A stretch of DNA of 64,000 nt, taken from assembly GCA_017651565.1 (NCBI GenBank), contig JAGCCQ010000050.1, positions 1 through 64,000 of the forward strand. Direction: 5' to 3'. Under the pieces are notes generated by a model. The model was given only the letters and a program-made list of their open reading frames with translations. It had not been told where the DNA came from and did no database searches. Origin of the DNA: Bacilli bacterium. Its GTDB lineage: Bacteria; Bacillota_I; Bacilli_A; RFN20; CAG-826. Every line of letters starts with the position of its first letter. Position 1 is the first letter of the stretch. The position numbers were made by a program, and so were the translations under genes. This document shows positions 1 to 64,000 of this stretch, one piece after another.

Positions 1-11
1 CTTTTTTTTTT

Positions 12-20
12 TCGTATAAT
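12..20 (+). promoter_or_regulatory. Candidate phage promoter, TCGTATAAT module
   Basis: A run of T residues leads into TCGTATAAT, with TATAAT at 15-20 and the first ATG 23 nt downstream of the hexamer start. The same TCGTATAAT block recurs upstream of four other genes at nearly the same distance. No TTGACA-like -35 element is visible within the window. Promoter function is inferred from the recurrence. Confidence 0.5.
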
Positions 21-37
21 AGTAATAGGAGGTATAT

Positions 38-565
38 ATGCTAGAAGAACTTTATAATAGATTAAAAAACATAAAAGAAAAGAGCCCTGTATTACTTATT
101 GAAAAAGCTGCCATTTTGTTTAAAGAGAACTATAGTAAAGATATATTTAGAGTGGAGAACCAGCAGGAATTAAAAGATGTTGTTGAGAACTTTACTAATA
201 ATAACTATGGTGGTGTTTTAGTTATAGAAGATCTTTCTCTAGTTTATGATTTATCTGTCTTATTAAAGTTTTTAGAAGAGAGCAATATACCTATAATACT
301 TTTAGCATTAAAAGATTGTGATAGATTAAGTGGAACTCTACTTTCTAGAGTTAAGACTTGTATAAAGATACCCTTTGTAAGCCCAACCTCTAATTTATTA
401 TCGGCAAGAGAGTCACTTGATTTGTGGTCTATAGAACAAAATAAGGGAGAGCAGGATAGATTTTTCGCACAAGAAAGTCCAGAGTTATATTATTTAAAGT
501 TAAAATCAACTAGGTTTAAGTGTAATACAAAGATTGTTGAGTTATTATCAGGAGGTAATAGATGA
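38..565 (+). CDS. Clamp-loader small-subunit-like AAA+ remnant (delta'-like)
   Basis: 175 residues. The segment VLVIEDLSLVYDLSVLLKFL followed by IPIILLAL and LLSRVKTCIKIPF reads like the region of DNA polymerase III delta' or other clamp-loader AAA+ subunits that carries a degenerate Walker B, an LLK-lE helix and the sensor-1/SRC segment. No Walker A is present, so ATP hydrolysis is not expected; it could be a structural clamp-loader subunit working with the DnaX-like protein at 30630. It starts at an ATG 23 nt after a TATAAT element behind a good AGGAGG. Its TGA stop overlaps the next ATG (ATGA), which suggests translational coupling. The family call rests on pattern only. Confidence 0.4.
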   Translation: MLEELYNRLKNIKEKSPVLLIEKAAILFKENYSKDIFRVENQQELKDVVENFTNNNYGGVLVIEDLSLVYDLSVLLKFLEESNIPIILLALKDCDRLSGTLLSRVKTCIKIPFVSPTSNLLSARESLDLWSIEQNKGEQDRFFAQESPELYYLKLKSTRFKCNTKIVELLSGGNR

Positions 566-1296
566 TTATTATTAGAAAAGAAGTTAAGTGCGATGTTAAT
601 ATCTTAAAGTTTATGTATCCAACATTTGAGATAATAGATAATGATATACCGTTGTTTCCAGAAAGACCTGCAATTTATATTGGATCAACACAAAATAGAG
701 ACCTTTTTATAAAGACTTATGAAAAAGCTGATATAGATTATATTGTTGTTTCAAATACATCTAGCATTGATCTAACTGATAGAAGACAGTTAGTACAGGT
801 AAGTTTTGAAAAGTGGAATAGGTTTGTACCACAATATCTAGTTGGTTGTGGTAGAGAGAAGAAAAGAGGAAAAGGAATAGATTATGGTTTTATAGATGAG
901 TTAGACTATGAAGACTTCCTATGGGTATTTAAGCACCATTGGGTTACAGGTAAATGGGTTATAAAGAAACTACCAGACGAGAATACTTTTTTGGAGTTGA
1001 TTGAATTAATAAACCAATCAAAGATAGATTTTATAAAAAGATTTTTTGAAGTTGTTAACGATACAAGACCTTATAGAATAGAGAGTAGTTTAATGACTTT
1101 TTTATTAAGAGCAAAATATAAAAACTATAAAGGTTTAACTAGTCCAAAGTATAAGTTTACAATTAAAAAGTTTGAGGGAAAGCCTGTAGATAAGTCTTTA
1201 AATGCACTATATAACTCATTAGACACTAGCATAGATAATTATACTTTGAGGCTTTTGTATCTATTTGTAAATATACTAGACACTATTAGATCATAA
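562..1296 (+). CDS. Hypothetical protein, translationally coupled to the clamp-loader-like gene
   Basis: 244 residues; I do not recognise the family. The N-terminal third looks alpha/beta (IIIRKEV, PAIYIGST, YIVVSNTS), the centre has aromatic-rich stretches (FLWVFKHHWVTGKW) and the C-terminal third is helical and ends LYLFVNILDTIRS. The start codon overlaps the stop of the preceding delta'-like gene, so the two are probably made together. An alpha/beta N-terminus followed by a helical C-terminus next to a clamp-loader-like gene would fit another clamp-loader subunit (delta or gp62-like), but no diagnostic motif supports this. Confidence 0.5.
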   Translation: MIIIRKEVKCDVNILKFMYPTFEIIDNDIPLFPERPAIYIGSTQNRDLFIKTYEKADIDYIVVSNTSSIDLTDRRQLVQVSFEKWNRFVPQYLVGCGREKKRGKGIDYGFIDELDYEDFLWVFKHHWVTGKWVIKKLPDENTFLELIELINQSKIDFIKRFFEVVNDTRPYRIESSLMTFLLRAKYKNYKGLTSPKYKFTIKKFEGKPVDKSLNALYNSLDTSIDNYTLRLLYLFVNILDTIRS

Positions 1297-1359
1297 AAAT
1301 AGCCAAAATCTGTCAAGTTTTTATTTATTATTATAGAGAGATATTTAGGAGGAGCGATT

Positions 1360-1620
1360 ATGGTAGTATTTAGAGTAAAGTCTTCCACTGATATTAAGAA
1401 ACTTGGTGGAGCCATTTTTACTAATATAAAGAACTGTAATGAGATTGAACTGTCTTGTCTTGGTGCAGGAAGTTTAAATCAAGCAGTTAAAAGTATAATT
1501 ATTGCAAAATCTTTCGCAGCTCCTGTTGGAATAAACCTAGTTGTTGATCCTAGTTTTGACTTAACAGAAGTTGACGAACAAGAGAAAACATTAATTAAGT
1601 TAATTGTTAAAAAGATATAG
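1360..1620 (+). CDS. spoVS: SpoVS-family protein (stage V sporulation protein S)
   Basis: 86 residues, the usual length for SpoVS. The family core is clear: FRVKSSTDIKKLGGAIFTNI, then ELSCLGAGSLNQAVKSIIIA, FAAPVGINLVVDPSF and a C-terminal EKTLIKLIVKK. SpoVS is a small Alba-like-fold protein, probably nucleic-acid binding, that influences septation and spore coat assembly in Bacillus and relatives. In a phage it could modulate host sporulation or bind phage DNA. It has a strong AGGAGG RBS and sits immediately upstream of the 1695-residue head-type gene. Family identification is strong; the role in the phage is unknown. Confidence 0.85.
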   Translation: MVVFRVKSSTDIKKLGGAIFTNIKNCNEIELSCLGAGSLNQAVKSIIIAKSFAAPVGINLVVDPSFDLTEVDEQEKTLIKLIVKKI

Positions 1621-1628
1621 GAGGGTTT

Positions 1629-4600
1629 ATGAGATTAATTAATAAAAGTTTAACTGAAAGTTTATATACTAACCTTAAAGTTAGTAAAAATAAAAAAACT
1701 TTAAAAGAAGGATCTTTTGGAGAAGAAGTTGGTTTTATGTGGGACGCTGATGTTGACGCTATGAAACTAGACTTCGCAAAGCGAATCTGCTCTTATCTAG
1801 GAATTAAAGATGATGACGCAGAGTATTTTAAGTTTAATACTTTTGAACTTCATAGAGGTACAAGTTGGGTGGATAGTAACCCTTGGATGGCTGTTGAAAT
1901 TGAACTTCCTTATTATATTGTTTTATCTATAATTGAGGCTAATGCAAGAATATGTCCTTTGGCTAATAAATTAAACCGAAGTGATTATTTAAACTATTGG
2001 TCTGATGGTGGAATAGATATAGGAAGAACAAGTGGAACCAAATCATTTAAAGAGGTTTATGCTTATTTTGATTTTGAGGAGAGCCTTTCTTCTTATGATA
2101 AGAGTATTACCGATGAAGAAGTTAAGTTTATGGATAAGAACCTAGAGGAAGAAGAGGAAAAACTAGGTAAGTATGTAGCAGATGTTATAAAAGAACACTA
2201 TGACGAGTTACTAGATATTATGCTAGATAATGAGTTTATAGACGAGGAAGAATTAGAAGAGTCAGAAAAAATTACTAATACAAACAATGATTTTTATTGT
2301 GAGTATTGTTGTAATATCTTCAGTGGAGAAATGAAGGAAGACGGAAGTATGCCTGATTGTCCTAGATGTGCTAATAGAAGAGCGTATGACACTGATATAA
2401 ATATGACAGATGAAGAAAGAAATAAACCAGCTAATGCCGATGTGCGTTTACTAAAAGATGGAGATATAGGTTTATTTGATGGAAATACTGTTCTAGACGA
2501 ATTAGGTAGTGATTATGAAGGAGTACTTGCTATGTATGACCTTCTTGGATATGACATAGAAGACGAGTTTATTTGGGAAGATATAGTTGATGACGCAGAT
2601 AGTGAAAAACTTTATATAAAAAATGGAGACTTCTATTTAGATAAAGATGGAAAAACTGTTGTTTATAAAGGAAGAGACTCTGCAAACTTCCCTATTGTTT
2701 CTATTGTTAAGGGAAATAAGATAAAAGAAAGTATGTCATTAAAAGAAGAAGTAAATAATGAAATTGATAGTCACATTGAAAGTTTTAGAGGACCAGATCA
2801 TAGTGGTTACTTTGATATGGACTTGTATGCTATAACTGTAAGAAGTGACTCAAAAGAAAGATACTTCTGGGCTTATTATAATTTCTCTGGTAAGCCAACA
2901 GTATATCCAGGTTATAACCCAAGTCCAGAAGAAAAGAAGTTATTAAAACAAATGACAGGTGCAGAGGACTTTGAAGCAGGGTTAGATATTCTAGCAAATT
3001 ATATAGATAAAAATCTAGATAGATTATTAAAAGAAAAAAATAAAAAAGGTATCTTTGATGTTTCATCTATGGAAGAATTAGACGAAGGATCCTTTGATGA
3101 TTTAGACGCAGAGTATGGAAGTGTTGAAGAAGAAAACGGAAAGAAGTACTATGTTGCTGGTAGTACTCAACAAGGTTATTGTTATAAAAGTGTAGCAACA
3201 TATAAGAATAGTCCAGACGAAGTTTGCTATATTAGTGAGAGTGCCTTTGATGATAATAATGCAGTTGACGGAAAACTTCCACTAGACTATGTTGAAAAGA
3301 ATAAAAATAAGTTAATTGAGGTTGGTAGTGTATCAACACACAATTCAATTCTTGAAGAAGTTAGAAGTGCTCTTGTTTTTGATAACTATAACTATACAGA
3401 TAATTCTGGGAAAGTTATTGAAGCAAAAGATTTTGATAATGAACTTATTGAGATGTTGGCTTTAGAAGCTTTTGAAATAGTTGATTGGCAAGGTACAGGA
3501 TCATTTATTGGAGAACAAGATTATAAAGAAACTATTGAAGAGTATTATAGTCATAAACTTAATGAGAGTGTTACTGTTAAAAAACATAAAAGGTTAAGAG
3601 AGTCAGCATTACCAGACGGAGTTGAAGTTACAGAAGATGGTTATCTTGTTGTAAAAGATTTTATTTATTACTTTATAGTTGGTGTTGCAAAAATACCAAT
3701 GTATAGTGATGAAGACGATAGTGAAGGTTGGGTTGAAACAGATTTTAATATACCTTTTAAAGTTAAAGACGAAAACTATGGAGTATTACCTTCTTTAGAA
3801 ATGGCTGTTGAGTATGTTAAGTCCTATGTAGAGTCTGGAATACCAGGAACTTGTGGTGTTGTTGTTGAGTGTAAGACACCTGATTATGTAAGTGAAATGG
3901 ACGCTGACGATAAGGATAGAAATATTTACAATGGTTTTGCCGAGTGGGTAGATCCTTATGATATATATCATTATAAAGATAGTGACGGAAAAGTAGTTTA
4001 TAGTGCTTATACAGACGAAAACAGTAACTTAATTGAAACAACGAAGGATACATCAACTGATAAAGTATCAATATCTTATAGTCCTAGTCCTGAAGTTTAT
4101 GCAAATCTAATGGGGCTTAAATCTTTTGTAGAAGATAAGAGTAATAGAGAGTTATTCAAGTCAGATGGTATAGATGAAGAAGTAATTGATCTTGTTAATA
4201 ATATTGTTAAGGGTTTAAAAAGTTTTAAGTTTAAATCTAAAAATGACTTTGTATCTTCTTTAGAACATATAAATAGTTTTATTGATGAAACAAAAGAATA
4301 TTTTTACGATGGTATTGATATAGATATAAAAGAGTATGTTAATTCTGTAATAGAGTCTGCTAAAAAAGGTATAAAGGAGTCTTTTAATACCAAGGCTTTG
4401 CGTAGGGTTTTAAAAGAAACAACAGATGAAGAAATAAATAAATTAAAAGTTGAACTTAAGAATAGAGCAGAAGATTTATATCACGATGGAGATATAAGTT
4501 TTGAATTAGATGAAAAAGATCTAGATCGTTTGGCTTATAAAATAAAACTTGGTGGTTTCTTTATATCTAATAATATATTTACTGACAATAATGATGAATA

Positions 4601-6716
4601 TGAGTGGCAACAGATAAATGATTTCTTGGACGATAGTATCCGTGATTATGCAGGGGAGAAAAGTATAAGAGATAAGTACAAAGATTTAAGTGACCTATCA
4701 ACAACAAAAGACTTTAAACAATTAGCAGATAGTTTAGACGATGAGACACTAAAAAATATTCAAAAAGTATTAGCACATTACATAGATTATACAGATAAAA
4801 ATGATGACGGTGTTAAAGATATTATCGGAGAGTATACTACTCAATTTGGTAATGACTATGTAATTGATTGGTATGAAGGTTTAATGAGTACTAATGAGTT
4901 TATTAGTGAAATTAAAGATAGTGGTTACACAGTTGAACCTAGGTTTAACGAATCAGTTAAGAACCTAAAAGAAGCAAGTAAGAAAACTGAACTTACAAAG
5001 TTTGATTGGAAAGATGGTTTAGACGGCTTTGATTACTATATGGATAAGGACAAATATATTTATGCTAAATCTAAAGATAGTGGAAGACTTTATTCTTGTA
5101 CTGATGATGGAGATCCAGAAATAGAAATAGAAGATGACGAAAACTATATACTTAAGGAAGATAAAAAAACCGATCTTGAAAAAACTATTAGATCAAACAC
5201 ACAAAATAAAATAAAAAATATTAGAGACATTAAAGATAATGAGTCTGGTACTGTTGTTTTAAACTTTGAATATCTTTATGATGACGAAGGTAATACAACA
5301 GTTAAGGGTTATGATATAGTTTGTGACGATACAGGTGTTTATGATTTATTTGCAGACTATACATTATTAGGATCTAGTGGGGAAACTTTTGATTATAGAT
5401 GGAATAAAAACGATGATACATTTGATTGTAGTGTTGTTGGAAAAGATTGTTGGTTTACTCTTACAGCAGAAGAGTTTAATATTGCTAATGAGGATATAAA
5501 AGAGTCTAGTCTTAATGAAAGTGCTTTTACTTCATTTAGATCTAGCCACCAGGACGAAGGTTTTTTAGGAAGACTTTGGTTTGAAATAGATGGTAAACCT
5601 TATACAATAGATTTATTTAAGATTGATGGAGAATATAGTCTAATTTATGGCATATATATTCCAGACGAATTACAAAAGTTTGTTGATGACTACGGTGGAT
5701 ACAAAAAGTTTTTACAAGACGCTATAGACTATGTTAAAGATAGTGGTTATTTAAAAGAGTCAGACATCTTTAAACCATTTGAAATTGAATCACTTGAAGG
5801 AAAAAGTGATTACGAACTAGATGATTATGCTGATAAGTTACAACAAGAACTTAAGAGTGTTTATGAAAACGATGAGGCTAGTGCTTTAAGATATGACATA
5901 TTAGACTTACTTAATAAAAAAGAAAAAGCAAATAATAGAGCCTCTGGAAATGGTTTAAGATATAATAAGAAACTAATTGAACTTATACATAAAGCTGAAG
6001 GTTATTTAGAAGAGTCAGTTGCTCCTAAAAAACCAAAGAAAAAGAAAAAGGGAGATAAAAAGGACGAGAAACGAGTTATTATGCAACAAGGAAATGTAAC
6101 TTGTATAAAAGAAAGTAATAATAAGTTTCTAGTATTTGAAAACGAAAACGATAATGAAAAAGAATATAAAGATCAAGATACTGCTATGGCTGATTTTTTA
6201 CAAAGAGTTGGCGTTGATCCTAATAGTGAACTAACAGAGAGTGTTAAAAGATATAATTTATTTGGAGATATAGTTGTATTAGATACTGATAATAAAAAAC
6301 TTATAGTAAATGATAAAGAGTTTACATTTGATAAAATGGATGAGTTTGTTAAACAGGCTCGAGGCTCTAACAGACTATACAAGCCAATGGCACTATTACT
6401 TTACACAGATTATAAAAATGGTAAGTTAAAAAATTGGGAAAGTGAAGCAATAAATGAAAGTGCTAAAGACTTTATACCAGAATTAATTGATAAGTATGTA
6501 GAAAACTATAATAAATCGCAGAAATGGATAAGAGGTAGGCGTAGACCAAGAGAAAAACAACCAGAAGATTTCGAGTGGCGATATATGGCTGGTAACATAG
6601 ATGGTATGAAGGTTAGGGGCGAAGAAGAAATACAAATATTCGACAATAGTACGGGCGAATATTTAGGTCCACATAGTAAATATATTAATAGTGTGAGATC
6701 TGGCGATAGACACTAA
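1629..6716 (+). CDS. Giant (1695 aa) LxE-site protein, probable processed internal head protein
   Basis: The acidic 1695-residue protein begins MRLINKSLTE|S, an N-terminus nearly identical to that of the gene at 10991 and resembling T4 capsid-targeting peptides that end in an [L/I]-x-E cleavage site. About fifteen further [L/I]-x-E-[S/A/G] sites are scattered along it, for example LKEG, IKES, LDEG, LNES, LRES, LKEA, LEES, LTES and INES, often where sequence character changes. A four-cysteine zinc ribbon lies near residues 224-246 (CEYC...CPRC) and matches one in the prohead-protease fusion at 59878. A lysine-rich stretch (KKPKKKKKGDKKDEK) follows LEES near residue 1465. I infer a multi-domain polyprotein packaged in the head and cut by the prohead protease. 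No enzymatic domain is recognised. Confidence 0.6.
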   Translation: MRLINKSLTESLYTNLKVSKNKKTLKEGSFGEEVGFMWDADVDAMKLDFAKRICSYLGIKDDDAEYFKFNTFELHRGTSWVDSNPWMAVEIELPYYIVLSIIEANARICPLANKLNRSDYLNYWSDGGIDIGRTSGTKSFKEVYAYFDFEESLSSYDKSITDEEVKFMDKNLEEEEEKLGKYVADVIKEHYDELLDIMLDNEFIDEEELEESEKITNTNNDFYCEYCCNIFSGEMKEDGSMPDCPRCANRRAYDTDINMTDEERNKPANADVRLLKDGDIGLFDGNTVLDELGSDYEGVLAMYDLLGYDIEDEFIWEDIVDDADSEKLYIKNGDFYLDKDGKTVVYKGRDSANFPIVSIVKGNKIKESMSLKEEVNNEIDSHIESFRGPDHSGYFDMDLYAITVRSDSKERYFWAYYNFSGKPTVYPGYNPSPEEKKLLKQMTGAEDFEAGLDILANYIDKNLDRLLKEKNKKGIFDVSSMEELDEGSFDDLDAEYGSVEEENGKKYYVAGSTQQGYCYKSVATYKNSPDEVCYISESAFDDNNAVDGKLPLDYVEKNKNKLIEVGSVSTHNSILEEVRSALVFDNYNYTDNSGKVIEAKDFDNELIEMLALEAFEIVDWQGTGSFIGEQDYKETIEEYYSHKLNESVTVKKHKRLRESALPDGVEVTEDGYLVVKDFIYYFIVGVAKIPMYSDEDDSEGWVETDFNIPFKVKDENYGVLPSLEMAVEYVKSYVESGIPGTCGVVVECKTPDYVSEMDADDKDRNIYNGFAEWVDPYDIYHYKDSDGKVVYSAYTDENSNLIETTKDTSTDKVSISYSPSPEVYANLMGLKSFVEDKSNRELFKSDGIDEEVIDLVNNIVKGLKSFKFKSKNDFVSSLEHINSFIDETKEYFYDGIDIDIKEYVNSVIESAKKGIKESFNTKALRRVLKETTDEEINKLKVELKNRAEDLYHDGDISFELDEKDLDRLAYKIKLGGFFISNNIFTDNNDEYEWQQINDFLDDSIRDYAGEKSIRDKYKDLSDLSTTKDFKQLADSLDDETLKNIQKVLAHYIDYTDKNDDGVKDIIGEYTTQFGNDYVIDWYEGLMSTNEFISEIKDSGYTVEPRFNESVKNLKEASKKTELTKFDWKDGLDGFDYYMDKDKYIYAKSKDSGRLYSCTDDGDPEIEIEDDENYILKEDKKTDLEKTIRSNTQNKIKNIRDIKDNESGTVVLNFEYLYDDEGNTTVKGYDIVCDDTGVYDLFADYTLLGSSGETFDYRWNKNDDTFDCSVVGKDCWFTLTAEEFNIANEDIKESSLNESAFTSFRSSHQDEGFLGRLWFEIDGKPYTIDLFKIDGEYSLIYGIYIPDELQKFVDDYGGYKKFLQDAIDYVKDSGYLKESDIFKPFEIESLEGKSDYELDDYADKLQQELKSVYENDEASALRYDILDLLNKKEKANNRASGNGLRYNKKLIELIHKAEGYLEESVAPKKPKKKKKGDKKDEKRVIMQQGNVTCIKESNNKFLVFENENDNEKEYKDQDTAMADFLQRVGVDPNSELTESVKRYNLFGDIVVLDTDNKKLIVNDKEFTFDKMDEFVKQARGSNRLYKPMALLLYTDYKNGKLKNWESEAINESAKDFIPELIDKYVENYNKSQKWIRGRRRPREKQPEDFEWRYMAGNIDGMKVRGEEEIQIFDNSTGEYLGPHSKYINSVRSGDRH

Positions 6717-6733
6717 TAACAAATTATAAAGTA

Positions 6734-6742
6734 TCGTATAAT
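6734..6742 (+). promoter_or_regulatory. Candidate phage promoter, TCGTATAAT module
   Basis: TCGTATAATAATTTAGAGG lies between the end of the giant gene and the ATG at 6760; TATAAT is at 6737-6742, 23 nt from the ATG, as at position 15. No -35 element is seen. The TAATTT continuation is also found in the copies at 22817 and 26256. Confidence 0.5.
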
Positions 6743-6759
6743 AATTTAGAGGAGAGTTT

Positions 6760-7200
6760 ATGGAAAACAATTTAGAGCAAGGTAAAGAAATCGTTAATAA
6801 CTCAAAGCCAGGGAAGACTTATTCTCTGGCAGAGTTAAACGAGATAGTTAAAATGATAACAGAGAAGAAAGATGAGGTATTATCTTCTAGAGGGGAACTT
6901 AAGGTATTGGCAGCTCACGAGTTGTCAGATACAAAGAAGATGACTAATAATTATAAAATAGCCGTTGAAAGAAACAATGCTACTATGGACTTAATTGTTG
7001 ATATAAAAGATAACGCATTAAGGTTTAAGTTAATCTCAAATAGAATAGATATAGCCACATCATTAGGTCAAGAACAGGTAAGACAGATTGAGTATCTTAT
7101 TAAGGTGCTTAATGAAGTACTTGGTATCTTGAGAGAAGAAGAAAAGAAGTTAGACAGAGTTATAAGATTTTATGAAAGAAATTATAATTCCTATGTTTAA
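6760..7200 (+). CDS. Hypothetical helical protein
   Basis: 146 residues, not recognised. After a short polar N-terminus almost the whole chain is predicted by eye to be helical with heptad-like hydrophobics (AELNEIVKMITEKK, IEYLIKVLNEVLGILREEEK), suggesting a coiled-coil bundle. It has no LxE site followed by S/A/G near its start, unlike its neighbours, so it may not be packaged. It is preceded by its own TCGTATAAT promoter candidate and GAGGAG RBS. Confidence 0.5.
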   Translation: MENNLEQGKEIVNNSKPGKTYSLAELNEIVKMITEKKDEVLSSRGELKVLAAHELSDTKKMTNNYKIAVERNNATMDLIVDIKDNALRFKLISNRIDIATSLGQEQVRQIEYLIKVLNEVLGILREEEKKLDRVIRFYERNYNSYV

Positions 7201-7215
7201 TTTAGGGAGGTAACA

Positions 7216-7743
7216 ATGAACTTATACGAAAGTATTAGGAACAATTTTGATAAGTTAAACGAGGCTAAAGATAGTCAAGTAACTAATTATATAGTTAACC
7301 GTGGAGATTATACTTTAACTGTGACACAGAACCTTGTTGGTGGAAATGCTGTTTTAAAAGATAAAAGTGGAAAAGTTGTTGGTAAGTTAAAGTTTACAGA
7401 GAAGGACGAACCCTTCTATAGTGATACAGTTGTAGATACTAATGACTTAACACACTTAATAAGTAAACTTAAACCAAATATTGGTATTTATAGTTTATAC
7501 CGAGAAGGATATGAAGATGAAGATCTTTTAGATCCAGATAGTAATAGCGATACAGAACTTTGGGTAAACGGCAAGATCTATTGGCAAGGATCTGCTAAAG
7601 ATGTAGATGTAAATCTATTAATGGATGTTGCAGATCAAGCTTCAGAAGAAGATGGAAAGATTTACGATACAGACGAAGTCGAGATAGTTTATACAGGCGA
7701 AGGTGGAGAACCTGACGCTACTCTACCTTGGGCTCGTTATTAA
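7216..7743 (+). CDS. Tagged small head-type protein (CTS-like N-terminus)
   Basis: 175 residues. It begins MNLYESIRNNFDKLNE|A, an amphipathic N-terminal helix ending in L-N-E-A, the form of T4 capsid-targeting peptides removed by the gp21 protease. The rest is an acidic beta-rich domain (YTLTVTQNLVGGNAVLKDKS, VVGKLKF) with no recognised family. The start resembles that of the 922-residue protein at 8221 (MNIYESVRTNLNE). Inferred to be an internal head protein; no function is assigned to the mature domain. Confidence 0.5.
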   Translation: MNLYESIRNNFDKLNEAKDSQVTNYIVNRGDYTLTVTQNLVGGNAVLKDKSGKVVGKLKFTEKDEPFYSDTVVDTNDLTHLISKLKPNIGIYSLYREGYEDEDLLDPDSNSDTELWVNGKIYWQGSAKDVDVNLLMDVADQASEEDGKIYDTDEVEIVYTGEGGEPDATLPWARY

Positions 7744-7772
7744 GTTTAAAATATATAGTAAGGAGATATAGT

Positions 7773-7907
7773 ATGGCAAAAAGTAAAAGTAGTAGAGGTA
7801 AAGATTTTTACACTAGACAGTACGCTAAAACAGAAGCGAACTTGAAAAGAAAAGGAAAAACTAATAAAAAAAGAAATCACGCTGGATACAAAGCCAATGT
7901 GAAATAA
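7773..7907 (+). CDS. Small highly basic protein, 44 aa
   Basis: This short ORF reads MAKSKSSRGKDFYTRQYAKT and continues to a TAA at 7905-7907, with lysine and arginine making up about a third of the residues. It has a good RBS (AAGGAGAT, eight or nine bases before the ATG) and exactly fills the gap between its neighbours, so it is probably real. No family is recognised. Its size, charge and position among acidic head-type proteins would suit a DNA-binding or charge-neutralising head protein, but that is inference only. Confidence 0.6.
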   Translation: MAKSKSSRGKDFYTRQYAKTEANLKRKGKTNKKRNHAGYKANVK

Positions 7908-7920
7908 AGGAGGTATTACT

Positions 7921-8208
7921 ATGAGAAATAGTGATGTTGAAGTTGTATCGACAAAAGATTTAAGTGGTCTTATGATCGGTTATCAAGCAGGGGTAAATAG
8001 AATAGTTATTGTTACAAAAGACGGAGAGAAGTTAAGAAGAAACTTGGCTGTTAAAGGTTTAAATATCTTAAGAGCCCCTGGAGAGTCTGGATGTAACTTT
8101 AGTTATTATAATTATGATGACGGACAACTTCATATAATAAATATGAAATATGTTGATAAGATACAATTATATAGAGATAAAGAATTAGTAGGAGAGATTG
8201 TAGAATAA
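7921..8208 (+). CDS. Hypothetical protein
   Basis: 95 residues, not recognised. It appears beta-rich, with alternating hydrophobics (NRIVIVTKDG, DGQLHIINM, KIQLYRDKELVGEIVE), suggesting a small barrel or sandwich. It has no N-terminal LxE site. An AGGAGG RBS precedes the ATG and the gene is directly followed by another AGGAGG for the next one, so it is part of a tight transcription unit. Confidence 0.5.
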   Translation: MRNSDVEVVSTKDLSGLMIGYQAGVNRIVIVTKDGEKLRRNLAVKGLNILRAPGESGCNFSYYNYDDGQLHIINMKYVDKIQLYRDKELVGEIVE

Positions 8209-8220
8209 GGAGGTAGTGTT

Positions 8221-10989
8221 ATGAATATTTATGAAAGTGTTAGAACTAATCTAAATGAAGTTAAAAAAATAAAAAACGATAAAAGCCTATTACAAAAAGT
8301 TTTAGATACTGCTGAAAACCTTGGTTGGACTTATAGTGAAGTTAATTATGCTGGAGACGAAAAAGGTTATGAGTTTTATCAATACAGCCCAGCAGGAGAA
8401 GATTTTAGTTTTTCTTCTTGTTATGGTAGCGAAAGTTTATCAGATGATGAAAAAGGAAGAAACTTAATCAAGGATATAGTTGATTATGCTAATGACTTTG
8501 ATACAAACGAACACGCTGGTATGTTATACAATGCAGGACAAGAAGGTTTTGAAGGCGTACCAGATTTAGATATACTTGTTGATGACGCAAAAGATATTGA
8601 TAATATGTTACAAGATCTAGCAAATGAACTTGAAAAGATTAATGATGTTATGAACGAAAGTTACACATATTTTTGGCAAGATGATATTGAAGAAGTTGAT
8701 TATTCTGAAGATAATGACGAGATTTGGTATGCTGTTGCTAGTAATATGTGTGAAAAGGAACCAGAAGAATATGGAGACGATCCAACAGAAGTAATGAGCG
8801 ATATAATTTCTATTTGGAAGATAGAGAAGAGAAGCCGTTTATATAAATACCTATTAAAGTGGTATGGATCTGAAGAAAAACTTTTAGATAATGTTAGAGA
8901 TGTTTATGAAACAGATAATGCTATTTATTTCGTAACAGGTTGTGGTTATTCAATCTTTTCTGCAGACTTACTTGGTGGTACTGCTGATGGTAATGCAGGA
9001 AGAGAGTTTGACGCTATGGTTAGACAGGAAGAAGGACTTAATGAAGGAGTGCTTGAACCAAAATACTCATCAAGAAAGAGTTTCTATGGTAAAGCTGGTA
9101 CTGATAGCACAGCTGAAGGTAATGTTTTAACAAGTTATGGAACACCTATAATGAGAATTAAAGATGGAAATGTTGAAATGTTATGTGGCGAGTGGGCTTT
9201 AACAAGTACAACATTAAGACATATAAGAGAGTTTATGCAACAAAACGGTCTTGAACCTTTATCTAAAAGACAATTAATTGATCTAATTAATAAAAAAGGT
9301 TTAAGAGAAAGTAAAAAAGATAAAGAGTCAGATAAACTTTTTAAGGCTTTAGTTAATTCAGATAAGTTTATTAAACAAGTTGAAAAAGAAAAAGGTTTAA
9401 AAAACTTAACTTCAAAATCAGGAGAAGTAATTGATAGAGCAGAGGAGTATATTCAAGGCGACTATGAAGGTGCTCTTAAGTTTGCTGGTTTAAAGGAAAG
9501 TAAAGAAGATAAAGAATATAAGAAACAAGTTGAAGATGAAGGTAAGATGGCTGACGCTATACACCAAGAGTTTAAGAAATCTAAAAATAAAACTAGAAAA
9601 GAATTAGAAAAGATTTGTAAGAAGCATAATGTTGGTGTTGAAGATTATCTATACGCTGACGGTTATCAAGGAAACTTTGACGAATTAGTAAATGAATTAA
9701 AAGAGTCAGACAGTTTTAACTATAATGGTTACACATTTAGACCTGTAGGTAACTTTAAATCAAATAAAAACTTTGCTAGTTTTATAAATAGAGATATAGA
9801 TAGTAATATTAATAATAATTTTAAATATGACGATTTCTATAAAGTAGCACCAGAGGTTGATCTATTTACAGTTGATGAGTTAGATAATGCTTTGGTAATG
9901 CCTGGATCAAATGGTTTCTTTAGATATAGAGGAACTGAAGACGATTATATTCCAATGGAAAACCTTAAGAGTAAAGCAGAGTTAAACACTGTTGATAACC
10001 TAGGGTATATTGGAGACGAATACGATAAAGAGATAGTTGATGATATACTTGGTAGTGAAGATTATGGAAGTATAGCACATAAAGTTGGTTGGGCTCTTAA
10101 TAGGTATCAATTATATAATTTAGCAACACTTTATATTAATGACGAAAGCACAAGAGAAAAAATTGAAGAATTACTTACTGATATTAATTATCATAGTGAG
10201 TGCTCTGACCTAATGGATAACCCAGAAGCATTTAGAGATAGTCTTATGACAAGTTTATCTGAAAGTGCTACTGTGGTAGGTAAAAAGATATTAAAAGAAG
10301 CACCAACAGAAGAACAAGAAGACGAAGAGTTTGTACTTGCTGATGGTGGTATTAGTGATAATAGTCCAGAAAAGATGACAGCAGAAGAGACAGGCGAGGA
10401 AATGTCAGACACAGAATATGAGGAAGAAGCAGAGGATGACGCTAAAGATATAGTTAAAGACGATATTGAAGAACCGTTCTATGCTACCGTTCCTGAATAT
10501 GATGAGTTAAGAGAAGTACTTGTTGATCTAGACTATAGATTATTACTAATAAATGACGATATAGTTTGTATTGGAAGACTTAATGGACCAGATATAGAAA
10601 TACTTACATCTAACCACGAAAGTAGTGACGATATAAATAAATCAGAGTCAAATGATAAATCAGACGAAATAGAAGAAAGAGCTGAAGAGAACGAAGAAGA
10701 TAGTTATGAATACTTATGGATCAAAGCACCAAAGGGCTCTTTAGAAGATTTCTTAAAACAAGTTAATGTATTATATCTATCTCCTGAAATGAGTGAAGAA
10801 GATAAAGAACAATACGCTGGTCTTGAGGCTAATCACGAAAGCGTAATGAATTATCTAATGAACGAATTACCAGAGGATAAGAGAAAAGATAAAAAGGAAG
10901 AAGAAACTGAAGAAGAAGTGGAAGAGGAAACAGTAGAAGAACCTACTGAAGAAGTATCTACTGAAACTGAAGTTGAGGAGGAAAAATAG
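8221..10989 (+). CDS. Large (922 aa) LxE-site protein, probable internal head protein
   Basis: It begins MNIYESVRTNLNEV, a CTS-like helix. Residues of roughly 20-145 form a domain (LLQKVLDTAENLGW ... FDTNEHAGMLYNAG ... LVDDAKDIDNMLQDLANEL) that I recall from uncharacterised gut Firmicutes proteins. Candidate cleavage sites follow: MNES, LNEG, LRES, LKES (twice), LSES and LKEA. The C-terminal quarter is extremely acidic, ending in a Glu/Val-rich tail. The chain therefore alternates short folded domains, LxE sites and charged linkers like the 1695- and 1664-residue proteins. Function of individual domains is unknown; processing by the prohead protease is inferred. Confidence 0.55.
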   Translation: MNIYESVRTNLNEVKKIKNDKSLLQKVLDTAENLGWTYSEVNYAGDEKGYEFYQYSPAGEDFSFSSCYGSESLSDDEKGRNLIKDIVDYANDFDTNEHAGMLYNAGQEGFEGVPDLDILVDDAKDIDNMLQDLANELEKINDVMNESYTYFWQDDIEEVDYSEDNDEIWYAVASNMCEKEPEEYGDDPTEVMSDIISIWKIEKRSRLYKYLLKWYGSEEKLLDNVRDVYETDNAIYFVTGCGYSIFSADLLGGTADGNAGREFDAMVRQEEGLNEGVLEPKYSSRKSFYGKAGTDSTAEGNVLTSYGTPIMRIKDGNVEMLCGEWALTSTTLRHIREFMQQNGLEPLSKRQLIDLINKKGLRESKKDKESDKLFKALVNSDKFIKQVEKEKGLKNLTSKSGEVIDRAEEYIQGDYEGALKFAGLKESKEDKEYKKQVEDEGKMADAIHQEFKKSKNKTRKELEKICKKHNVGVEDYLYADGYQGNFDELVNELKESDSFNYNGYTFRPVGNFKSNKNFASFINRDIDSNINNNFKYDDFYKVAPEVDLFTVDELDNALVMPGSNGFFRYRGTEDDYIPMENLKSKAELNTVDNLGYIGDEYDKEIVDDILGSEDYGSIAHKVGWALNRYQLYNLATLYINDESTREKIEELLTDINYHSECSDLMDNPEAFRDSLMTSLSESATVVGKKILKEAPTEEQEDEEFVLADGGISDNSPEKMTAEETGEEMSDTEYEEEAEDDAKDIVKDDIEEPFYATVPEYDELREVLVDLDYRLLLINDDIVCIGRLNGPDIEILTSNHESSDDINKSESNDKSDEIEERAEENEEDSYEYLWIKAPKGSLEDFLKQVNVLYLSPEMSEEDKEQYAGLEANHESVMNYLMNELPEDKRKDKKEEETEEEVEEETVEEPTEEVSTETEVEEEK

Positions 10990-10990
10990 T

Positions 10991-13732
10991 ATGAGATTAA
11001 TTAATAAGAGTTTAACTGAAAGCATTTATTCCAACTTAAATCGTAGCGAGAGTTTAACTGAAGGAAAGAAATATATTTTACAGTATTGGGCTGACGAATA
11101 CTCAAGAGACCAAGGTTTCTCTGAAATAGAGTATATTAATGCCACAGACGATGAGGACGCAGTAGCAAAAGCAAGAGAGATCTATTATGATAACTATTGG
11201 GCTTCTTGCGAACTTGGTAGACCAGGAGATAAGGAAGTATCAGATCCTATCTTTGGTATCTACGGTAAGAAAGAAGAAAGATGGGATAAGAAACCAGCAA
11301 ATGAGAGCGTAGTTGTAACAGCAGGTAGTACTTCTGTTGTATCTGATGAGTCAGGTGTTGTTGTGTCTGATAATAACACAACTATATCTGTATCTGGTGG
11401 GGCTTCTGTTGATATAGATAACTCAATGCCAGAACCAATGCCTGTAGAAGATCCAATGACTACTGATCTAGGAGATATTCCTGGAGAAGATATGAAAGAG
11501 GAAGGAACTGACGAAGAAGAGACAGAAGAAACTGAAGAGGAAGAAGAAGTAATAGAACCTAGCGAAGAGTTAATCGAACCTGAAGAAGAGGAAGAAGAAA
11601 AACTAGAAGAAAACGCTGGAGATCCAAACAGTACTGTTGAAATATTTAAAAACCCAGACTATGATTATAAAATTACTGATATAACTGAACTTGATAATGT
11701 TGATGTTGGAGATGTGAGAAGTATTGATATGTTCTCAATACTTAATAATCTAGAAGAAGGACTTACAGCAAAGTATGGTACTGATAAGTGGGGACTTTTA
11801 AATACATATCAAACTAGGCAAGGAAGAGATAAGAAGACAAACGAAAGTTATGCCTCTGCTCTTTTAGATATATCTATTCCAAAAAGAGGACTTAAAGAAG
11901 AACTAAATACTGTCTTAACTGTTGAAGTTATTGGAAATAGAAAGTTAAAAGAGTGTGTTGTTAAAGACGCAAGATATAATAAAAGAATAGAAAGATTTTG
12001 TGGTAAAACTAATAACCCAGCAAAGTTTTTAGAAGGTGTTATTGTAGACTTAATCAATAATCGTGGAACATCTGGGCTAGTAAAATATAAACCTATGTCT
12101 GAAGATGTTAGATCTTTAAAGGAACAAGTAGCAGATGAAGCTTATGAAATTGCAGATATAATTGATAAGAACGCAGAAGCAAGAGCACAAGTAAATAAAA
12201 AGGGAGACCAAATATTACGCTGGAACGATTTTGACGAAGAGTTTATATTGGCTTGTAAAAAAGTATTTGGACTTAAAGATAAAGATTTAGATAATTTCTA
12301 TGATGGAAACTTTCTAGCAGATAAGTATAAAGATCATCCATATAGTGGTTGTGAAGATATTAATGAACTAGAAAACACTGTAAGAGGTATCCTAGGACTA
12401 AATGGTTGGGAAACAATTTGGGAAAGTGAAGACGATAACGATATTTACGAAGGAGACCTTGTTGCTAGAAATTGGGATGAATATAAACTAGACGATACAG
12501 GAAGAATAGTTAAAGAAGATGTTAACTTCCTTGTTAATAAAAAACCATTTAGTGATAAAGGTGTTAACTTTGCAGATGGTAGAGCAATCGAAAAAGATGA
12601 AAAAAGACAAAAAGCACATCTTAAAGATCGTAAGAGACTTGGTAAAACAGTTAAGACTTTTAAAGTTGAAAAGGAACCAGATCAAAAGAATACAAGAGGA
12701 AAAGAAATCTCAAAGATTTCCGACATTGTTGTCAAAGAAGGATGTGACGGGAAAACTCCCAGGGGAAAGAAAGATAAGAAGAATATAGAAGAAAATGTAA
12801 ATGAAGAAGCAGAGCGTATTATGTTAACGCCTGTTGAAAACTTTGATTATATTGATCCGTATGGTATCTATTATAAAGACGATAATGGAAATCTTTATAA
12901 GTCAGATAGTAATGGTACTGAATTATATATCTGTACTAAATCTGGAGAACCTATGGAGGCAGTAGATACTTCTAGTTATATCCTTGGGGATAAGGCTTTA
13001 AATGAAGGTAATGATAAACCATTTCTTAAAAATAAAGAAACAGGGGAAACTTACACTTTAGAAGAAGTTAAAGATAAATGGAGAGAACAGATAGAAGATT
13101 GGCAAGGAACAAATATGGAAACAACTGAAGAGAATTATCCATTTGAAATGTATCTTTCTGATATTGACGGCTTACAAGAATATGAGTTTTTACAAGAAAA
13201 AGATTTAGTTGGTAAGAAAAAACCAATTAAAGAAGCAAAAGGTCTTTTAGATGATGAGGAAGACGAAGAAGAAGTTACTAGTGAAGTTAGTGACGAAGAA
13301 TTAGTTGATACAGATTCAGAATTAGACGAAGGAACAACAGAGGTAGCAATATTCCATAGAAAACCAGCAAGTGTTGATACAATGAAACAAGCAGAGGAAA
13401 ACGGTATCACTGTTAATAAGTCAAACTATAAAATTATCGGAACTAAAGAACTAACTAATGAAGAGTTTGAAGATTTCTCAAAACACTTAACATCAAAAGG
13501 ATATGATTGGTTAAAGTCTATGTATAAGGTAGAAGATAACTCTGGTATATTCAACTGTATAGAAGTTATTAATAAAGATGATGATACAGCAACAAAACTA
13601 TTAGTTGATCCAAACGGATATGATTATGGTAGATATGTAGCATTTGAAAAAGATCAAATCGAAGAGCCTGTTGAGGCTGAAGAAGAAATAAGTGTTGAAG
13701 AAGAACCTATAGAAGATATTAAGGAAGAGTAA
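10991..13732 (+). CDS. Large (913 aa) LxE-site protein, probable internal head protein
   Basis: I place the start at the ATG at 10991, eight or nine bases after AGGAGG, rather than at an upstream TTG that overlaps the RBS. The N-terminus MRLINKSLTESIYSNL is almost the same as that of the protein at 1629, and the two genes are nearly identical over about 32 nt there. Further candidate sites are LTEG, IKEA, LNEG and LDEG. A Glu-rich low-complexity segment (near residues 165-210) separates N-terminal domains from the remainder, and the C-terminus is again acidic. A DWQGT motif is shared with the protein at 1629. The stop codon is embedded in an intrinsic terminator. No enzyme domain is recognised. 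Confidence 0.55.
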   Translation: MRLINKSLTESIYSNLNRSESLTEGKKYILQYWADEYSRDQGFSEIEYINATDDEDAVAKAREIYYDNYWASCELGRPGDKEVSDPIFGIYGKKEERWDKKPANESVVVTAGSTSVVSDESGVVVSDNNTTISVSGGASVDIDNSMPEPMPVEDPMTTDLGDIPGEDMKEEGTDEEETEETEEEEEVIEPSEELIEPEEEEEEKLEENAGDPNSTVEIFKNPDYDYKITDITELDNVDVGDVRSIDMFSILNNLEEGLTAKYGTDKWGLLNTYQTRQGRDKKTNESYASALLDISIPKRGLKEELNTVLTVEVIGNRKLKECVVKDARYNKRIERFCGKTNNPAKFLEGVIVDLINNRGTSGLVKYKPMSEDVRSLKEQVADEAYEIADIIDKNAEARAQVNKKGDQILRWNDFDEEFILACKKVFGLKDKDLDNFYDGNFLADKYKDHPYSGCEDINELENTVRGILGLNGWETIWESEDDNDIYEGDLVARNWDEYKLDDTGRIVKEDVNFLVNKKPFSDKGVNFADGRAIEKDEKRQKAHLKDRKRLGKTVKTFKVEKEPDQKNTRGKEISKISDIVVKEGCDGKTPRGKKDKKNIEENVNEEAERIMLTPVENFDYIDPYGIYYKDDNGNLYKSDSNGTELYICTKSGEPMEAVDTSSYILGDKALNEGNDKPFLKNKETGETYTLEEVKDKWREQIEDWQGTNMETTEENYPFEMYLSDIDGLQEYEFLQEKDLVGKKKPIKEAKGLLDDEEDEEEVTSEVSDEELVDTDSELDEGTTEVAIFHRKPASVDTMKQAEENGITVNKSNYKIIGTKELTNEEFEDFSKHLTSKGYDWLKSMYKVEDNSGIFNCIEVINKDDDTATKLLVDPNGYDYGRYVAFEKDQIEEPVEAEEEISVEEEPIEDIKEE

Positions 13733-13748
13733 TCTTCCTTTTTATTTT
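13721..13748 (+). terminator. Intrinsic terminator overlapping the stop codon
   Basis: AAGGAAGA (13721-13728), loop GTAA, TCTTCCTT (13733-13740), then TTTATTTT. The stem is perfect over 8 bp and includes the TAA stop of the preceding gene. It closes the first block of large head-type genes. Confidence 0.85.
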
Positions 13749-13764
13749 GCCAATATTTGCCAAT
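13746..13764 (+). repeat. Direct repeat TTTGCCAAT x2, possible operator
   Basis: TTTGCCAAT occurs at 13746-13754 and again at 13756-13764, exactly 10 bp apart (one helical turn), just upstream of the promoter candidate at 13774. A related TTGCCAA lies upstream of the promoter at 32801. A regulator-binding role is inferred. Confidence 0.35.
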
Positions 13765-13773
13765 TATTTTTTG

Positions 13774-13801
13774 TTGACTTTAGAACTTACTATGATAAAA
13801 T
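13774..13801 (+). promoter_or_regulatory. Sigma-A-like promoter TTGACT-16-TAAAAT
   Basis: TTGACT at 13774-13779 and TAAAAT at 13796-13801 with a 16-bp spacer, 19 nt before the next ATG and directly after a terminator. This resembles a host housekeeping promoter and would drive the chaperonin block. Confidence 0.55.
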
Positions 13802-13819
13802 ATTCTTAAGGAGGTATTT

Positions 13820-14338
13820 ATGGGAGAGTTAGAAGAAATGTTAAACGAAACAACTTTGACTAATGACGCTCAACCAATGAACGCAGAAGTTGAAGTAAAT
13901 GTTATTAAGGAAGAGTCACAGGAAGAACAAGTTTTAAAAAATGAGATTAAGGTTGAAAGCGAACATAAAAATCTGTATTTATTAAAAGAAGCAGAGGATG
14001 ACGCTTTTAGAACTTTAGGTATTTATTTAGACAATGACTTTGAAAGAGAACTTGCTGATGATATAGAACTTTTAGAGCAAGTTAAAGAAAGAATTGAAAC
14101 AAAGAAAGCCGAGATCAAAAAGTTTATTGAAGACAATCAGTTGGCTAGTTTTAAAACGAACTTACTTAATATTAAGTATGTATCAGCAACAACAACTACT
14201 TCAATAGATTCAGCAAGATTAAAGAAAGAAATGCCTGAAATCGCAGCTAAATATAGCAAGGTTGGGGCTCGTAGTTCTTCAGTTTCAATAGACATATTAG
14301 AAATGCCTAAATTAGCCGAAGAAATTATTGATCTATAA
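13820..14338 (+). CDS. Hypothetical protein, resembles phage Gp157/DUF1351-type proteins
   Basis: 172 residues. The N-terminal 50 residues are acidic and low complexity. Then comes a helical stretch (LADDIELLEQVKERIETKKAEIKKFIED) followed by FKTNLLNIKYVSATTTTSID and a C-terminal KLAEEIIDL. The pattern of a helix followed by a short beta stretch with repeated Thr/Ser and a Lys/Glu-Pro element is common in Firmicutes phage proteins near recombination genes. The family match is weak and no activity is claimed. It has its own promoter and AAGGAGG RBS. Confidence 0.35.
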   Translation: MGELEEMLNETTLTNDAQPMNAEVEVNVIKEESQEEQVLKNEIKVESEHKNLYLLKEAEDDAFRTLGIYLDNDFERELADDIELLEQVKERIETKKAEIKKFIEDNQLASFKTNLLNIKYVSATTTTSIDSARLKKEMPEIAAKYSKVGARSSSVSIDILEMPKLAEEIIDL

Positions 14339-14348
14339 AAGGTACTTT

Positions 14349-14430
14349 TCAGCCCCGTACACGAAGTTTTTAATATTATAGTGTATTTTATTGATATAGT
14401 ATTAAAACTCGTTGTATGAGGCTGATTTTT
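14349..14430 (+). ncRNA. Long imperfect RNA hairpin in an intergenic gap
   Basis: The 108-nt gap after 14338 can fold into one long hairpin: the left arm 14349-14380 (TCAGCC...AATATTATA) pairs with 14395-14425 (TATAGTATTA...GGCTGA), with one or two bulges, a C-A mismatch and G-U pairs, around a 14-nt loop. It is followed by TTTTT at 14426-14430. The stem is far longer than the other terminators in the window. It may be a terminator, an RNase III-type processing site or a small RNA. Confidence 0.55.
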
Positions 14431-14446
14431 AGTTAAGGAGGTATAT

Positions 14447-14824
14447 ATGGATAAAAGGTTATGTTATATTGAAAGAGTAGGAGATTGGATGGATGTATTT
14501 CAGTTATATTTTACTGATAATCTAGTAGATCAGTGGGGAGACGATTGGAACGATACACCAGCCGTAAGTAATGCTGAATCTCCTTATGAAGACGAGACAC
14601 ATCATATTGAGTCTATGTTTATAAAATTAGATTATTCTTACAACTTTATCTTTGGAGGAGAAAGTTATTCAGTTGAACTTTTAAATCAAAGAATTGCTTG
14701 TTGGTTTGTAATAGAAAAGGAAAAAGAAAAAACACTGATACAGGGTGGGGAAACAATGGAAGAGGTTGTTACAAGTCTAGCCAAGATTGGAATACCTTGT
14801 TTTATACAATATAAAGGAGAATAG
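14447..14824 (+). CDS. Hypothetical protein
   Basis: 125 residues, not assigned to a family. The chain is aromatic-rich and looks alpha/beta (LCYIERVGDWMDVFQLYFTD, YSYNFIFGGESYSVELLNQR, GIPCFIQYKGE). The start has an AAGGAGG RBS just after the long hairpin. Its stop is 2 nt before the chaperonin start, so it is probably cotranscribed with groEL. Confidence 0.5.
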   Translation: MDKRLCYIERVGDWMDVFQLYFTDNLVDQWGDDWNDTPAVSNAESPYEDETHHIESMFIKLDYSYNFIFGGESYSVELLNQRIACWFVIEKEKEKTLIQGGETMEEVVTSLAKIGIPCFIQYKGE

Positions 14825-14826
14825 AA

Positions 14827-16266
14827 ATGCAAGTATTAAGTGAAAAAGAACCGTTAGAGGTTTATGTTAATGCAAGTGAAATAGCTAATAGAGCCGTAGC
14901 ACACACGCTAGGACCTGCAGGAACAAATACAGCAGTAGTTAATAAAAAAGGAAGTCACGATATAATTAATGATGGTTATACAATACTTTCTAAACTAACT
15001 AGTCTTGATCCAGCAGAAGCAGAGGCACTTGAGACTTTAAAGTTAGCCTCTTTTGAAACAAATAGAAGAGCAGGAGATGGAACAACATCAACAACGATAC
15101 TAACTTATAGGTTGTTGTCGGGTGCAAAGAAGTACCTGGAGGATAATAATATAACTAAAGTTAAGTTAAGAGATGTTATAGAAGAGGCAAGAGATTTCTA
15201 TATAGATTTACTTCACTCTTCTTTCTCTAATAAGATTGAAGATAAGGACTATGAGAATATAGCGAAAGTATCTTTAGGTAGTGTTAAGTATGCCTCAACT
15301 ATTGCTGAAGCATATCGTTTCTTACCCGAAGGGTTAAGACCTAGTGTTGTAAGAAGTGATATTCAAGATGTGATGATTGAAAAGAAAGACGGTGTTGTAC
15401 TAGATAAAGTTGAGTTAATAGTACCAGCCGATATGTTTGATAAAGGTCCAAAGGAATATGTGGACTCTGATGTATACTTAATATATGATAAGTTAGATAG
15501 GTGGAACCAAATATCTCCACTTGTAGAGCAAATCATAAGATTAAAAAGAAAAGCAGTTTTATTCTATAATGAATTATCTATGGATATATTACAAAATATT
15601 CAATATCAAATAGTTAAAGGTTATGCTGATATAATACCAATAAGGCTTGGTTGTCTTGGTGTAAACACAAGAAGTGTTATGAACCAATTAGCACTTTATA
15701 CTAATACTACTTTAATAGATGGTGTTGAAGTAAGACTTCCAAAAGCTTTATCTCAAATAAATATAGGAAAGATTGATTACTTATTACTTTCTCCTGATAC
15801 AGTAATTTTAAATAATAAAGATTTTACTGATATAGATAAGATAACATTACCAACTAGAAGTTGTGTTATTCGTGTCGGAGGAATAAATAACTCTGCTATG
15901 GAAGAGAATTATAGAAGAATTGAAGACGCAGTTAATAGTTTGGGTAATGCAATAGAAAGTGGTATCTCCGTAGGTGCTGGTGTAACTTATCAAAGACTTG
16001 CTGGAGTTGACGAGAAGATACCAGAGTTTATAAGAGAGTCAATGGAAAGTATTTATAGACAAATAATTAAGAATATTACGGGTAGTGATGTTATTGATGA
16101 AGATACTGATGGTCTTATTATTGATAAAAGTGGAGAATACACCCTAGTAGAGAAGTTAGAGATATTTGACGCAACTAAAGTTATAGAGCAAGTTATCTTA
16201 AATGCTTTTAGTCTAGTGGCTCAAATAGTAACAACTGATATTATGATTATAGAAAATGTCAGATAA
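14827..16266 (+). CDS. groEL: GroEL-like chaperonin (HSP60 family), divergent phage type
   Basis: 479 residues, compared with about 540 for bacterial GroEL. Equatorial-domain motifs are present: HTLGPAGTN (residues 26-34), INDGYTILSKL, AGDGTTSTT (82-90), GAGVTYQRL near 383, and a C-terminal FDATKVIEQVILNAFSLVAQ matching the end of GroEL's second equatorial segment. The apical and intermediate region (about 130-350) is shortened and strongly diverged, and the Gly-Gly-Met tail is missing. AGDGTT carries the aspartate needed for ATP hydrolysis, so activity is plausible. It may fold the capsid protein together with the GroES-like protein at 17069. Phage GroELs are known from some jumbo phages such as EL. 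Confidence 0.85.
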   Translation: MQVLSEKEPLEVYVNASEIANRAVAHTLGPAGTNTAVVNKKGSHDIINDGYTILSKLTSLDPAEAEALETLKLASFETNRRAGDGTTSTTILTYRLLSGAKKYLEDNNITKVKLRDVIEEARDFYIDLLHSSFSNKIEDKDYENIAKVSLGSVKYASTIAEAYRFLPEGLRPSVVRSDIQDVMIEKKDGVVLDKVELIVPADMFDKGPKEYVDSDVYLIYDKLDRWNQISPLVEQIIRLKRKAVLFYNELSMDILQNIQYQIVKGYADIIPIRLGCLGVNTRSVMNQLALYTNTTLIDGVEVRLPKALSQINIGKIDYLLLSPDTVILNNKDFTDIDKITLPTRSCVIRVGGINNSAMEENYRRIEDAVNSLGNAIESGISVGAGVTYQRLAGVDEKIPEFIRESMESIYRQIIKNITGSDVIDEDTDGLIIDKSGEYTLVEKLEIFDATKVIEQVILNAFSLVAQIVTTDIMIIENVR

Positions 16267-16302
16267 TGGTTGGTAATTTTTAACAAAATGAAAAAATTGG
16301 TA

Positions 16303-16330
16303 AAAGTTTGGGACAAGCCCAAACTTTTTA
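16303..16330 (+). terminator. Intrinsic terminator after groEL
   Basis: AAAGTTTGGG pairs with CCCAAACTTTTT around a short ACAAG loop (16303-16330). The right-hand T-rich end runs directly into the TGTTATAAT promoter element. Confidence 0.75.
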
Positions 16331-16339
16331 TGTTATAAT
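16331..16339 (+). promoter_or_regulatory. Extended -10 promoter TGTTATAAT
   Basis: TG-T-TATAAT at 16331-16339 is a perfect extended -10 element, and GGGACA (16310-16315), 18 bp upstream, could serve as a weak -35 overlapping the terminator stem. Transcripts would have a leader of about 80 nt before the ATG at 16426. That leader contains an AAGGAGG (16367-16373) with no start codon at useful distance, and CACACAGT/ACTGTTGTG segments that could pair around it. Confidence 0.5.
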
Positions 16340-16425
16340 TTTTTTAGACACACAGTTAGGCATAGGAAGGAGGTTATAGTAGATACTGTTGTGCTGTTAA
16401 GTTTGTATGATATAGGAGACTAAAT

Positions 16426-17097
16426 ATGCTAGAAGAACTTAATAATGCAAGAGTGGAGGGGTTAACTTTTATAGAGTTTCAGCCAAGACTAATGGACTTT
16501 GTGTCAAGGTTTGTTAGAGATAAGTTTAAAAGTTTTTCATATCTTAAGTATTACTTTGGAATTAGTCCTGAAGATGTTGAAAGCCAAGTATATGTTAAGT
16601 TATGTAATAGGAAGACAGCTGATACTTTAAGTAATTTAGAAAGATATTTTATATCTGCTAGTAAATGTGGGTTATCGTATCTATCTAATGTGTTAAGAAG
16701 GGTAGTTAGTAGTGTATTTATTGATATTAAGAGGTCAGTTGATAAAGGTAAGTATTCACACACATTATTTAGTGAAGAGGTACCTGATGTAATTGATACT
16801 TATGATTACTTTCAAGATATTTCATATAGAGATATTTTAGATCTAGTCCCAGATCTTTATGTCGAGGAACTCTATATGAAGACACCACGATATTATGGAG
16901 TATATAACAGTAAGATACTACTTGAGTTATTACTAGATGGGTATTCAATAAAGGAAATATCTAAAATGGTTTTCTTGAAAGATGGTAGTAATGTTAATAG
17001 TAATTATATTAGTAGCGACTTAAGTAACCTAAAGAAGAGGTATATAGTAGAAATAGGGAGATGTGTTAATGGATATAAAAGTAAAACTAAAGAATAA
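16426..17097 (+). CDS. Sigma-factor-like / transcription factor protein
   Basis: 223 residues. The first half resembles sigma-70 region 2: GISPEDVESQVYVKLCNRK followed by YLSNVLRRVVSSVFIDIKRS, as in ECF sigmas (a helix entering 'dlvqevflk' and a later 'yl..i.rn...d..R'). The C-terminal third has a helix-turn-helix-like stretch, LLELLLDGYSIKEISKMVFL, in the place of region 4. It may redirect host RNA polymerase to phage promoters. A second, shorter sigma-like protein is at 31672. It lies between groEL and a GroES-like gene and overlaps the latter by 29 nt. The call is by pattern only. Confidence 0.5.
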   Translation: MLEELNNARVEGLTFIEFQPRLMDFVSRFVRDKFKSFSYLKYYFGISPEDVESQVYVKLCNRKTADTLSNLERYFISASKCGLSYLSNVLRRVVSSVFIDIKRSVDKGKYSHTLFSEEVPDVIDTYDYFQDISYRDILDLVPDLYVEELYMKTPRYYGVYNSKILLELLLDGYSIKEISKMVFLKDGSNVNSNYISSDLSNLKKRYIVEIGRCVNGYKSKTKE

Positions 17098-17350
17098 AAA
17101 TATCATTGTATCAGAGTTAACAGATGACTTATATGTTGATAATATTGTATTAATGTATGATGATGAAAGTCCTTATATGTTTTGTAAGGTAAAGAGTGTT
17201 GACTCAAGTATTACTGATATTGAACCAGGAGATATTCTTGTTGTAAGAAGATATGCAAAAGAAGAGTTTATCTCTAATTTATATTTTGTTGCAGAACAAG
17301 ATGTAAGATGTATAATTAAAGAAGAAGAGTATGAGAGATTAATAAGTTAA
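17069..17350 (+). CDS. groES: GroES-like co-chaperonin
   Basis: 93 residues, within the GroES (about 95) to T4 gp31 (111) size range. Features in order: IKVKLKNKNIIVSEL (the N-terminal strand of GroES), YVDNIVLMYDDE in the place of the GroES mobile loop with its GIVL motif, IEPGDILVVRRYAKEEF matching the 'kvGD.V.f..y.g.e' strand, and FVAEQDVRCIIKEEE matching 'il.e.DilAii'. I choose the ATG at 17069, eight bases after GGGAG, over a GTG two codons upstream. It overlaps the sigma-like gene by 29 nt. With the GroEL homologue at 14827 the phage seems to encode its own chaperonin pair. Confidence 0.65.
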   Translation: MDIKVKLKNKNIIVSELTDDLYVDNIVLMYDDESPYMFCKVKSVDSSITDIEPGDILVVRRYAKEEFISNLYFVAEQDVRCIIKEEEYERLIS

Positions 17351-17361
17351 GAGGTAAGAGT

Positions 17362-17802
17362 ATGGAAGAGATAAAGACAGAAGGAAAAGATTATGAAGAA
17401 GAGGTTAGACTATCAGCACTTGTTATAAAGTATTTATGTGCCATAATGAACGAGGAAGAAGATATAGAGGCTTATAGTGATAAAACACCAGAGGAAACAG
17501 TTGATATATGGAACTCAATTTTAGCAAGATACCCAGATAATACTATGGCTAGTCTTGATCCAATGTATACAATATTAGGACAAGTTTGTATGAACGGATA
17601 TAAAACATTTGGGATAGACTTTTTAAAGGTATTAGTTAATAGAAAAGACGAAACACCAAAGTTATGTATTAAAGGTTTAATAGATTACATTGATAACCTA
17701 TTAGTACAAAATGAGTTTATAGCACTTGATAGTTTACCAGAAGAAGAAAGAGAAAAAGTAATGAGAGATTTTTTAAGTTTAAGTAATGAGGAGGAAAAAT
17801 AA
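17362..17802 (+). CDS. Hypothetical acidic helical protein
   Basis: 146 residues, not recognised. It is largely helical and acidic (KDYEEEVRLSALVIKYLCAIM, PEETVDIWNSILARY, LCIKGLIDYIDNLLVQ), ending EEEREKVMRDFLSLSNEEEK. It lies directly upstream of the ssDNA-binding candidate; its AGGAGG-containing end supplies the RBS of that gene. In T4 the helicase loader gp59 and gp33 precede gp32, but no sequence motif supports such an assignment here. Confidence 0.5.
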   Translation: MEEIKTEGKDYEEEVRLSALVIKYLCAIMNEEEDIEAYSDKTPEETVDIWNSILARYPDNTMASLDPMYTILGQVCMNGYKTFGIDFLKVLVNRKDETPKLCIKGLIDYIDNLLVQNEFIALDSLPEEEREKVMRDFLSLSNEEEK

Positions 17803-17803
17803 T

Positions 17804-18805
17804 ATGAATCTTGAAGAAGAACTAAATATGTTAGGAACAACAACTGAAGAAACAGTAGGAACAACAGGAGTAGTTAGTAATGAACTACCACAACCACAAC
17901 TTGCCACAGTTAGTGAGTTGCAAACAGCAGTGGCTCAACCAATGATGGCTCAACCAACAATGCAACCAGCTATGGTTAACCCAAATGTGGCACAACAATC
18001 AGTAGATAATTTTAATTTAAGTATATCTACTGTAGATTTAAGTAAACCATTACCAGGTTTTAACCCACTTAAAAAGTTAACAGGACAAAATGGGGATACA
18101 TTTAGAATACATTTACTACCAGGTTTTCAACCAACAAGAGTGCGTATCCATTGGGATCAAGAAAAGCAACATAGTTTCCTATGCCTAACTGACGCTTATG
18201 GGACAGAAGATGGAACAGAAGGTTGCTGTATAACACACGGAAACCCAAAAATAAGATATTTGATACCTGTAGTTGTAATACCATCACAAAATGGTAGAGT
18301 ACAAGTACAACCTGGAGTATTATTAAACGGAGAATTAAAAATATTAATTCTTTCAGGAAAACAGTTAGAAACACTTAAGAGTCAAGCAGAAGTTTTACAA
18401 ACAACATTAGAGCAAGTTGATCTAATCGCTCAAATGCAAGAGGCTAAATATAGAACATTTAACTTTACAGTAGATACAACTTCATTTATTACACAAGTTT
18501 CTAATGTGGCACAATTACAAAATGAATATCAAGTAAATGCAACTGAAAAGAACCTTATTGGTGTTGTAGGAAGATTAATCACAAGAGATGTATATAAGTC
18601 AGCATATTCTGATTATGACTATAAAAAATACATTACGAAAGATAATTCTAATGCGAATAATACACCAACACAGGCTCCTGTTATGTATCAACAACCAGGA
18701 CAATATCCACAACCACAAATGTATCAACAACAAGTACAACCACAAATGTATCAACAAATGCAACCACAACAAGAGCCTTATGGTAGTAACCCATTAGGGT
18801 ATTAA
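17804..18805 (+). CDS. Single-stranded DNA-binding protein candidate (gp32-like role)
   Basis: 333 residues from the ATG at 17804 (eight bases after AGGAGG). The core contains KLTGQNGDTFRIHLLPGFQP, an aromatic/basic region, a Cys/His cluster (CLTDAY...CCITHG) and PKIRYLIPVVVIP, a pattern of phage ssDNA-binding proteins that have an OB-fold plus zinc. The N-terminus is Gln/Thr/Pro/Met rich and the last 50 residues are a PQMYQQ-repeat tail ending YGSNPLGY, an unusual low-complexity tail where most SSBs carry an acidic tip. The position upstream of RuvC and UvsX homologues fits a recombination role. It was identified by pattern and context. Confidence 0.5.
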   Translation: MNLEEELNMLGTTTEETVGTTGVVSNELPQPQLATVSELQTAVAQPMMAQPTMQPAMVNPNVAQQSVDNFNLSISTVDLSKPLPGFNPLKKLTGQNGDTFRIHLLPGFQPTRVRIHWDQEKQHSFLCLTDAYGTEDGTEGCCITHGNPKIRYLIPVVVIPSQNGRVQVQPGVLLNGELKILILSGKQLETLKSQAEVLQTTLEQVDLIAQMQEAKYRTFNFTVDTTSFITQVSNVAQLQNEYQVNATEKNLIGVVGRLITRDVYKSAYSDYDYKKYITKDNSNANNTPTQAPVMYQQPGQYPQPQMYQQQVQPQMYQQMQPQQEPYGSNPLGY

Positions 18806-18806
18806 A

Positions 18807-18834
18807 AAGAGCCCTCTTAATTGAGGGCTTCTTA
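18807..18834 (+). terminator. Hairpin terminator after the ssDNA-binding gene
   Basis: GAGCCCTC and GAGGGCTTC form a stem around TTAATT, extended by AA/TT pairs with one bulge. The T-tract is short (TTCTT), so termination may be partial, allowing read-through into the recombination genes. Confidence 0.65.
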
Positions 18835-18848
18835 ACTATGGAGGTTAT

Positions 18849-19331
18849 ATGACAAATAATATTATAATTTCACTAACTATAATAAACACGCTTTTAATCT
18901 TTTATATTTTAGTTAGTGATAAACTAAAAGAATTACACAATAAGAAAAAGGTTAATGCTAATATAAGTGCTATATCAACACTTGCAGAGCAGAAAGAAAA
19001 AGACGATCAACAGATAGAGCAAACAAAAGAAATGACACAGATTGATGAATATATGAATTACTTAAGAGACTTTATAGAAGTTTCTCGAAGTAAAAAGAGA
19101 TTAAACTCAATAGATAAGCAAAATATTTTATGCCGTACAGTACAAGCAGTACCTCTATTCTCTAAATATATAGAGATTGACGCTTTCTTTAATGTAGAGG
19201 AGATACCACAAAAGCCAAAGGAAAAAGATTTACTTAATATGTTAGAGTCATCTTATAATGATTTTACAAAGGATAACCTAGAAGGTTTTAATATGATACT
19301 TTCTATAGTTATGATCTTGAGAGGTATCTAA
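18849..19331 (+). CDS. Membrane-anchored hypothetical protein
   Basis: 160 residues. The first 22 residues (NNIIISLTIINTLLIFYILV) form a single hydrophobic segment followed by basic residues, typical of an N-terminal membrane anchor with a cytoplasmic body. The rest is helical and charged (EQKEKDDQQIEQTKEM, YMNYLRDFIEV). No family is recognised. Its last base overlaps the RuvC-like start, so the two are coupled. Confidence 0.5.
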   Translation: MTNNIIISLTIINTLLIFYILVSDKLKELHNKKKVNANISAISTLAEQKEKDDQQIEQTKEMTQIDEYMNYLRDFIEVSRSKKRLNSIDKQNILCRTVQAVPLFSKYIEIDAFFNVEEIPQKPKEKDLLNMLESSYNDFTKDNLEGFNMILSIVMILRGI

Positions 19332-19948
19332 TGAACTTTTTAGGACTTGATCCATCATTATCGGCTTTTGGTATTGCAATAATTGATACTGATAGAAAAG
19401 AGATAATTTTAGACCAATTTAAGTCAGACGATCATCATAACTTTGTGTTTATGTGCTGGGCTGTAAAGAACCTACTTAATGATTTTATATCTAAATATTC
19501 AAGGTATTTAAGTGCTTCACTTTTCATAGCACAGGAGTCGCCTATCGCCTCTGGAATAAACTCTGGAAAGTTAAACGCTTTAGGTTTTTGTTTTTATTCA
19601 GAACTAGGAAGGATAAGTAGTTATAGTAGAATAAATACATATCTTCCATTAAGATTAAAACAGTTTCATAAAAAAAGAGGAATAAAGAAGTATTGTAAAA
19701 AGGACACAATGGATGTAGTAGAAGAGATACTAAAGGAGTTTGAGTCCTATGGCTATACAGTTAACATAGTTTATTCAAGAACTAAAAAAGAGGTTAATAT
19801 AACAGATGGAGAAGCTGACGCTTTTATGTACGCTCTTAAAAACTTTACTGATTGGAGTAAAGACGAATTATCTATTAAGTTAAAAGAAAAATATCCATTA
19901 GATGTGTTTACATCTATCGAGGGAGGTGTTTACTATGACAAAGGTTAA
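19331..19948 (+). CDS. ruvC: RuvC-like Holliday junction resolvase
   Basis: 205 residues with an RNase H-type fold. It starts FLGLDPSLSAFGIAIID (first catalytic Asp, residue 7), continues with a central LFIAQESP (Glu about 69) and ends with ITDGEADAFMYALKNF, where the DGEADA aspartates complete the acidic site as in RuvC 'DaaDAlAiA'. These enzymes cut four-way DNA junctions; in a T4-like phage the role is to resolve branched DNA before packaging. It is encoded just upstream of UvsX, in keeping with recombination-dependent replication. Confidence 0.8.
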   Translation: MNFLGLDPSLSAFGIAIIDTDRKEIILDQFKSDDHHNFVFMCWAVKNLLNDFISKYSRYLSASLFIAQESPIASGINSGKLNALGFCFYSELGRISSYSRINTYLPLRLKQFHKKRGIKKYCKKDTMDVVEEILKEFESYGYTVNIVYSRTKKEVNITDGEADAFMYALKNFTDWSKDELSIKLKEKYPLDVFTSIEGGVYYDKG

Positions 19949-20336
19949 GAAAGCATATAGGTTAACATATCAAGACGAGAATAGATTTAAAGGACTATTC
20001 AACACTTTGCGTAAATATAATATGTTGGCTTATAAGCAGTTTGTTTTTAATTATCTACCAGAGTTACGAAAAGGAAATCTAGTAGGTAGTAAGGTTAATG
20101 ATACTACTTATAGACTACCTCTTTCGTCAGATAATCTTTTTGAGTTTGTTTATGGTGCTACTTTTATAGAGTATACAGTTAACGATAATATTATTACTAT
20201 AACTGATATTGAACCACAAAGATTTTTGTTTGAAGGTAGAAGAAGAGCATTGGAGTCTTATAAGGGTTGTCCTTATATTTCTACCAAGGAAAGATTTTTA
20301 ATAGACTTTTACTATCAAACACATAGGGAGGAATAA
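19935..20336 (+). CDS. Hypothetical protein overlapping the resolvase gene
   Basis: 133 residues from the ATG at 19935, which follows GGGAGG at suitable spacing; an in-frame ATG at 19902 has no RBS. It overlaps the 3' end of the RuvC-like gene by 14 nt. The protein is basic and aromatic (KKAYRLTYQDENRFKGLF, EPQRFLFEGRRRALESY) with a central beta stretch. No known family is recognised. Confidence 0.5.
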   Translation: MTKVKKAYRLTYQDENRFKGLFNTLRKYNMLAYKQFVFNYLPELRKGNLVGSKVNDTTYRLPLSSDNLFEFVYGATFIEYTVNDNIITITDIEPQRFLFEGRRRALESYKGCPYISTKERFLIDFYYQTHREE

Positions 20337-20337
20337 G

Positions 20338-20790
20338 ATGGAGACAGTAATTTGGTGTATACTTCTATTTATAACGGGATCTTGTGCTATATTCTTTTAT
20401 AGAGAGTGGAGAGAACTTTCTGGTATAGTTGTTAATAAAGAAGACTTTATGGACGGTGCTATGCTTAAACAAGTTGAGGACGCTTATGGATCTATTGTAA
20501 AGTTTGTAGAAGCACATAATACTGATTTCGATATATTTAGAAGTAATACGCTAGTTTTTATAGCAAGGTTAACACATTTAAGAGATGGAATTAAAAAGGT
20601 ATTACCTAATATTAAAGACGAAGATTTTAAGGCTACGCTAACAGTTATTAAAGATACACTTGATAAACAAATAGAAGATATGACTAATTTTTTAGAAGAT
20701 GAGTTAAAAGCACATCATCCTGGAACAGAGTCAATCACTAATATACTAGAAGAGTTATCCGATAGTACAAAGGAGCATAATTTCTTTTGA
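20338..20790 (+). CDS. Membrane-anchored hypothetical protein
   Basis: 150 residues. Residues 3-21 (TVIWCILLFITGSCAIFFY) are a membrane segment followed by an arginine-rich flank, so the helical remainder probably faces the cytoplasm. The body is acidic and likely coiled (ATLTVIKDTLDKQIEDMTNFL). It is the second single-pass protein within 2 kb. No family is recognised. Confidence 0.5.
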   Translation: METVIWCILLFITGSCAIFFYREWRELSGIVVNKEDFMDGAMLKQVEDAYGSIVKFVEAHNTDFDIFRSNTLVFIARLTHLRDGIKKVLPNIKDEDFKATLTVIKDTLDKQIEDMTNFLEDELKAHHPGTESITNILEELSDSTKEHNFF

Positions 20791-21140
20791 CAAATAAAAA
20801 GAATATGAGAGTTACAACGCACTCTAGGATAAGAACTAGGGAGCGATTTGAAATAACCCACCACGCCTCTGTAAATAAGTTTTTGGCGAAAGCACTAACG
20901 CACGGACATAAAATAGATAAGTATACGGGAGCCTTTGCTGAATATTTAGAACATAAAAAGAGACGAAATAAATCTACGGGTATAAAAGTGTATGACAACA
21001 TCATTATTCTATATCGAGGAAGATATGTAATAACTGTTTATGAAGCACCGAAAAGGTTTGTACCAACAAGTAACTATTTAAAGTGTAATGGAGGAAAAAA
21101 TGGAAATAGAAATAAACAAAATGCCAAGAGTAATAAATAA
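20787..21140 (+). CDS. Small basic hypothetical protein
   Basis: 117 residues if it starts at the TTG at 20787, eleven bases after AAGGAG and overlapping the previous stop by 4 nt; an ATG at 20805 is the alternative. The N-terminus (THSRIRTRERFEITHHASV) and the later IKVYDNIIILYRGRYVITVYEAP recall small phage proteins with an 'HA..R..ERF' helix and a beta hairpin, superficially like RelE/ParE folds, but there is no antitoxin partner. The C-terminus is Asn/Lys-rich. Function is unknown. Confidence 0.45.
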   Translation: MTNKKNMRVTTHSRIRTRERFEITHHASVNKFLAKALTHGHKIDKYTGAFAEYLEHKKRRNKSTGIKVYDNIIILYRGRYVITVYEAPKRFVPTSNYLKCNGGKNGNRNKQNAKSNK

Positions 21141-22002
21141 GAATACCTATTTTAATCTTGGAAGTAATAAATCTATTGATGTTGAGAACCTAGAAGAAGT
21201 TATAAACCTAGAAACTCAATATGCTTTTGAAAAATATAAAGAGAATATAAAAGAGGAAAAGCTGGAGGTAGAAAAGAATAAGGCTATGCACGAATATATT
21301 TTAGATAAAGTTAAGTCTTTATATAAACCTCTTTTAGATAATGATTATATGAAACAACGAGACGCTATATCTTTTGTTTCAGGTAAAGCAGAAGAACCTT
21401 TTAATGATACCTTACTTGAGAATATTGTTAAAGATCATCCGAAAGATTATAAAGAAATCATTAAGGGTGTTATAGATATTATAGAAGGTTTTGATGGAAC
21501 TATAGATTATAGTGAGATCAAGAAGAGAGTATTAAAAGACTCGGACATAGACTTAATGTCTGGTTTAATTGTTAAGAGCCAAGTTAATAGTTTTATAGTA
21601 AAGTCTTACATAGATAGATTAGTTTGTCTCCTTTATGATATAGTTTTGGCGACAGATACTTATGAAGAATATATTGAGAAGAAGATAGTTGAAAAGACAC
21701 CAAAGGTGGAAAGATCTGTTGAAAGACAGTTTAAACAATATAAGTTTTCTAATATAGAAGAAATAGAGGAAGAAAGTGCTAATAACTTAATAAATCTATT
21801 TGATTATGTTTTAGGAAGTAAGTTAGTTAATTGGGTTGATACAGGAAGAACTATAATTTATGCAAATAACGGATATACTACTGTAAATACTGATAGTGGA
21901 GTTATTTATAAGTTTAGATCTGGAAATGAAATAATATCTATCCCAAGTGAAGATATTGTAAAAATTAATAGGGAAGGAAAAGATTTTACGGTTGTATTAT
22001 GA
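21100..22002 (+). CDS. Hypothetical protein
   Basis: 300 residues from the ATG at 21100; the ATG at 21088 is merged with the GGAGG RBS and is less likely. The middle is helical and charged (ENIKEEKLEVEKNKAMHEYI, KDYKEIIKGVIDIIEGF) and the last 70 residues look beta-rich (TGRTIIYANNGYTTVNTD, GVIYKFRSGNEIISIPSED). No motif is recognised. It overlaps the next gene by 4 nt (ATGA). Confidence 0.5.
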   Translation: MEIEINKMPRVINKNTYFNLGSNKSIDVENLEEVINLETQYAFEKYKENIKEEKLEVEKNKAMHEYILDKVKSLYKPLLDNDYMKQRDAISFVSGKAEEPFNDTLLENIVKDHPKDYKEIIKGVIDIIEGFDGTIDYSEIKKRVLKDSDIDLMSGLIVKSQVNSFIVKSYIDRLVCLLYDIVLATDTYEEYIEKKIVEKTPKVERSVERQFKQYKFSNIEEIEEESANNLINLFDYVLGSKLVNWVDTGRTIIYANNGYTTVNTDSGVIYKFRSGNEIISIPSEDIVKINREGKDFTVVL

Positions 22003-22469
22003 TAAAGTATAAATATTTAGATGATTTAAAAGTACCAAGGGAAGAGCAATACCAAAATTGGTTTGATATGTTGAAAAAGGATGAGAGAAAAGATTTCTGG
22101 AAAGAACAAAGAAAAACCTATGGAATTGATGAAAGAGAAACTTGGAATTGGAATACAGAGTTTATGGACTATTGCTATATTCATTTAAAGATGTATAACG
22201 AAGTTAATAATGTTAATCTTAATTATGATACAGTTGACTTTGAAGGAAAGAATATAACTTTACAAGAGGCAATAGACTTAATACTTAATTGGTTTGAAAA
22301 AGATTTCTACCCTGATAAGTTTGATACTATTGCAAACAAGGAGAAGTCTTTAAGGTGTGGAGATGACTTTAATATAGAACTATACAAAAGTCTAGAAGAA
22401 GATTTCTATAGTGGTTATATTAAAAGTATGACACTTCTTATAAAGATAATGCCTTATTTATGGTGGTAG
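21999..22469 (+). CDS. Hypothetical protein
   Basis: 156 residues, rich in Trp and Tyr (YQNWFDMLKKDERKDFWKEQ, ETWNWNTEFMDYCYIHLKMY) and ending LLIKIMPYLWW. It is coupled to the preceding gene by an ATGA overlap. Helical throughout by eye. No family is recognised. Confidence 0.5.
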   Translation: MIKYKYLDDLKVPREEQYQNWFDMLKKDERKDFWKEQRKTYGIDERETWNWNTEFMDYCYIHLKMYNEVNNVNLNYDTVDFEGKNITLQEAIDLILNWFEKDFYPDKFDTIANKEKSLRCGDDFNIELYKSLEEDFYSGYIKSMTLLIKIMPYLWW

Positions 22470-22473
22470 TCCT

Positions 22474-22809
22474 ATGGGAAACTATATGGATGAGGTAACA
22501 AGAAGGTTACAGGAATATATTGATAATGACGAACTATATCAAAAAGTATTAATAAAAAGAACACCGATCACTAAATTAAGTGACGAAGATTGTTTAAAAG
22601 TTAAGCATTGTTTGGATATAGATTTATTGTTACAAGAGAATAAAGGTTTAAAGAATTGCTGTAGAAGTATGAATACTGAAAGAGATTCACTTATAGAGGC
22701 ATTAGCACAAGCAAAAAGAAAGCATAATGGGGATAAAGCAAAGTATAGAAGAAAAGCAAATAAATATAGGAAAGAGTTAAGAGATTTACAAAAAAGCATT
22801 AAGAAGTAA
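22474..22809 (+). CDS. Hypothetical coiled-coil protein, basic C-terminus
   Basis: 111 residues. The second half is a long charged helix (RDSLIEALAQAKRKHNGDKA then KYRRKANKYRKELRDLQKSI), strongly basic and likely a coiled coil. It is immediately upstream of the UvsX promoter. Function is unknown; nucleic-acid contact through the basic helix is possible but unproven. Confidence 0.5.
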   Translation: MGNYMDEVTRRLQEYIDNDELYQKVLIKRTPITKLSDEDCLKVKHCLDIDLLLQENKGLKNCCRSMNTERDSLIEALAQAKRKHNGDKAKYRRKANKYRKELRDLQKSIKK

Positions 22810-22816
22810 AAGTTTT

Positions 22817-22825
22817 TCGTATAAT
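22817..22825 (+). promoter_or_regulatory. Candidate phage promoter, TCGTATAAT module, before uvsX
   Basis: TTTTTCGTATAATAATTT then AGGAGG, with TATAAT at 22820-22825, 22 nt from the ATG. It is identical over 19 nt to the copy at 26256. There is no -35 hexamer at 16-18 bp upstream (CATTAA). Confidence 0.6.
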
Positions 22826-22841
22826 AATTTAGGAGGTATTT

Positions 22842-23981
22842 ATGGGAAAAGCAAAAAGTGGAATTGAAAACGCCTTATTAGGACTTTCTAAAAAGTATAA
22901 AATGAACCTTGACTTTGACTTTTTAGACACAGGGTACGCTATGCTAAATATGGTAATGGGTGGTGGACTACCTATGGGTAAAATGATAGAGATATTCTCT
23001 CCAAGTGCCTATGGTAAGACTACTGTGGTATTATCAATATGTAAGAACCTATGTAGAGAAGGACATAAGGTTATTTACATTGACGCAGAAGGATCAATAA
23101 ATCAATTAGTAGAAGATATGGGTTTTTACAAAGAAGGTTTAATATGGGACGAGGAACATCCAGATAGACCGTTTGTAATATTTCAAACAAGTTACTTTGA
23201 AGATATAGAGGAAATACTAGAGAAGACAGTACCAAAATACGATGAGGATGGAAACCCAATGGACTCTGATTTTAGATTAGTTGTAATTGATAGTGTCGCT
23301 ATGTTATCTCCAAGGGAATATAGAGGAGACGCTGGAGAAAAAGATGGTATATCTATAGCCTCAAAACAACCAGGTGTTGTTGCAAAGTTAATGACAGCCT
23401 TTTGTCGAAAGTTTAATGGATATAAGACAGCATATAATATGTCTTTCTTCTTCATTAATCAAATGAGAGCAGATGTTTCTGGAAGTTTTGTTAAAGATGT
23501 TAATAAAACAACAGGAGGTATGGCTCTAACCTATGCTGAAGATATTAGATTAAAGTTAGTTGCAAGAAAAGGTGGAGGAGAAGAAAAGAAAGTTATAACA
23601 ACAGGAGCAGGAGAAAAACAAGAGATTATTACAGGTAGAGAAGTTGGAATTACTGCTATAAAGAATAAGTTAACTTTTGGTGGTATTGTACTACCTTTAT
23701 ATGTTATGTATGGAAAAGGAATATCTAATTTAGCTGCCTTAAGGTATATTTTACCAAAGAAGACTATTGTAAAAGATGGTAAGCAAGTACCTTGTATTGA
23801 AAGAACAGGATCCTGGTCTACTTTAAATCTACCAAGTAAGTCTATTAGATGTAATGGGGATAAGATGTTAAAAGACGCATTAAGAGAAAACGCACAAGAA
23901 GCTTTTTCACTTATTGATCCAGAAGTTGATTTTAATTTATTAGTTGAGGAGGATACAAGTGGAGACTACGAAGACGAATAA
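22842..23981 (+). CDS. uvsX: UvsX/RecA-family recombinase
   Basis: 379 residues. Walker A reads SPSAYGKTT (residues 53-61), Walker B is RLVVIDSVAML, and FFINQMRADVSG occupies the place of the RecA 'fiNQlR' ATP sensor, followed by TGGMALTYAEDIRLKL, all canonical RecA-core elements. The C-terminus is acidic (LLVEEDTSGDYEDE), as in many recombinases. It catalyses strand invasion on ssDNA coated by the ssDNA-binding protein and supports recombination-dependent replication. It has its own TCGTATAAT promoter candidate, and the gp46-like gene begins inside its 3' end. Confidence 0.92.
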   Translation: MGKAKSGIENALLGLSKKYKMNLDFDFLDTGYAMLNMVMGGGLPMGKMIEIFSPSAYGKTTVVLSICKNLCREGHKVIYIDAEGSINQLVEDMGFYKEGLIWDEEHPDRPFVIFQTSYFEDIEEILEKTVPKYDEDGNPMDSDFRLVVIDSVAMLSPREYRGDAGEKDGISIASKQPGVVAKLMTAFCRKFNGYKTAYNMSFFFINQMRADVSGSFVKDVNKTTGGMALTYAEDIRLKLVARKGGGEEKKVITTGAGEKQEIITGREVGITAIKNKLTFGGIVLPLYVMYGKGISNLAALRYILPKKTIVKDGKQVPCIERTGSWSTLNLPSKSIRCNGDKMLKDALRENAQEAFSLIDPEVDFNLLVEEDTSGDYEDE

Positions 23982-25176
23982 TGAGTTTAATGTTTCAATA
24001 AAAGACTTTCAAATAATTAAAAGTGCTTCCCTTACTTTTTTACCAGGACTAAATTGCATAATAGGACAGAGTAATAATGGTAAGAGTGCAATATTAAAGG
24101 CTACGAAATCAGCCATATATAATAAGCCAGGTACAACATCAGTTAGATCTGGATGTAATGCTTATGCCGTTGGTATAAAGGCTAACGGTCACACTATAAT
24201 ATTTCAAAAAGGATCTGCCTCATCCTATAAAGTTGACGGTACAGTGCTAGGTAAGATTGGAAGAACTCAATTAGAAGAAGTTGCTAAAGCACTTAACATA
24301 AGAGAATTAAACTTAAATGGAAGTAATGAGGAGATAAACTTTTTAGATCAAATGGAAAAACCATTTCTATTAGATAGGTCTGAAACTGATTTATTTAGAT
24401 TTATCGTTGATAGTGGTAAAGACGCAAACATAACATCAGCACTAAAGACTATAACTCAAGATAGACAACAAATAACAAGGGATATAACTTCTACCGAAGG
24501 AAGACTAGAGTTGCTGGACTCACAAATTAGTCAACAAGAATTAGAGTTAAAAAATGCCGATACCGAGTTAGCAATATACCAAAGAATTATAGATTTAGGT
24601 CCAACTGTTAGTAGAAATAAAGATATGAAAGATTTATGCTCTATTATGGTGGACTTAAATAATAGTAAAAAAGTTTTATCTAGTGATTTAGATAAGTATA
24701 GTAAACTTTTAGATGAAACTGAACCAATGTTAAAGACATCAGAGGTAAAGATAAAAAAGTTAAACTTAATTTCTGATATTGTTAATAGTAATAGTACTTA
24801 TACAAATAACTTAAAAGAATTAAAAGATAAGTTAAGTGCCTATAATAATGTAAATTGTGATAAGTTATCAGATACTTATACAAAATGGTATGAGGTAACA
24901 AGTCTAGTCAATGATTATAGAGATAAGAAGAGTATTATTGATACTCTTAAAAATAAAAAATACCCAGATCTACCTGATGGGTTTGCAGAGAAGTTTGATT
25001 TATATAAAAAATGTAAAGAAATCACTAATAGTATAAGATTAGGTACTCAACAACAAAACCAATTACTTGAGACACTTTCAAATATAAAGAGTGAGTTAAA
25101 AGAGGCACAGGACGAAATAAATAAACAAGGTGTTTGCCCTGTGTGTGGAAGTCCTTTACATAAAGAGGTTATTTAG
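23959..25176 (+). CDS. Rad50/SbcC/gp46 N-terminal half (Walker A and zinc hook)
   Basis: 405 residues from a GTG at 23959, six bases after AGGAGG and overlapping uvsX by 23 nt. It contains the SMC-like N-terminal ATPase lobe (IKDFQIIKSASLTFLPG, Walker A IIGQSNNGKSA at 34-44), then a helical coiled-coil arm, and ends with a zinc-hook motif CPVCGSPL about 10 residues before the stop. No Walker B or signature motif is present. The complementary half is encoded separately at 26532. The pair presumably assembles with the gp47/Mre11 nuclease (27826) to resect ends for UvsX. The break at the hook apex is unusual. Confidence 0.85.
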   Translation: METTKTNNEFNVSIKDFQIIKSASLTFLPGLNCIIGQSNNGKSAILKATKSAIYNKPGTTSVRSGCNAYAVGIKANGHTIIFQKGSASSYKVDGTVLGKIGRTQLEEVAKALNIRELNLNGSNEEINFLDQMEKPFLLDRSETDLFRFIVDSGKDANITSALKTITQDRQQITRDITSTEGRLELLDSQISQQELELKNADTELAIYQRIIDLGPTVSRNKDMKDLCSIMVDLNNSKKVLSSDLDKYSKLLDETEPMLKTSEVKIKKLNLISDIVNSNSTYTNNLKELKDKLSAYNNVNCDKLSDTYTKWYEVTSLVNDYRDKKSIIDTLKNKKYPDLPDGFAEKFDLYKKCKEITNSIRLGTQQQNQLLETLSNIKSELKEAQDEINKQGVCPVCGSPLHKEVI

Positions 25177-25364
25177 TGACAAACTTAAAAGCAAAGTCTG
25201 TTTTAGAACTTGCAAAGAGACTAAATGAAATAGATGTTATGTTAAGACAATTAGAGTTGGAATATAACGAGATTGTTGATGAGATACAAGAGAGACTTCC
25301 TTCTTTAAAAGAAGATAAGAACTTACAGAAGATAAAGAGAAAGTGTAGAGGGGTATTAAAATAG
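25176..25364 (+). CDS. Small helical protein within the split gp46 locus
   Basis: 62 residues starting with a GTG that overlaps the gp46-N stop (TAGTG). It is almost entirely one amphipathic helix (LELAKRLNEIDVMLRQLELE) with a basic C-terminus. Its place directly after the hook-containing half, and its heptad pattern, would fit a piece of coiled coil that pairs with the Rad50 arm, but this is inference. Confidence 0.45.
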   Translation: MTNLKAKSVLELAKRLNEIDVMLRQLELEYNEIVDEIQERLPSLKEDKNLQKIKRKCRGVLK

Positions 25365-25377
25365 GTGGAGTAGTTTT

Positions 25378-26151
25378 ATGAAATTAATTTGTAATGATTG
25401 TTTAGAAGAGTTATCAAAGATGGATGAAGAGTCAGTTGATTTAGTTATCACTTCTCCACCTTATGATGACTTACGAGAATATAATAGTTATGTAAACTTT
25501 GAAGAGATTATAAAACAATTATATCGAGTACTTAAAAGGGGTGGTGTTGTTGTGTGGAATATTAATGATAAGATAAAAAATGGAAGTAAAACACTATCGT
25601 CTTTTAGACAAGCCATTATATTTCAAACAACAGGTTTTAATGTTAATGATGTTATGATATGGGAAAAGACTAACCCTATGCCACAGGTAAAACAACCTAG
25701 GTATAACCAGGTATTTGAGTATATGTTTATTTTTAGTAAAGGTAAGCCAAAAACTTTTAACCCTATTTTAGTAGATTGTAAAAGTGCTGATAAGTATTAT
25801 AGAAGTACTTGTAAGAAGATTACTAAAGGGAAAGAAAGAACTTATAAAGAGTTTATAATAAATAAAAAGAAAGTTGATAGTAATGTTTGGAGGTTTGCTG
25901 TCGCTCAAAATAAAACAGAGCACCCAGCAGTTTTCCCACTAGAACTACCAATGAAACATATACAAAGCTGGAGTAATGAAGGAGATCTTGTATTAGATCC
26001 GTTTATGGGAAGTGGTACAACAGGTCTCGCTTGTAAACTTTTAAATAGAGATTTTATAGGAATAGAGTTAGATCCAAACTACTGTAAAATAGCAGAGGAG
26101 AGAATAAATGGAGAAAGAAAAGATAATGCAGGAGATAACACAGTTTTGTAG
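25378..26151 (+). CDS. DNA methyltransferase (N4-cytosine/N6-adenine type, SPPY motif)
   Basis: 257 residues. Motif IV TSPPYDDLR (residues 25-33) comes first and motif I DPFMGSGTTG (about 208-217) comes near the end, then FIGIELDPNYCKIAEERI, the beta-class order. SPPY fits exocyclic amino methylation of cytosine or adenine. Its size is that of a solitary phage methyltransferase with a small target-recognition region, and there is no cognate endonuclease nearby. It lies between the two halves of gp46. Its target is not predictable from sequence; protection against host restriction is the likely role. Confidence 0.88.
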   Translation: MKLICNDCLEELSKMDEESVDLVITSPPYDDLREYNSYVNFEEIIKQLYRVLKRGGVVVWNINDKIKNGSKTLSSFRQAIIFQTTGFNVNDVMIWEKTNPMPQVKQPRYNQVFEYMFIFSKGKPKTFNPILVDCKSADKYYRSTCKKITKGKERTYKEFIINKKKVDSNVWRFAVAQNKTEHPAVFPLELPMKHIQSWSNEGDLVLDPFMGSGTTGLACKLLNRDFIGIELDPNYCKIAEERINGERKDNAGDNTVL

Positions 26152-26251
26152 TACCTGTAATAGTAGTGATTGTTGTCCTGAAGACGATTGTGTTTTATTT
26201 AGAATAGAAAAAATTGTCTGTGAAGAGGACAAGGAAGAAGAAAGTAAGTAA
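26108..26251 (+). CDS. Small cysteine-rich protein, 47 aa
   Basis: This short ORF overlaps the methyltransferase 3' end by 44 nt and has a GAGGAG RBS seven bases before its ATG. The protein contains TQFCSTCNSSDCCPEDDCVL and a later Cys (IVCEED), six cysteines in 47 residues arranged like a small zinc-binding knuckle, with an acidic tail. Similar CCPEDxCVL peptides occur widely in phages as I recall; their function is unknown. Confidence 0.6.
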   Translation: MEKEKIMQEITQFCSTCNSSDCCPEDDCVLFRIEKIVCEEDKEEESK

Positions 26252-26255
26252 TTTT

Positions 26256-26264
26256 TCGTATAAT
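26256..26264 (+). promoter_or_regulatory. Candidate phage promoter, TCGTATAAT module
   Basis: TTTTTCGTATAATAATTT then AGGAGG, with TATAAT at 26259-26264, 23 nt from the ATG at 26282. It is the same sequence as the uvsX copy at 22817. It would let the second gp46 half be transcribed independently of the first. Confidence 0.6.
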
Positions 26265-26281
26265 AATTTAGGAGGTAATTT

Positions 26282-26530
26282 ATGGATCAAGATTTAGTAG
26301 TAAGAGTACAAGAGTTAATGTCAAAGGTAGATAACTTAAAAGTATCTAAAATTGAGACAGAAACTAAAATTAAAGCACTAGAAGAAAGTTTAGAAGAAAA
26401 CTTAAACAAAGCAAAAGAGTTAGGGTATGACTCTATTGAAAAACTAGTTGAAGCACAAGAACAATTAGAAGAAAGTATTAAAAAAGAGTGTAGCGAAGTT
26501 GAGAACCTATTAAAAGAAGCAGGTGTTTAA
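26282..26530 (+). CDS. Small coiled-coil protein beside gp46 C-terminal half
   Basis: 82 residues, predicted by eye to be a continuous coiled coil (VRVQELMSKVDNLKVSKIET, LEESLEENLNKAKELGY, QLEESIKKECSEVENLL). It is separated from the Walker B half of gp46 by one base. It may supply coiled-coil arm missing from that half, which has almost none. Function is inferred from position and composition only. Confidence 0.5.
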   Translation: MDQDLVVRVQELMSKVDNLKVSKIETETKIKALEESLEENLNKAKELGYDSIEKLVEAQEQLEESIKKECSEVENLLKEAGV

Positions 26531-26531
26531 T

Positions 26532-27167
26532 ATGTTTGAAAACTATCAAGACTACTTTAATAAAGCAATCTCTGGTAAGACTAAAATAGAGATGTTAAAG
26601 TCACAACACGAGCAATCAAAGAAAGACCGTTTGGCTATATCACAAGAGTTAAAAGATCTTATAGCAAAAGAGCATAACTTTGAGTTAGCCGTTGATCTAA
26701 TGAAGAAGTTAGTTGAAGGTATGAGTAGGTCTCAAATTAATCATTTAGAGACATTAATTAATTCAGCACTTTCAACTATATTTTATGACAGACAGTATTC
26801 AGTTGAACTTGTTGTTACAGAGTTAAGGAATACTAATAACTTACAAATACTTTTAAATGAAGTACAAGACGATGGAACTGTGATAAAAACTAAATTAGAA
26901 GACAATGGTTTTGGTGTAAAGTCAATTATAGGGTTTATCTTACAGGTTTACTTTATAATTTATTATAAGCAATATCCAATATTATTCTTGGATGAAGCCT
27001 TTACACAATTATCAAAGCAATACCTACCATATTTAAAAAGTCTTATAAATGATTTATCAAAACAATATGGTTTTATCTTTGTTTTAGTAACACACGATAG
27101 AGATTTGATGGAACTTGCTGATAGAACTTATTTAGTTAATAAGGGAAATGTAAGTTTAAATAATTAG
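26532..27167 (+). CDS. Rad50/SbcC/gp46 C-terminal half (signature motif, Walker B)
   Basis: 211 residues from the ATG at 26532. A short helical arm leads into the C-terminal ATPase lobe: LEDNGFGVKSIIGFIL occupies the place of the ABC signature, YPILFLDEAFTQLS is Walker B with its catalytic Glu and D-loop (about 148-160), and LVTHDRDLMELADRTYLV is the H-loop. It lacks Walker A and a zinc hook, which are on the separate protein encoded at 23959. Together they make one complete Rad50-type ATPase from two chains. The SD for the chosen ATG is weak. Confidence 0.82.
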   Translation: MFENYQDYFNKAISGKTKIEMLKSQHEQSKKDRLAISQELKDLIAKEHNFELAVDLMKKLVEGMSRSQINHLETLINSALSTIFYDRQYSVELVVTELRNTNNLQILLNEVQDDGTVIKTKLEDNGFGVKSIIGFILQVYFIIYYKQYPILFLDEAFTQLSKQYLPYLKSLINDLSKQYGFIFVLVTHDRDLMELADRTYLVNKGNVSLNN

Positions 27168-27176
27168 GGAGGAAAA

Positions 27177-27407
27177 ATGAATAATAAAAAAATTGAATTA
27201 AAGATTTCATATCTAACAGCTTCTGATGTAAAGCAGTTAGAGGAAGAGGTTAACAAGGAGTTAGTTGCAATACAAACAAATGTTAACTATGCGATTGTAA
27301 ATGTTGATACTAAAGTAGTACCAAATGGATATTTAGTACAAATCGCTTATGCAGATATTGAGCCAAAAACTGTAAGTAATCTTTTTGAAAGCCAAGGAGG
27401 AAAGTAA
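27177..27407 (+). CDS. Hypothetical small protein
   Basis: 76 residues, alternating beta strands and a helix (KIELKISYLTASDVKQLEEE, AIVNVDTKVVPNGYLVQIAY). No family is recognised. It has a GGGAGG RBS; its 3' end carries the AGGAGG of the next gene. Confidence 0.5.
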   Translation: MNNKKIELKISYLTASDVKQLEEEVNKELVAIQTNVNYAIVNVDTKVVPNGYLVQIAYADIEPKTVSNLFESQGGK

Positions 27408-27408
27408 T

Positions 27409-27801
27409 ATGTTTTTAAGAATAGATACTGATTGTTTTATACGAGTTGATAGTATTGTGTCATATAAGTTATATGATTTAGGAGACGCTTTTAAGGTAAC
27501 TTTTTGGGCTGATGGTGGTCTACTTCATAATGTAATATACCCTAAAACATCACAGGAACAAATGGACTTACTTCAAGAGGTTGTTGCTTACTTTAGGGAA
27601 AGAACAGTAAACCCAGAGCAATTTAAACAAGTACAAATACCTATGGTATTAGATAATAAAGCAATACCTACTATGGAAAGCCAACACCCAGAGATAAAAA
27701 GAGAAGGTATAAGCCCTATTCAAGAAGTAATTACTGATAAGGATGAAAGACCTAAAAAATTACAAAAAGACTTTCAACAAATGTCATTATTTGATGATTA
27801 A
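27409..27801 (+). CDS. Hypothetical protein with C-terminal clamp-binding-like motif
   Basis: 130 residues from the ATG at 27409 (nine bases after AGGAGG). The first 75 residues form a small beta-rich domain (MFLRIDTDCFIRVDSIVSYK, FKVTFWADGG). The remainder looks disordered and the last seven residues are QMSLFDD, very close to the bacterial sliding-clamp binding consensus QL(S/D)LF. A clamp gene lies 1 kb downstream, so this may be a clamp-tethered accessory factor. The motif is visible; the interaction is inferred. Confidence 0.5.
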   Translation: MFLRIDTDCFIRVDSIVSYKLYDLGDAFKVTFWADGGLLHNVIYPKTSQEQMDLLQEVVAYFRERTVNPEQFKQVQIPMVLDNKAIPTMESQHPEIKREGISPIQEVITDKDERPKKLQKDFQQMSLFDD

Positions 27802-27810
27802 TCGTATAAT
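27802..27810 (+). promoter_or_regulatory. Candidate phage promoter, TCGTATAAT module, before gp47
   Basis: TCGTATAATATATAGGAGG directly follows the previous stop; TATAAT at 27805-27810 is 21 nt from the ATG at 27826. This is the fifth copy of the module. Confidence 0.55.
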
Positions 27811-27825
27811 ATATAGGAGGTATTT

Positions 27826-28746
27826 ATGGCAAAATTAATATTTATACCTGATTTACATTTACAAGAGTATAGTCCAAGATCAAGAAAAGATAACTACCCA
27901 ACTGTAGTCCTTGAGAAGTTAAAGTGGGTAGTTGACTATGCTAATAGTAAAGACGCAAAGTGTATTTTTCTTGGAGACATTTTTAATGCCGTTAATATGC
28001 CAATGATATATATGTATCGTTGTATTGAGGTATTTAAAGGGTTTAAGAATATACCTTATGCTATCATAGGTAATCACGATGTCCCTAGAAATAATCAGGA
28101 ACTAATGGAAAGAAGTCCACTTGGTTTATTAGAGCAGGTTGGACTTGTTGAATATTTACAGCATTTAGAGATAGAGGGTACCACTGTTATAGATGGTTAT
28201 CACTATACACAGGTGCCACAGAAAGCAACACAACTAACAAGTACACAGGTACCAATGAAGAAGATATGCGTAGCACATCTTTTCTATGAAAACCCTTTTG
28301 AGTTAGAGCATAACCTAAAAATAACTGATTGTGTTAATCTTGGGTATGATTACTATATATTAGGGCACGATCACACAAGATATGAAACAGTTATTTGTCC
28401 TGGGTATAAAGTATTTAGAATTGGGAGTTTAACTAGAGGTTCTGCAAATGAGAATCAATTAATAAGAGATAATGTATATATTTTAGAATATGATACAGCG
28501 TTGGACTCATTTACAGAGGTATCAGTTCCTTGTGCCCCTGCTAAAGAAGTATTTAAGGAGAGTATATTCCAAAGAAAAGAAGAGCACACTATAGATACAC
28601 AAGAGATCTTAAATAATCTTATCTTTACATCTAATGACTCGATATATGATGTATTAGATAAATCTGAATATGACGAAGATATAAAGAAGATAGTAGAAAC
28701 TTATTTACAATCTGCTGGTATTTATAGAGATAATATTATTTTATAG
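27826..28746 (+). CDS. Mre11/SbcD/gp47-family nuclease
   Basis: 306 residues with all phosphoesterase motifs: IPDLHL (Asp9, His11), FLGDIF (about 49-53), IGNHD (about 83-86), a later AHLFYENP histidine and ILGHDHTRYE (about 179-186). It coordinates two metal ions for exo/endonuclease cleavage and is the partner of the split Rad50/gp46. The C-terminal 70 residues, by analogy with SbcD, would contact the ATPase. Transcribed from its own TCGTATAAT promoter candidate. Confidence 0.9.
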   Translation: MAKLIFIPDLHLQEYSPRSRKDNYPTVVLEKLKWVVDYANSKDAKCIFLGDIFNAVNMPMIYMYRCIEVFKGFKNIPYAIIGNHDVPRNNQELMERSPLGLLEQVGLVEYLQHLEIEGTTVIDGYHYTQVPQKATQLTSTQVPMKKICVAHLFYENPFELEHNLKITDCVNLGYDYYILGHDHTRYETVICPGYKVFRIGSLTRGSANENQLIRDNVYILEYDTALDSFTEVSVPCAPAKEVFKESIFQRKEEHTIDTQEILNNLIFTSNDSIYDVLDKSEYDEDIKKIVETYLQSAGIYRDNIIL

Positions 28747-28755
28747 GTGGTGCTT

Positions 28756-29937
28756 ATGAATAACTATATTGAAGATTTTTTAGATAGTACTGAAACTGTT
28801 GATGGTTCTATTAATAGATTTGTAGTTGAAGGACAAGAACATATTTTATTTAAGAAAGAAAGTTTAATAAATATGTTAAGAGTATCGTCATCAATTTTAA
28901 ACTTAAAGTCAACACAGGTGGTACCAAGATCTATTGTAATTACTCCAAGAGATAATCATTTTGTTATGATAGCAAATAATGATATGGAGTATCTAGAGTA
29001 TAGATTTGAAGTATTAAACCCAAATGATAGACTAAAAGAGCCAATAGCAATTCCTTTTGATATATTAAGCCCACTATTAAAGTTAATGAGTGAAGATGTT
29101 TTAATATATAAAGGGTTAGATGGGTATTATATAAGATTATTATTAGAAGGAGACTTATATTTAGACTTACCAAAGCCAGAAGAGTCACTAATAGAAAAGC
29201 CATATAAAGATGTTATGTCTCTTGATTTTAAAGTTGAGAACGCTGAAAAAACAAACGCTGTTTCTAGTTTACACTTATATAATGGTTTAAAGTCTTTAAT
29301 ACCTATAGTAGAAGAGGAGATAGTTCTTGATAGAAGACGAATATCTTTTAATAGAGATAAGATGTTTTATAATTCAAGTGCTTATTCTATTCAATACATA
29401 TTACCATTACCATCATTTAAAATAAGTTTAAGAGTAGCGTATGCTTTAAAGAAGATCTTACAGGTATTACCAGAAGGTCCTGTATTCTTTTTTAGAGATA
29501 ATGCTATGCCTAGTAGAATAGTGGTAAGGTATAAAAATGTAGAGTATTCTTCTTATACAACTAGTATGGTAGATAATAAAAATCTATATGATTATTTAGA
29601 TAGAGTACAAAAATATAGTGGGTTACAGGTTGAGGTTAAAGATTTAAGTAAGATACTTAATATCGCAGTTGGACTTCCCTATGCAAAGAAGGAAGTTAAG
29701 TTTAAGTATCAAGACGAGTTAATTTTAACAGTACCAATGAAAACTAAAGAGTCAGTATTTAAACTATCAAGTAAAAAGATAGGAGAAGACATAACTAAAA
29801 AAGAGATAACAGTACAAGCGTCAAGAATTAAAAAATTATTAGATTGTTTTTCTGCTTATGAAAACATCTCGATTTCTTTTCTTGATAGTTGTATAATAAT
29901 AAACAAAGGAAATCTTATAGGGGTTTTAGAATTGTAG
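28756..29937 (+). CDS. Sliding clamp, three-domain (DnaN-like) size
   Basis: 393 residues from the ATG at 28756 after AGGTGG. It is much longer than T4 gp45 (about 228) and close to bacterial beta clamp (about 370). ESLINMLRVSSSILNLKSTQ resembles the first DnaN strand-helix, and IPFDILSPLLKLMSEDVLIY and the C-terminal YENISISFLDSCIIINKG resemble corresponding DnaN elements. Context is strong: it is flanked by gp47, primase and clamp-loader genes. Sequence similarity is weak, so the call is partly contextual. As in T4, it may also activate late transcription with the gp55-like protein. Confidence 0.6.
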   Translation: MNNYIEDFLDSTETVDGSINRFVVEGQEHILFKKESLINMLRVSSSILNLKSTQVVPRSIVITPRDNHFVMIANNDMEYLEYRFEVLNPNDRLKEPIAIPFDILSPLLKLMSEDVLIYKGLDGYYIRLLLEGDLYLDLPKPEESLIEKPYKDVMSLDFKVENAEKTNAVSSLHLYNGLKSLIPIVEEEIVLDRRRISFNRDKMFYNSSAYSIQYILPLPSFKISLRVAYALKKILQVLPEGPVFFFRDNAMPSRIVVRYKNVEYSSYTTSMVDNKNLYDYLDRVQKYSGLQVEVKDLSKILNIAVGLPYAKKEVKFKYQDELILTVPMKTKESVFKLSSKKIGEDITKKEITVQASRIKKLLDCFSAYENISISFLDSCIIINKGNLIGVLEL

Positions 29938-29946
29938 GTGGTATGT

Positions 29947-30633
29947 TTGTATCAAAAGCTTTTTGACATATCCAGAAAGATAACAACGCAACGCAATAAG
30001 TATGAATATATATCTAGCCACTTCGGACTATTAAACTATCGTACAATAACTGATAGTGAAGTTAGGATGAGAAGTAGTGAGTTAGATATTCCACAGTGGG
30101 TAAAATCATTTATATATACCCACCACGAAGTAATTTTAATAGCAAATATTATAAGAGGTAAAGTCAAGGGTATGCTACTTCGTAGTATAACCGATAAAGC
30201 ATTTATGGACTATGGTTTTAAAAAAGGCTCTTTCTATGGTTTAGGTTCTTTGGATCCAGGGTTTAAGTTTGGAGATCCAATTATGATTGTAGAAGGTGCT
30301 ATAGATTGTGATGTATCAAAACAATTTATAACTAGAAACTGTCTTGCTGTATTGACATCGTCTATATCTGAAGCAAGAGCAAAGGTTTTAAGTTGTCTTA
30401 CTGATAGAGTATTATTATTTTTAGATAATGACGAGGCAGGAAGACAAGGAGAGATAACATCAAAAAGAAGACTAGAGTCCTATGGTATAAACGTGCAAAT
30501 CGTACCAAAAGTTGAAAAGATAAAAGATTTGGGGGACCTCCTTGATAAGTATAGAAGAGGAGATTTATTTGTGGATACTATTATTAATGATATAAGAAGT
30601 AGTGTATTACTTCGAGGGGGTAAGTTAGTATGA
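29947..30633 (+). CDS. Toprim-domain primase-like protein
   Basis: About 228 residues if it starts at the TTG at 29947, five bases after AGGTGG; a GTG at 29938 is possible. Toprim motifs are clear: IMIVEGAIDCD and VLLFLDNDEAGRQGE, followed by a helical segment. This is the catalytic core of DnaG-type primases. A CHC2 zinc domain and a helicase-binding domain are absent, so the zinc-binding module may be encoded elsewhere. It lies in an operon with the clamp and clamp loader, overlapping the latter by 4 nt. Confidence 0.75.
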   Translation: MYQKLFDISRKITTQRNKYEYISSHFGLLNYRTITDSEVRMRSSELDIPQWVKSFIYTHHEVILIANIIRGKVKGMLLRSITDKAFMDYGFKKGSFYGLGSLDPGFKFGDPIMIVEGAIDCDVSKQFITRNCLAVLTSSISEARAKVLSCLTDRVLLFLDNDEAGRQGEITSKRRLESYGINVQIVPKVEKIKDLGDLLDKYRRGDLFVDTIINDIRSSVLLRGGKLV

Positions 30634-31667
30634 AGTTAATAACACAAATAGCAAGACCAAAGAGAATAGAAGATGTAGCAGGTCAGGAATTAGCAAAACA
30701 AGCTTTATTATCTATTGCTAAAAAGCCCTACGATAGTCCAAGAGTAATAATCTTACACGGTACCTATGGTGTCGGTAAGACTTCTCTTGCTAGAGCATTT
30801 GCTAGAGCACTTAACTGTCAAAATCAAAATAATGGAGACGCTTGTGGTAAGTGCTATACCTGTTCTATTAATATAGAGGATACCGAGTTTTATGAAGAGT
30901 ATGACTCAAGTATTATAGGTAATGTTGAAGATATTAAAAAGTTACGAGAGTTTTTTAACTTTAATTCAGATCAAGGTTATAGAGTTATAACTATTGATGA
31001 GGCTCATTTATTATCAAGACAAGCCCAATCTTCACTACTAAAAGTTTTTGAAGAGGTTAATAGTAGAGTATTCTTTATATTATGTACTACCGAAAAAGAT
31101 AAATTATTATCCACAATACAATCAAGGAGTATGGATATAAGACTAAATAAAGTACCCGATAGTTGTATTAGAGATAATTTAAAGAAAGTGGCAGAGGATA
31201 ACTCTATTACTATTGACGATAAGTCTATAGATCTAATTGTTTCTAAATGTGAAGGACACTTAAGAGACGCACACATCTTACTTCAAAACTATATGATTTT
31301 AGATGAGGATAGTTTTAAGAAGTTAGTGGGTACAGCAAGGAAATCTTTTCTAGGTTTCTATATATGCTGTTATTTAGGCGATTTAGGGCGTTCTCAACAG
31401 TTTTTAGGAGAATTAATAAAATATCCACTGTCAGACTTAAAACGAGACTATGAGGCACTTCTGCTGGAAATAATGGAGTGTTCTGTTAGTGTTAAAGAGC
31501 CAAAAGATGAACTTATGCGTGAACTAATGAAACTAATGAAACAAAAAGTACTTAATCTATACTATATAATGGTTGATCCCATTATAATTAATTCATTTGA
31601 CAATAGTGATAGATTCCAGGCAGCTCAGTATGACATATATTTAAAGATAAATCAAAAAATGAGGTAG
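30630..31667 (+). CDS. dnaX: Clamp-loader ATPase, DnaX (gamma/tau)-like
   Basis: 345 residues. It begins with RPKRIEDVAGQELAKQAL, as in DnaX 'RP..f.d.vGQ..v...L', then Walker A HGTYGVGKTS (about 44-53), a bacterial-DnaX zinc module with four cysteines (NCQ...ACGKCYTC, 62-77), Walker B/DEAH ITIDEAHLL (about 119-127), sensor 1 FILCTTEKDKL and an SRS arginine finger (TIQSRSMDI). The zinc module shows bacterial rather than T4 gp44 ancestry. Together with the delta'-like gene at 38 it would load the clamp. Confidence 0.88.
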   Translation: MKLITQIARPKRIEDVAGQELAKQALLSIAKKPYDSPRVIILHGTYGVGKTSLARAFARALNCQNQNNGDACGKCYTCSINIEDTEFYEEYDSSIIGNVEDIKKLREFFNFNSDQGYRVITIDEAHLLSRQAQSSLLKVFEEVNSRVFFILCTTEKDKLLSTIQSRSMDIRLNKVPDSCIRDNLKKVAEDNSITIDDKSIDLIVSKCEGHLRDAHILLQNYMILDEDSFKKLVGTARKSFLGFYICCYLGDLGRSQQFLGELIKYPLSDLKRDYEALLLEIMECSVSVKEPKDELMRELMKLMKQKVLNLYYIMVDPIIINSFDNSDRFQAAQYDIYLKINQKMR

Positions 31668-31671
31668 ATTA

Positions 31672-32196
31672 ATGAATAGTAGTGTGTCTATGTATGATAT
31701 GGTTGAGAACATAGTCCAAGTAGTTATAAATACGCATTACAGTTTTGTAACAGATCCAGAGTTAAAGAAAGATCTAACGCAAACAGGTTTTTTGAAAGCG
31801 TATGAACTTTTAAATAGTGGTAACTATGATCCCAATCTAGCATTAAGAAATTATATTTATACAGGTGTAAGAAATGAAATACACAATGTTTTATACCATC
31901 TAGGGAAAGTATCGGTGTCTTCATTAGATACTTTAGATGTATATGATAATGTTATAGGTTATACACAAACTAAAGAATATGATATTGATTTAAGTATTGT
32001 TAAAGAAGTTTGTGATAAGTTTAAGTTTTCAGGAGATTACTATGTACCTGTTTTAAAGTATCTTAATGATATAGGTATGATTACTTTTGATCCTAAAGGT
32101 TATGATTTAAAAAACTATAATCAAGAAATGCTTGAAGGAATAATTACTATTGTTTTATGGAAATTATATGATAGAGAGGTTGTTAATGAGTTCTAA
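31672..32196 (+). CDS. gp55-like late sigma factor
   Basis: 174 residues, close to T4 gp55 (185). The segment LKKDLTQTGFLKAYELLNSG followed by ALRNYIYTGVRNEIHNVLYH matches the sigma-70 region 2 layout (DL.Q.g...l..a...fd ... f..y.....r..i). No region 4 is seen, as in gp55. In T4, gp55 directs RNA polymerase to TATAAATA late promoters together with the clamp; exact TATAAATA octamers precede several head genes in this window. It is placed right after the clamp-loader gene. Confidence 0.6.
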   Translation: MNSSVSMYDMVENIVQVVINTHYSFVTDPELKKDLTQTGFLKAYELLNSGNYDPNLALRNYIYTGVRNEIHNVLYHLGKVSVSSLDTLDVYDNVIGYTQTKEYDIDLSIVKEVCDKFKFSGDYYVPVLKYLNDIGMITFDPKGYDLKNYNQEMLEGIITIVLWKLYDREVVNEF

Positions 32197-32572
32197 AGTT
32201 TATGATGACCTGGGGTGTCTTCTACTTTTTAATAATATCAGTGAAGAAGATATGGGTTTACTTATAGATTTATTACAAAATGAAAAGTATGGTTTTATTG
32301 CTCTATTACGAGAGGTTATTGATGATGATAAAGTTTTACTAGAACTTTTAGATGTACTTTCAGGACAGAGAGTACAGTTCCCACCAAGAAGAAAAGTTTA
32401 TAAAACATTGGAAAGAATATCAATATATACCTTCTGTAAGAAGAGAGACTTTACTTATGATAGTTATAGACTTGCAAGTAAACAATTTGGTAAAAGAATA
32501 CCACAGATTAAGGCTATCATTGAAACAATGCGTAAATATGTAGATTCCGAGGAGGGAAATAGTGAAATCTAA
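32186..32572 (+). CDS. Hypothetical, possible Mor-like HTH protein
   Basis: 128 residues from the ATG at 32186, seven bases after GAGAGG and overlapping the sigma-like gene by 11 nt. The second half (VLSGQRVQFPPRRKVYKTLE, RLASKQFGKRIPQIKAIIET) has the layout of the Mor/Mga helix-turn-helix domain: a 'GG..iy.P' strand followed by two helices. A regulator coupled to a late sigma would be sensible (T4 gp33 acts as coactivator), but the match is weak. Confidence 0.35.
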   Translation: MSSKVYDDLGCLLLFNNISEEDMGLLIDLLQNEKYGFIALLREVIDDDKVLLELLDVLSGQRVQFPPRRKVYKTLERISIYTFCKKRDFTYDSYRLASKQFGKRIPQIKAIIETMRKYVDSEEGNSEI

Positions 32573-32777
32573 ATATAAGAAATGCGATAATAAGCGTATT
32601 GAGTGGCTAGAAAATAATATGAATAAGTTTAACTATTTTTATTTTAAGGAGAATAAGGAAGATAAAAACATAATTGATTGTTATTGGAAGGGTAATGACA
32701 AAAGTTTCTGTGTATTTTATGGAGGTATCATTGATAAATTAATTGAAGATGAGAATATACCAACCAAAAAGGAATAA
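32562..32777 (+). CDS. Hypothetical small basic protein
   Basis: 71 residues from a GTG preceded by GAGGAGGG, overlapping the previous gene by 11 nt. It is rich in Lys, Asn and aromatic residues (KKCDNKRIEWLENNMNKFNY). Not recognised. The hairpin at 32776 begins within its stop codon. Confidence 0.5.
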   Translation: MKSKYKKCDNKRIEWLENNMNKFNYFYFKENKEDKNIIDCYWKGNDKSFCVFYGGIIDKLIEDENIPTKKE

Positions 32778-32820
32778 CCAAAAATTGCCAAAAAATGTTA
32801 TTGACAGTTTTTGGTTTTTT
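32776..32820 (+). terminator. Hairpin terminator overlapping a promoter
   Basis: AACCAAAAATTG (32776-32787) pairs with CAGTTTTTGGTT (32805-32816), with one wobble, around a 17-nt loop and is followed by TTTT. The right arm overlaps the TTGACA of the next promoter, so it could act as a terminator and also as a dyad operator. Confidence 0.6.
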
Positions 32821-32829
32821 TGATATTAT
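32801..32829 (+). promoter_or_regulatory. Consensus sigma-A promoter TTGACA-17-TATTAT
   Basis: TTGACA at 32801-32806, 17-bp spacer, TATTAT at 32824-32829, 20 nt before the AbrB-like ATG. It is the best host-type promoter in the window and, in contrast to the TCGTATAAT module, has a perfect -35. It probably allows host RNA polymerase to transcribe the accessory operon early. Confidence 0.8.
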
Positions 32830-32848
32830 TTTAATTGGAGGAAAGATT

Positions 32849-33235
32849 ATGGAAAGAAATATTGACTCTATGGGAAGAATAGTTATTCCTTCAGAGTATA
32901 GAAAGCAATTACATATTGGAGATAAGGACCTTTTAAATATGGATGTTTTAGATAATAAGATAGTCATATCAAAGGCTAACCCAAAACCAACTGATGTAAG
33001 AAGAGAAAAGATTTTATTATATAATGAAAAGAAGATAAAAGAGTTAAGAGAAAAGTATCCTCAAGGTATGATACTAGAGTGTATTGAAATGAACGATCCG
33101 TATTCTCCTGTACCAACAGGTGTTAAGGGTGTTGTTACTCTTGTTGATGATGTTGGTTCTATTCACGTTTCTTGGGAGAACGGACAAACACTAGCATTAC
33201 TAGAGGACGAAGATAGGTTTAAGATAGTAAAGTAG
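32849..33235 (+). CDS. AbrB/SpoVT-type DNA-binding domain fused to a DUF4314 domain
   Basis: 128 residues from the ATG at 32849 (TTGGAGGAAAG RBS). Residues 1-47 (RNIDSMGRIVIPSEYRKQLH, then LNMDVLDNKIVISKAN) are a swapped-hairpin AbrB domain, with GRIVIP as its hallmark. Residues about 65-128 (REKYPQGMILECIEM, GVKGVVTLVDDVGSIHVSWE) match DUF4314. AbrB controls transition-state and sporulation genes in Firmicutes. The first gene after a consensus promoter with an overlapping dyad, it could be autoregulated. The domain identities are strong by pattern; the fused role is unknown. Confidence 0.75.
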   Translation: MERNIDSMGRIVIPSEYRKQLHIGDKDLLNMDVLDNKIVISKANPKPTDVRREKILLYNEKKIKELREKYPQGMILECIEMNDPYSPVPTGVKGVVTLVDDVGSIHVSWENGQTLALLEDEDRFKIVK

Positions 33236-33243
33236 GAGGAATT

Positions 33244-33654
33244 ATGAAGAAATTAGAGGAAACTAACAATGGTTATTTATATGCGAAAGTAAGTAGGCTT
33301 GAGTGCTTATCCTGGGGAGGTATGGGTATGTGTGACTTTTGTGGAAAAGATATGGACGAAGGTTATTTAGTATTTGTACTTCACAGTTGTATATGCCCCG
33401 AGTGTTTTAATACCTGGATAGGAAGATCAAAGAAATATGAAGACGATTTAAACTACCAGGATGAAAGAGCTGATGGCTGGTTTAAAGCATATCTTGGAAG
33501 TAGTCTAGTTTATCCTGAAGGTTTTTCAAATAGGAATATTAGAAGATTACAAAAAAAGAATAATGAGATATTAAAAGATATAGAGAAACTCGATAAAGTC
33601 ATAAGCGATGGTTTAAAAGATTTATTAAGTAAGGATAGTGATAAAAGTGCCTAA
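33244..33654 (+). CDS. Zinc-binding hypothetical protein
   Basis: 136 residues. A CxxC pair (MCDFCGKDM) and a CPEC pair (CICPECFNTWI), with another Cys between, form a probable zinc ribbon near residues 30-58, followed by a charged helical tail (LQKKNNEILKDIEKLDKVIS). Similar short zinc proteins are common in phage accessory operons. Function is unknown. Confidence 0.5.
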   Translation: MKKLEETNNGYLYAKVSRLECLSWGGMGMCDFCGKDMDEGYLVFVLHSCICPECFNTWIGRSKKYEDDLNYQDERADGWFKAYLGSSLVYPEGFSNRNIRRLQKKNNEILKDIEKLDKVISDGLKDLLSKDSDKSA

Positions 33655-33982
33655 TCAAGAGTTACCAAGTATAGAAAGATTAGATAGTATCTTTATGGGC
33701 TTATATAATGTGGTCCTAAAAGAATATAAGGATATGGAAGAAAAGAAAAATGAAAAACCTGTGAAACTTGATAGTAATAAGTTTACTGAAGATTTGAGTT
33801 TTGCATTTATTATGTATAAGGATAAAGATATGGAGTCAGTAAAGCATTTACTTGTTGGAGATTATTTTGGAGTTATATCAGCACTGCTAGGGACAGTTAA
33901 TGCTTTAAGGGAACAAGGTGTAATAAGTGATGATTTATTACTAGATATACTTAATATAAAAGATTGTAGAGGGGGGAAATAG
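33638..33982 (+). CDS. Hypothetical protein
   Basis: About 114 residues. The start is uncertain: a GTG at 33638 overlaps the previous gene, and a GTG at 33647 or ATG at 33694 are alternatives without clearly better RBSs. Acidic and helical (ERLDSIFMGLYNVVLKEYKD, HLLVGDYFGVISALLGTVNA). Not recognised. Confidence 0.4.
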   Translation: MIKVPNQELPSIERLDSIFMGLYNVVLKEYKDMEEKKNEKPVKLDSNKFTEDLSFAFIMYKDKDMESVKHLLVGDYFGVISALLGTVNALREQGVISDDLLLDILNIKDCRGGK

Positions 33983-33985
33983 AAT

Positions 33986-34261
33986 ATGAATATTGTTACT
34001 ATTGTTGGAAATATAGCAGGTATTTCAAAAATCTTAAAAGAAGATGGTAAAAAACAAATAAAACTAACTATTGAGTTAGAAAAAGAAACATATACGGAAG
34101 ATGGTATTACTCATAATGTTATAGTTCCTTGTTATATGGAAGATCCATTGGATGATGTTGAGATCTTTTCAATAAGTACGAGAGTATGTATAAAAGGAAG
34201 ATATAGAAACGATAATGACGGTGGACTAATTGTTATTGTTGATAGAATAGTAAACTTGTAG
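33986..34261 (+). CDS. Small OB-fold (SSB/PriB-like) protein
   Basis: 91 residues. NIVTIVGNIAGISKILKEDG followed by KQIKLTIELEKETY, an IVPCYM strand, TRVCIKGRYR and LIVIVDRIVNL reproduces the strand order of SSB/PriB OB-folds ('n.v.lvGnl...pe', 'F.la', 'v.l.G', 'v.v..i..l'). It lacks the acidic C-terminal tail of a housekeeping SSB. It may bind ssDNA or RNA; the larger protein at 17804 is the likelier main SSB. Confidence 0.5.
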   Translation: MNIVTIVGNIAGISKILKEDGKKQIKLTIELEKETYTEDGITHNVIVPCYMEDPLDDVEIFSISTRVCIKGRYRNDNDGGLIVIVDRIVNL

Positions 34262-34275
34262 GTTAAGGAGGAAAT

Positions 34276-34776
34276 ATGGGTTTAGATCACGGTATCTATA
34301 TTAAAAAAATTGGTAAAGGTAATAATAAGTTTAAAGATGTTGCTTATTTTAGAAAGTGTAACCAGGTACACGGTTGGTTTTTAAGAAACTGTGTATCAAG
34401 AGAGTTTAAAGATCCAAATGAGTGGTGTGGTTCTATGGTTAAAATAGAGAAACAAGATCTTGAAAGTTTATTGCAAGATATTGAGAAAGTCCTTGAAGTA
34501 AGTAAACTTAAGAAGGGTAAAGTTATTGTGGACTATGATTATAAAATGATATTGGGGCATAAATATAAAAGACCTGTAAAGATGGAAGGGAGTGTAATTA
34601 AAAACCCAAAGACAGCAAAGAAACTTCTTCCTTGTTGTAAAGGTTTCTTCTTTGGTAGTTATAATTATGACGATTTCTATTTAGACCAACTATATGATGT
34701 AAAAATGCAATTAATTGAAATACTAAAAACTGTTGATTTTAATAAGTATAATGCTTACTATTGGGGTTGGTGGTAA
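34276..34776 (+). CDS. Conserved phage protein of unknown function
   Basis: 166 residues. MGLDHGIYIKK, VAYFRKCNQVHGWFLRN, LLPCCKGFFFGSYNYDDFYL make up a pattern I recall from many tailed-phage hypothetical proteins ('MGLDhylya..., yWRKanqIh.WF..n, ...GFFFGst.Yd.yY'). The invariant His, Trp and Phe residues suggest a conserved active or binding site, but no activity is known to me. Confidence 0.65.
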   Translation: MGLDHGIYIKKIGKGNNKFKDVAYFRKCNQVHGWFLRNCVSREFKDPNEWCGSMVKIEKQDLESLLQDIEKVLEVSKLKKGKVIVDYDYKMILGHKYKRPVKMEGSVIKNPKTAKKLLPCCKGFFFGSYNYDDFYLDQLYDVKMQLIEILKTVDFNKYNAYYWGWW

Positions 34777-34780
34777 TATA

Positions 34781-35251
34781 ATGGAACACGAGTTAAGATA
34801 TGGTCTTACTGTTCCTTATGTTAGAGAAAAGGGTGTTTATAGTGGAACAACTTATTATATTGTAGAGGGTTATCTAACTCCTACTGCGTATATAGTTATA
34901 CCAAAGAAGATAGGTTTGTTTAAGAAACACCCTTTTTATAAGTCCAAAGAGGAAATGCCATATACAAAAGCACCAGGTGGAATTACCTATGTTAGTGATG
35001 ACTTCTATATTGATTGTGTTGGTAAAGATAATTTTGTAATAGGGTGGGACTACGCTCATTTTAATAATTATTTATATTTTGAAGATCCAAAACCACCAGC
35101 ACCATCTTTTTGGAATTATAATGAAGGGCATAAGGTTACATTAGAAGAAGTAAGAAGGGATGTAGAAAAAGTTATTGACTATGTTAAGGGGGTAGAAAAA
35201 AGATATGAGAAATCTAGACGAAATACTAAAGACAAGAAATCTAAAAATTAA
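34781..35251 (+). CDS. Hypothetical protein
   Basis: 156 residues from the ATG at 34781 after GGTGG. It appears to be a beta-rich, aromatic-rich domain (LRYGLTVPYVREKGVYSGTT, DDFYIDCVGKDNFVIGWDYA) with a basic C-terminal tail (KRYEKSRRNTKDKKSKN). No family is recognised. It overlaps the next gene by 47 nt. Confidence 0.5.
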   Translation: MEHELRYGLTVPYVREKGVYSGTTYYIVEGYLTPTAYIVIPKKIGLFKKHPFYKSKEEMPYTKAPGGITYVSDDFYIDCVGKDNFVIGWDYAHFNNYLYFEDPKPPAPSFWNYNEGHKVTLEEVRRDVEKVIDYVKGVEKRYEKSRRNTKDKKSKN

Positions 35252-35852
35252 AGCAATAGAAAGAAATATGCCAATGGTTGGTGGAAGTTATTATGATACT
35301 ATTAGTGGTAAATGGCTTAACTTTATGTTTTCAGTACAAATGGGTTGGGAACATTTATCAGTTAGTATGCCTAGTAAGACACCTAGTTGGGACCAAATGT
35401 GTGTTATGAAAGACATATTTTTTGAAGAAGAGGAAGAGTGTTTTGAATACCACCCTAAAAAGAGTGAGTATGTTAATATGCACCCACACTGTCTTCATAT
35501 TTGGAGACCAAGAGTAGAAGATAGAATTAATGCTTTTAGTCAATTAGGTTTTATTAAGCCTTATAAAGTTAATGTGCTTGAGGTTTTAAAAGATTTTAAT
35601 ATGAGTGAAGAGCAAAAAGAAGCTATGGATAAGTTCTTAAGTGCTGAAGGATCTAGTGAAAAAGTTGATGAGTTAACTATTACACTTGCTGATAAAGTAC
35701 CTTTAGAATTATTAGATATAGTAAAGCCACCTAGTATTTTAGTTGGGACTAAAAATACTGAAAGTTTTAATGCCTTTAAAGATGTGGCTAAAAGTTTCGG
35801 TAAAGAAGTTAACCCATCTAGTATTTATGTGGATGGTGTTAAAAATGAGTAA
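35205..35852 (+). CDS. Conserved phage-domain protein with C-terminal extension
   Basis: 215 residues. Residues about 30-105 (WEHLSVSMPSKTPSWDQMCV, MKDIFFEEEEECFEYHPKKS, EYVNMHPHCLHIWRP) form a domain I recall from many phage hypothetical proteins, with conserved W, H and Y-V-N residues. The C-terminal half is unrelated and acidic. The molecular function is unknown. The gene overlaps both neighbours. Confidence 0.6.
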   Translation: MRNLDEILKTRNLKIKAIERNMPMVGGSYYDTISGKWLNFMFSVQMGWEHLSVSMPSKTPSWDQMCVMKDIFFEEEEECFEYHPKKSEYVNMHPHCLHIWRPRVEDRINAFSQLGFIKPYKVNVLEVLKDFNMSEEQKEAMDKFLSAEGSSEKVDELTITLADKVPLELLDIVKPPSILVGTKNTESFNAFKDVAKSFGKEVNPSSIYVDGVKNE

Positions 35853-36306
35853 TGACTCTTGGAAAGATTGTAAGTTTGATTTTAGATCAATACCAACTAA
35901 ATGTGATAATTGTGGTAGTGATAGAGTAAGATATACAACAAACGATGAAATCTATGGAAAGATATATGGTAACGGGGGTTGTTATATTTGCGATAGTTGT
36001 AGATCCTATGTAGGTGTTTATGATACTAAAAGTAAAAAGCCTTTAGGAAGATTAGCAACAAAAGAATTAAGAGAATTAAAGATGGCTTGTCATAGTAAAC
36101 TTGATCCTTGGTGGAAGAGTGGTAAGTTTAAGCGAACTGATTGTTATGGTTACCTGGCTAATAAGTTAGGGTTACACTTAAGAGAAACTCACTTTGGATG
36201 GTTTGATAAAGAGTATTTAGATAAGTCATTGATAATTCTAGGTACAACAACCGAAGACGATATTCGTAAGTATGTTAATAGTAGGAAGGAGATTAATAAT
36301 GGATAG
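35845..36306 (+). CDS. Zinc-finger protein, DUF3268-like
   Basis: 153 residues from the ATG at 35845. CDNCGSDRVRYT, an IYGKIYGNGGCYICDSCRSY zinc ribbon, YVGVYDTKSKKPLGRLATKE and HSKLDPWWKSGKFKRTDCYG reproduce the layout of the phage zinc-finger family DUF3268. It probably has four zinc-ligand cysteines. It may bind nucleic acid; no experimental role is known to me. Confidence 0.65.
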   Translation: MSNDSWKDCKFDFRSIPTKCDNCGSDRVRYTTNDEIYGKIYGNGGCYICDSCRSYVGVYDTKSKKPLGRLATKELRELKMACHSKLDPWWKSGKFKRTDCYGYLANKLGLHLRETHFGWFDKEYLDKSLIILGTTTEDDIRKYVNSRKEINNG

Positions 36307-36610
36307 TATGTATTTGGAAGATAGGGCTTTAGAAAGAAAGCATTTAGAAGACGATCTAATGCGTCTTGTTGATAATTATATGATAGTAAGTGAAGAATAT
36401 AATAAGACCTTTAGTAGAGATAGTGCTTTTATAAAAGACCTTGTAGCAGGTGGTTTAAGAGGAATACTTGCTATATATGAAGTATATGCAAGGGACGGGC
36501 ATATATACCCTTCTTATGCTTTGGAAAAACTAAATAATGTATTACCTTTTATAGAAGAGAATATAAAGTATTTTGAATTAAAGTTAAAAGAAGAAAAAGA
36601 AGATATATAG
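36299..36610 (+). CDS. Hypothetical helical protein
   Basis: 103 residues from the ATG at 36299 (GGAAGGAG RBS). It is helical and acidic (LERKHLEDDLMRLVDNYMIV, LEKLNNVLPFIEENIKYFEL). Not recognised. Confidence 0.5.
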   Translation: MDSMYLEDRALERKHLEDDLMRLVDNYMIVSEEYNKTFSRDSAFIKDLVAGGLRGILAIYEVYARDGHIYPSYALEKLNNVLPFIEENIKYFELKLKEEKEDI

Positions 36611-36620
36611 GAGAGTTTAT

Positions 36621-36773
36621 ATGAAGATAAGAGATTTACCTTTAGGGTGTATTATATGGTATCGTAATGATATTTTAGGAATTACAGGAGCAACACTTCC
36701 TGGTAAATATTATGATATGAATTGTAAGAAGATTAATGGAAATGATTTTGATTATGAATTAGTGGAGGAATAA
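36621..36773 (+). CDS. Small hypothetical protein, 50 aa
   Basis: An ORF of 50 codons from the ATG at 36621, six bases after GGAGAG, fills the gap between its neighbours. The protein reads MKIRDLPLGCIIWYRNDILG and then a polar, Tyr-rich C-terminus ending ELVEE; the first half looks like a small beta barrel ('lp.G.iiwyr..i.Gitg'). No family is assigned. Confidence 0.6.
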   Translation: MKIRDLPLGCIIWYRNDILGITGATLPGKYYDMNCKKINGNDFDYELVEE

Positions 36774-36774
36774 A

Positions 36775-37065
36775 ATGCGAAGAGGAATAAAAGCAAGTTT
36801 ATATCTTCCATTAGATTGTCTTGATACTCTTACAAATAGAGAAGAAGATCTTAATGACTACTTTGATAGTATTAAAGATTTTGCTTATGATTATGGAAGT
36901 ATGGAATATCAGGAAAAAGAAGTGTGCTACTTTGATGTTATTCTTTTAGATAAGACAATAAAGAGTGTTAGACAAAAATATACAGGTGTAAAAAAGTATT
37001 TAAAGGTTTTAACAGGTAAACAACCAAAACAAATCTTTATAATTACATTTGATAAAATAATGTAG
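36775..37065 (+). CDS. Hypothetical protein
   Basis: 96 residues with mixed helix and strand (RGIKASLYLPLDCLDTLTNR, KKYLKVLTGKQPKQIFIITF). Its GGAGG RBS lies in the end of the preceding small gene. Not recognised. Confidence 0.5.
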   Translation: MRRGIKASLYLPLDCLDTLTNREEDLNDYFDSIKDFAYDYGSMEYQEKEVCYFDVILLDKTIKSVRQKYTGVKKYLKVLTGKQPKQIFIITFDKIM

Positions 37066-37073
37066 GTGGTATT

Positions 37074-37373
37074 ATGAAAAATAGATTAGATCTAGATAAA
37101 GTTATGAGTATAACAACTATTATTGTGGCATTTATATTTTTAGTTTTAACTATTATAAACCTAGTAGTACTTGATAGTGAGCGTTTACGCTATTTTATAT
37201 TTGGTGGAAACGCAATACTTATTATCTTTTCTTGTATTAGGTTTTGGGTAATAGATAGTAATATGAATAAAGATTTTAAAGAAATGACTCGTGCTTTTAG
37301 AGTAATAAAAGATATGCACGAAGATTTATATAAGGAGAACCAAGAGTGGGAGATAATTACGAAGAAAAAATAA
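37074..37373 (+). CDS. Two-TM membrane protein
   Basis: 99 residues with two hydrophobic segments, about 13-33 (TTIIVAFIFLVLTIINLVVL) and 40-60 (YFIFGGNAILIIFSCIRFWV), joined by a short polar loop and followed by a charged cytoplasmic-type tail. It is a small inner-membrane protein of unknown role. It is not obviously a holin by composition, but a holin-like role cannot be excluded. Confidence 0.55.
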   Translation: MKNRLDLDKVMSITTIIVAFIFLVLTIINLVVLDSERLRYFIFGGNAILIIFSCIRFWVIDSNMNKDFKEMTRAFRVIKDMHEDLYKENQEWEIITKKK

Positions 37374-37696
37374 GAGAGAGAAGAGATTACCAATTCTATG
37401 ATGACGAACTAAATGAAGAAGTATGGACTAATATAATGATGTATTCTTGTACTAGAGGAAGTTTTAAAGAAGTTTGTAAGGCTTTTAGAGAAGTTTGTTA
37501 CGATCAGGTTAGTTATTATGGAGAGGATAACTGTTCCCCAATATATAAAGACGAAGAGAAGTACCCAAGAGAAGTAATAGATCAACTAACATATCTTCAG
37601 CGTAAAATATCAACAGCAGTTGATTTATACGAGCAAGGACTTGTTAATGGAAGAAAGTTTGATTGGGACTATCTAGTTAGTAGGTTAGGGGTTTAA
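37346..37696 (+). CDS. Hypothetical protein
   Basis: 116 residues from a GTG at 37346 seven bases after AAGGAG, overlapping the membrane-protein gene by 28 nt. It contains four cysteines (MYSCTRGSF, EVCKAFREVCYD, NCSPIY) and a helical C-terminus (LTYLQRKISTAVDLYEQGLV). No family is recognised. An intrinsic terminator begins at its stop codon. Confidence 0.5.
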   Translation: MGDNYEEKIRERRDYQFYDDELNEEVWTNIMMYSCTRGSFKEVCKAFREVCYDQVSYYGEDNCSPIYKDEEKYPREVIDQLTYLQRKISTAVDLYEQGLVNGRKFDWDYLVSRLGV

Positions 37697-37722
37697 AGAA
37701 CATTGAGTAATGTTCTTTTTTT
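37695..37722 (+). terminator. Intrinsic terminator ending the accessory operon
   Basis: AAAGAACATT (37695-37704), loop GAGT, AATGTTCTTT (37709-37718), then TTTT. A perfect 10-bp stem. It separates the small accessory genes from the head/packaging block. Confidence 0.85.
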
Positions 37723-37725
37723 ATA

Positions 37726-37731
37726 TATAAT
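37726..37731 (+). promoter_or_regulatory. Candidate -10 element TATAAT after the terminator
   Basis: TATATATAATATT then AGGAGG, with TATAAT at 37726-37731, 22 nt before the ATG at 37748. The spacing to the ATG matches the TCGTATAAT modules, but the CG is absent. It would drive the terminase operon. Confidence 0.4.
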
Positions 37732-37747
37732 ATTAGGAGGTATGACT

Positions 37748-37990
37748 ATGAGTGATAAAGAAAAATACTTTATATTATTTACCTTATTAGGTATTATTAT
37801 TGCTATGTTTATAATTTATATATGTTTAATTTCAGAGATAAATGATATAAAGAAAACGGAAGAAGAGCCAAAATATTGTAATGTAAAAATAGAAGAGGGT
37901 ATTAATGGAGATGTTTTTATTATGAATTGTGTACCTAAATCTATATACAAAGAAGTAGTAAAAGAAAGTATAGAAGAAAAAACAATATAA
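37748..37990 (+). CDS. Single-TM membrane protein
   Basis: 80 residues from the ATG at 37748, seven bases after AGGAGG; an ATG at 37742 is too close to the RBS. Residues 7-27 (YFILFTLLGIIIAMFIIYIC) form one membrane segment. The tail contains two cysteines (YCNVKIEE, MNCVPKSIYK). It is the first gene of the terminase operon. No function is assigned. Confidence 0.5.
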   Translation: MSDKEKYFILFTLLGIIIAMFIIYICLISEINDIKKTEEEPKYCNVKIEEGINGDVFIMNCVPKSIYKEVVKESIEEKTI

Positions 37991-37999
37991 GGAGTTTTT

Positions 38000-39892
38000 A
38001 TGGAGCAAGATACGGAGAAGAAAGCGTTGGACTCTTTCTTTAGTGCTATTGATAGCTTTAGAGGAGTTAATACTGACGCTAAATTAGTAAGAGAAGTAGT
38101 AAATATTGAGACTTGGCTTTCAGAGGAGTTCTATTCAGGACCAAGTGCAAAACAAATATATCCATATTGGAAACAGGCGATAATAGATGTTTTTAATTCT
38201 CCAACAAGAATTAATGAGGTTATAATTTCAGGTTCTATTGGTACAGGTAAAAGTACTATAGCGTGTTATATGATGATCTATCGTCTATATGAGTTAAGTT
38301 GTTACTTTCCACCACAAGCATTATATAATCTAATGTCTAATACTAAAATCTTATTTGCATATTTTAATATAACAAAAGATTTAGCAGGACAAGTTGGTTT
38401 CGCACAAATGAGAGACATAATAGATACTATCCCTTACTTTCAGAACATATTTAAGAGAAATGAAAAGAAGAACTCACAGTTAGAGTGGGAGCAATCACAT
38501 ATCTATATGAAACCAGCAAGTAGTTCTAATGATGTTATAGGTATGAACTTAATATCTTTCTTTATAGATGAGGCAAACTTTTTTAAGGGAGATGGGCTTC
38601 AATCAACAGGTTCTTCTATAAATGACGCTCAATCAAGAGCACAGGAATTATATAATTCAGTAAGAACAAGAGGAAAGTCTCGTTTCGTTGTAAATAATGA
38701 AGACTTTACTTTTAATATTCTAGTGTCATCAAGTATGTATGAGTCATCATTTACAGCAACAAGAATTAGAGAAGGTCAAGGAGATCCACACACTAAAGTC
38801 TTTGAACCAAGGATATGGGAAGTAAAGAATACAAATACCTATTCTAAAGAGAGGTTTATAGTCTTTTCGGGTAATGAATTAATTGATCCAATGATTTGTG
38901 AGACAGTTTCAGATGTTAATTATATAAGAACATATTATAAACTTAATGAAGTTGTGGCTAAAACGCCAAAAGAAGCTATAGCCGATATAACTGATTATGA
39001 TATTAAAAAGAGATTTATTGAAGTACCAATGAACTTTTATACAGATTTTAAGGCTAATATAATTAGATCTTTGCAAGATATTGCTGGTGTTCCTGTTAGT
39101 GCTATGGGTAAGTTATTCTCAAATAGAGAAGCCTATGCTAAAGCAATAACTGAAGAATTAAGTCCTTTTATACAGGACGAGATTGTAATTTCTACTAACG
39201 CAAATACAACAATACAAGACTTCTTTAGACCAGAGTATCGTCCAAAAGATATTGAGAAGAAGAGATTTTTACACATAGACCAATCTATTTCAGGGGACTC
39301 AACAGGAGTAGCACAATGTTATATAGACGAGATTGTATATGATAATTACGGTATACCGAGCCCAAGAATAAAGATAGATTGGATGATTAGAATAAACCCA
39401 CCGAGACTACCTTATCAAATAGATCTTGCTAAAGTAAGAAGTGTTATTCAGTGGGAAGAGCAAAACTTTGGTATAAGTTTTGGGCTAATATCTTATGATA
39501 CTTTCCAATCTTATGAAGCCGTACAAGATCTTGAAAAGTCAGGATACCCTGTTAAGTTTAGATCAGTTGATAGAACTGATAAGGAGTATTTAGATCTTTG
39601 TGATCTATATTACCAAGGAAGAATACAGCATTATAGAAACGGTATCTATGAGTTTGAACTGTTTAACCTTAATTGGTTCCGTGCAAAAAATAAAGTAGAC
39701 CACGATAAAGATAAACATAAGGACTTATCGGACGCTGTATGTGGCTCTGTTGCTAATGCTTTAGAATATCCAGCAATAGAGGAGATTCAAAGAGAACGAG
39801 ATATAAATATATTTTTAGAGGATAGGAATTACGATAATATAAATAATAGTTATAAGAAAGACCGTGACGAATTGTTAAGTGGTTTTTTCTAG
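38000..39892 (+). CDS. terL: Terminase large subunit (gp17-like packaging ATPase-nuclease)
   Basis: 630 residues. Walker A ISGSIGTGKST (76-86), Walker B LISFFIDEANFF (about 183-194) and a coupling-motif SSSMYESS form the N-terminal ATPase. The C-terminal RNase H-like nuclease has FLHIDQSISGDSTGVAQC (first Asp), SYDTFQSYEAVQDLEK (second) and KDLSDAVCGSVANAL (third). The combination identifies the motor that cuts concatemeric DNA and pumps it into the prohead through the portal (42151). No small terminase is evident beside it. Confidence 0.92.
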   Translation: MEQDTEKKALDSFFSAIDSFRGVNTDAKLVREVVNIETWLSEEFYSGPSAKQIYPYWKQAIIDVFNSPTRINEVIISGSIGTGKSTIACYMMIYRLYELSCYFPPQALYNLMSNTKILFAYFNITKDLAGQVGFAQMRDIIDTIPYFQNIFKRNEKKNSQLEWEQSHIYMKPASSSNDVIGMNLISFFIDEANFFKGDGLQSTGSSINDAQSRAQELYNSVRTRGKSRFVVNNEDFTFNILVSSSMYESSFTATRIREGQGDPHTKVFEPRIWEVKNTNTYSKERFIVFSGNELIDPMICETVSDVNYIRTYYKLNEVVAKTPKEAIADITDYDIKKRFIEVPMNFYTDFKANIIRSLQDIAGVPVSAMGKLFSNREAYAKAITEELSPFIQDEIVISTNANTTIQDFFRPEYRPKDIEKKRFLHIDQSISGDSTGVAQCYIDEIVYDNYGIPSPRIKIDWMIRINPPRLPYQIDLAKVRSVIQWEEQNFGISFGLISYDTFQSYEAVQDLEKSGYPVKFRSVDRTDKEYLDLCDLYYQGRIQHYRNGIYEFELFNLNWFRAKNKVDHDKDKHKDLSDAVCGSVANALEYPAIEEIQRERDINIFLEDRNYDNINNSYKKDRDELLSGFF

Positions 39893-39904
39893 GAGGTAGA
39901 TATA

Positions 39905-40102
39905 GTGAAAGAAAAGTATATATGGAATTATGATATAAAGATCAAGACTAAAGATGGGACTTTTGATTATGAAGATAAGCCTTTAGATATGCTAGAACCT
40001 ATCTTAAAGGAACATCCAGAGTATGAAGAAGTGCAAGTTAAACATAAGGTTTTAACCAAGAAACCACCAACTAAAAGTGTAAAGTTTGTGTCAAATAAAT
40101 AG
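39905..40102 (+). CDS. Small hypothetical basic protein after terminase
   Basis: 65 residues from a GTG seven bases after AGGAGG. Beta-rich N-terminus (YIWNYDIKIKTKDGTFDYED) and a basic C-terminal tail (KVLTKKPPTKSVKFVSNK). Not recognised. Confidence 0.5.
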   Translation: MKEKYIWNYDIKIKTKDGTFDYEDKPLDMLEPILKEHPEYEEVQVKHKVLTKKPPTKSVKFVSNK

Positions 40103-40111
40103 TCAATGTGT

Positions 40112-40160
40112 AAAGTACCAAGAAATCATAAAATAAAAAAATTTTTTGGTACTTTTCTTT
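40112..40160 (+). terminator. Stem-loop, probable terminator
   Basis: AAAGTACCAA (40112-40121) and TTGGTACTTT (40146-40155) form a 10-bp stem around a 24-nt A/T-rich loop and are followed by TCTTTG. It lies just after the terminase operon in a 168-nt intergenic region. Confidence 0.6.
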
Positions 40161-40194
40161 GTTTTTAAGCCTTATTTTATGGGGTGTGTAAAGT

Positions 40195-40243
40195 AAATGT
40201 AAAGTGGTTTACATTTGTTTCCACTTTCAAAATGTGGTATAAT
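40195..40243 (+). promoter_or_regulatory. Palindromic operator and extended -10 promoter
   Basis: AAATGTAAA (40195-40203), spacer GTGG, TTTACATTT (40208-40216) is a perfect 9-bp dyad. It overlaps a second dyad in which AAAGTGG pairs with CCACTTT. Twenty-one bases on, TG-G-TATAAT (40235-40243) is an extended -10 element. The arrangement resembles a repressor-controlled promoter and drives the HExxH peptidase gene. Confidence 0.6.
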
Positions 40244-40270
40244 ATTAGGTAAGAAAGGAGGGAAAGTGTC

Positions 40271-40654
40271 TTGAAAACATTTAAGGATATTCAAGATATT
40301 GTTATCAAGGAGTGCCGAGTAACAATTGTTGATAATAGTAAATGTTGGAGTAGGACACACGCACACGTTAAACAAAGAAAAGTTTGTAAATGGAAACAAG
40401 CAAGTAGTATTCAATCAACCTTCACTCTGTTTCACGAGATAGGTCATATAATGACTTATAAGGGTTGGATGAGAAGATGTGAGAGTGAATACTATGCAAC
40501 GGTTTGGGCTCTTGATAAATGTAAAGAGTTTAAACTAGATGTGCCAAAGTATATAATAGAGGCATATCAAAGGTATGTCTATAACGAACTTGAGCGTGGC
40601 TTAAGGCGTGGTGGATCTAATTACCCAACAAAAGAAGATTTGTGTTTATTATAA
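40271..40654 (+). CDS. ImmA/IrrE-like zinc metallopeptidase (HExxH)
   Basis: 127 residues from a TTG eight bases after AAAGGAGGG. TLFHEIGHIMTY (HEIGH, about residues 58-62) followed about 20 residues later by CESEYYATVWALD gives the HExxH...E..A pattern of M78/ImmA-type peptidases. ImmA enzymes cleave phage repressors in mobile elements. Here the gene stands alone behind a palindromic operator at the junction between packaging and head genes. It has several cysteines and a basic C-terminus. The substrate is unknown. Confidence 0.65.
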   Translation: MKTFKDIQDIVIKECRVTIVDNSKCWSRTHAHVKQRKVCKWKQASSIQSTFTLFHEIGHIMTYKGWMRRCESEYYATVWALDKCKEFKLDVPKYIIEAYQRYVYNELERGLRRGGSNYPTKEDLCLL

Positions 40655-40666
40655 TAGGAGGATAAA

Positions 40667-40948
40667 ATGATAAAAAACAATCAAGATCAGGATAGACAGT
40701 TACAAGAGTTAGCAAATGACTTTATGTCTTTCCTATATGGTGTTAAACCAAAGCGTAAGAGGTTAAGACCTCTTACGAAAAGACTAACATATAATGGTGT
40801 TACTATAAAGTGGACGGAAGATGGTAGAGGCAATTTCCTAGATTTTGTCGGTAGCCACAAGTACGATTATTATGTGGGTAGGCTTAACGAAAACGAGTCA
40901 ATTCGTGATTATGTTAAAAGATTAATTGACGAGGGGGCGTTTAAATGA
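40667..40948 (+). CDS. Hypothetical basic protein
   Basis: 93 residues. A helical N-terminus is followed by a strongly basic patch (VKPKRKRLRPLTKRLTYNGV) and an aspartate/tyrosine-rich part. It may bind nucleic acid but has no recognised motif. Overlaps the next gene by 4 nt (ATGA). Confidence 0.5.
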   Translation: MIKNNQDQDRQLQELANDFMSFLYGVKPKRKRLRPLTKRLTYNGVTIKWTEDGRGNFLDFVGSHKYDYYVGRLNENESIRDYVKRLIDEGAFK

Positions 40949-41154
40949 TAGACAATGTCGATCGAATTGAGATAGTAGGCTTAAATGGTTATGATAAGAC
41001 CATTAAGCCCTCATCTCCTAGAGTTGTGGAGTCAAAATACTATATAGAGTACTATGACGATAGATTTCAGTATAGGCTTATAATTAAAAACGAAGTTAAA
41101 GAGGTAAAACTCTATAAAGGTAAAACCCTACTCAAATCAATAAAGACTAAATAA
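40945..41154 (+). CDS. Hypothetical small protein
   Basis: 69 residues, beta-rich with many Tyr and Lys (SKYYIEYYDDRFQYRLIIKN, EVKEVKLYKGKTLLKSIKTK). It is coupled to the previous gene. Its stop codon is the start of an intrinsic terminator. Not recognised. Confidence 0.5.
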   Translation: MIDNVDRIEIVGLNGYDKTIKPSSPRVVESKYYIEYYDDRFQYRLIIKNEVKEVKLYKGKTLLKSIKTK

Positions 41155-41178
41155 AGAGACTTAATTGTCTCTTTTTTA
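41153..41178 (+). terminator. Intrinsic terminator
   Basis: AAAGAGAC (41153-41160), loop TTAATT, GTCTCTTT (41167-41174), then TTTATAT. It separates the peptidase operon from the head-protein operon. Confidence 0.85.
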
Positions 41179-41204
41179 TATATTAAAATAGAGGTGCAAT
41201 TAGT

Positions 41205-41939
41205 ATGAATAACATTAGTTCCAAGATATTGGGAAACATAAAAGAAAGTAAGAAGAGAGTTATAAAAGAGAGTTGGGTGGAAGTGGACCACAAGAGCGTT
41301 AGTGACGCTGATGGTTTTACAACTGAATACACTTTATATAAAGACGATAACGGTAAGTTTAAAACTGTTTTTGGAGACAGAGATTTATATAACCCTGAAG
41401 ATAATGCTGATATGGAGTTTGATAATGAAAAAGAAGCATTAGACTTTTATAATAGTTATGAAGGAATCGTTGAATCTTCGTATAATAAAGAGGATGGGAA
41501 AACTGATGAAGAGGTCTATGAAGAGTATATGGCTCGTGAGAAAGAAAGAGCTGAAGAGGGTATTAAAGACTTATGCAATCAGATAACAGACGAGAGAAGA
41601 CAGAAGTTTGAGGACCTTAAGGTTTTAACTGATGACAATATTGATTATGAGAAGACTTTAGTTAATGGTTTCTGGATACCAATAGACTTTGTTTATGCTG
41701 TTAATGACTCTGGAAAAGGGCACCACTTAAACCCATATATGGATCTAACTGATACAAATATATACTTCCTAGTTTATGAAAACGATACTATAGAAGACGC
41801 AATTAGAAGTTTATTTGATGAATACAAAGCTGACAGTGCTTATTCTTGGGGAGATAACTTCTTATATGCTCTTGATAAGGCTAACCCAAATGCTTATCAA
41901 GAAATGCAAGATGACTATAGTGAAGAGGAAGAAGACTAA
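41205..41939 (+). CDS. Tagged head-type protein (CTS-like N-terminus), 244 aa
   Basis: It begins MNNISSKILGNIKE|S followed at once by KKRVIKE|S, so two [I]-K-E-S sites bracket a short basic peptide. An IVES site lies near residue 90. The body is acidic with beta and helical segments (WVEVDHKSVSDADGFTTEYT). Located directly upstream of the portal gene, where T4 has its head-core genes. No family is recognised; processing is inferred. Confidence 0.5.
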   Translation: MNNISSKILGNIKESKKRVIKESWVEVDHKSVSDADGFTTEYTLYKDDNGKFKTVFGDRDLYNPEDNADMEFDNEKEALDFYNSYEGIVESSYNKEDGKTDEEVYEEYMAREKERAEEGIKDLCNQITDERRQKFEDLKVLTDDNIDYEKTLVNGFWIPIDFVYAVNDSGKGHHLNPYMDLTDTNIYFLVYENDTIEDAIRSLFDEYKADSAYSWGDNFLYALDKANPNAYQEMQDDYSEEEED

Positions 41940-41945
41940 ATATAA

Positions 41946-42140
41946 ATGTCTGATGAGTCATTAATACAAGTGCTTGGTGCTTGTATTGACACTATCTGCG
42001 AATTAAAGATCGACAATGCTGATAAGATAGAACTCTTAATCAACATAAGAAACTTTTTAATGGTAGATAAGTATAAAAGGAACATAGACATTTTGCAAAA
42101 AGAAGAATATAAACTAGGGGAAAACAAAAGATATAAATAG
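41946..42140 (+). CDS. Small helical protein before portal
   Basis: 64 residues, helical (LIQVLGACIDTICELKIDNA, IELLINIRNFLMVDKYKRNI). No good RBS precedes the ATG, so it may depend on translational coupling. Its 3' end contains the TATAAATA element before the portal gene. T4 has small core proteins near its portal, but I see no sequence match. Confidence 0.4.
   Translation: MSDESLIQVLGACIDTICELKIDNADKIELLINIRNFLMVDKYKRNIDILQKEEYKLGENKRYK
42132..42139 (+). promoter_or_regulatory. T4-like late promoter TATAAATA before portal
   Basis: Exact TATAAATA at 42132-42139, 19 nt before the portal ATG, within the end of the preceding gene. It is the consensus -10 octamer of T4 late promoters, which need no -35 and are read by gp55. 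The gp55-like protein at 31672 makes this plausible. Confidence 0.5.
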
Positions 42141-42150
42141 AGGAGGACTT

Positions 42151-44097
42151 ATGGCACTATTTAAAAGAAAGAGTAAACAAACACTTAACGAGGGTAATGC
42201 TAATAACTATGAAATCGCTGGACTAGACTCGTTTAATTTTATACGAGGGTTAAGAAACATCGCCTCTGATACTTATAATGTAGACTATGTACTAGATAGG
42301 ATGTTAGATGACGCTATAATTTCATCAGCTATAGATATGTATATAGATGATACATTACAAGTTGATCCACAAAAACAAGAAATATTTTGGGTTGAAGTTG
42401 ATAACACAGACGATAGACTAGAGGATGAGTTAGCAAAAGGACTAACAACAGAGTTAAACAACTTCTTAAAATCAGAACTTCAAATGAATAAGAACTTAAG
42501 GCAGATCTTAAGAAGAGTTATTGTTTATGGAAGTTGTCCTACTCGATTAGATTTTATTGATAAATTAGAAGACGATAGGCTAACATTAATTGATAAGAAT
42601 AAGAAAACCTTTGAGAGTGTTAGCGAGGTTATTCAAAAAGATATTTTTAGTGGTAAAGAGCAAGAAGACTTAACAGGGGCTTTATCAAAATTAAAAGAAG
42701 GGTTAGATTATAACCTAGAGAAAGCCTCTGATTATGATATAAAAAAGAAGATTGAAGAACTTGTTAAGGCTAGTCCTGGGAAGAAAAAATTAAAAGAAGA
42801 TGTACTTTCTCGTGACGATAAAGAAAATGTTAGAAGGTTAATGCGTGGTAGATGGTATACTGAAATAGTTTCTTCAGGAACTAATATCTGGGAGTTATGT
42901 GGTAAAGGAAAAACACTTGCTTATATGGATGTTAGAAAACCAAACTTCTTAATAAACCCAATTAATATTGTTAACTTTTCAAATGATACAGGTAAGTACT
43001 TTGTAAACTTTGAGGTTGGACCTTATCAAGAAGTAGATACAAAGAAAGATTACTTTGTATTAAAGAGAGGACAATCTTATTTAGATAAATCAATAGTTGC
43101 TTGGCAAGTATTATCAGCACTAGAAGATATTTTATTACTAACTCGTATGACAAGATCAACTCTATATAGAATATTCTCTGTCGAGGTTGGTAATAAAGGA
43201 GATGTAGCAACAAAACAATTACTTCAAGATTTAAAAAATAAAATAAAACTTGATGAAACAATAAATGTTAAAGAAAGAATATATAATTCTGATTTAAGAC
43301 AAATACCATTAGGAGATAGTATATTTATTCCAACTAGAAATGGTATTGGTAATATAGATGTTAAAGTAGTTGGTGGAGATGTTAATTTAAAAGACGCAAT
43401 AGATCTTGATTACTTTAAAGATAAGTTATTTGCTTCATTAGGTATTCCTAAAGCATTTCTTGGTTTCTCTGAAGAGAACGGTGGTGGGTTAATTAATACA
43501 TCGTTAACTCGTATGGATATAAGATATGCAAGAACTATAAAAGGAATACAGCAAATAGCTGCTGAAGGTTTAAAGGAGTTATGCTTAAAGTATTTATCTT
43601 TTACTAGACCTGAAAGTGTTTTAAGAGAATTACCAGATTTTAAAATTGTATTTACATCAATTAATACTGAAGAAGATAATCAGCGTTGCGAAACAAAACA
43701 AGTACAAATGGAAACATTAGGAAAAATACTTGAGGCGTTTGAAGGACTTGGTATTAGTGTTGGAGAAACACCAACGCTTCGTGACGAGTTAATTAAAGAG
43801 TGGCTTGGATCTAATTATTTAGAGATTATAAAAGAGGCAACAAAAGACGGAACACTAGCACAAGCAGACGAAGGTGGATCTGGTCTTGGTGGTCCAAGTT
43901 TGGGAGGAGGTCCTAGTTTAAGTGGAGGACCAAGTCTTGATACTTTTGATGGAGGACCTGATCTAGATAATTTAAGTGATGAGAACCCAGCTGAAAGTGA
44001 TATTGATTTAGATACAGAACCTATAGGAGCAAATGACACAGACTTTGAGGCTAACCCAAGTCCAGAAGCACCTAGTGGTTTAAGAAGAACATTATAG
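42151..44097 (+). CDS. Portal protein (gp20-like)
   Basis: 648 residues, compared with 524 for T4 gp20. YNVDYVLDRMLDDAIISSAI, DMYIDDTLQV, LRQILRRVIVYGSC, RPNFLINPINIV-like strands, and KDKLFASLGIPKAFLGFSEE with a following tunnel-type helix (RMDIRYARTIKGIQQ) are portal features. An N-terminal TLNE|G at residue 14 is a possible protease site. The C-terminus carries Gly/Ser/Pro repeats (GGPSLGGGPSLSGGPSL) and an acidic tail. It forms the dodecameric DNA entry channel and docks the terminase. Confidence 0.85.
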   Translation: MALFKRKSKQTLNEGNANNYEIAGLDSFNFIRGLRNIASDTYNVDYVLDRMLDDAIISSAIDMYIDDTLQVDPQKQEIFWVEVDNTDDRLEDELAKGLTTELNNFLKSELQMNKNLRQILRRVIVYGSCPTRLDFIDKLEDDRLTLIDKNKKTFESVSEVIQKDIFSGKEQEDLTGALSKLKEGLDYNLEKASDYDIKKKIEELVKASPGKKKLKEDVLSRDDKENVRRLMRGRWYTEIVSSGTNIWELCGKGKTLAYMDVRKPNFLINPINIVNFSNDTGKYFVNFEVGPYQEVDTKKDYFVLKRGQSYLDKSIVAWQVLSALEDILLLTRMTRSTLYRIFSVEVGNKGDVATKQLLQDLKNKIKLDETINVKERIYNSDLRQIPLGDSIFIPTRNGIGNIDVKVVGGDVNLKDAIDLDYFKDKLFASLGIPKAFLGFSEENGGGLINTSLTRMDIRYARTIKGIQQIAAEGLKELCLKYLSFTRPESVLRELPDFKIVFTSINTEEDNQRCETKQVQMETLGKILEAFEGLGISVGETPTLRDELIKEWLGSNYLEIIKEATKDGTLAQADEGGSGLGGPSLGGGPSLSGGPSLDTFDGGPDLDNLSDENPAESDIDLDTEPIGANDTDFEANPSPEAPSGLRRTL

Positions 44098-44107
44098 GAG
44101 GTATATT

Positions 44108-47100
44108 ATGAAGATACTAAAAGAAAACACAATTATAAAGACTTTAAAAGAAAGTGATGTTAATGCTGAAGGTTTAACTCTAATGGAAGTTATAGATAAA
44201 CTATATGGTGGCTCTTTTGATTGTGATGTTTCAGATGTAGACATAGATATTTTAGTTTGTTTTAGTTACGATAAATATGTACTAGAAGATGATGAGTATT
44301 CTCGTTTCTTAAGAGTACTTGCTGAAAGAACTAAAGTTGTTAAACAAATAACAGGCGAATATGGAAACACTTATGTCTGTGATTTTTCTTCTGTATTTAA
44401 GCCTTACAATGATGAGTTAATGAATATTTTTAATATGAATAACTCCGAGTTTGACGATAGCGAGGCTTACTATGAAGCAGTTGTTAACCTAGAGGCATTA
44501 ATTCCAGGTTATGCTGGAGAAAGAACTTATAAAGAATTAAGTGATATACTAGAAGGAAAAGGGGAAAAACTAGAACCTGTTAATCAATTCAATCATAAGT
44601 CTTTAGACGAGGCTATTGATTTAAGTAAAAATAGGGCTATGGCTGGTGCTTTAGATAAAAATAAGATTGCAAAGTTTTTAAAGGACGCTGTAAATGATTT
44701 ACAAACAACTAGTTATACTTGTAGTCAGTATATTTTAGATCCAGAACTTGCTATCTATGTTGGTTGGTCTGCTGGATGGGGAGATGAAATAAGAGACGAT
44801 ATAATTCAAGATAAGGAAAACCCTGATTATGGACTAACGGCTGGTATCAGAATTAGAGCAACTTATTGGGCTGACTTTGAATATTTAGATAGTCCTTATT
44901 TTAAAGAAGATGGAGAGTACTATGACGCTGACTTATCAATGAAACCTAATATGACAGATAAAGACTATATTAAAGACGCAGAATATCTTATAAAGTGTTA
45001 TAAAGAAATTAGAAAAGGTTTAGATAAAGGTACTTTAATATATGAGTCAAAGAAGGTTAAAGGAAAGAAAAAACTTAATGAGTCTAAAAAAGTATTAAAA
45101 GAAGGAAAAGAAAAAAAGAAATCAAAATTATCTTCTAATGATATTTTTGATGGTGTAAACTTTGAGTTTAAAAGTGGTAGTGATACTTTTTATATGTATG
45201 CTTCTTGGTATGACAACTTTGACTTTGAAGAAGAGATAGAGAGTGGAAATATACCAGAGGACGCAAACGAAGAAGATTGGGGAGCAATATATTTTGATAT
45301 ATATGATACAAATGGAGAAAACATTGACGGTGGCTTAATGGTTACTGATGAAGATGATTTTACCGTTGAAAGTCTTTGCTCCGATTTAGCTGATCTTGCT
45401 GGATACTCTTCAGTAACAAATGCTAAATTAATAGATAGTATCCCAAATAAAGATGGTGGTAAAGGTGCTAAAGTAACTTTATCTGATCTAGATAGTGAAG
45501 GGAAGAATTATACATTTACAGGAGATAGAGGTAACGGAGAAGAAGAGATGATACTTAACTTCTTCACTTCTGGTAATGCTGATGGTATAGATTATACTTT
45601 CTATACTAAAGATGGATCTGAAGTTGACGGTGGCGTTCTAGAAGTAGATAGTGAAAAAACTTGGAACTCTCCAGAGGAAGTTGCAAAAGAAATTATAGAT
45701 TTCCAAGGAATTAAAAATAAAGGAGATCTTAAAAAGTTAAACGATGGCTCTATAGAAGACATTTTAGAGGAATCAGTTAAGTCAAGTAAAAAAGTATTAA
45801 AAGAAGCAAATAGAACAAAACTAATTAAAAGTTATCTTGATTGTAAGTTAGAAAGAGATGGTAGTGGTTATGACATTGGTACTTCTTTTAAACAAGGAGA
45901 AACAGTAGAAGATTTTATTAAAGACAACCACATTTCTATAGACAAGCCACTTTATCTGTTAAACAGATCTTTAAGAAATAACGGAATTAAACCTGTTCGT
46001 GCTTGGTTAGATGATGAAGAAACATATAATAAGTTTAAAAATTATGTTGATTGGCAATTAAGAGATGGTGCTATAGACGATCCAAACTATGTTATGACTT
46101 TATCTGATGAAGAGTATAATAACTTATTAGTAAACTCTTGGATGAAGGATGAAGAAATGCGTGACGCATTTGAAGAGTTTGGACTAGAAGAGTCAATGGA
46201 TCTTGTTGGATCTCATCCTGGTTATAATGACTTTAAAGGTAAAGATCAATTAAAGAAAGCATTAGTTTCTTCTATTACTGATTGGATAGACGATAATTAC
46301 GGTAGCACTGAAGCTGATGAACCTTGTTACAATATGAAGAAATTAGTTGATACCATAATTGACAGTGGTTGCTTAAGACAAAAAGATTTAAAAACAGTTA
46401 TTTATGGTGTTATTATTAGTTGGATAGATGATAACTATGGTAGTACTGAAGCCGATGAGCCTTGTTATGATATGAAGAAGTTAACTGATGTTATTGTAAA
46501 AACAGTACAATCAATGAAGTTAAAAGAGTCAGACGAAGGTATTATAAACCCAGACGAAAAAGAATATTATGATGATACATTATATTTAGTTGGTTTATAC
46601 CCTGGTGTTGGTTACGAACTTGCAACATTTAAAGTTTATGCTAACAGTGAGGAAGGAGCACTTGAAACTGTAGTTGCTTATTGTGAAGAAAAAGGATATT
46701 TTGGTTTAATTACACCAATTAATGATTTAGAAAAAGAAGTAGAAGAAACTTATAAAGATGAGTTTGCTGAATATCAAGCAAAAAACCCTGAAAGTGATTC
46801 TTTTGATTTTATTACAAATTATCTAAATTACATTTATATTGACGCAACTCCAGAAGGTGCTAGTAAGCCATATTTTATTGACGGACAAGCAGTTTGTCAT
46901 CCAATAGATAAAATAAATGAAAGTATTGATTATGATAAAATTGTTGACGAGGGTATGACCGTTAAAGAACTAGACGATATAGCACAATGGTTATATGACT
47001 ATAGAAGAGAAGAGTGGGACAAGTTTACTGATATTGAGTTAATTGAATTAGCAAAATTATGTCAGTTAACAGACGAGAACCCATTTGGAAGAAGTTATGA

Positions 47101-49102
47101 TGATGAAGTTTTTGATGAGATGGATCGAAGAGGTTTATCTTTAAATAAAAATGAAGCCGTAACAACAAGTGAACCAAAAAGTGCAACTCAAACAACTAAT
47201 TCTAAAAAGGTTAAAGATTATCTAAATTATGAGTTACAGGACGATGATACTGAAACAGGTGGTGTATCTTTTAATGGAGAAACTGTTGAAGATTTTATCA
47301 AAGACGCAGATATAAAAGACGATGATGACCTAGATAAACTTAATAAGGCTCTAGTAAGTTGTGGAATAAAACCTATTACTGAAGGGTATGAGGGTAATTA
47401 TCGTGGAGATGATTATTGGGACTTAAGTGATAGTTATACTAATGGTAATATAACAGAGGAAGAACTAGCACAAAGTCTATTAGATATGTATGACTCAAGA
47501 ATAGAAGCTGTAAAAGCATTTAAAGAGATAACTGATAATAAAGCATTTCCCAGAAAAGAAAAATCAACAGGATCAGATATAAAAGAGATTACTGATGAAG
47601 AGATGGGCTCTTATATAGAAGCCTGGGATAATGGAGACGAGTTACCATTTGAAGGAGATAGATTTATTACTGTTGGAGATGGAGACGGTCCTATTCGTGG
47701 TGTTGGTGGTAATGGTATTATTGTTGCATTAGATAACAGAACAGGCGATTGTTGGGTTGAAGAGTTTGATAGTAAAGATAAAGCAATATCGTGGTTGAAC
47801 GATGAGTTTAATGTTGGCGATGTTATTAATGAAGAAGAAAAAAGAAGAATAGACGAAAGTTTTAATATAAAAAGTGCTTATGTTTATGAAATAAATCTAA
47901 TTAATATAATTGTAACTAACGGTCAATTTAGTGGATATTCTTACGAAGATATTAAAAAGGTATTAGAACAGAACATTAATTCCTTTACTAAAGATAAAGC
48001 AGACGATATTGAACTTAATGATGGTAAATGGTTAATATTTGATGGTGTAAAAGGAATAGATAGATATAGATTTTATCAGTTTACAGTAGAAAAGCGTATG
48101 GTTGATCCAAAAGATATAAAACCATTTCTAGAAGCAAAAGATGAGAGTTATGATGAGTATAGAAATTGGTGGGGCAGTAATATACAAACAGCAGTACCAA
48201 AAGAAGCACAAAAGATAATAGCAGATCGTTATAGTGAAGACGAAATGATAGACTTACTTAAAGATTATGAATCTGCTGGGTTAGACCGTGTTGCTTTTAG
48301 AGATTCAATGGGTAATGGTAAGTTGAGAAATGAGTGGCTAATTATAAATGATATTTATATGATGGGTTTAACAGACGAAGATAAATATCCTAGATTGCAT
48401 AAAGTTGCAAAAGAAATATACGATAAAAATAATACTGAAAAAGCAAAAGCAGAAGAACTTAACGGTGGAGGCAAAATAGAAAACGCCGTTAAGTTAGCCT
48501 CTGACGATTATAGAATACACTTCGATAATAGAACACCATTTGATATGTTCTATGCACCTGAAGAGGATGAATACCTAGAAGATTATGATTATGTTAAGTA
48601 TTACAATAAGATTTTAAATAATTTAGGTTATGCTAATATTTTAATAAATCGTAGTCCTATGGTTACTTATGTATCTGATGGAAAGCAGGAGATGGACTTT
48701 GGTAGTGGTTATGTCATAGATTTAAGAGCCTGGGATACATTTGAAGATGTTGTTAATAATACTAAAGATATTCTTGCAATATTAGAGGGGGAAGGATCTT
48801 TAAATGAATCTGTGGAAGATTTAGAAAAGAAACCCTTAAGTGTTAACAAGTTATTTAAGATCTGGTGTGATCTAATGATGGATATTGAAGATTTTGCTGA
48901 TAAGTGGAACGGTTGCAAAGGAACACCAGACGAGGTAAGAAGACAAAGAATACAATTAGTTAACCCAGCTGTTGTTGAGTTTGTTAGTGAAAACTATGAC
49001 TCAATTAAAGCACAATGGGACAGTTTTTATGATATTATGGAAGATAATAATTTCCACACGCCTTTAATAGCGATTGAAATGGAAATGAATAAATATAAAT
49101 AA
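44108..49102 (+). CDS. Giant (1664 aa) LxE-site protein, probable processed internal head protein
   Basis: It begins MKILKENTIIKTLKE|S. At least a dozen more candidate sites follow: LDEA, IYES, LNES, LKEG, LEES, LKEA, LEES, LKES, INES, ITEG, IDES and LNES. A basic linker (SKKVKGKKKLNESKKVLKEG) near residues 316-335 is flanked by sites. Two internal repeats are clear: a domain containing GETVEDFIKD near residues 600 and 1060, and a tandem unit containing WIDDNYGSTEADEPCY near 725 and 771. The protein is acidic overall. It lies between portal and capsid genes. It looks like a string of shuffled small domains; no enzyme motif is recognised. Confidence 0.6.
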   Translation: MKILKENTIIKTLKESDVNAEGLTLMEVIDKLYGGSFDCDVSDVDIDILVCFSYDKYVLEDDEYSRFLRVLAERTKVVKQITGEYGNTYVCDFSSVFKPYNDELMNIFNMNNSEFDDSEAYYEAVVNLEALIPGYAGERTYKELSDILEGKGEKLEPVNQFNHKSLDEAIDLSKNRAMAGALDKNKIAKFLKDAVNDLQTTSYTCSQYILDPELAIYVGWSAGWGDEIRDDIIQDKENPDYGLTAGIRIRATYWADFEYLDSPYFKEDGEYYDADLSMKPNMTDKDYIKDAEYLIKCYKEIRKGLDKGTLIYESKKVKGKKKLNESKKVLKEGKEKKKSKLSSNDIFDGVNFEFKSGSDTFYMYASWYDNFDFEEEIESGNIPEDANEEDWGAIYFDIYDTNGENIDGGLMVTDEDDFTVESLCSDLADLAGYSSVTNAKLIDSIPNKDGGKGAKVTLSDLDSEGKNYTFTGDRGNGEEEMILNFFTSGNADGIDYTFYTKDGSEVDGGVLEVDSEKTWNSPEEVAKEIIDFQGIKNKGDLKKLNDGSIEDILEESVKSSKKVLKEANRTKLIKSYLDCKLERDGSGYDIGTSFKQGETVEDFIKDNHISIDKPLYLLNRSLRNNGIKPVRAWLDDEETYNKFKNYVDWQLRDGAIDDPNYVMTLSDEEYNNLLVNSWMKDEEMRDAFEEFGLEESMDLVGSHPGYNDFKGKDQLKKALVSSITDWIDDNYGSTEADEPCYNMKKLVDTIIDSGCLRQKDLKTVIYGVIISWIDDNYGSTEADEPCYDMKKLTDVIVKTVQSMKLKESDEGIINPDEKEYYDDTLYLVGLYPGVGYELATFKVYANSEEGALETVVAYCEEKGYFGLITPINDLEKEVEETYKDEFAEYQAKNPESDSFDFITNYLNYIYIDATPEGASKPYFIDGQAVCHPIDKINESIDYDKIVDEGMTVKELDDIAQWLYDYRREEWDKFTDIELIELAKLCQLTDENPFGRSYDDEVFDEMDRRGLSLNKNEAVTTSEPKSATQTTNSKKVKDYLNYELQDDDTETGGVSFNGETVEDFIKDADIKDDDDLDKLNKALVSCGIKPITEGYEGNYRGDDYWDLSDSYTNGNITEEELAQSLLDMYDSRIEAVKAFKEITDNKAFPRKEKSTGSDIKEITDEEMGSYIEAWDNGDELPFEGDRFITVGDGDGPIRGVGGNGIIVALDNRTGDCWVEEFDSKDKAISWLNDEFNVGDVINEEEKRRIDESFNIKSAYVYEINLINIIVTNGQFSGYSYEDIKKVLEQNINSFTKDKADDIELNDGKWLIFDGVKGIDRYRFYQFTVEKRMVDPKDIKPFLEAKDESYDEYRNWWGSNIQTAVPKEAQKIIADRYSEDEMIDLLKDYESAGLDRVAFRDSMGNGKLRNEWLIINDIYMMGLTDEDKYPRLHKVAKEIYDKNNTEKAKAEELNGGGKIENAVKLASDDYRIHFDNRTPFDMFYAPEEDEYLEDYDYVKYYNKILNNLGYANILINRSPMVTYVSDGKQEMDFGSGYVIDLRAWDTFEDVVNNTKDILAILEGEGSLNESVEDLEKKPLSVNKLFKIWCDLMMDIEDFADKWNGCKGTPDEVRRQRIQLVNPAVVEFVSENYDSIKAQWDSFYDIMEDNNFHTPLIAIEMEMNKYK
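46281..46484 (+). repeat. Tandem intragenic duplication
   Basis: The coding sequence for WIDDNYGSTEADEPCYNMKK recurs 138 nt (46 codons) downstream as WIDDNYGSTEADEPCYDMKK. Many differences at DNA level are third-position changes, so the duplication is old enough to have drifted while the protein stayed conserved. Confidence 0.85.
49094..49101 (+). promoter_or_regulatory. T4-like late promoter TATAAATA
   Basis: Exact TATAAATA at 49094-49101, overlapping the stop of the giant gene and 20 nt before the ATG at 49114, the same spacing as at 42132 and 53311. The element coincides with a Tyr-Lys-stop coding end, so selection as a promoter is not certain. Confidence 0.4.
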
Positions 49103-49113
49103 GGAGAGGTAAT

Positions 49114-49680
49114 ATGAAAGATAGATTAAGTAATACAATACTAAAAAACATTAATGAAGCCTATGAAGGTCCATCTTATGAAAACTATGTTTGTGATTAT
49201 CTTGGAGATTATTTTATAGCATTAGAGGAAAAAGGTTTAAATAATGGTTATACATCTTTTTATGATTTTGTTTATAGTCTTTTAGATCACGCAGAGGAAG
49301 ATGATTGGTATAAAAAAGAAATGCGTCTCGTAGAAAAAATTGATGTTATAGTAAATAAAATAATAAATTATTTATATAAAGAAGACCATAAGCCCGTTAA
49401 ACGATATAATCTTTTATTAGATAAGAAAAAGACACCAAGTTTAACTAACTTTATGCTTGGATCTATTGGGTATATGTTTAAAAGTGAGGCAGATTCTAAT
49501 ATAGAGATTGATCCTATAGGTCTTTATGATTGGTTAAGTGGTGGGGAAACATTTGAAATGCTTGTTAATGATGATGATACACCAATGTTTAATCAAACTG
49601 CTATTGATAAACTAAATGAAATGTTAACCGAGTTAGATCCATTAATTCAACAAATAAATAAGTTATTATGTGAGGCTTAA
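49114..49680 (+). CDS. Tagged head-type protein, 188 aa
   Basis: It begins MKDRLSNTILKNINE|A, a CTS-like amphipathic helix ending in I-N-E-A. The mature part is helical and acidic with several aromatic residues (YGSYENYVCDYLGDYF-like start, LVEKIDVIVNKIINYLYKED). No internal site is evident except the terminal LLCEA. Internal head protein by analogy; no family. Confidence 0.5.
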   Translation: MKDRLSNTILKNINEAYEGPSYENYVCDYLGDYFIALEEKGLNNGYTSFYDFVYSLLDHAEEDDWYKKEMRLVEKIDVIVNKIINYLYKEDHKPVKRYNLLLDKKKTPSLTNFMLGSIGYMFKSEADSNIEIDPIGLYDWLSGGETFEMLVNDDDTPMFNQTAIDKLNEMLTELDPLIQQINKLLCEA

Positions 49681-49689
49681 GGAGGAAAT

Positions 49690-50232
49690 ATGAAGAATAT
49701 AAGTAATGACATATTCAGTAAGTTAAACGAAAGTGCTGAAGATAGTAAAGAAAGATTACAAGATATGGCTTATAACTTCTGTAGTGAAGTTGGTAGCGAA
49801 GCTGATCTTGAATATGTAATTAAAGAAATGAAATGGTGGTTAGAAGAAAGAAAAAGACAAAATAGAGAGGATAAGATTTCTAACCCAGGGAAAGATACAT
49901 TTCCTAGTGATATGTCTGATGACGCTTTAAGAAAACATTTAAAAGGTCTTAAAGGTAAAGGAAATGCAACAAAACGAGCAGAAGCAAAAGACGAAATTAA
50001 AAGAAGAGGAATAAAAGAGGCAAAAAGTATAGACGAGTTTGATCCAGAAGTTTTAATTGATAATATAATATCTATGCTTAAGGATACAAGTGGAATTAAA
50101 AATGTAACAAAGAGCCACGAAGACTATTCTGTTATAAGTGGAGACTATATATACTTTGATGAGTATGCTGACGATGGAGAAGTATACAAATGGGTTTTGG
50201 CTTTAGGAGAGGACGATCATAATGAAGAATAA
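49690..50232 (+). CDS. Tagged head-type protein, 180 aa
   Basis: It begins MKNISNDIFSKLNE|S. The middle has a basic helical piece (LRKHLKGLKGKGNATKRAEA, KDEIKRRGIKE|A) ending in a second site, then an acidic domain (VISGDYIYFDEYADDGEVYK). The SDDALRKHLKGL segment resembles short helical modules in the proteins at 44108 and 51010. Overlaps the next gene by 11 nt. Confidence 0.5.
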   Translation: MKNISNDIFSKLNESAEDSKERLQDMAYNFCSEVGSEADLEYVIKEMKWWLEERKRQNREDKISNPGKDTFPSDMSDDALRKHLKGLKGKGNATKRAEAKDEIKRRGIKEAKSIDEFDPEVLIDNIISMLKDTSGIKNVTKSHEDYSVISGDYIYFDEYADDGEVYKWVLALGEDDHNEE

Positions 50233-50494
50233 TGTAAGTACAAAAATACTTGAAGGAATTGAAAACGCAACTGAAATCACTTCTAATATTCAAGGAGAGT
50301 GTCCTAAATGTGGAGGAACATCACTAGACTATGGCGATGTTGTCTTTGAAGATTTTATTGACGATGGTGCTGTATATTTCCCTTGGACTTGTCCTGATTG
50401 TGGTGCTGAAGGTAGAGAGTATTACTATATATATTTTGCAACACATAAAGTAAAAGATAAGGAAGGCTACTTCGATGAAGTAGAAAAGTGGTAA
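50222..50494 (+). CDS. Tagged zinc-ribbon protein, 90 aa
   Basis: It begins MKNNVSTKILE|G. The remaining 79 residues form a zinc ribbon, with CPKCGG at about residues 25-30 and CPDCGAEGRE at about 57-66. It is the smallest tagged protein with an identifiable fold. Zinc ribbons of this type often bind nucleic acid or other proteins. Internal location is inferred. Confidence 0.55.
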   Translation: MKNNVSTKILEGIENATEITSNIQGECPKCGGTSLDYGDVVFEDFIDDGAVYFPWTCPDCGAEGREYYYIYFATHKVKDKEGYFDEVEKW

Positions 50495-50496
50495 GT

Positions 50497-51000
50497 ATGA
50501 GATTAAGAGAAGGAATTGATATAACAAAATCTATGGTAAAAAGTCTTAATGAAGAAGACGAAGTTGCAACTGATAATCAATATATGGAAAAACTTAAAAG
50601 TCTTATGGATCAACTTTCAGAAGAAGGAACTGCTTTAGAGAAAGATGTTTTAGACGATCAGTATGACGAAGTCGATGATTATGAAACACCACAAGATTTT
50701 TTAGAGCACCTTTGCGATTTACATATTGCAGACGGTAGCGTAACATCTATGATTTATTATGATGATACTCTTGCTTTTTTAGAAAAACACGAAGACGAAA
50801 TTAATGAATTATTAAGTGAGTTGTTAAAAGAAGTTGGAGGATCTTTCAAAGATTTATTTGGAGATAATTATGACGATACTGATCCAATGAATATAGGAAC
50901 TTCAAATAAAAACTTATTTGCCTGGTTTGGTTATGAAGAAATAGCCAGAAATCTTGCTTATAAGTTAAACGAACTTGGCGACTTTAACGCAAATATATAG
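50497..51000 (+). CDS. Tagged head-type protein, 167 aa
   Basis: I choose the ATG at 50497 because it gives MRLRE|GIDITKSMVKSLNE|E, like other tagged starts; a GTG at 50488 overlaps the previous gene. The RBS is weak. The remainder is very acidic and helical (YMEKLKSLMDQLSEEGTALE, LLSELLKEVGGSFKDLFGDN). No family is recognised. Confidence 0.45.
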   Translation: MRLREGIDITKSMVKSLNEEDEVATDNQYMEKLKSLMDQLSEEGTALEKDVLDDQYDEVDDYETPQDFLEHLCDLHIADGSVTSMIYYDDTLAFLEKHEDEINELLSELLKEVGGSFKDLFGDNYDDTDPMNIGTSNKNLFAWFGYEEIARNLAYKLNELGDFNANI

Positions 51001-51009
51001 GAGGTAAAA

Positions 51010-53250
51010 ATGAAAAAAGATAGATTATCAGAGAGTATTTTAAGTAATATTAAAGATGGTGGTGGTAACTTTCCAAAAAGAAAACCACTTAAAGAGTCAA
51101 AAGAGTCAGTAGTATCAAAGAAGAAATTAAAAGAAGGTAATTTCGTAATGGTTGATACACCAGATGGACCTATCTTTACTATGGCTGATGTTGTAAATAA
51201 ATGGAATAATACAAGACCAGAAGATAAAAAGTTAAAAGCAAAATCTGTTAAACCAGAGGATGTTCTTGGAAAGAAGTCTAAAAAAGACGGAAAGAAATTA
51301 AAGGAAAGTGCTGATACAGTTGAAAAAGTAATCGCAGAGGTTAATAACTTAAATAATAGCAACTTAACTAGAGGTAAATTAAAAAAAGCACTTGCCGATT
51401 TAGTTGGAGATGATTTTAATTGGTATAGAGTAGATCCAAATGATGACTATGAGTTTTCAGGATATTTTACTATAAACGATGAAGACTATGAGTTTTGTGT
51501 TAACTTTGCTGACGAGGTTTATGCCGAGTTTCGTAACGCTGATGGGGATATTCTAAATGAGTCTTGTAAAGGTAAAAAACCTAAAAAGACGATAAAAGAA
51601 GGCATTAAAGATGACGCTAAAAGTTTTATAAAGGCTAACGGTTTAGAAAGAGATTTAAAAACAAAAAGTCCAAGCGACTTTATGAAATCTGTAGATAAAA
51701 TGTTTGCAGATAATAATTTATGTACTTGGTGTGGAAAAAAGATAGTTGGAAAAGTTTGTAAAGATAAACACGGAAACCCTACTTGTGAAAAATGCTATAA
51801 AGAACTAAATGAGTCATATAAAGGAAAGAAATTAAAAGAGTCTGGTTTTAATTTATCTATACAAGGTACTTCAATTAAACCTTGTAATTGGTATTTAGAA
51901 AGAAAGTCAGAGTTTGACTCTTTATACTGTATGGCAATAGGTAGTGATAATTTAGATTATATTAAAGAAAAGTTAGACGTTTTTTATAATATGGCTAAAG
52001 ATAGTATACTAGATCCAGAACATCTTGGTTATGTTAATATGGCTGAAGGTTATAAAGGTAAAAGAAGTAAATTAAAAGAAAGTAGTGCAAACAGAAGAAA
52101 TAACTTTGCTAGTTATGTAAATAATGTTTGTAACTTCTTAAACAACTTAAGCCCTGAATTAAGTGAGGACCAAGCTGCCGAGTTAGTACATCAAGCTGCC
52201 TTTGTATACAACGATGAAGATTTAGAATTATACGAGTGTCATCATAGACTTACAGACGATATAATGAGTGAGTTGAATATTTCTGTTGAAACAGACGATG
52301 GAGATCGTATGCTTAAAACTTTACAAAGAGCAGTAGGTTATGATATTGACCTTGTTAATGAAAGTTGCAGAAGTAAGATGAGAAAAAAATTAAAAGAGTC
52401 AGATGATTTCGATATACCTAATATGACAGATGACGAATTATTTAGGTTGTTTTGGGAAATTAAAGATGATTTTGAGACAGGACAGTGGAGTTCTATGGAT
52501 GAATTGCTCCCTGCTATTGAGGAAGAACTTGAAAAAAGAGATTTAGAGCCTATATATAGTGACGAATATGACGCTTCTGTTGAGTTTGATGACGGCATTA
52601 TCGAATCTTGTAAGGGTAGAAAGAAAAAATCAATTAAAGAGAGTGCTGAAGAAGTAAAGGCTTTTTGGGATAAAGTTGGTAATAAAGAAATAAAAATTGG
52701 CGATAGTATTCCAATGGATAATAGCATAGGTAGTCAAGCAGAAATATTGGATCTTGGTGGAAGTTATTGGGACTATATTTTAGTTAAAGTAAATCACAAA
52801 AACGGAGATTATGAATATGTAGCTGCCTGGGCTCCAGGACTATATAATGATAAATTAGTTTGGGGACAAGGACATTATTTTGATACTGATTTAGACTCTG
52901 CTAGAAACTATTTTAAAAATAAAGTTGGTAGAGGTACAGTTTATACTGAAGCCTGTAAAGGTAGAAAGAAAAAATTAAAAGAAGATATAATAAAAGTTGG
53001 TGGCGTTGATCGTAACTATCGTGATGATATTGAAAGAGGAATTATGAACGAGATAAGATATGTTATTGATTCTGTTTTAGATTCTTTAGGTTCTGATGTA
53101 AGTGAAGAGAAACGCAAAAAACTAGAGGCTTTAACAGATGAAGATCTTTATAACATAGCGTCATCCGTATTATATGACAATCAATTCAATGTTGATTTAA
53201 GAAATGCTATCCAATATTATTTAGAACGATATATTAAAACATCTAGATAG
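51010..53250 (+). CDS. 746-aa polyprotein-like head protein with basic cleavable linkers
   Basis: It begins MKKDRLSE|SILSNI. Short acidic domains of about 60-110 residues are separated by basic linkers, each bracketed by LxE-type sites: NESCKGKKPKKTIKEG, NESYKGKKLKESG, AEGYKGKRSKLKESS, NESCRSKMRKKLKESD, IESCKGRKKKSIKESA and TEACKGRKKKLKED. Cutting at every site would release six basic peptides of about 9-13 residues and about seven domains. One domain has a zinc ribbon (CTWCGKK...CEKCYKE, about 238-261). T4 also packages small internal peptides made by gp21, but from its scaffold. No enzyme domain is recognised. Confidence 0.6.
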   Translation: MKKDRLSESILSNIKDGGGNFPKRKPLKESKESVVSKKKLKEGNFVMVDTPDGPIFTMADVVNKWNNTRPEDKKLKAKSVKPEDVLGKKSKKDGKKLKESADTVEKVIAEVNNLNNSNLTRGKLKKALADLVGDDFNWYRVDPNDDYEFSGYFTINDEDYEFCVNFADEVYAEFRNADGDILNESCKGKKPKKTIKEGIKDDAKSFIKANGLERDLKTKSPSDFMKSVDKMFADNNLCTWCGKKIVGKVCKDKHGNPTCEKCYKELNESYKGKKLKESGFNLSIQGTSIKPCNWYLERKSEFDSLYCMAIGSDNLDYIKEKLDVFYNMAKDSILDPEHLGYVNMAEGYKGKRSKLKESSANRRNNFASYVNNVCNFLNNLSPELSEDQAAELVHQAAFVYNDEDLELYECHHRLTDDIMSELNISVETDDGDRMLKTLQRAVGYDIDLVNESCRSKMRKKLKESDDFDIPNMTDDELFRLFWEIKDDFETGQWSSMDELLPAIEEELEKRDLEPIYSDEYDASVEFDDGIIESCKGRKKKSIKESAEEVKAFWDKVGNKEIKIGDSIPMDNSIGSQAEILDLGGSYWDYILVKVNHKNGDYEYVAAWAPGLYNDKLVWGQGHYFDTDLDSARNYFKNKVGRGTVYTEACKGRKKKLKEDIIKVGGVDRNYRDDIERGIMNEIRYVIDSVLDSLGSDVSEEKRKKLEALTDEDLYNIASSVLYDNQFNVDLRNAIQYYLERYIKTSR

Positions 53251-53262
53251 ATTATAAAATAT

Positions 53263-53283
53263 AAAAGGACGAAAGTCCTTTTT
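53263..53283 (+). terminator. Intrinsic terminator with GAAA tetraloop
   Basis: AAAAGGAC (53263-53270), GAAA loop, GTCCTTTTT (53275-53283). GNRA loops stabilise such short stems. It ends the operon of tagged proteins. Confidence 0.85.
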
Positions 53284-53310
53284 GTTTTGCATTTATGCGA
53301 GGTTTTTATA

Positions 53311-53318
53311 TATAAATA
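53311..53318 (+). promoter_or_regulatory. T4-like late promoter TATAAATA
   Basis: Exact TATAAATA at 53311-53318 in a true intergenic region between a terminator and the ATG at 53331, 20 nt downstream, followed by AGGAGG. It is the best-placed copy of the three and has no -35 hexamer. Confidence 0.6.
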
Positions 53319-53330
53319 TAGGAGGACTTT

Positions 53331-54779
53331 ATGACGAAGAAACAAGCAGAGAAAAAATATAAAGAGTATCTTGAAGGTCATATAGGAAATGTTAGTAAAG
53401 CCCTTGAACTCCTATATAGTCTTGAGATACCCTATGTTGTTAAAAATATAGATAAGTTAAGAAGTATTGTAAAAGAGCACGATAAGTCCAAATATGATGA
53501 GCCAGAGTGGTCTGCTTATCTTCATCATTTTTATCCTACTAAAAAGGAAGAGGAAATGATGGGAGAAGAGTTTGATGTTGCTGTTAAGCACCACATTAAA
53601 AATAATAAACATCATTGGGACTTCTGGTGTGACGAAAAGGGTAAGTTACAAAAAAATATAGATAGGGAAGATTATAAACTATACTGTATTGAAAGAATAT
53701 GTGATTGGTTAAGTATGGCAGGACAAAATGATGAAAGTCCAGACGGTTACTATAATGCTAATAAAGATTTTATAAAGCAACCAAAATATGCTAGAAAGAT
53801 GTGTGATGAGATCTTTGCTATTATCCCAAAAGACTATGCTAAAGATATGTGGAAGGGAAATAGAGGTAAACTTGATGAAGATATATATCTAAATAGAAAA
53901 GTAGTAGATAAACTTGGTAAAAGAGTTAAGAAGAGTAAAACATCTAATACCATAGAGATTGATACACAGATGACTAATCACGATAAACAATTAAAAGAGA
54001 TGAAGTTATCACAGATTAAAAATGACTCAAAGAGACAAGATCCAGAAAGAATTAGCAGATCAAAAAATGTTAAGTCAACTTATCTGGGTATGAGTAAGTT
54101 TGGTATCTTAAACTTTAAGACAACTTCAGAGTCAAGAAATGGTTATCATTATCAAACAATAGAGTTTAAAGATTTAAGACCTTTTGAAGATATAATTAAG
54201 AGTGGAAAAGATATAACACCACAAGATGTTAAGAAACAGTTACAAGATCAAGATATGAATATCTGGTGTACTGACGAGAGTTTTTCTTATTGGGCTTGGG
54301 GACATAAAGCATATAAACACGATTTCTTATACATTGATGAAAGAATACCAGACTTAAAGAAAAGAATACAGGCACCAACAGTTAATAATGTTGATCTAAA
54401 TGGGGGCTCTTGTAAGCATATATTATCTGTGATAGACTATGTTACGAAACCATTTGTATTATTGGCTATCGCTGACGATATAAATGAGTACTTAAAAGGT
54501 AATGAAGAAGTAAGTCCTAAATATAAGAAACAAGATGTTGCAGTGCAGAACCAATACGATCAAGTTGCAGAGTGGGATTGGTCTGATATTGAAGATTATA
54601 CAGGTTTAAGTAAGGCACAAATATTAAGAGACTTATCAAAAACAATACAAGTTGTACCTAGTATAGATAAGGGGGATGTACTAACTGATTTAGTTGGAGA
54701 GGCGTTACCTCAAGAGTCACAGGGTTTAAAAAGGGAGATAGTTAATAGAGCAGAGGAGTTACTAGCACAAGATAAATAG
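53331..54779 (+). CDS. DUF5662-like domain fused to a phage structural-type region
   Basis: 482 residues. Residues about 15-150 (GHIGNVSKALELLYSLEIPY, KLRSIVKEHDKSKYDEPEWS, DVAVKHHIKNNKHHWDFW) match the DUF5662 layout, with an HDxSK motif and the HH pairs of a probable metal-binding helical domain. The rest (YLGMSKFGILNFKTTSES, IWCTDESFSYWAWGHKAYKH) is unrelated and of unknown function. It lacks a CTS-like N-terminus although it sits among tagged genes, so it is probably not an internal head protein. Function is unknown. Confidence 0.55.
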   Translation: MTKKQAEKKYKEYLEGHIGNVSKALELLYSLEIPYVVKNIDKLRSIVKEHDKSKYDEPEWSAYLHHFYPTKKEEEMMGEEFDVAVKHHIKNNKHHWDFWCDEKGKLQKNIDREDYKLYCIERICDWLSMAGQNDESPDGYYNANKDFIKQPKYARKMCDEIFAIIPKDYAKDMWKGNRGKLDEDIYLNRKVVDKLGKRVKKSKTSNTIEIDTQMTNHDKQLKEMKLSQIKNDSKRQDPERISRSKNVKSTYLGMSKFGILNFKTTSESRNGYHYQTIEFKDLRPFEDIIKSGKDITPQDVKKQLQDQDMNIWCTDESFSYWAWGHKAYKHDFLYIDERIPDLKKRIQAPTVNNVDLNGGSCKHILSVIDYVTKPFVLLAIADDINEYLKGNEEVSPKYKKQDVAVQNQYDQVAEWDWSDIEDYTGLSKAQILRDLSKTIQVVPSIDKGDVLTDLVGEALPQESQGLKREIVNRAEELLAQDK

Positions 54780-54798
54780 TAAGAGGAGATTTTATAGT

Positions 54799-55845
54799 AT
54801 GGTAGATGTTATTATTCCTGCATATAATAGTCAGGATACAATTATTAGAACATTAAGCAGTATTGCTATGCAATTAGATAGGGAAAACATTATGGTTACG
54901 ATTGTTAACGATGGTGGAGAACCTTATACAGATATAATAAAAATATTTGAACCTATTTTAAAAATAAAAGAAATAGGTTATAAAGAAAACAAAGGACCAG
55001 GTTATGCAAGACAGTATGGTATTGATAATACTAATAATGATTACATAATCTTTATAGACGCAGACGATACATTTTTAGAGGCTTGTTCTGTCTGGCTTCT
55101 AACAAATGCGATAAAAGAGTCAAATGCGAAATTAGTTATTAGTCCGTTCGTCCAAATAGGTAAGCACTGCGAACAAAGTGTTATCCCTGCTAACCTAACT
55201 TGGATATTCGGACATATTTATCAAAGAAACTTTTTAACAAAACATAATATAAGATTTACACCAACAAGATCAAATGAAGATGTTGGGTTTAATACAATGG
55301 TATATAATATAGCATTTCATTATTTTGGAGATAATGGTGGTAAACTTTTAACCACTCCAACTTATGAGTGGCATTATAACGAAGCCTCTATTACAAGAAG
55401 AGGTAAAGATGAGTATGAGTATGGTATCTGTACTCCAGGTTATATTTATAACTTACATAATGCTTTCGATGTTTGTATTAGAGAAGGTGTTACATTAAAA
55501 GAAATAGCAAAAGCTGTTCTTGAGTCATTATTTAGTTGTTTTGTTTACTATAATGTTGCTCTTGCTAAAGAAGTACCAGCACAAACATTATGGTCTATAG
55601 AAGAATTAAGCCGTAAGTTTTACTATGATTATTATAATCAAGTACAAGACTTTATATCAAAAGACGAGTATAAAGAGATCTATACTCAAGCGTATAATAG
55701 TAAAGGAGCACACTTACAAGGAATAATACCTAAAATGACTTTAGAAGGGTTTATTGAATTAATGTTTAGTAAAGAAGTTAATGAAAAAGATTACGCACAA
55801 TTTGAAAAAGAAGTACAAAGTGTAGCAGAAGAAGAAAGAAATTAA
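54799..55845 (+). CDS. Family 2 (GT-A) glycosyltransferase
   Basis: 348 residues. VDVIIPAYNSQDTIIRTLSS, MVTIVNDGG, ENKGPGYARQYGIDNTNNDY and IIFIDADDTFLE give the GT2 nucleotide-binding fold with its metal-binding DADD (about residues 92-95). The C-terminal half (YEWHYNEASITRRGKDEYE and helices) would bind the acceptor. The substrate could be a capsid protein, phage DNA or host surface glycan. No sugar-nucleotide pathway is nearby. It has no membrane segment and no CTS-like N-terminus. Confidence 0.85.
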   Translation: MVDVIIPAYNSQDTIIRTLSSIAMQLDRENIMVTIVNDGGEPYTDIIKIFEPILKIKEIGYKENKGPGYARQYGIDNTNNDYIIFIDADDTFLEACSVWLLTNAIKESNAKLVISPFVQIGKHCEQSVIPANLTWIFGHIYQRNFLTKHNIRFTPTRSNEDVGFNTMVYNIAFHYFGDNGGKLLTTPTYEWHYNEASITRRGKDEYEYGICTPGYIYNLHNAFDVCIREGVTLKEIAKAVLESLFSCFVYYNVALAKEVPAQTLWSIEELSRKFYYDYYNQVQDFISKDEYKEIYTQAYNSKGAHLQGIIPKMTLEGFIELMFSKEVNEKDYAQFEKEVQSVAEEERN

Positions 55846-55866
55846 TTAAGAGAGGAGTTGAAAGTT

Positions 55867-56409
55867 ATGAGATTAAACAACGAGATACTTTCAAGTCTTA
55901 AAAAAGAAAAATTAAGAGAGTCAATGTGGAAAAAATCTTTTGGTAAGAAACAAAAGTTTATTGACGATAAGCCACAACAACAAATACAAGAGGACTTAAT
56001 ACCTCTTTTAAATGCTTATGGTATTAAAATGATAGCAAAGCCATATATTAATAGACCACAACAACAAACATATATTGGGTTTGATAATAATAACAATAGA
56101 ATACATCTAACTTTCTCTATAAGTCCTAGAGTTGTTGACGATAACTTTGGTAATATTGCTGTTAGTATTCGTTATAAAGGTAAGGATGAAGATTTAGGAA
56201 CTATTGATATAAGTACACCACAGGGACTTGACGAAACTTTCTCTTTAATAACAAGTGCTCTAGAATATTTAGGACTTGATATTGAGGGTAATGGTAAGGA
56301 AGAGGAAAAGCCTAAAGAAGAGAACGATCCAGATGTAGACGAATTAATTAAGTTTAAGAGTAGTTTAAAAGAAAGTGAACTTAAAGAATTGGAGGTAGTC
56401 TATGAGTAG
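55867..56409 (+). CDS. Tagged head-type protein, 180 aa
   Basis: I choose the ATG at 55867, ten bases after GAGGAG, over a TTG adjacent to the RBS. It begins MRLNNEILSSLKKEKLRE|S, then a basic patch (MWKKSFGKKQKFIDDK) and a central domain (LIPLLNAYGIKMIAKPYINR, IRYKGKDEDLGTIDIS). The C-terminus is acidic. It overlaps the FtsK-like gene by 8 nt, so the two are probably coupled. Confidence 0.5.
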   Translation: MRLNNEILSSLKKEKLRESMWKKSFGKKQKFIDDKPQQQIQEDLIPLLNAYGIKMIAKPYINRPQQQTYIGFDNNNNRIHLTFSISPRVVDDNFGNIAVSIRYKGKDEDLGTIDISTPQGLDETFSLITSALEYLGLDIEGNGKEEEKPKEENDPDVDELIKFKSSLKESELKELEVVYE

Positions 56410-57940
56410 AAATATTTATTATAAGATATTAGAAGCTAATAGTGCTATTGCCAACAAAGTTGCTGGAGAAGTTAGAACTAAATATAAAAATAAGGAGACA
56501 GGGGAGTTAACAAAGTCTATAGAAGATGTTAGAAGAGAATACCCCTATTATGATATAGAAGATGTTGATCTTGGTTATAATATGGCGAAAGAGGAAACAG
56601 AAAAGGAACAAGAACAAAAACAAAAGGAAACACCAAGTAAGGACGAGTTAACACAAGAACAAATAGATACAGGAAATAAGATAGTAGAAATCTTGGCTAG
56701 TTATGGAATTAAAGCAGAGTTTATCACTGCTAAAAAAGGTCCTAATGTAACTCAATATTCTTTTAGTCTTGCAGGTGGAACAAGAATAAATGATGTTAAA
56801 AGACTAGATAAAGAAATTGCTATGGGACTTGCTGTTAAGAGTGTATCTGTAGAACAAGTAGAAGGAACTTCATATATAGGAATACAAGTACCAAACGAGC
56901 AAATAAATAATGTATCTTTAGACGAGGTTTTAAATAACACTAAAAAAGAAGGTTTATCTTTTGGGTTAGGTGTTAACTTAAAAGGAGAGCCTGTTAGTGC
57001 TGATATTCTAAAACTTCAGCATATACTTATTGGTGGATCAACAGGATCAGGTAAATCTTCTTGTATAAACTCTATAATATGCTCTTTAATTAAAGAATAT
57101 AGTCCAGAGCAAGTTAAGTTAGTTTTAATAGATCCTAAAAGGGTTGAATTGGCTCCATATTCAAACATTTCTCACTTATTAATGCCAATTATAACTGACT
57201 CACAAAAAGCGTCAGAAACGCTTAAAAACTTAATTTCAGAGATGGATAAAAGGTATAGTACTTTTGAAAAAGTTGGAGTTAAGAATATTGAAAGTTATAA
57301 TAACCTAGTGACAAAGGCAAAAGAGTCTGGTAAGAATATTAAACTAATGCCTTATATAGTTGTTGTTATAGATGAGTTGGCTGACTTAATGCAAACAACA
57401 GGAAAAGAAGTTGAGTCATCAATTCAAAGACTTACACAACTAGCAAGAGCCTCTGGTATCCACTTAATAGTAGCAACGCAAAGACCTTCAGTAGATGTTG
57501 TTACGGGTGTTATAAAATCTAATTTAGTAAGTAGAATAGCTTTTACAACATCATCTGGTGTTGATAGTAAAACAATTATAGATAAACAAGGTGCAGAAAA
57601 ACTTTTAGGTAAAGGCGATATGCTTTATAGACCTGTTGGATCAAGTAATGCTTCTAGATTACAAGGTGTTTATGTACCTGATGATGAGGTTGAGGATATT
57701 GTAAGAGAAGTTAAAAATAAATACCCAACACAGAATAGTGGTACTGAAGAGACAGTACAAAAAACTGATATAAAAGATAATATTGATAATTATATAGATA
57801 GTGCCGTACAGTTGGCAAATAAGTATGGAAAAGTATCCCCTGCTATATTACAAATAGGGTTACATATACCTTATAGTAAAGCAGTGGCTATTATAAATAA
57901 AATGATAGAAAAAGGAATAATTAAAAATAAGGAGGAATAG
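56402..57940 (+). CDS. FtsK/SpoIIIE-family DNA translocase with CTS-like N-terminus
   Basis: 512 residues. It begins MSRNIYYKILE|A, like the tagged proteins. It has the full soluble FtsK motor: an alpha/beta clamp region (IKAEFITAKKGPNVTQYSF), Walker A LIGGSTGSGKSS (about 208-219), Walker B PYIVVVIDELADLM (about 316-329), ATQRPSVDVVTGVIKSNL and IAFTTSSGVDSKTII. A C-terminal winged helix like FtsK gamma follows (VSPAILQIGLHIPYSKAVAI). The membrane domain is absent. FtsK motors move along dsDNA. The tag suggests it is packaged in the head, where it might act on DNA after entry; this is inference. Confidence 0.88.
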   Translation: MSRNIYYKILEANSAIANKVAGEVRTKYKNKETGELTKSIEDVRREYPYYDIEDVDLGYNMAKEETEKEQEQKQKETPSKDELTQEQIDTGNKIVEILASYGIKAEFITAKKGPNVTQYSFSLAGGTRINDVKRLDKEIAMGLAVKSVSVEQVEGTSYIGIQVPNEQINNVSLDEVLNNTKKEGLSFGLGVNLKGEPVSADILKLQHILIGGSTGSGKSSCINSIICSLIKEYSPEQVKLVLIDPKRVELAPYSNISHLLMPIITDSQKASETLKNLISEMDKRYSTFEKVGVKNIESYNNLVTKAKESGKNIKLMPYIVVVIDELADLMQTTGKEVESSIQRLTQLARASGIHLIVATQRPSVDVVTGVIKSNLVSRIAFTTSSGVDSKTIIDKQGAEKLLGKGDMLYRPVGSSNASRLQGVYVPDDEVEDIVREVKNKYPTQNSGTEETVQKTDIKDNIDNYIDSAVQLANKYGKVSPAILQIGLHIPYSKAVAIINKMIEKGIIKNKEE

Positions 57941-57941
57941 T

Positions 57942-58475
57942 ATGAAACTTAATGAAAGTATTTTACATAATTTAAAGGAAGGTAGCCCTGTAACAGTTAT
58001 ATGTGGTGGGACAAAGTTTGAGTTTGATAGTTTAGATAAAGCAAAGTCTTTCTGGTTAAACTGTTACTATAATAGTGAAGGATCAGAGCAAAGTAGATAT
58101 GAAGATATTTTAATGGATCTAAATGACGGAGAAACTTTTGTTACTGACGGATCAACTCCAAAATCTGGTGTTGACCTATACAATAAATACAAGGGTGTTA
58201 AGGACTCTGGAAAGTATAAAGTAATGGATAGAGAATATACTTTAGGTGGAGATAGTTGGAAAACAGCAGAAGATTATATCACTTTCTTTAATGGATCTGA
58301 TCTTGCTAGAAGTAAATCTACTTGGAAAGAGTTTAGAGACGAAATGGCTAAAGGTGGCTATGACAAGGAGTCTAAATATTTACAAAATAAATTAGAAAAA
58401 GATTTTGGTGTTAAACTTGAGGGAGCAACACCAAGAAGACATAAAGGCGTTAGAAGAAAAAGAGGAGGGTGTTAG
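57942..58475 (+). CDS. Tagged head-type protein with basic tail, 177 aa
   Basis: It begins MKLNE|SILHNLKE|G with two possible sites. The middle is an acidic mixed domain (VTVICGGTKFEFDSLDKAKS, YITFFNGSDLARSKSTWKEF). The last 17 residues (GATPRRHKGVRRKRGGC) are strongly basic, giving a potential DNA-binding tail. It follows the FtsK-like gene after one base. No family. Confidence 0.5.
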   Translation: MKLNESILHNLKEGSPVTVICGGTKFEFDSLDKAKSFWLNCYYNSEGSEQSRYEDILMDLNDGETFVTDGSTPKSGVDLYNKYKGVKDSGKYKVMDREYTLGGDSWKTAEDYITFFNGSDLARSKSTWKEFRDEMAKGGYDKESKYLQNKLEKDFGVKLEGATPRRHKGVRRKRGGC

Positions 58476-58476
58476 T

Positions 58477-59469
58477 ATGCGAGTACATAACAGAATACTA
58501 TCACTATTAAAGGAAGAGTATAGTGATAACTATAAAGAGTTATTATCATCTTTACACAATGTTGCCGAAATGTTTGGCGAAGATATGCTTGATGATGAAG
58601 GCGATGTTTTTGGTGGAACTGCTGATAGTTATGCTAGTGAAATGTTAGAGCAACATTTATTTGACGCTATTTACTATAATGAGTTATTCTCTGGTCTTGG
58701 AGACGAAAAGATTTCAAATATATATAATGAGATACTTGACTATCTTTCATCTGGTAAAGTTGTGTCTGAAGAGTGGCTTAAGGGACTTTTAAGTAAGTAC
58801 GGAATTAATGTTGGTGGTGTAGAAGAGAAACCAAAGGCAAAACAACCAAGTAAGAAAAGTTATAGACAAAGTGAGTTTAAAAAGTTAGCCATTGATAATC
58901 TTGGCTTTGATTATCAAATTAAAATAAAATCTCAAGATGGAGAAACTAAATGGCTAGATATAAGCCCTAAAGAATTATCTGGTATAGAAGGTATTTTAGT
59001 ACATAATTTAAAAGAAGGAACTATCTATAAATGGGATAGAGATAAGGGTTATGGATATTTTACTTCAAGTGATAATGATAATAAATCAGAAGAACCAAAA
59101 CATAAGATTAGTAGAACAGACTATTCAAACGATGAAGACTTTTTAAGCGAATTAAAACCAGGATATTCTTCTGAAATTGAAAACGATTATGTTATAAGAA
59201 ATATTGGCGATGGTTTTCAAATATATTCAATTCATCCTTACGATGAAACAGATTATTCTTTTGCTAAATCTAAAGATGGTATTAATTGGATAGTTGTTGA
59301 TCCAGAGAAAAGAACTCTTGATTTACAAACAGTAACAAAACCAGCAACAACTTATGAGATTAAAATCGAGCCATCTAACCCTGCTGTTTATGAAAACGAT
59401 CTTACAGCAGTTGTTGATAAAATGAGAGAGATTGACGCTACTAAAAAGCCAAGAATAGATAGAACATAG
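58477..59469 (+). CDS. Tagged head-type protein, 330 aa
   Basis: It begins MRVHNRILSLLKE|E from the ATG at 58477 (GAGGAGGG RBS). Two or three domains can be guessed: a helical N-terminal part (LLSSLHNVAEMFGEDMLDDE), a central basic segment (KPKAKQPSKKSYRQSEFKKL) and a beta-rich C-terminal half (YVIRNIGDGFQIYSIHPYDE). No internal [L/I]xE-[S/A/G] site stands out. Not recognised. Confidence 0.5.
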   Translation: MRVHNRILSLLKEEYSDNYKELLSSLHNVAEMFGEDMLDDEGDVFGGTADSYASEMLEQHLFDAIYYNELFSGLGDEKISNIYNEILDYLSSGKVVSEEWLKGLLSKYGINVGGVEEKPKAKQPSKKSYRQSEFKKLAIDNLGFDYQIKIKSQDGETKWLDISPKELSGIEGILVHNLKEGTIYKWDRDKGYGYFTSSDNDNKSEEPKHKISRTDYSNDEDFLSELKPGYSSEIENDYVIRNIGDGFQIYSIHPYDETDYSFAKSKDGINWIVVDPEKRTLDLQTVTKPATTYEIKIEPSNPAVYENDLTAVVDKMREIDATKKPRIDRT

Positions 59470-59478
59470 GAGGAAGTT

Positions 59479-59865
59479 ATGAAGTTAGGACAATCAATTT
59501 TAAAGAACTTAAACGAGATCGAAGTACACACTGTTGATAACGATCCACTTTGGGCTAAAGCTGTTGCTGAAGTTAACGCACAGTGGGAAAAAGAAAAACC
59601 AGGGGTAGCAGAAGATATTAAAGCAGAATATAAGGAATATTTAAAAACTTTAAAAGAGGCTGGATACACTAAAGAACAGATAGATAAAATGCCAGAGACA
59701 AAAGCCTATAAAGACGCTATAAAAGATCCAGACGATATATGGTGTGAGTGTGGCTATTACTCTGACGATGAAACATATTACAAAGAATACGGAGAGTTTT
59801 ACCTAGGAGTTGAGTCCGAAGGATACCTTTGTAAAAAATGTATGAAGTTTACTCAAATTGGGTAA
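59479..59865 (+). CDS. Tagged zinc-binding protein, 128 aa
   Basis: It begins MKLGQSILKNLNE|I. The first half of the body is helical (ADIKAEYKEYLKTLKEAGY-type charge pattern). The C-terminal 40 residues hold WCECGYYSDDETYYK and YLCKKCMKF, a probable four-cysteine zinc site. It lies directly upstream of the prohead protease gene. No family is assigned. Confidence 0.5.
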   Translation: MKLGQSILKNLNEIEVHTVDNDPLWAKAVAEVNAQWEKEKPGVAEDIKAEYKEYLKTLKEAGYTKEQIDKMPETKAYKDAIKDPDDIWCECGYYSDDETYYKEYGEFYLGVESEGYLCKKCMKFTQIG

Positions 59866-59877
59866 GGGGAGGTAAGT

Positions 59878-62409
59878 ATGAAAAGTACATTAATAGAAAG
59901 TACAAAATCAAAGTTTCAAGTACTAGCACAAAAACCAGCAAATGTCTTAAAAAGAATACAGGGCGTACTTTCAGACTTTGGTTCTAATAGAAATGGTAGA
60001 ATATATCCAAGAGAGTTATGGGAAAATGTAATTAATTCAGATTATGTAAAAGAAATGATTGACTCTCACGGACTTGTTGGAGAATTAGACCACCCAGAAG
60101 AAAGACTTGAAATATCACTTCAAAATGTTTCGCACGTTATTAATGATATGTGGATCGAAGGCGATAAAGTTATGGGTGTTATAGATATATTACCAACACC
60201 AAACGGAAAGATTGTAAATGAATTATTAGACTATGGTACTGATATTGGTATTAGTTCTCGTGGTGCTGGTTCTGTAGGTGCTGGAAATATAGTTGATCCA
60301 GATTATCAATTTATAACTTTTGATTTTGTAGCAAGACCTAGTTGTGAGGCAGCTAGACTTAACACAATTCTTGAGGGTGTTAAAGTTGATCTAGAGAACA
60401 ACAGTGACGATAAAGTAAATAAAATACTAGAAAGTTATAAGTCAGAACTAAAAGAAAGTTCTGATGGTGCTGATATAACAGATGAAGAGAAAGAGTTTTA
60501 TGGCTATGGAAATAGATATAGAACTTTAGAGCAAATGATTAAGTTATTTAAACAATATTCTTATGAGTTTGAAACTAAAGCACACAGGGAGAAAAATGAG
60601 TTCTATAGAGGACTTGCTGAAGGTTATAGTAGGGCTTCCTTTGAGTTAGAACATAATCTAGATCCAGAGAAACATAAATTAAACGAGGCTATGTCAGATC
60701 AAGAAGTATATAAAGTAGTGCTTAATTGGTATAAAGATCAAATTGAGGCTGGTAAAATGACACTTAATCAGTGTTACGAGTTACTATCAGATAAAGCAAA
60801 GGTTAGTTTAAATAAATTAGTTGATAAATCTAAAATACAAGAAAGTATAAGAGCAACATTAAAAAAACCTTTAAGAGAAGCCGTTGAAACAGTTTATTAT
60901 ACTCTTGCTATACCAACTGAAAAGGGGGAGCGTAACTTATTAGTTAAGGCTCCAAAGAAGTATAATATTGATAGTAAAGAAGATTATCTAAAACTTGTTG
61001 ATGATTTATATAAAAAAGGTTTAATTAATTTAGACGAAAAAGAAGATTTTGAGTTTGGTAATTTCAAATGTATTGAAAGAGACGATTCAGCAGAGTTTTT
61101 CATAAGCCACGGAATTAAACTATTAGACTTAACATCTAAAGGTAATAAGTTAAAGGAAGACTATGAAGACTATGCAAACAAAGGAGAATACTCTGATAAA
61201 GTATTTGTTGCTAAAGCAAATGACAACGAAAGAAAAAACTTAAAAAAAGAACTTGCTAAAAGATTTAAAGTAGGTACAAGAGTTTATGTTTATGGAGAAG
61301 GTCCTGGAAGTGTAAAACTATATGATGAGAAAAATGGAGAGTTTGGATCTGTAAAAGTTTTATTAGATAGGGGAGAGTTGATCCCTGTTAGTCTTGGTGT
61401 AGACCGTATTGATTTGATAAAAGATGTTGAATCTTTCGTTTGTTATAACTGTGGAAAGTATTTTGTAGGTAAGTTAAAACAAAATGGTACTATGCCTAAC
61501 TGTCCTAATTGCTATGAGACAGTATATAAAGACGATGATAGAAGAGATAGTGACGGACACGCTAATAAGGACGTGCATATCCATAAACTAGGAGAGTCAT
61601 ATAAAATGATAGGTAAACCAATATATGAAGCATATAACCCAAAAGAAGATCAAAAATATAAAAAGATGATCCAGGATGAGTTTGGCTATTGTATAGATGA
61701 GATAGATGTAGAAGGACCTGGAGAAATCTGGATATACCTTAAAGATAAATATATATCATCAGAGATGGAAGGACACACAATTCACGAGCAAACTTTTAAG
61801 GCTTGTTATGAAATGCTTAAAAATGGAATCGAAGAATCGTTAAGTGAATCTGCTGACGGTGTACCTTCATCACTAGAACTAAATACAGGAGTACTTCCAA
61901 TAATAGATACAGGTATTTATGGGCGTGAAGAAGATATATGGCGTTATATAGAAGATGACGAAGGAAGTTATGAGGATGGTCCAGAAACTATGGAAGATCT
62001 AGATAAGGCTATGATAGACATCGGTGGACCTATGCTTCAAGAGATGATACAGGAAGTTTTACCGAGTGCTACTGTAGAAGTAACAGGGGTACATCATCCT
62101 ACTTTCTATAACTATTCAACTGATGAGTTAGAGTTTAATTTAGGATATGATCCAAATGAACTTAATGAACTTATTAATAGAGCCGTTAGTGAAAAAGAGT
62201 TTGAAGAATACTTAAAATCATTTAGTAGTTACAGTGGTTTTGTTTCATTTATGGCTGATAATCTAGAGGACTTTGATACAGAAGACTATTGGAAAAAAGC
62301 AGTACAAGTTTTATGTTACTACCTAGGGGACAAAAAAGATTATCACGAAGCATTAAACTATGAAGCAACAACCGATTTCTGGGATGATGTTATTCAATCT
62401 TTTAGATAA
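59878..62409 (+). CDS. Prohead maturation protease (gp21-like) fused to a long LxE-bearing extension
   Basis: 843 residues, compared with 212 for T4 gp21. Residues 1-190 are the protease: GELDHPEERLEISL contains the probable catalytic His72, NVSHVINDMWIEGDKVMGV follows, and DIGISSRGAGSVG holds the nucleophile Ser126 or 127. The remaining 650 residues carry candidate self-cleavage sites (ILEG, ILES, LKES, LNEA, IQES, LREA, LGES, IYEA, LSES) and a zinc ribbon near 521-544 (CYNCGKYF...CPNC) resembling that of the protein at 1629. The extension may serve as scaffold or core. It is directly upstream of the capsid gene, as gp21 is close to gp23 in T4. Confidence 0.88.
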   Translation: MKSTLIESTKSKFQVLAQKPANVLKRIQGVLSDFGSNRNGRIYPRELWENVINSDYVKEMIDSHGLVGELDHPEERLEISLQNVSHVINDMWIEGDKVMGVIDILPTPNGKIVNELLDYGTDIGISSRGAGSVGAGNIVDPDYQFITFDFVARPSCEAARLNTILEGVKVDLENNSDDKVNKILESYKSELKESSDGADITDEEKEFYGYGNRYRTLEQMIKLFKQYSYEFETKAHREKNEFYRGLAEGYSRASFELEHNLDPEKHKLNEAMSDQEVYKVVLNWYKDQIEAGKMTLNQCYELLSDKAKVSLNKLVDKSKIQESIRATLKKPLREAVETVYYTLAIPTEKGERNLLVKAPKKYNIDSKEDYLKLVDDLYKKGLINLDEKEDFEFGNFKCIERDDSAEFFISHGIKLLDLTSKGNKLKEDYEDYANKGEYSDKVFVAKANDNERKNLKKELAKRFKVGTRVYVYGEGPGSVKLYDEKNGEFGSVKVLLDRGELIPVSLGVDRIDLIKDVESFVCYNCGKYFVGKLKQNGTMPNCPNCYETVYKDDDRRDSDGHANKDVHIHKLGESYKMIGKPIYEAYNPKEDQKYKKMIQDEFGYCIDEIDVEGPGEIWIYLKDKYISSEMEGHTIHEQTFKACYEMLKNGIEESLSESADGVPSSLELNTGVLPIIDTGIYGREEDIWRYIEDDEGSYEDGPETMEDLDKAMIDIGGPMLQEMIQEVLPSATVEVTGVHHPTFYNYSTDELEFNLGYDPNELNELINRAVSEKEFEEYLKSFSSYSGFVSFMADNLEDFDTEDYWKKAVQVLCYYLGDKKDYHEALNYEATTDFWDDVIQSFR

Positions 62410-62413
62410 AAAT

Positions 62414-62460
62414 AATAAAAAGAACAAAGTTTGTAATTTTTTACATTTTTTGTTCTTTTT
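62414..62460 (+). terminator. Terminator before the capsid gene
   Basis: AAAAAGAACAAA (about 62418-62427) pairs with TTTGTTCTTTTT (about 62449-62460) around a T-rich loop. It separates the protease from the capsid transcription unit so that capsid can be expressed to a much higher level. Confidence 0.7.
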
Positions 62461-62465
62461 TTATA

Positions 62466-62600
62466 TATAATAGTAGAAGAGTAAAATAACTCTTTATTGT
62501 GTTGCACTAATAGAGAAATTAGAAACTGTCTATTGGTTTACAGTGCTACTTACTACTATTACCACTAACACAAGAAAAATATTATAGGAGGAAATGAAAA
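62466..62600 (+). promoter_or_regulatory. Capsid gene promoter candidate and structured leader
   Basis: TATATATAATA (TATAAT at 62466-62471) follows the terminator and leaves a leader of about 125 nt, long for this genome. The leader can form small stems: AAGAGT/ACTCTT, ACTAATAGA with TCTATTGGT, and GCACT with AGTGC. A stable 5' structure often protects abundant phage mRNAs. An out-of-frame ATG at 62594 gives only five codons. Confidence 0.45.
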
Positions 62601-63956
62601 ATGGAAGTTAGACAATACTTAACTGAAAACGAACATTTACTTCGTAAACATAGCCGTATGATTAGTGCTGTAAACAAAGCATTAAAAGAAAATGCTAATT
62701 ACGGAAGAGAATTAGATGAGTTTAAAAAAGCTAATTTAGCAGTTATGCTTGAAAATGTTTCACACGCTTTTGATGTTAGAAAAAAACTTACTGAAGCACA
62801 AGGAACACAAGTAGGAGACATAGCAAAGAAAAATGACTATTTAAACTTAATCTCTGCAGTAATGCCAACACTAGTTGCTGAAGACCTAGTAAATGTGCAA
62901 CCTTTAAAACAAAAAGCAGGAGTAGTTTACTACTTAAAAAATGTTTTTGATGATGATAAAGGTGGAATTAGCAAGGGAGATGTAATATCTTCATTTGAAA
63001 GAGTTTATGTAGAAGACTCAAAACTAAATAGTGCGTTTAATTATTCTGCTGAAACTGTAGATAGCGAAGCACTAACTATCGTAGAAGGATCAGCAAAATT
63101 AGCTTGGATACCTGTAGTACCAGGATCAGTTGTAATCGGTACTGATACAGATGACGGAGAAGGTCATATCGGAACAGCAACTATTGATTACGAAACAGGT
63201 GTTATCACAGGTTTAACAGATCAAACTGAAGCGTCTTATAAACAAGACCTATATCAAGCACCAATTAGAGTGCCAAGAGTAAAAACAATCGTTACTGATA
63301 TTACTGTAACAGCAAGACCTAGAAAACTAGCAACTGCTTTCAGTTTAGACGCAGCTTACGATTTACAAATGACACAAAATGTTGATTTACAATCAATCAT
63401 CGCTGGTGCAGCTACTGATGAAATCAGAAGCGAAATTGATGGAGAAATCTTAAATGATTTAGCAAACTCTGGAACATCAATGACTATAAGTTGGAACCAA
63501 CCTGTACCATTTGGTATTTCAAAGTTCGATCACTATGAAAGTTTCTATCAAACAATCGTTGAGGGTGCTAATAAGATTTATGCTAAAACTCGTAGAATTA
63601 CAGGAAACTTTGTAATTGTAGGAGAAAACGCAGCTAATGTTATTGAAACTCACTCAAAGTTTAAGGCAGCTGCTAGTCTTAATGAGGCTGGACCACACGT
63701 TGCTGGAACACTTAACGGTAAGTACCTAGTTGTTAAAAACCCTTACTTTGACGCAGATCAATTCGTAATCGGTTACAACGGAGATACTCCTTGGGATGGT
63801 GGTTATGTTTATGCTCCATATATGGCAATTACATCAACTCAATTCATTATGGGAGAAAACTTCTTGGGTACTCAAGGATATGCAACTTCTTACGCAAAGA
63901 AATTACTTTCTGGTAACTTCTATGTAAACGGAACAATAACACATATCACTGAATAG
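62601..63956 (+). CDS. Major capsid protein precursor (gp23-like)
   Basis: 451 residues, somewhat shorter than T4 gp23 (521). A helical N-terminal 65 residues ends KKLTE|A at 65/66, the same position at which T4 gp23 is cleaved by gp21. Then follow YLNLISAVMPTLVAEDLVNV and QPLKQKAGVVYYLKNVF, which match the N-terminal arm of gp23, and an HK97-fold body (RIPRVKTIVTDITVTARPRK-like strand, EIRSEIDGEILNDLAN, ITGNFVIVGENAANVIE). It uses a GGAGG RBS at eight bases and visibly more GCA/GAA/AAC codons, consistent with high expression. Confidence 0.92.
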   Translation: MEVRQYLTENEHLLRKHSRMISAVNKALKENANYGRELDEFKKANLAVMLENVSHAFDVRKKLTEAQGTQVGDIAKKNDYLNLISAVMPTLVAEDLVNVQPLKQKAGVVYYLKNVFDDDKGGISKGDVISSFERVYVEDSKLNSAFNYSAETVDSEALTIVEGSAKLAWIPVVPGSVVIGTDTDDGEGHIGTATIDYETGVITGLTDQTEASYKQDLYQAPIRVPRVKTIVTDITVTARPRKLATAFSLDAAYDLQMTQNVDLQSIIAGAATDEIRSEIDGEILNDLANSGTSMTISWNQPVPFGISKFDHYESFYQTIVEGANKIYAKTRRITGNFVIVGENAANVIETHSKFKAAASLNEAGPHVAGTLNGKYLVVKNPYFDADQFVIGYNGDTPWDGGYVYAPYMAITSTQFIMGENFLGTQGYATSYAKKLLSGNFYVNGTITHITE

Positions 63957-64000
63957 TTAAGAGATCAAAAACCTTTTGTAAAATTGTAATTTTAAAAAAG

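Follow-up and report, generated by a model that had tools for sequence, protein, structure and literature searches.

A divergent phage-encoded Cpn60 and a linked GroES-fold protein in a phage binned with Bacilli that appear to lack GroE

Bacteriophage T4 encodes a GroES-fold co-chaperonin, gp31, which has no roof loops and is essential for the folding of gp23 (PMC6318259); it encodes no Cpn60, and that of the host is used. Gp146 of phage EL is a divergent GroEL without a known GroES; it reportedly does not interact functionally with E. coli GroES, and the possibility that EL has a distant GroES was left open by its authors, who also state that GroEL and GroES occur together in some phages (PMC7185714). 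Such pairs are present in the records of Flavobacterium phage immuto, Cellulophaga phage Calle_1 and Bacteroides phage DAC16; in each the GroES can be identified from its sequence and lies ahead of the GroEL, with the two genes adjacent in immuto and DAC16 and one gene apart in Calle_1. We note that both members of the DAC16 pair (positions 1167–3066 of the record) are annotated as hypothetical proteins. A sequence-only reading of the DNA described here had set its pair of chaperonin-like genes against T4 and EL as though a phage with both were a departure; given the pairs above, it is not new for a phage to carry GroEL and GroES together. What is new is a very divergent lineage, a lid that is missed by sequence searches, a conserved block of three genes, and an association with bacteria that apparently lack GroE. 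A limited search of the open literature found no account of chaperonins encoded by phages of GroE-less hosts, a result that is only weak evidence that none exists.

The window, the whole stretch of DNA analysed, comprises bases 1–64,000 of a 116,171-bp contig (C42) in an incomplete metagenome-assembled genome (G000; 1.58 Mb, 74% complete). An exact direct repeat of 141 bp is common to the two ends of the contig, which therefore most likely represents an entire phage genome (about 116,030 bp), probably circularly permuted or end-redundant, that was binned with the bacterial MAG. Nearly all of the phage genes called lie on the + strand, and they include those for a portal, a head maturation protease, a UvsX-like recombinase, a clamp loader and a major head protein of the T4 gp23 family (62601–63956, + strand; PHROG major head protein, 1.4e-51); the terminase match is weak. 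The major head protein is 36–39% identical to the capsid proteins of phages LIS04, SP-15 and GXN1. Phage tRNA genes, sought as a link to a host, were not found. Among the other genes are two giant open reading frames, one (1629–6716, 1695 residues) without any PHROG match and one (44108–49102, 1664 residues) matching only PHROG families of unknown function. An FtsK/SpoIIIE-like protein (56402–57940; E 2.4e-100) and a GtrB-like glycosyltransferase (54799–55845) are encoded amid the structural genes.

The chaperonin gene (14827–16266, + strand) encodes a 479-residue protein that matches the Pfam Cpn60 family over its full length (PF00118, E 6.2e-34, residues 22–475) as well as the PHROG family 'chaperonin groEL' (7.9e-54), and the identification of a shortened phage GroEL in the sequence-only reading is borne out, as are its coordinates for all three genes of the block (the others at 16426–17097 and 17069–17350). 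The best NCBIfam models are those of GroEL, scoring above the thermosome and CCT, and by this sequence comparison the protein is assigned to the group I chaperonins and not to group II. Its score against the canonical GroEL equivalog TIGR02348 is 105 bits, compared to a curated cut-off of 582, and on sequence it thus counts among the chaperonins without being a canonical GroEL. It differs from EL gp146 in its shorter length and in having a linked GroES-fold partner. Compared to E. coli GroEL about 27 apical-domain residues and the C-terminal GGM tail are absent in the alignment; an equatorial hairpin is missing from five of the seven phage Cpn60s compared, and is present in the window protein. 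ATP binding and hydrolysis look intact, since each of the seven phage proteins retains the ATP-site residues T30, G32, P33, D52, D87, T89, T90, D398 and D495 (E. coli GroEL numbering). The apical region is divergent, as had been proposed: of the residues through which E. coli GroEL binds its substrates and GroES, the equivalents of Y199, Y203, L234 and V263 are largely replaced in the phage proteins, with F204 and L259 retained. In a phylogenetic tree the window Cpn60 and its relatives form a fully supported clade on a very long stem, apart from both the bacterial and the other phage Cpn60s (including those of immuto, Calle_1 and DAC16), and the window protein is 22–29% identical to the Cpn60s of those host-family members that possess GroEL. 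Assembly into a seven-membered or double ring would follow the GroEL pattern.

The 93-residue product of the third gene (17069–17350, + strand) is far less readily recognised. Searched alone against Pfam, NCBIfam, PHROG, the PDB and phage proteins it has no significant match, and AlphaFold gives a poor model from the single sequence. Scoring 134 phage open reading frames with a GroES HMM ranked it second, and 32 of 4936 shuffled sequences scored as high, results that are only suggestive; the frame ranked first (112435–112893) was dropped as a candidate lid, its match being limited to a 28-residue stretch. These observations, and the lack of functional interaction of EL with E. coli GroES (PMC7185714), would accommodate a reading in which the protein is a small beta-barrel of some other function and the Cpn60 works without a lid, as is thought for EL gp146. 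We consider this very unlikely in view of the predicted structure, the profile comparisons and the constant linkage of the gene to Cpn60. With five homologues added (an alignment of six rows) AlphaFold yields a confident model (pLDDT 91.9, pTM 0.81), for which all of the top 20 PDB places in a Foldseek search are taken by Cpn10 or gp31 chains (best E 1.5e-3), and which has 18 matches below E 1e-3 among viral models, each named one being a GroES or chaperonin entry. Structural alignment with VIA-align gives Z 9.3 with two Cpn10 chains (1p3h_A, rmsd 5.1, 85 residues aligned; 1wnr_G, rmsd 3.5, 73 residues) and Z 8.3 with T4 gp31 (1g31, rmsd 4.2, 80 residues), whereas the GroES-like domains found in dehydrogenases do not exceed 6.5. 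A structure model without the GroES beta barrel had been named as the outcome that would count against a GroES-like protein here; in the model obtained the barrel is present. Independently of structure, a profile of eight lid family members aligns with the GroES profile in hhalign (score 31.9, probability 74%, E 2.7e-5), above all 60 column-shuffled controls, which score at most 20.4. We conclude from the model that the 93-residue protein carries a GroES beta barrel.

The reach of sequence methods in this family is nonetheless short. A PDB profile search with the lid family alignment found no GroES by sequence, and hhalign of the family against one GroES sequence was unsuccessful, whereas profile against profile succeeded. 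Because none of six family members passes the Pfam Cpn10 model (PF00166), we classify the lid as a GroES-fold co-chaperonin and not as a PF00166 member. Its candidate mobile loop (residues 17–35; 17117–17173, + strand), placed by alignment with GroES, is similar to the GroES loop in position and length, with I26-V27-L28 at the place of GroES I25-V26-L27; the IVL triplet varies among the relatives, in which a YDDSSPYM motif following the loop is conserved. The region corresponding to the GroES roof loops is short in this protein, a point of likeness with T4 gp31, which it also resembles in its very low identity to GroES. Docking of the loop on Cpn60, and assembly of the lid as a heptamer, are putative and follow from the GroES alignment. 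Searches for further homologues of the lid across 224 family genomes gave weak matches at chance level, mostly within long frames. A match in the IMG/VR record G363 was also rejected, as it sits inside a 663-residue frame and G363 has another, recognisable GroES.

The two genes are separated by one other, in an arrangement that differs from bacterial groESL, with which it shares a Cpn60 and a Cpn10-like protein as barrel and lid, by the reversed gene order and the extra gene. The last 29 bases of this middle gene (16426–17097, + strand; 223 residues) are shared with the beginning of the lid gene. Its product diverges fast (14–31% identity among relatives), and no reliable match emerged from comparison with family libraries, sigma models or structures; the description of the gene as sigma-like is not upheld, the sole sigma match being a weak one (E 0.018) in a single relative. 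Two bases upstream of Cpn60 lies a gene for a 125-residue protein (14447–14824, + strand); of the relatives, just the closest has a homologue at this position. A terminator-like hairpin (16302–16328, + strand), identified by consensus scan, is located 3′ of the Cpn60 gene and is followed by TATAAT at 16334–16339, ahead of the middle gene; because these elements separate the Cpn60 and middle genes, transcription of the lid may be separate from that of the barrel. In the same scan terminator-like sites exceed expectation (5, compared to 1.4 expected) and promoter-like sites are not above chance.

Related phages were located in IMG/VR by a scan with a capsid protein alignment. Six records hold both a homologue of the 93-residue protein and a Cpn60, the latter with 41–75% identity over its best segment, and all eight related contigs inspected, representing seven distinct phages, have the order Cpn60, a gene for 228–315 residues, and the GroES-like gene; Cpn60 identity to the window protein ranges from 39 to 75% among these relatives. 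Separate scans of IMG/VR with the lid and Cpn60 alignments returned the same phages save one record, which was missed by the lid scan and whose proteins are identical to those of another record. A scan of GTDB species genomes revealed a Cpn60 of the window type in three more bins, the uncultured Erysipelotrichaceae MAG RUG12194 and two Bacilli MAGs from goat duodenum with near-identical contigs. In one relative, IMG/VR 3300021399_000137 (8090–9453, − strand), the Cpn60 frame is split into 279 and 128 residues with the lid gene open, which reflects either decay or a sequencing error. That split frame is the kind of evidence expected if the block were in decay, or were captured cargo that does nothing for the phage, a reading that we regard as scarcely credible given the open frames and identical ATP-site residues maintained in seven phage proteins at identities down to 39%. 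The linkage in eight contigs, and the distance of both proteins from the bacterial type, are instead consistent with the earlier suggestion of a private pair for a phage substrate, the members of which may have co-evolved.

The distribution of GroE among the presumptive hosts is uneven. To our knowledge GroE is nearly universal in bacteria and is absent mainly from Mollicutes-like lineages. Among 58 genomes around G000, GroEL and GroES are both present in 19 and both absent from the rest, with the sole exception of G000, in which the only Cpn60 is that of the phage. Within the host family 6 of 34 genomes have both proteins and 28 have neither, the latter including G000 and the two other genomes of its genus (86% and 91% complete); this pattern suggests repeated loss or scattered return. 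The three further bins with related phages likewise contain no Cpn60 but that of the phage and no Cpn10 over the cut-off, and the host lineage seems to be without GroE altogether. Loss of GroE from most Mollicutes has been described (PMC5810989).

Several caveats attach to the association with a GroE-less host: the phage is assigned to its host by metagenomic binning, which is no proof of host; the agreement in base composition between phage and bin is partly circular, as bins are themselves made by composition; the completeness of G000 is 74%; and GroES is in any case lacking from about half of the class as sampled. The pair could be real and the true host nevertheless have its own GroE, with the phage system as a specialised stand-in that serves one or a few phage clients. 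Such pairs are carried by phages of Flavobacterium, Cellulophaga and Bacteroides, and these bacteria are expected to have GroE (of the three genera, only Bacteroides ihuae was among the controls in our GroE survey). However, host GroE is absent from all four bins with phages of this clade and from both congeneric genomes, and the relatives that carry just a lid infect GroE-positive genera, and we consider a host with its own GroE unlikely.

The reading that we favour, and hold to be probable, is that the phage carries a self-sufficient GroE system, a barrel and lid that fold phage proteins in GroE-less Bacilli. An ATP-driven ring of the phage Cpn60 and the GroES-fold lid would together make up a complete GroE machine, in which the mobile loop of the lid would dock on the apical domains of Cpn60 and close the chamber, although the replacement of several GroEL apical contact residues in the phage protein counts against this. 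Phage proteins would fold within the closed chamber. The T4 gp23-like major head protein is the prime candidate client, because it belongs to the gp23 family and gp31 is essential for gp23 folding in T4; the capsid protein had been proposed as the substrate from the sequence, and its family makes that plausible, with its folding by the pair presumed by analogy with T4. The system would be needed where the host Bacilli of this phage clade had lost groEL and groES, and the clade probably carries its own barrel and lid because the bacteria it infects have lost the cell's own version.

Capsid relatives of the phage offer a comparison. Bacillus phage SP-15 and Listeria phage LIS04, whose major capsid proteins are 38–39% identical to that of the window phage, encode a GroES (E 3e-13 and 5e-11, respectively) but no Cpn60, and the IMG/VR record G363 also has a recognisable GroES and no Cpn60. 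This pattern fits a lid alone in cells that have a GroEL to offer and both proteins in cells that do not; relatives whose hosts are GroE-positive would carry a lid only, or neither gene, and borrow the host barrel as T4 does. Streptococcus phage GXN1, which has neither GroES nor Cpn60, stands against this scheme, as its gp23-like capsid protein is left without a phage lid, and the scheme does not explain it. For the wider proposal, that GroE function occurs in GroE-less cells only during infection, by way of the private machine of this phage clade, with relatives in GroE-positive hosts carrying only the lid, we judge the case to be evenly balanced.

If the favoured reading is true, then some phage proteins need a chaperonin even where the cell itself can do without one, and the pair is a naturally reduced two-part machine with which to test the parts of Cpn60 that are dispensable. 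Because co-chaperonins can be missed by sequence searches, phages believed to have GroEL alone, EL among them, merit a search for a lid by fold. An 83-residue frame in the Bacilli genome G302 (contig C42, 25570–25806) is a very divergent Cpn10-like sequence detected by the GroES HMM (E 1.4e-7). Lastly, Cellulophaga phage phi14:2, which carries a GroEL, encodes an uncharacterised protein (UniProt S0A2F3) that matches the lid model with E 5e-3, and on this structural match phi14:2 may hold an unannotated lid too.

Follow-up and report, generated by a model that had tools for sequence, protein, structure and literature searches.

The window analyzed here, a stretch of 64,000 nucleotides, belongs to a 116,171-base contig (C42 of G000) that was binned with a bacterial metagenome-assembled genome (MAG) of 1.58 Mb. 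Homologs of the gp20 portal, the gp21 protease, and the gp23 capsid protein are encoded on this contig, which we therefore assign to an uncultured T4-like phage (Table 1). The phage contig was absent from the same-family and same-order MAGs searched, so that its link to a host is only putative. Its nearest relative is the IMG/VR contig G001 (123.5 kb), with a protease 84% and a capsid protein 88% identical. Capsid proteins 59-62% identical mark two further relatives, L031 and L033, and GTDB contig scans with the protease and the capsid protein as queries gave no matches. A 479-aa protein (positions 14827-16266) has a GroEL-like (chaperonin) start, and G001 has an ORF of the same length with a similar start.

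Table 1. Positions of the genes and predicted segments discussed in the text (↓, predicted cleavage site; charges are net charges).
Feature	Position	Strand	Basis or remarks
1695-aa tagged multi-site protein	1629..6716	+	18 sites vs 4.0 expected
922-aa multi-site protein	8221..10989	+	phrog_4264 module between LNE275↓ and LRE363↓
913-aa tagged multi-site protein (open frame from 10973)	10991..13732	+	phrog_21303 module
gp20-type portal	42151..44097	+	PF07230, 2.5e-40; N-terminal site LNE14↓G
1664-aa tagged multi-site protein	44108..49102	+	LPD16, phrog_30135, and phrog_37393 modules; 15 sites
Four short ORFs 5' of the 746-aa ORF	49114..50997	+	Most with targeting-type tags; DUF7222 in 50488
746-aa ORF, candidate polyprotein	51010..53250	+	ATG start, linker repeat, site statistics
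N-terminal leader: targeting-type tag MKKDRLSESILSNIKD, then basic segments	51010..51135	+	Predicted cuts LKE29↓S, LKE42↓G
Basic segment 43-99, terminating KKSKKDGKKLKE↓S	51136..51306	+	Predicted KKLKE99↓S site
Domain 100-184	51307..51561	+	-13
Linker 1, residues 185-197	51562..51600	+	LNE↓SCKGKKPKKTIKE↓G
Domain 198-268, zinc-ribbon-like CxxC...CxxC	51601..51813	+	+4; weak DZR match, E=0.033
Linker 2, residues 269-277	51814..51840	+	LNE↓SYKGKKLKE↓S
Domain 278-346	51841..52047	+	-5
Linker 3, residues 347-357	52048..52080	+	MAE↓GYKGKRSKLKE↓S
Domain 358-451	52081..52362	+	-13
Linker 4, residues 452-463	52363..52398	+	VNE↓SCRSKMRKKLKE↓S
Domain 464-532	52399..52605	+	-21
Linker 5, residues 533-544	52606..52641	+	IIE↓SCKGRKKKSIKE↓S
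Domain 545-647	52642..52950	+	-5
Linker 6, residues 648-658	52951..52983	+	YTE↓ACKGRKKKLKE↓D
Domain 659-746	52984..53247	+	-5; weak Imm2-like match, E=0.0034, below cut-off
FtsK/SpoIIIE-like ATPase among head genes	56402-57940		PF01580, 9e-58
Tagged protein MKLNESILHNLKE↓G	57942..58472	+	phrog_34775 domain begins at residue 17
gp21-type prohead protease, long multi-site C-terminal extension	59878..62409	+	PF03420, 1e-16; phrog_207, 7e-47
gp23-type major capsid protein	62601..63956	+	PF07068, 3e-52; predicted maturation site LTE65↓A

Judged by all simple criteria, ORF 51010-53250 is a genuine gene, with a strong ribosome-binding site (AGGAGG) a few bases 5' of its ATG, a codon-position GC pattern resembling that of the adjacent genes, and a long open frame. 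The original prediction that its product contains six linkers of one form is borne out, as all six fit E-[SAG]-[CY]-[KR]-[GS]-[KR]...[LI]-K-E. They had also been described as flanked by prohead-protease-type sites, which is accurate for the downstream [LI]KE (6/6), whereas upstream only LNE, LNE, and IIE (three of six) are strict T4-type [LI]xE sites and MAE, VNE, and YTE are not. Likewise, the domains between the linkers are acidic as described after residue 99 (-5 to -21), with the exception of the positively charged domain 198-268. Overlooked were a leader at the N terminus, predicted to be cut at 29 and 42, a further KKLKE↓S site at 99, and sites of the same type in many neighboring ORFs. 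In the leader, the tag core SILSNIKD has a D where E is expected, and LKE29 and LKE42 follow it.

These sites are far more frequent than composition predicts. In composition-preserving shuffles of the 746-aa protein, 1.59 occurrences of [LI]xE[SAG] were expected and 12 are present; for K/R-rich segments between two sites, the numbers are 0.001 and 6. The motif E[SAG][CY][KR][GS][KR] occurs six times among the proteins of the contig (0.07 expected), always in this protein. At the P1' position of tagged-cluster sites, Ser codons of both families (AGY and TCN) are used, with 54% AGY compared to 47% AGY genome-wide. These roughly genomic proportions indicate that the E↓S grammar is preserved in the protein sequence rather than by copying of a DNA repeat. 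Linkers 5 and 6 are almost identical at the DNA level. A recent copying of the linkers as a DNA repeat was considered and is unsupported.

Per-domain searches of Pfam and PHROGs with the 746-aa protein gave weak matches only (Imm2 and DZR; Table 1), which we did not assign. The chain has no confident match to the known conflict-related domain families by which polyvalent proteins are recognized, and no match to a scaffold-family profile. PADLOC gave no matches. A single-sequence AlphaFold2 model (pLDDT 38) was too poor to show domains and was dropped. No relatives of the protein were found by tblastn in phages (E up to 5) or plasmids, in an IMG/VR peptide scan, in its own genome, or in G001, the contig of which stops within the homolog of the adjacent 1664-aa gene, that is, in the region of the 746-aa ORF.

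Sites of the same grammar extend well beyond this gene. In the head and tagged clusters, we counted 31 occurrences of [LI][KN]ES in 12.1 kaa, compared with 4 in 25.0 kaa elsewhere (16-fold, p=1e-11); these clusters were selected visually on an initial gene table, so that the enrichment p-values are a guide and not exact. The enrichment recurs in G001 (10.5-fold), and LxD and LxQ controls are flat in the same clusters. In the multi-site proteins, most predicted sites have Ser at P1'; at sites elsewhere, Ala or Gly predominates. Like the 1695-aa and 1664-aa proteins (Table 1), a 919-aa protein (8 sites) and the 843-aa protease (12 sites) have an excess of sites. Many neighboring ORFs begin with a T4-like capsid-targeting tag ending LKE or LNE. 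A tag motif derived from the contig itself, I-[LIYFM]-x(1,2)-[NSTKL]-[LIF]-[KNTQ]-[ED], is found at the N terminus of 9 of its 136 ORFs (0.42 expected), and applied afterwards to other phages it recurs in G001 (4, 0.27 expected) and in L031 (3 of 20, 0 expected). It replaced a first, looser N-terminal pattern (21 observed, 13.4 expected).

The structural proteins carry such sites as well. The predicted maturation site of the capsid protein, LTE65↓A, coincides with the position at which T4 gp23 loses a 65-residue N terminus (PMC9958956), and is retained in relatives, which have LTE↓S or MTE↓S at the matching place. The portals of this phage, G001, and L031 have a common basic N terminus ending LNE↓ or LEE↓ (MALFKRKSKQTLNE↓G), which suggests that the portal protein may also be trimmed. 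The FtsK/SpoIIIE-like ATPase begins MSRNIYYKILE↓A, like a targeting tag, and has a counterpart in G001 (L002 4497-6029); it is conceivable that it is a packaged DNA translocase. Overall, it is very likely that a T4-type tag-and-cut system operates in this phage. Because of the site enrichment, the neighboring tags, and the capsid site LTE65↓A, the linkers are very probably substrates of the prohead protease, and the proposal of a cleavable polyprotein with gp21-type sites is supported by inference.

That a prohead protease is encoded at 59878 is supported by a PF03420 (Peptidase_S77) score above the family cut-off. Residues H72 (GELDHP) and S126/S127 (GISSRGAG) are invariant in an alignment across four phages, and we take them to be the equivalents of the T4 catalytic residues. 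The start of the protein carries LIE7↓S, where relatives have LTE↓S or LNE↓N, and LKE193↓S is a second predicted site; T4 gp21 trims nine N-terminal residues from itself (PMC9958956). The evidence that the protease cuts after [LI]xE is only indirect, coming from the site enrichment and the capsid-protein site. Its homology to the G001 protease breaks off twice, each time no more than 3 residues from a site (LKE193↓ and LRE334↓), with divergence directly after. The C-terminal extension consists of swapped modules, one of them a zinc ribbon in common with the 1695-aa protein (36%). No gp22-type scaffold ORF was found between the protease and capsid genes.

The other multi-site proteins contain modules that are separate genes elsewhere. 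In the 922-aa protein, phrog_4264 fills the fragment between its two flanking sites, and its stand-alone homologs begin at about the matching residue. About 190 phage records, mainly from Gram-positive hosts, have phrog_4264 as a small stand-alone gene; in the herellevirus Bacillus phage P59 it is situated within the annotated terminal repeat, and in Bacillus phage 043JT007 close to the genome end. The terminal region of SPO1 contains a host takeover module (PMC6873191). DUF7222, present in ORF 50488, is a small gene close to the record ends of Enterococcus herelleviruses. Protein 53331 joins DUF5662 to a second domain across LKE223↓; in L031, that second domain is a tagged protein of its own. 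In L033 (6250-8175), a relative of this second domain is interrupted by an apparent intein and a GIY-YIG-type endonuclease ORF. LPD16, reported in polyvalent proteins only from conjugative elements (PMC5512222), has a match (1.4e-6) in the phage head-cluster protein 44108-49102.

Statistical support for module boundaries at the sites is moderate. Within 12 aa of a site lie 21 of 55 homology-block ends (9.7 expected, p=0.0002), and the excess persists within 8 aa (p=0.016); within 4 aa, it is not significant (7 compared to 4.0 expected, p=0.09). By a strict criterion of proximity, only three of six profile module starts qualify (p=0.036). A scan of viral contigs for ESCKGKK led to L045, an unrelated 25-kb phage contig encoding a 220-aa protein (3366-4028) with five ES[CY]K motifs, in which the phrog_4264 domain stands directly behind ESCKGKKITE↓A and is preceded by a weak LPD26 match. 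As the single informative match among about 80, L045 is suggestive only; the remaining ESYKGKK and ESCKGKK matches were mostly unrelated and were set aside. Neither L031 nor L033 has a polyprotein near its portal and protease genes, and the arrangement is therefore not general.

We consider it reasonably probable that the product of ORF 51010-53250 is a polyprotein made up of mini-proteins internal to the head and probably injected, in which the linkers would be excised spacers. The leader, like a T4 capsid-targeting sequence, would carry the whole chain into the prohead core. Judging from the site grammar, the gp21-type protease would cut every linker on its 3' side after [LI]KE and on its 5' side after E, the latter probably less specifically. 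This would remove basic spacers of 9-13 residues and release about eight domains, each roughly 57-103 residues long. The spacers would exit or stay inert, and the domains would remain with the DNA and enter the next host on ejection, like T4 IPI-III and Alt. The advantage would be that a single tag suffices to package, in fixed stoichiometry, a set of small and rapidly evolving proteins for host takeover or against the host, which in other phages are separate early genes. A wider proposal, which we advance only tentatively and which may well prove wrong, is that a tailed phage has turned its capsid-maturation protease to the processing of polyproteins: families of host-takeover mini-proteins, which are early terminal-repeat genes in other phages, would be fused and tagged, packed into the head, double-cut at [SAG][CY]K..LKE linkers, and injected ready-made.

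It is unlikely, in our estimate, that the chain is instead a scaffold-like core filler that is chopped and the pieces of which exit the prohead like T4 gp22, gp67, and gp68, with nothing injected. T4 core proteins undergo precisely such multi-site cutting (PMC9026906), but here the sites are placed at linkers and not throughout the chain. The overall charge of the 746-aa chain is acidic and the protease itself bears a 12-site extension; however, fragments of 57-103 residues without family matches, including a CxxC...CxxC module, are unlike a conserved repetitive scaffold, and the sister multi-site proteins hold recognizable stand-alone gene modules.

Even less likely, we think, is injection of an uncut polyvalent protein from which only the leader is removed, the linkers being flexible basic connectors multiplied by recombination. 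E is strictly retained at every linker end, the E↓S grammar shows an enrichment that D and Q lack and draws on both Ser codon families, and a protease gene lies 6.6 kb downstream, although the linkers do have a common core unneeded for cutting. Precedents exist in multidomain polyvalent phage proteins, some of which are delivered without processing (PMC5512222).

The original prediction proposed that the freed basic peptides could neutralize DNA; that this is the purpose of the arrangement is not upheld by the charge bookkeeping. Each linker contributes +3 to +5 and all six together +27, and the whole 746-aa chain carries -19; to balance 10% of the DNA charge of the 116-kb contig, we compute that about 860 chains per head would be required. 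The T4 head holds about 370 copies of IPIII (PMC9958956), and most T4 core fragments and propeptides exit the prohead before packaging (PMC9958956, PMC9026906). In addition, basic leaders ending LKE occur singly at the N termini of single-gene tagged proteins, such as NIKE↓SKKRVIKE↓S in 41205, and look like propeptides. Given the small charge, the exit of T4 fragments, and these single leaders, we read the linkers as internal propeptides; they look like throw-away connectors and not like DNA-neutralizing peptides. That the peptides are the product and are kept in the head is thus the most doubtful of the alternatives, despite six related K/R-rich 9-13-mers sharing a [CY]K[GS]K core beyond cleavage needs. 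Possible roles of this conserved core, which is not required for cutting, are protease docking, core binding, or disulfide chemistry.

A polyprotein of packaged mini-proteins would resemble several known systems. T4 IPI, IPII, IPIII, and Alt have an N-terminal propeptide of 10-19 residues ending [LI]xE that is a target of a gp21-type protease, and are several unrelated mature proteins with only the tag in common (PMC3012670, PMC9026906). They differ in having one tag and one protein per gene, whereas the 746-aa chain has many domains and predicted excisable linkers. The T4 scaffold proteins gp22 and gp67 are single chains with several gp21-type cuts, of which some fragments remain in the head (PMC9026906); in the 746-aa chain, by contrast, the short fragments that recur are basic linkers, and the segments they separate are larger and non-repetitive. 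Polyvalent proteins likewise combine many small domains in one delivered protein and have been likened to viral polyproteins, and LPD16 is common to them and to sister protein 44108-49102; release from them was proposed to involve embedded peptidase domains, in contrast to the separate head-maturation protease considered here (Iyer et al. 2017, PMC5512222). In phiKZ and SPN3US, a T4-like protease cuts ejection proteins after E, several times in long propeptides (PMC10052503, PMC5694885). As far as the available portions of these accounts go, such cuts take off propeptides, and many-domain release from one chain does not appear there.

In conclusion, we report here a phage gene with a linker repeat that very probably serves the prohead protease as a substrate. 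If our interpretation is correct, it would connect the capsid-targeting tags of T4 with multidomain polyvalent proteins and with the clustered tiny early genes of Gram-positive phages. [LI][KN]E↓S would then be a cleavage code by which packaged and injected phage proteins, and the positions at which they are cut, could be predicted from sequence. The tag-and-linker architecture would moreover provide a modular design to load several proteins into one head.
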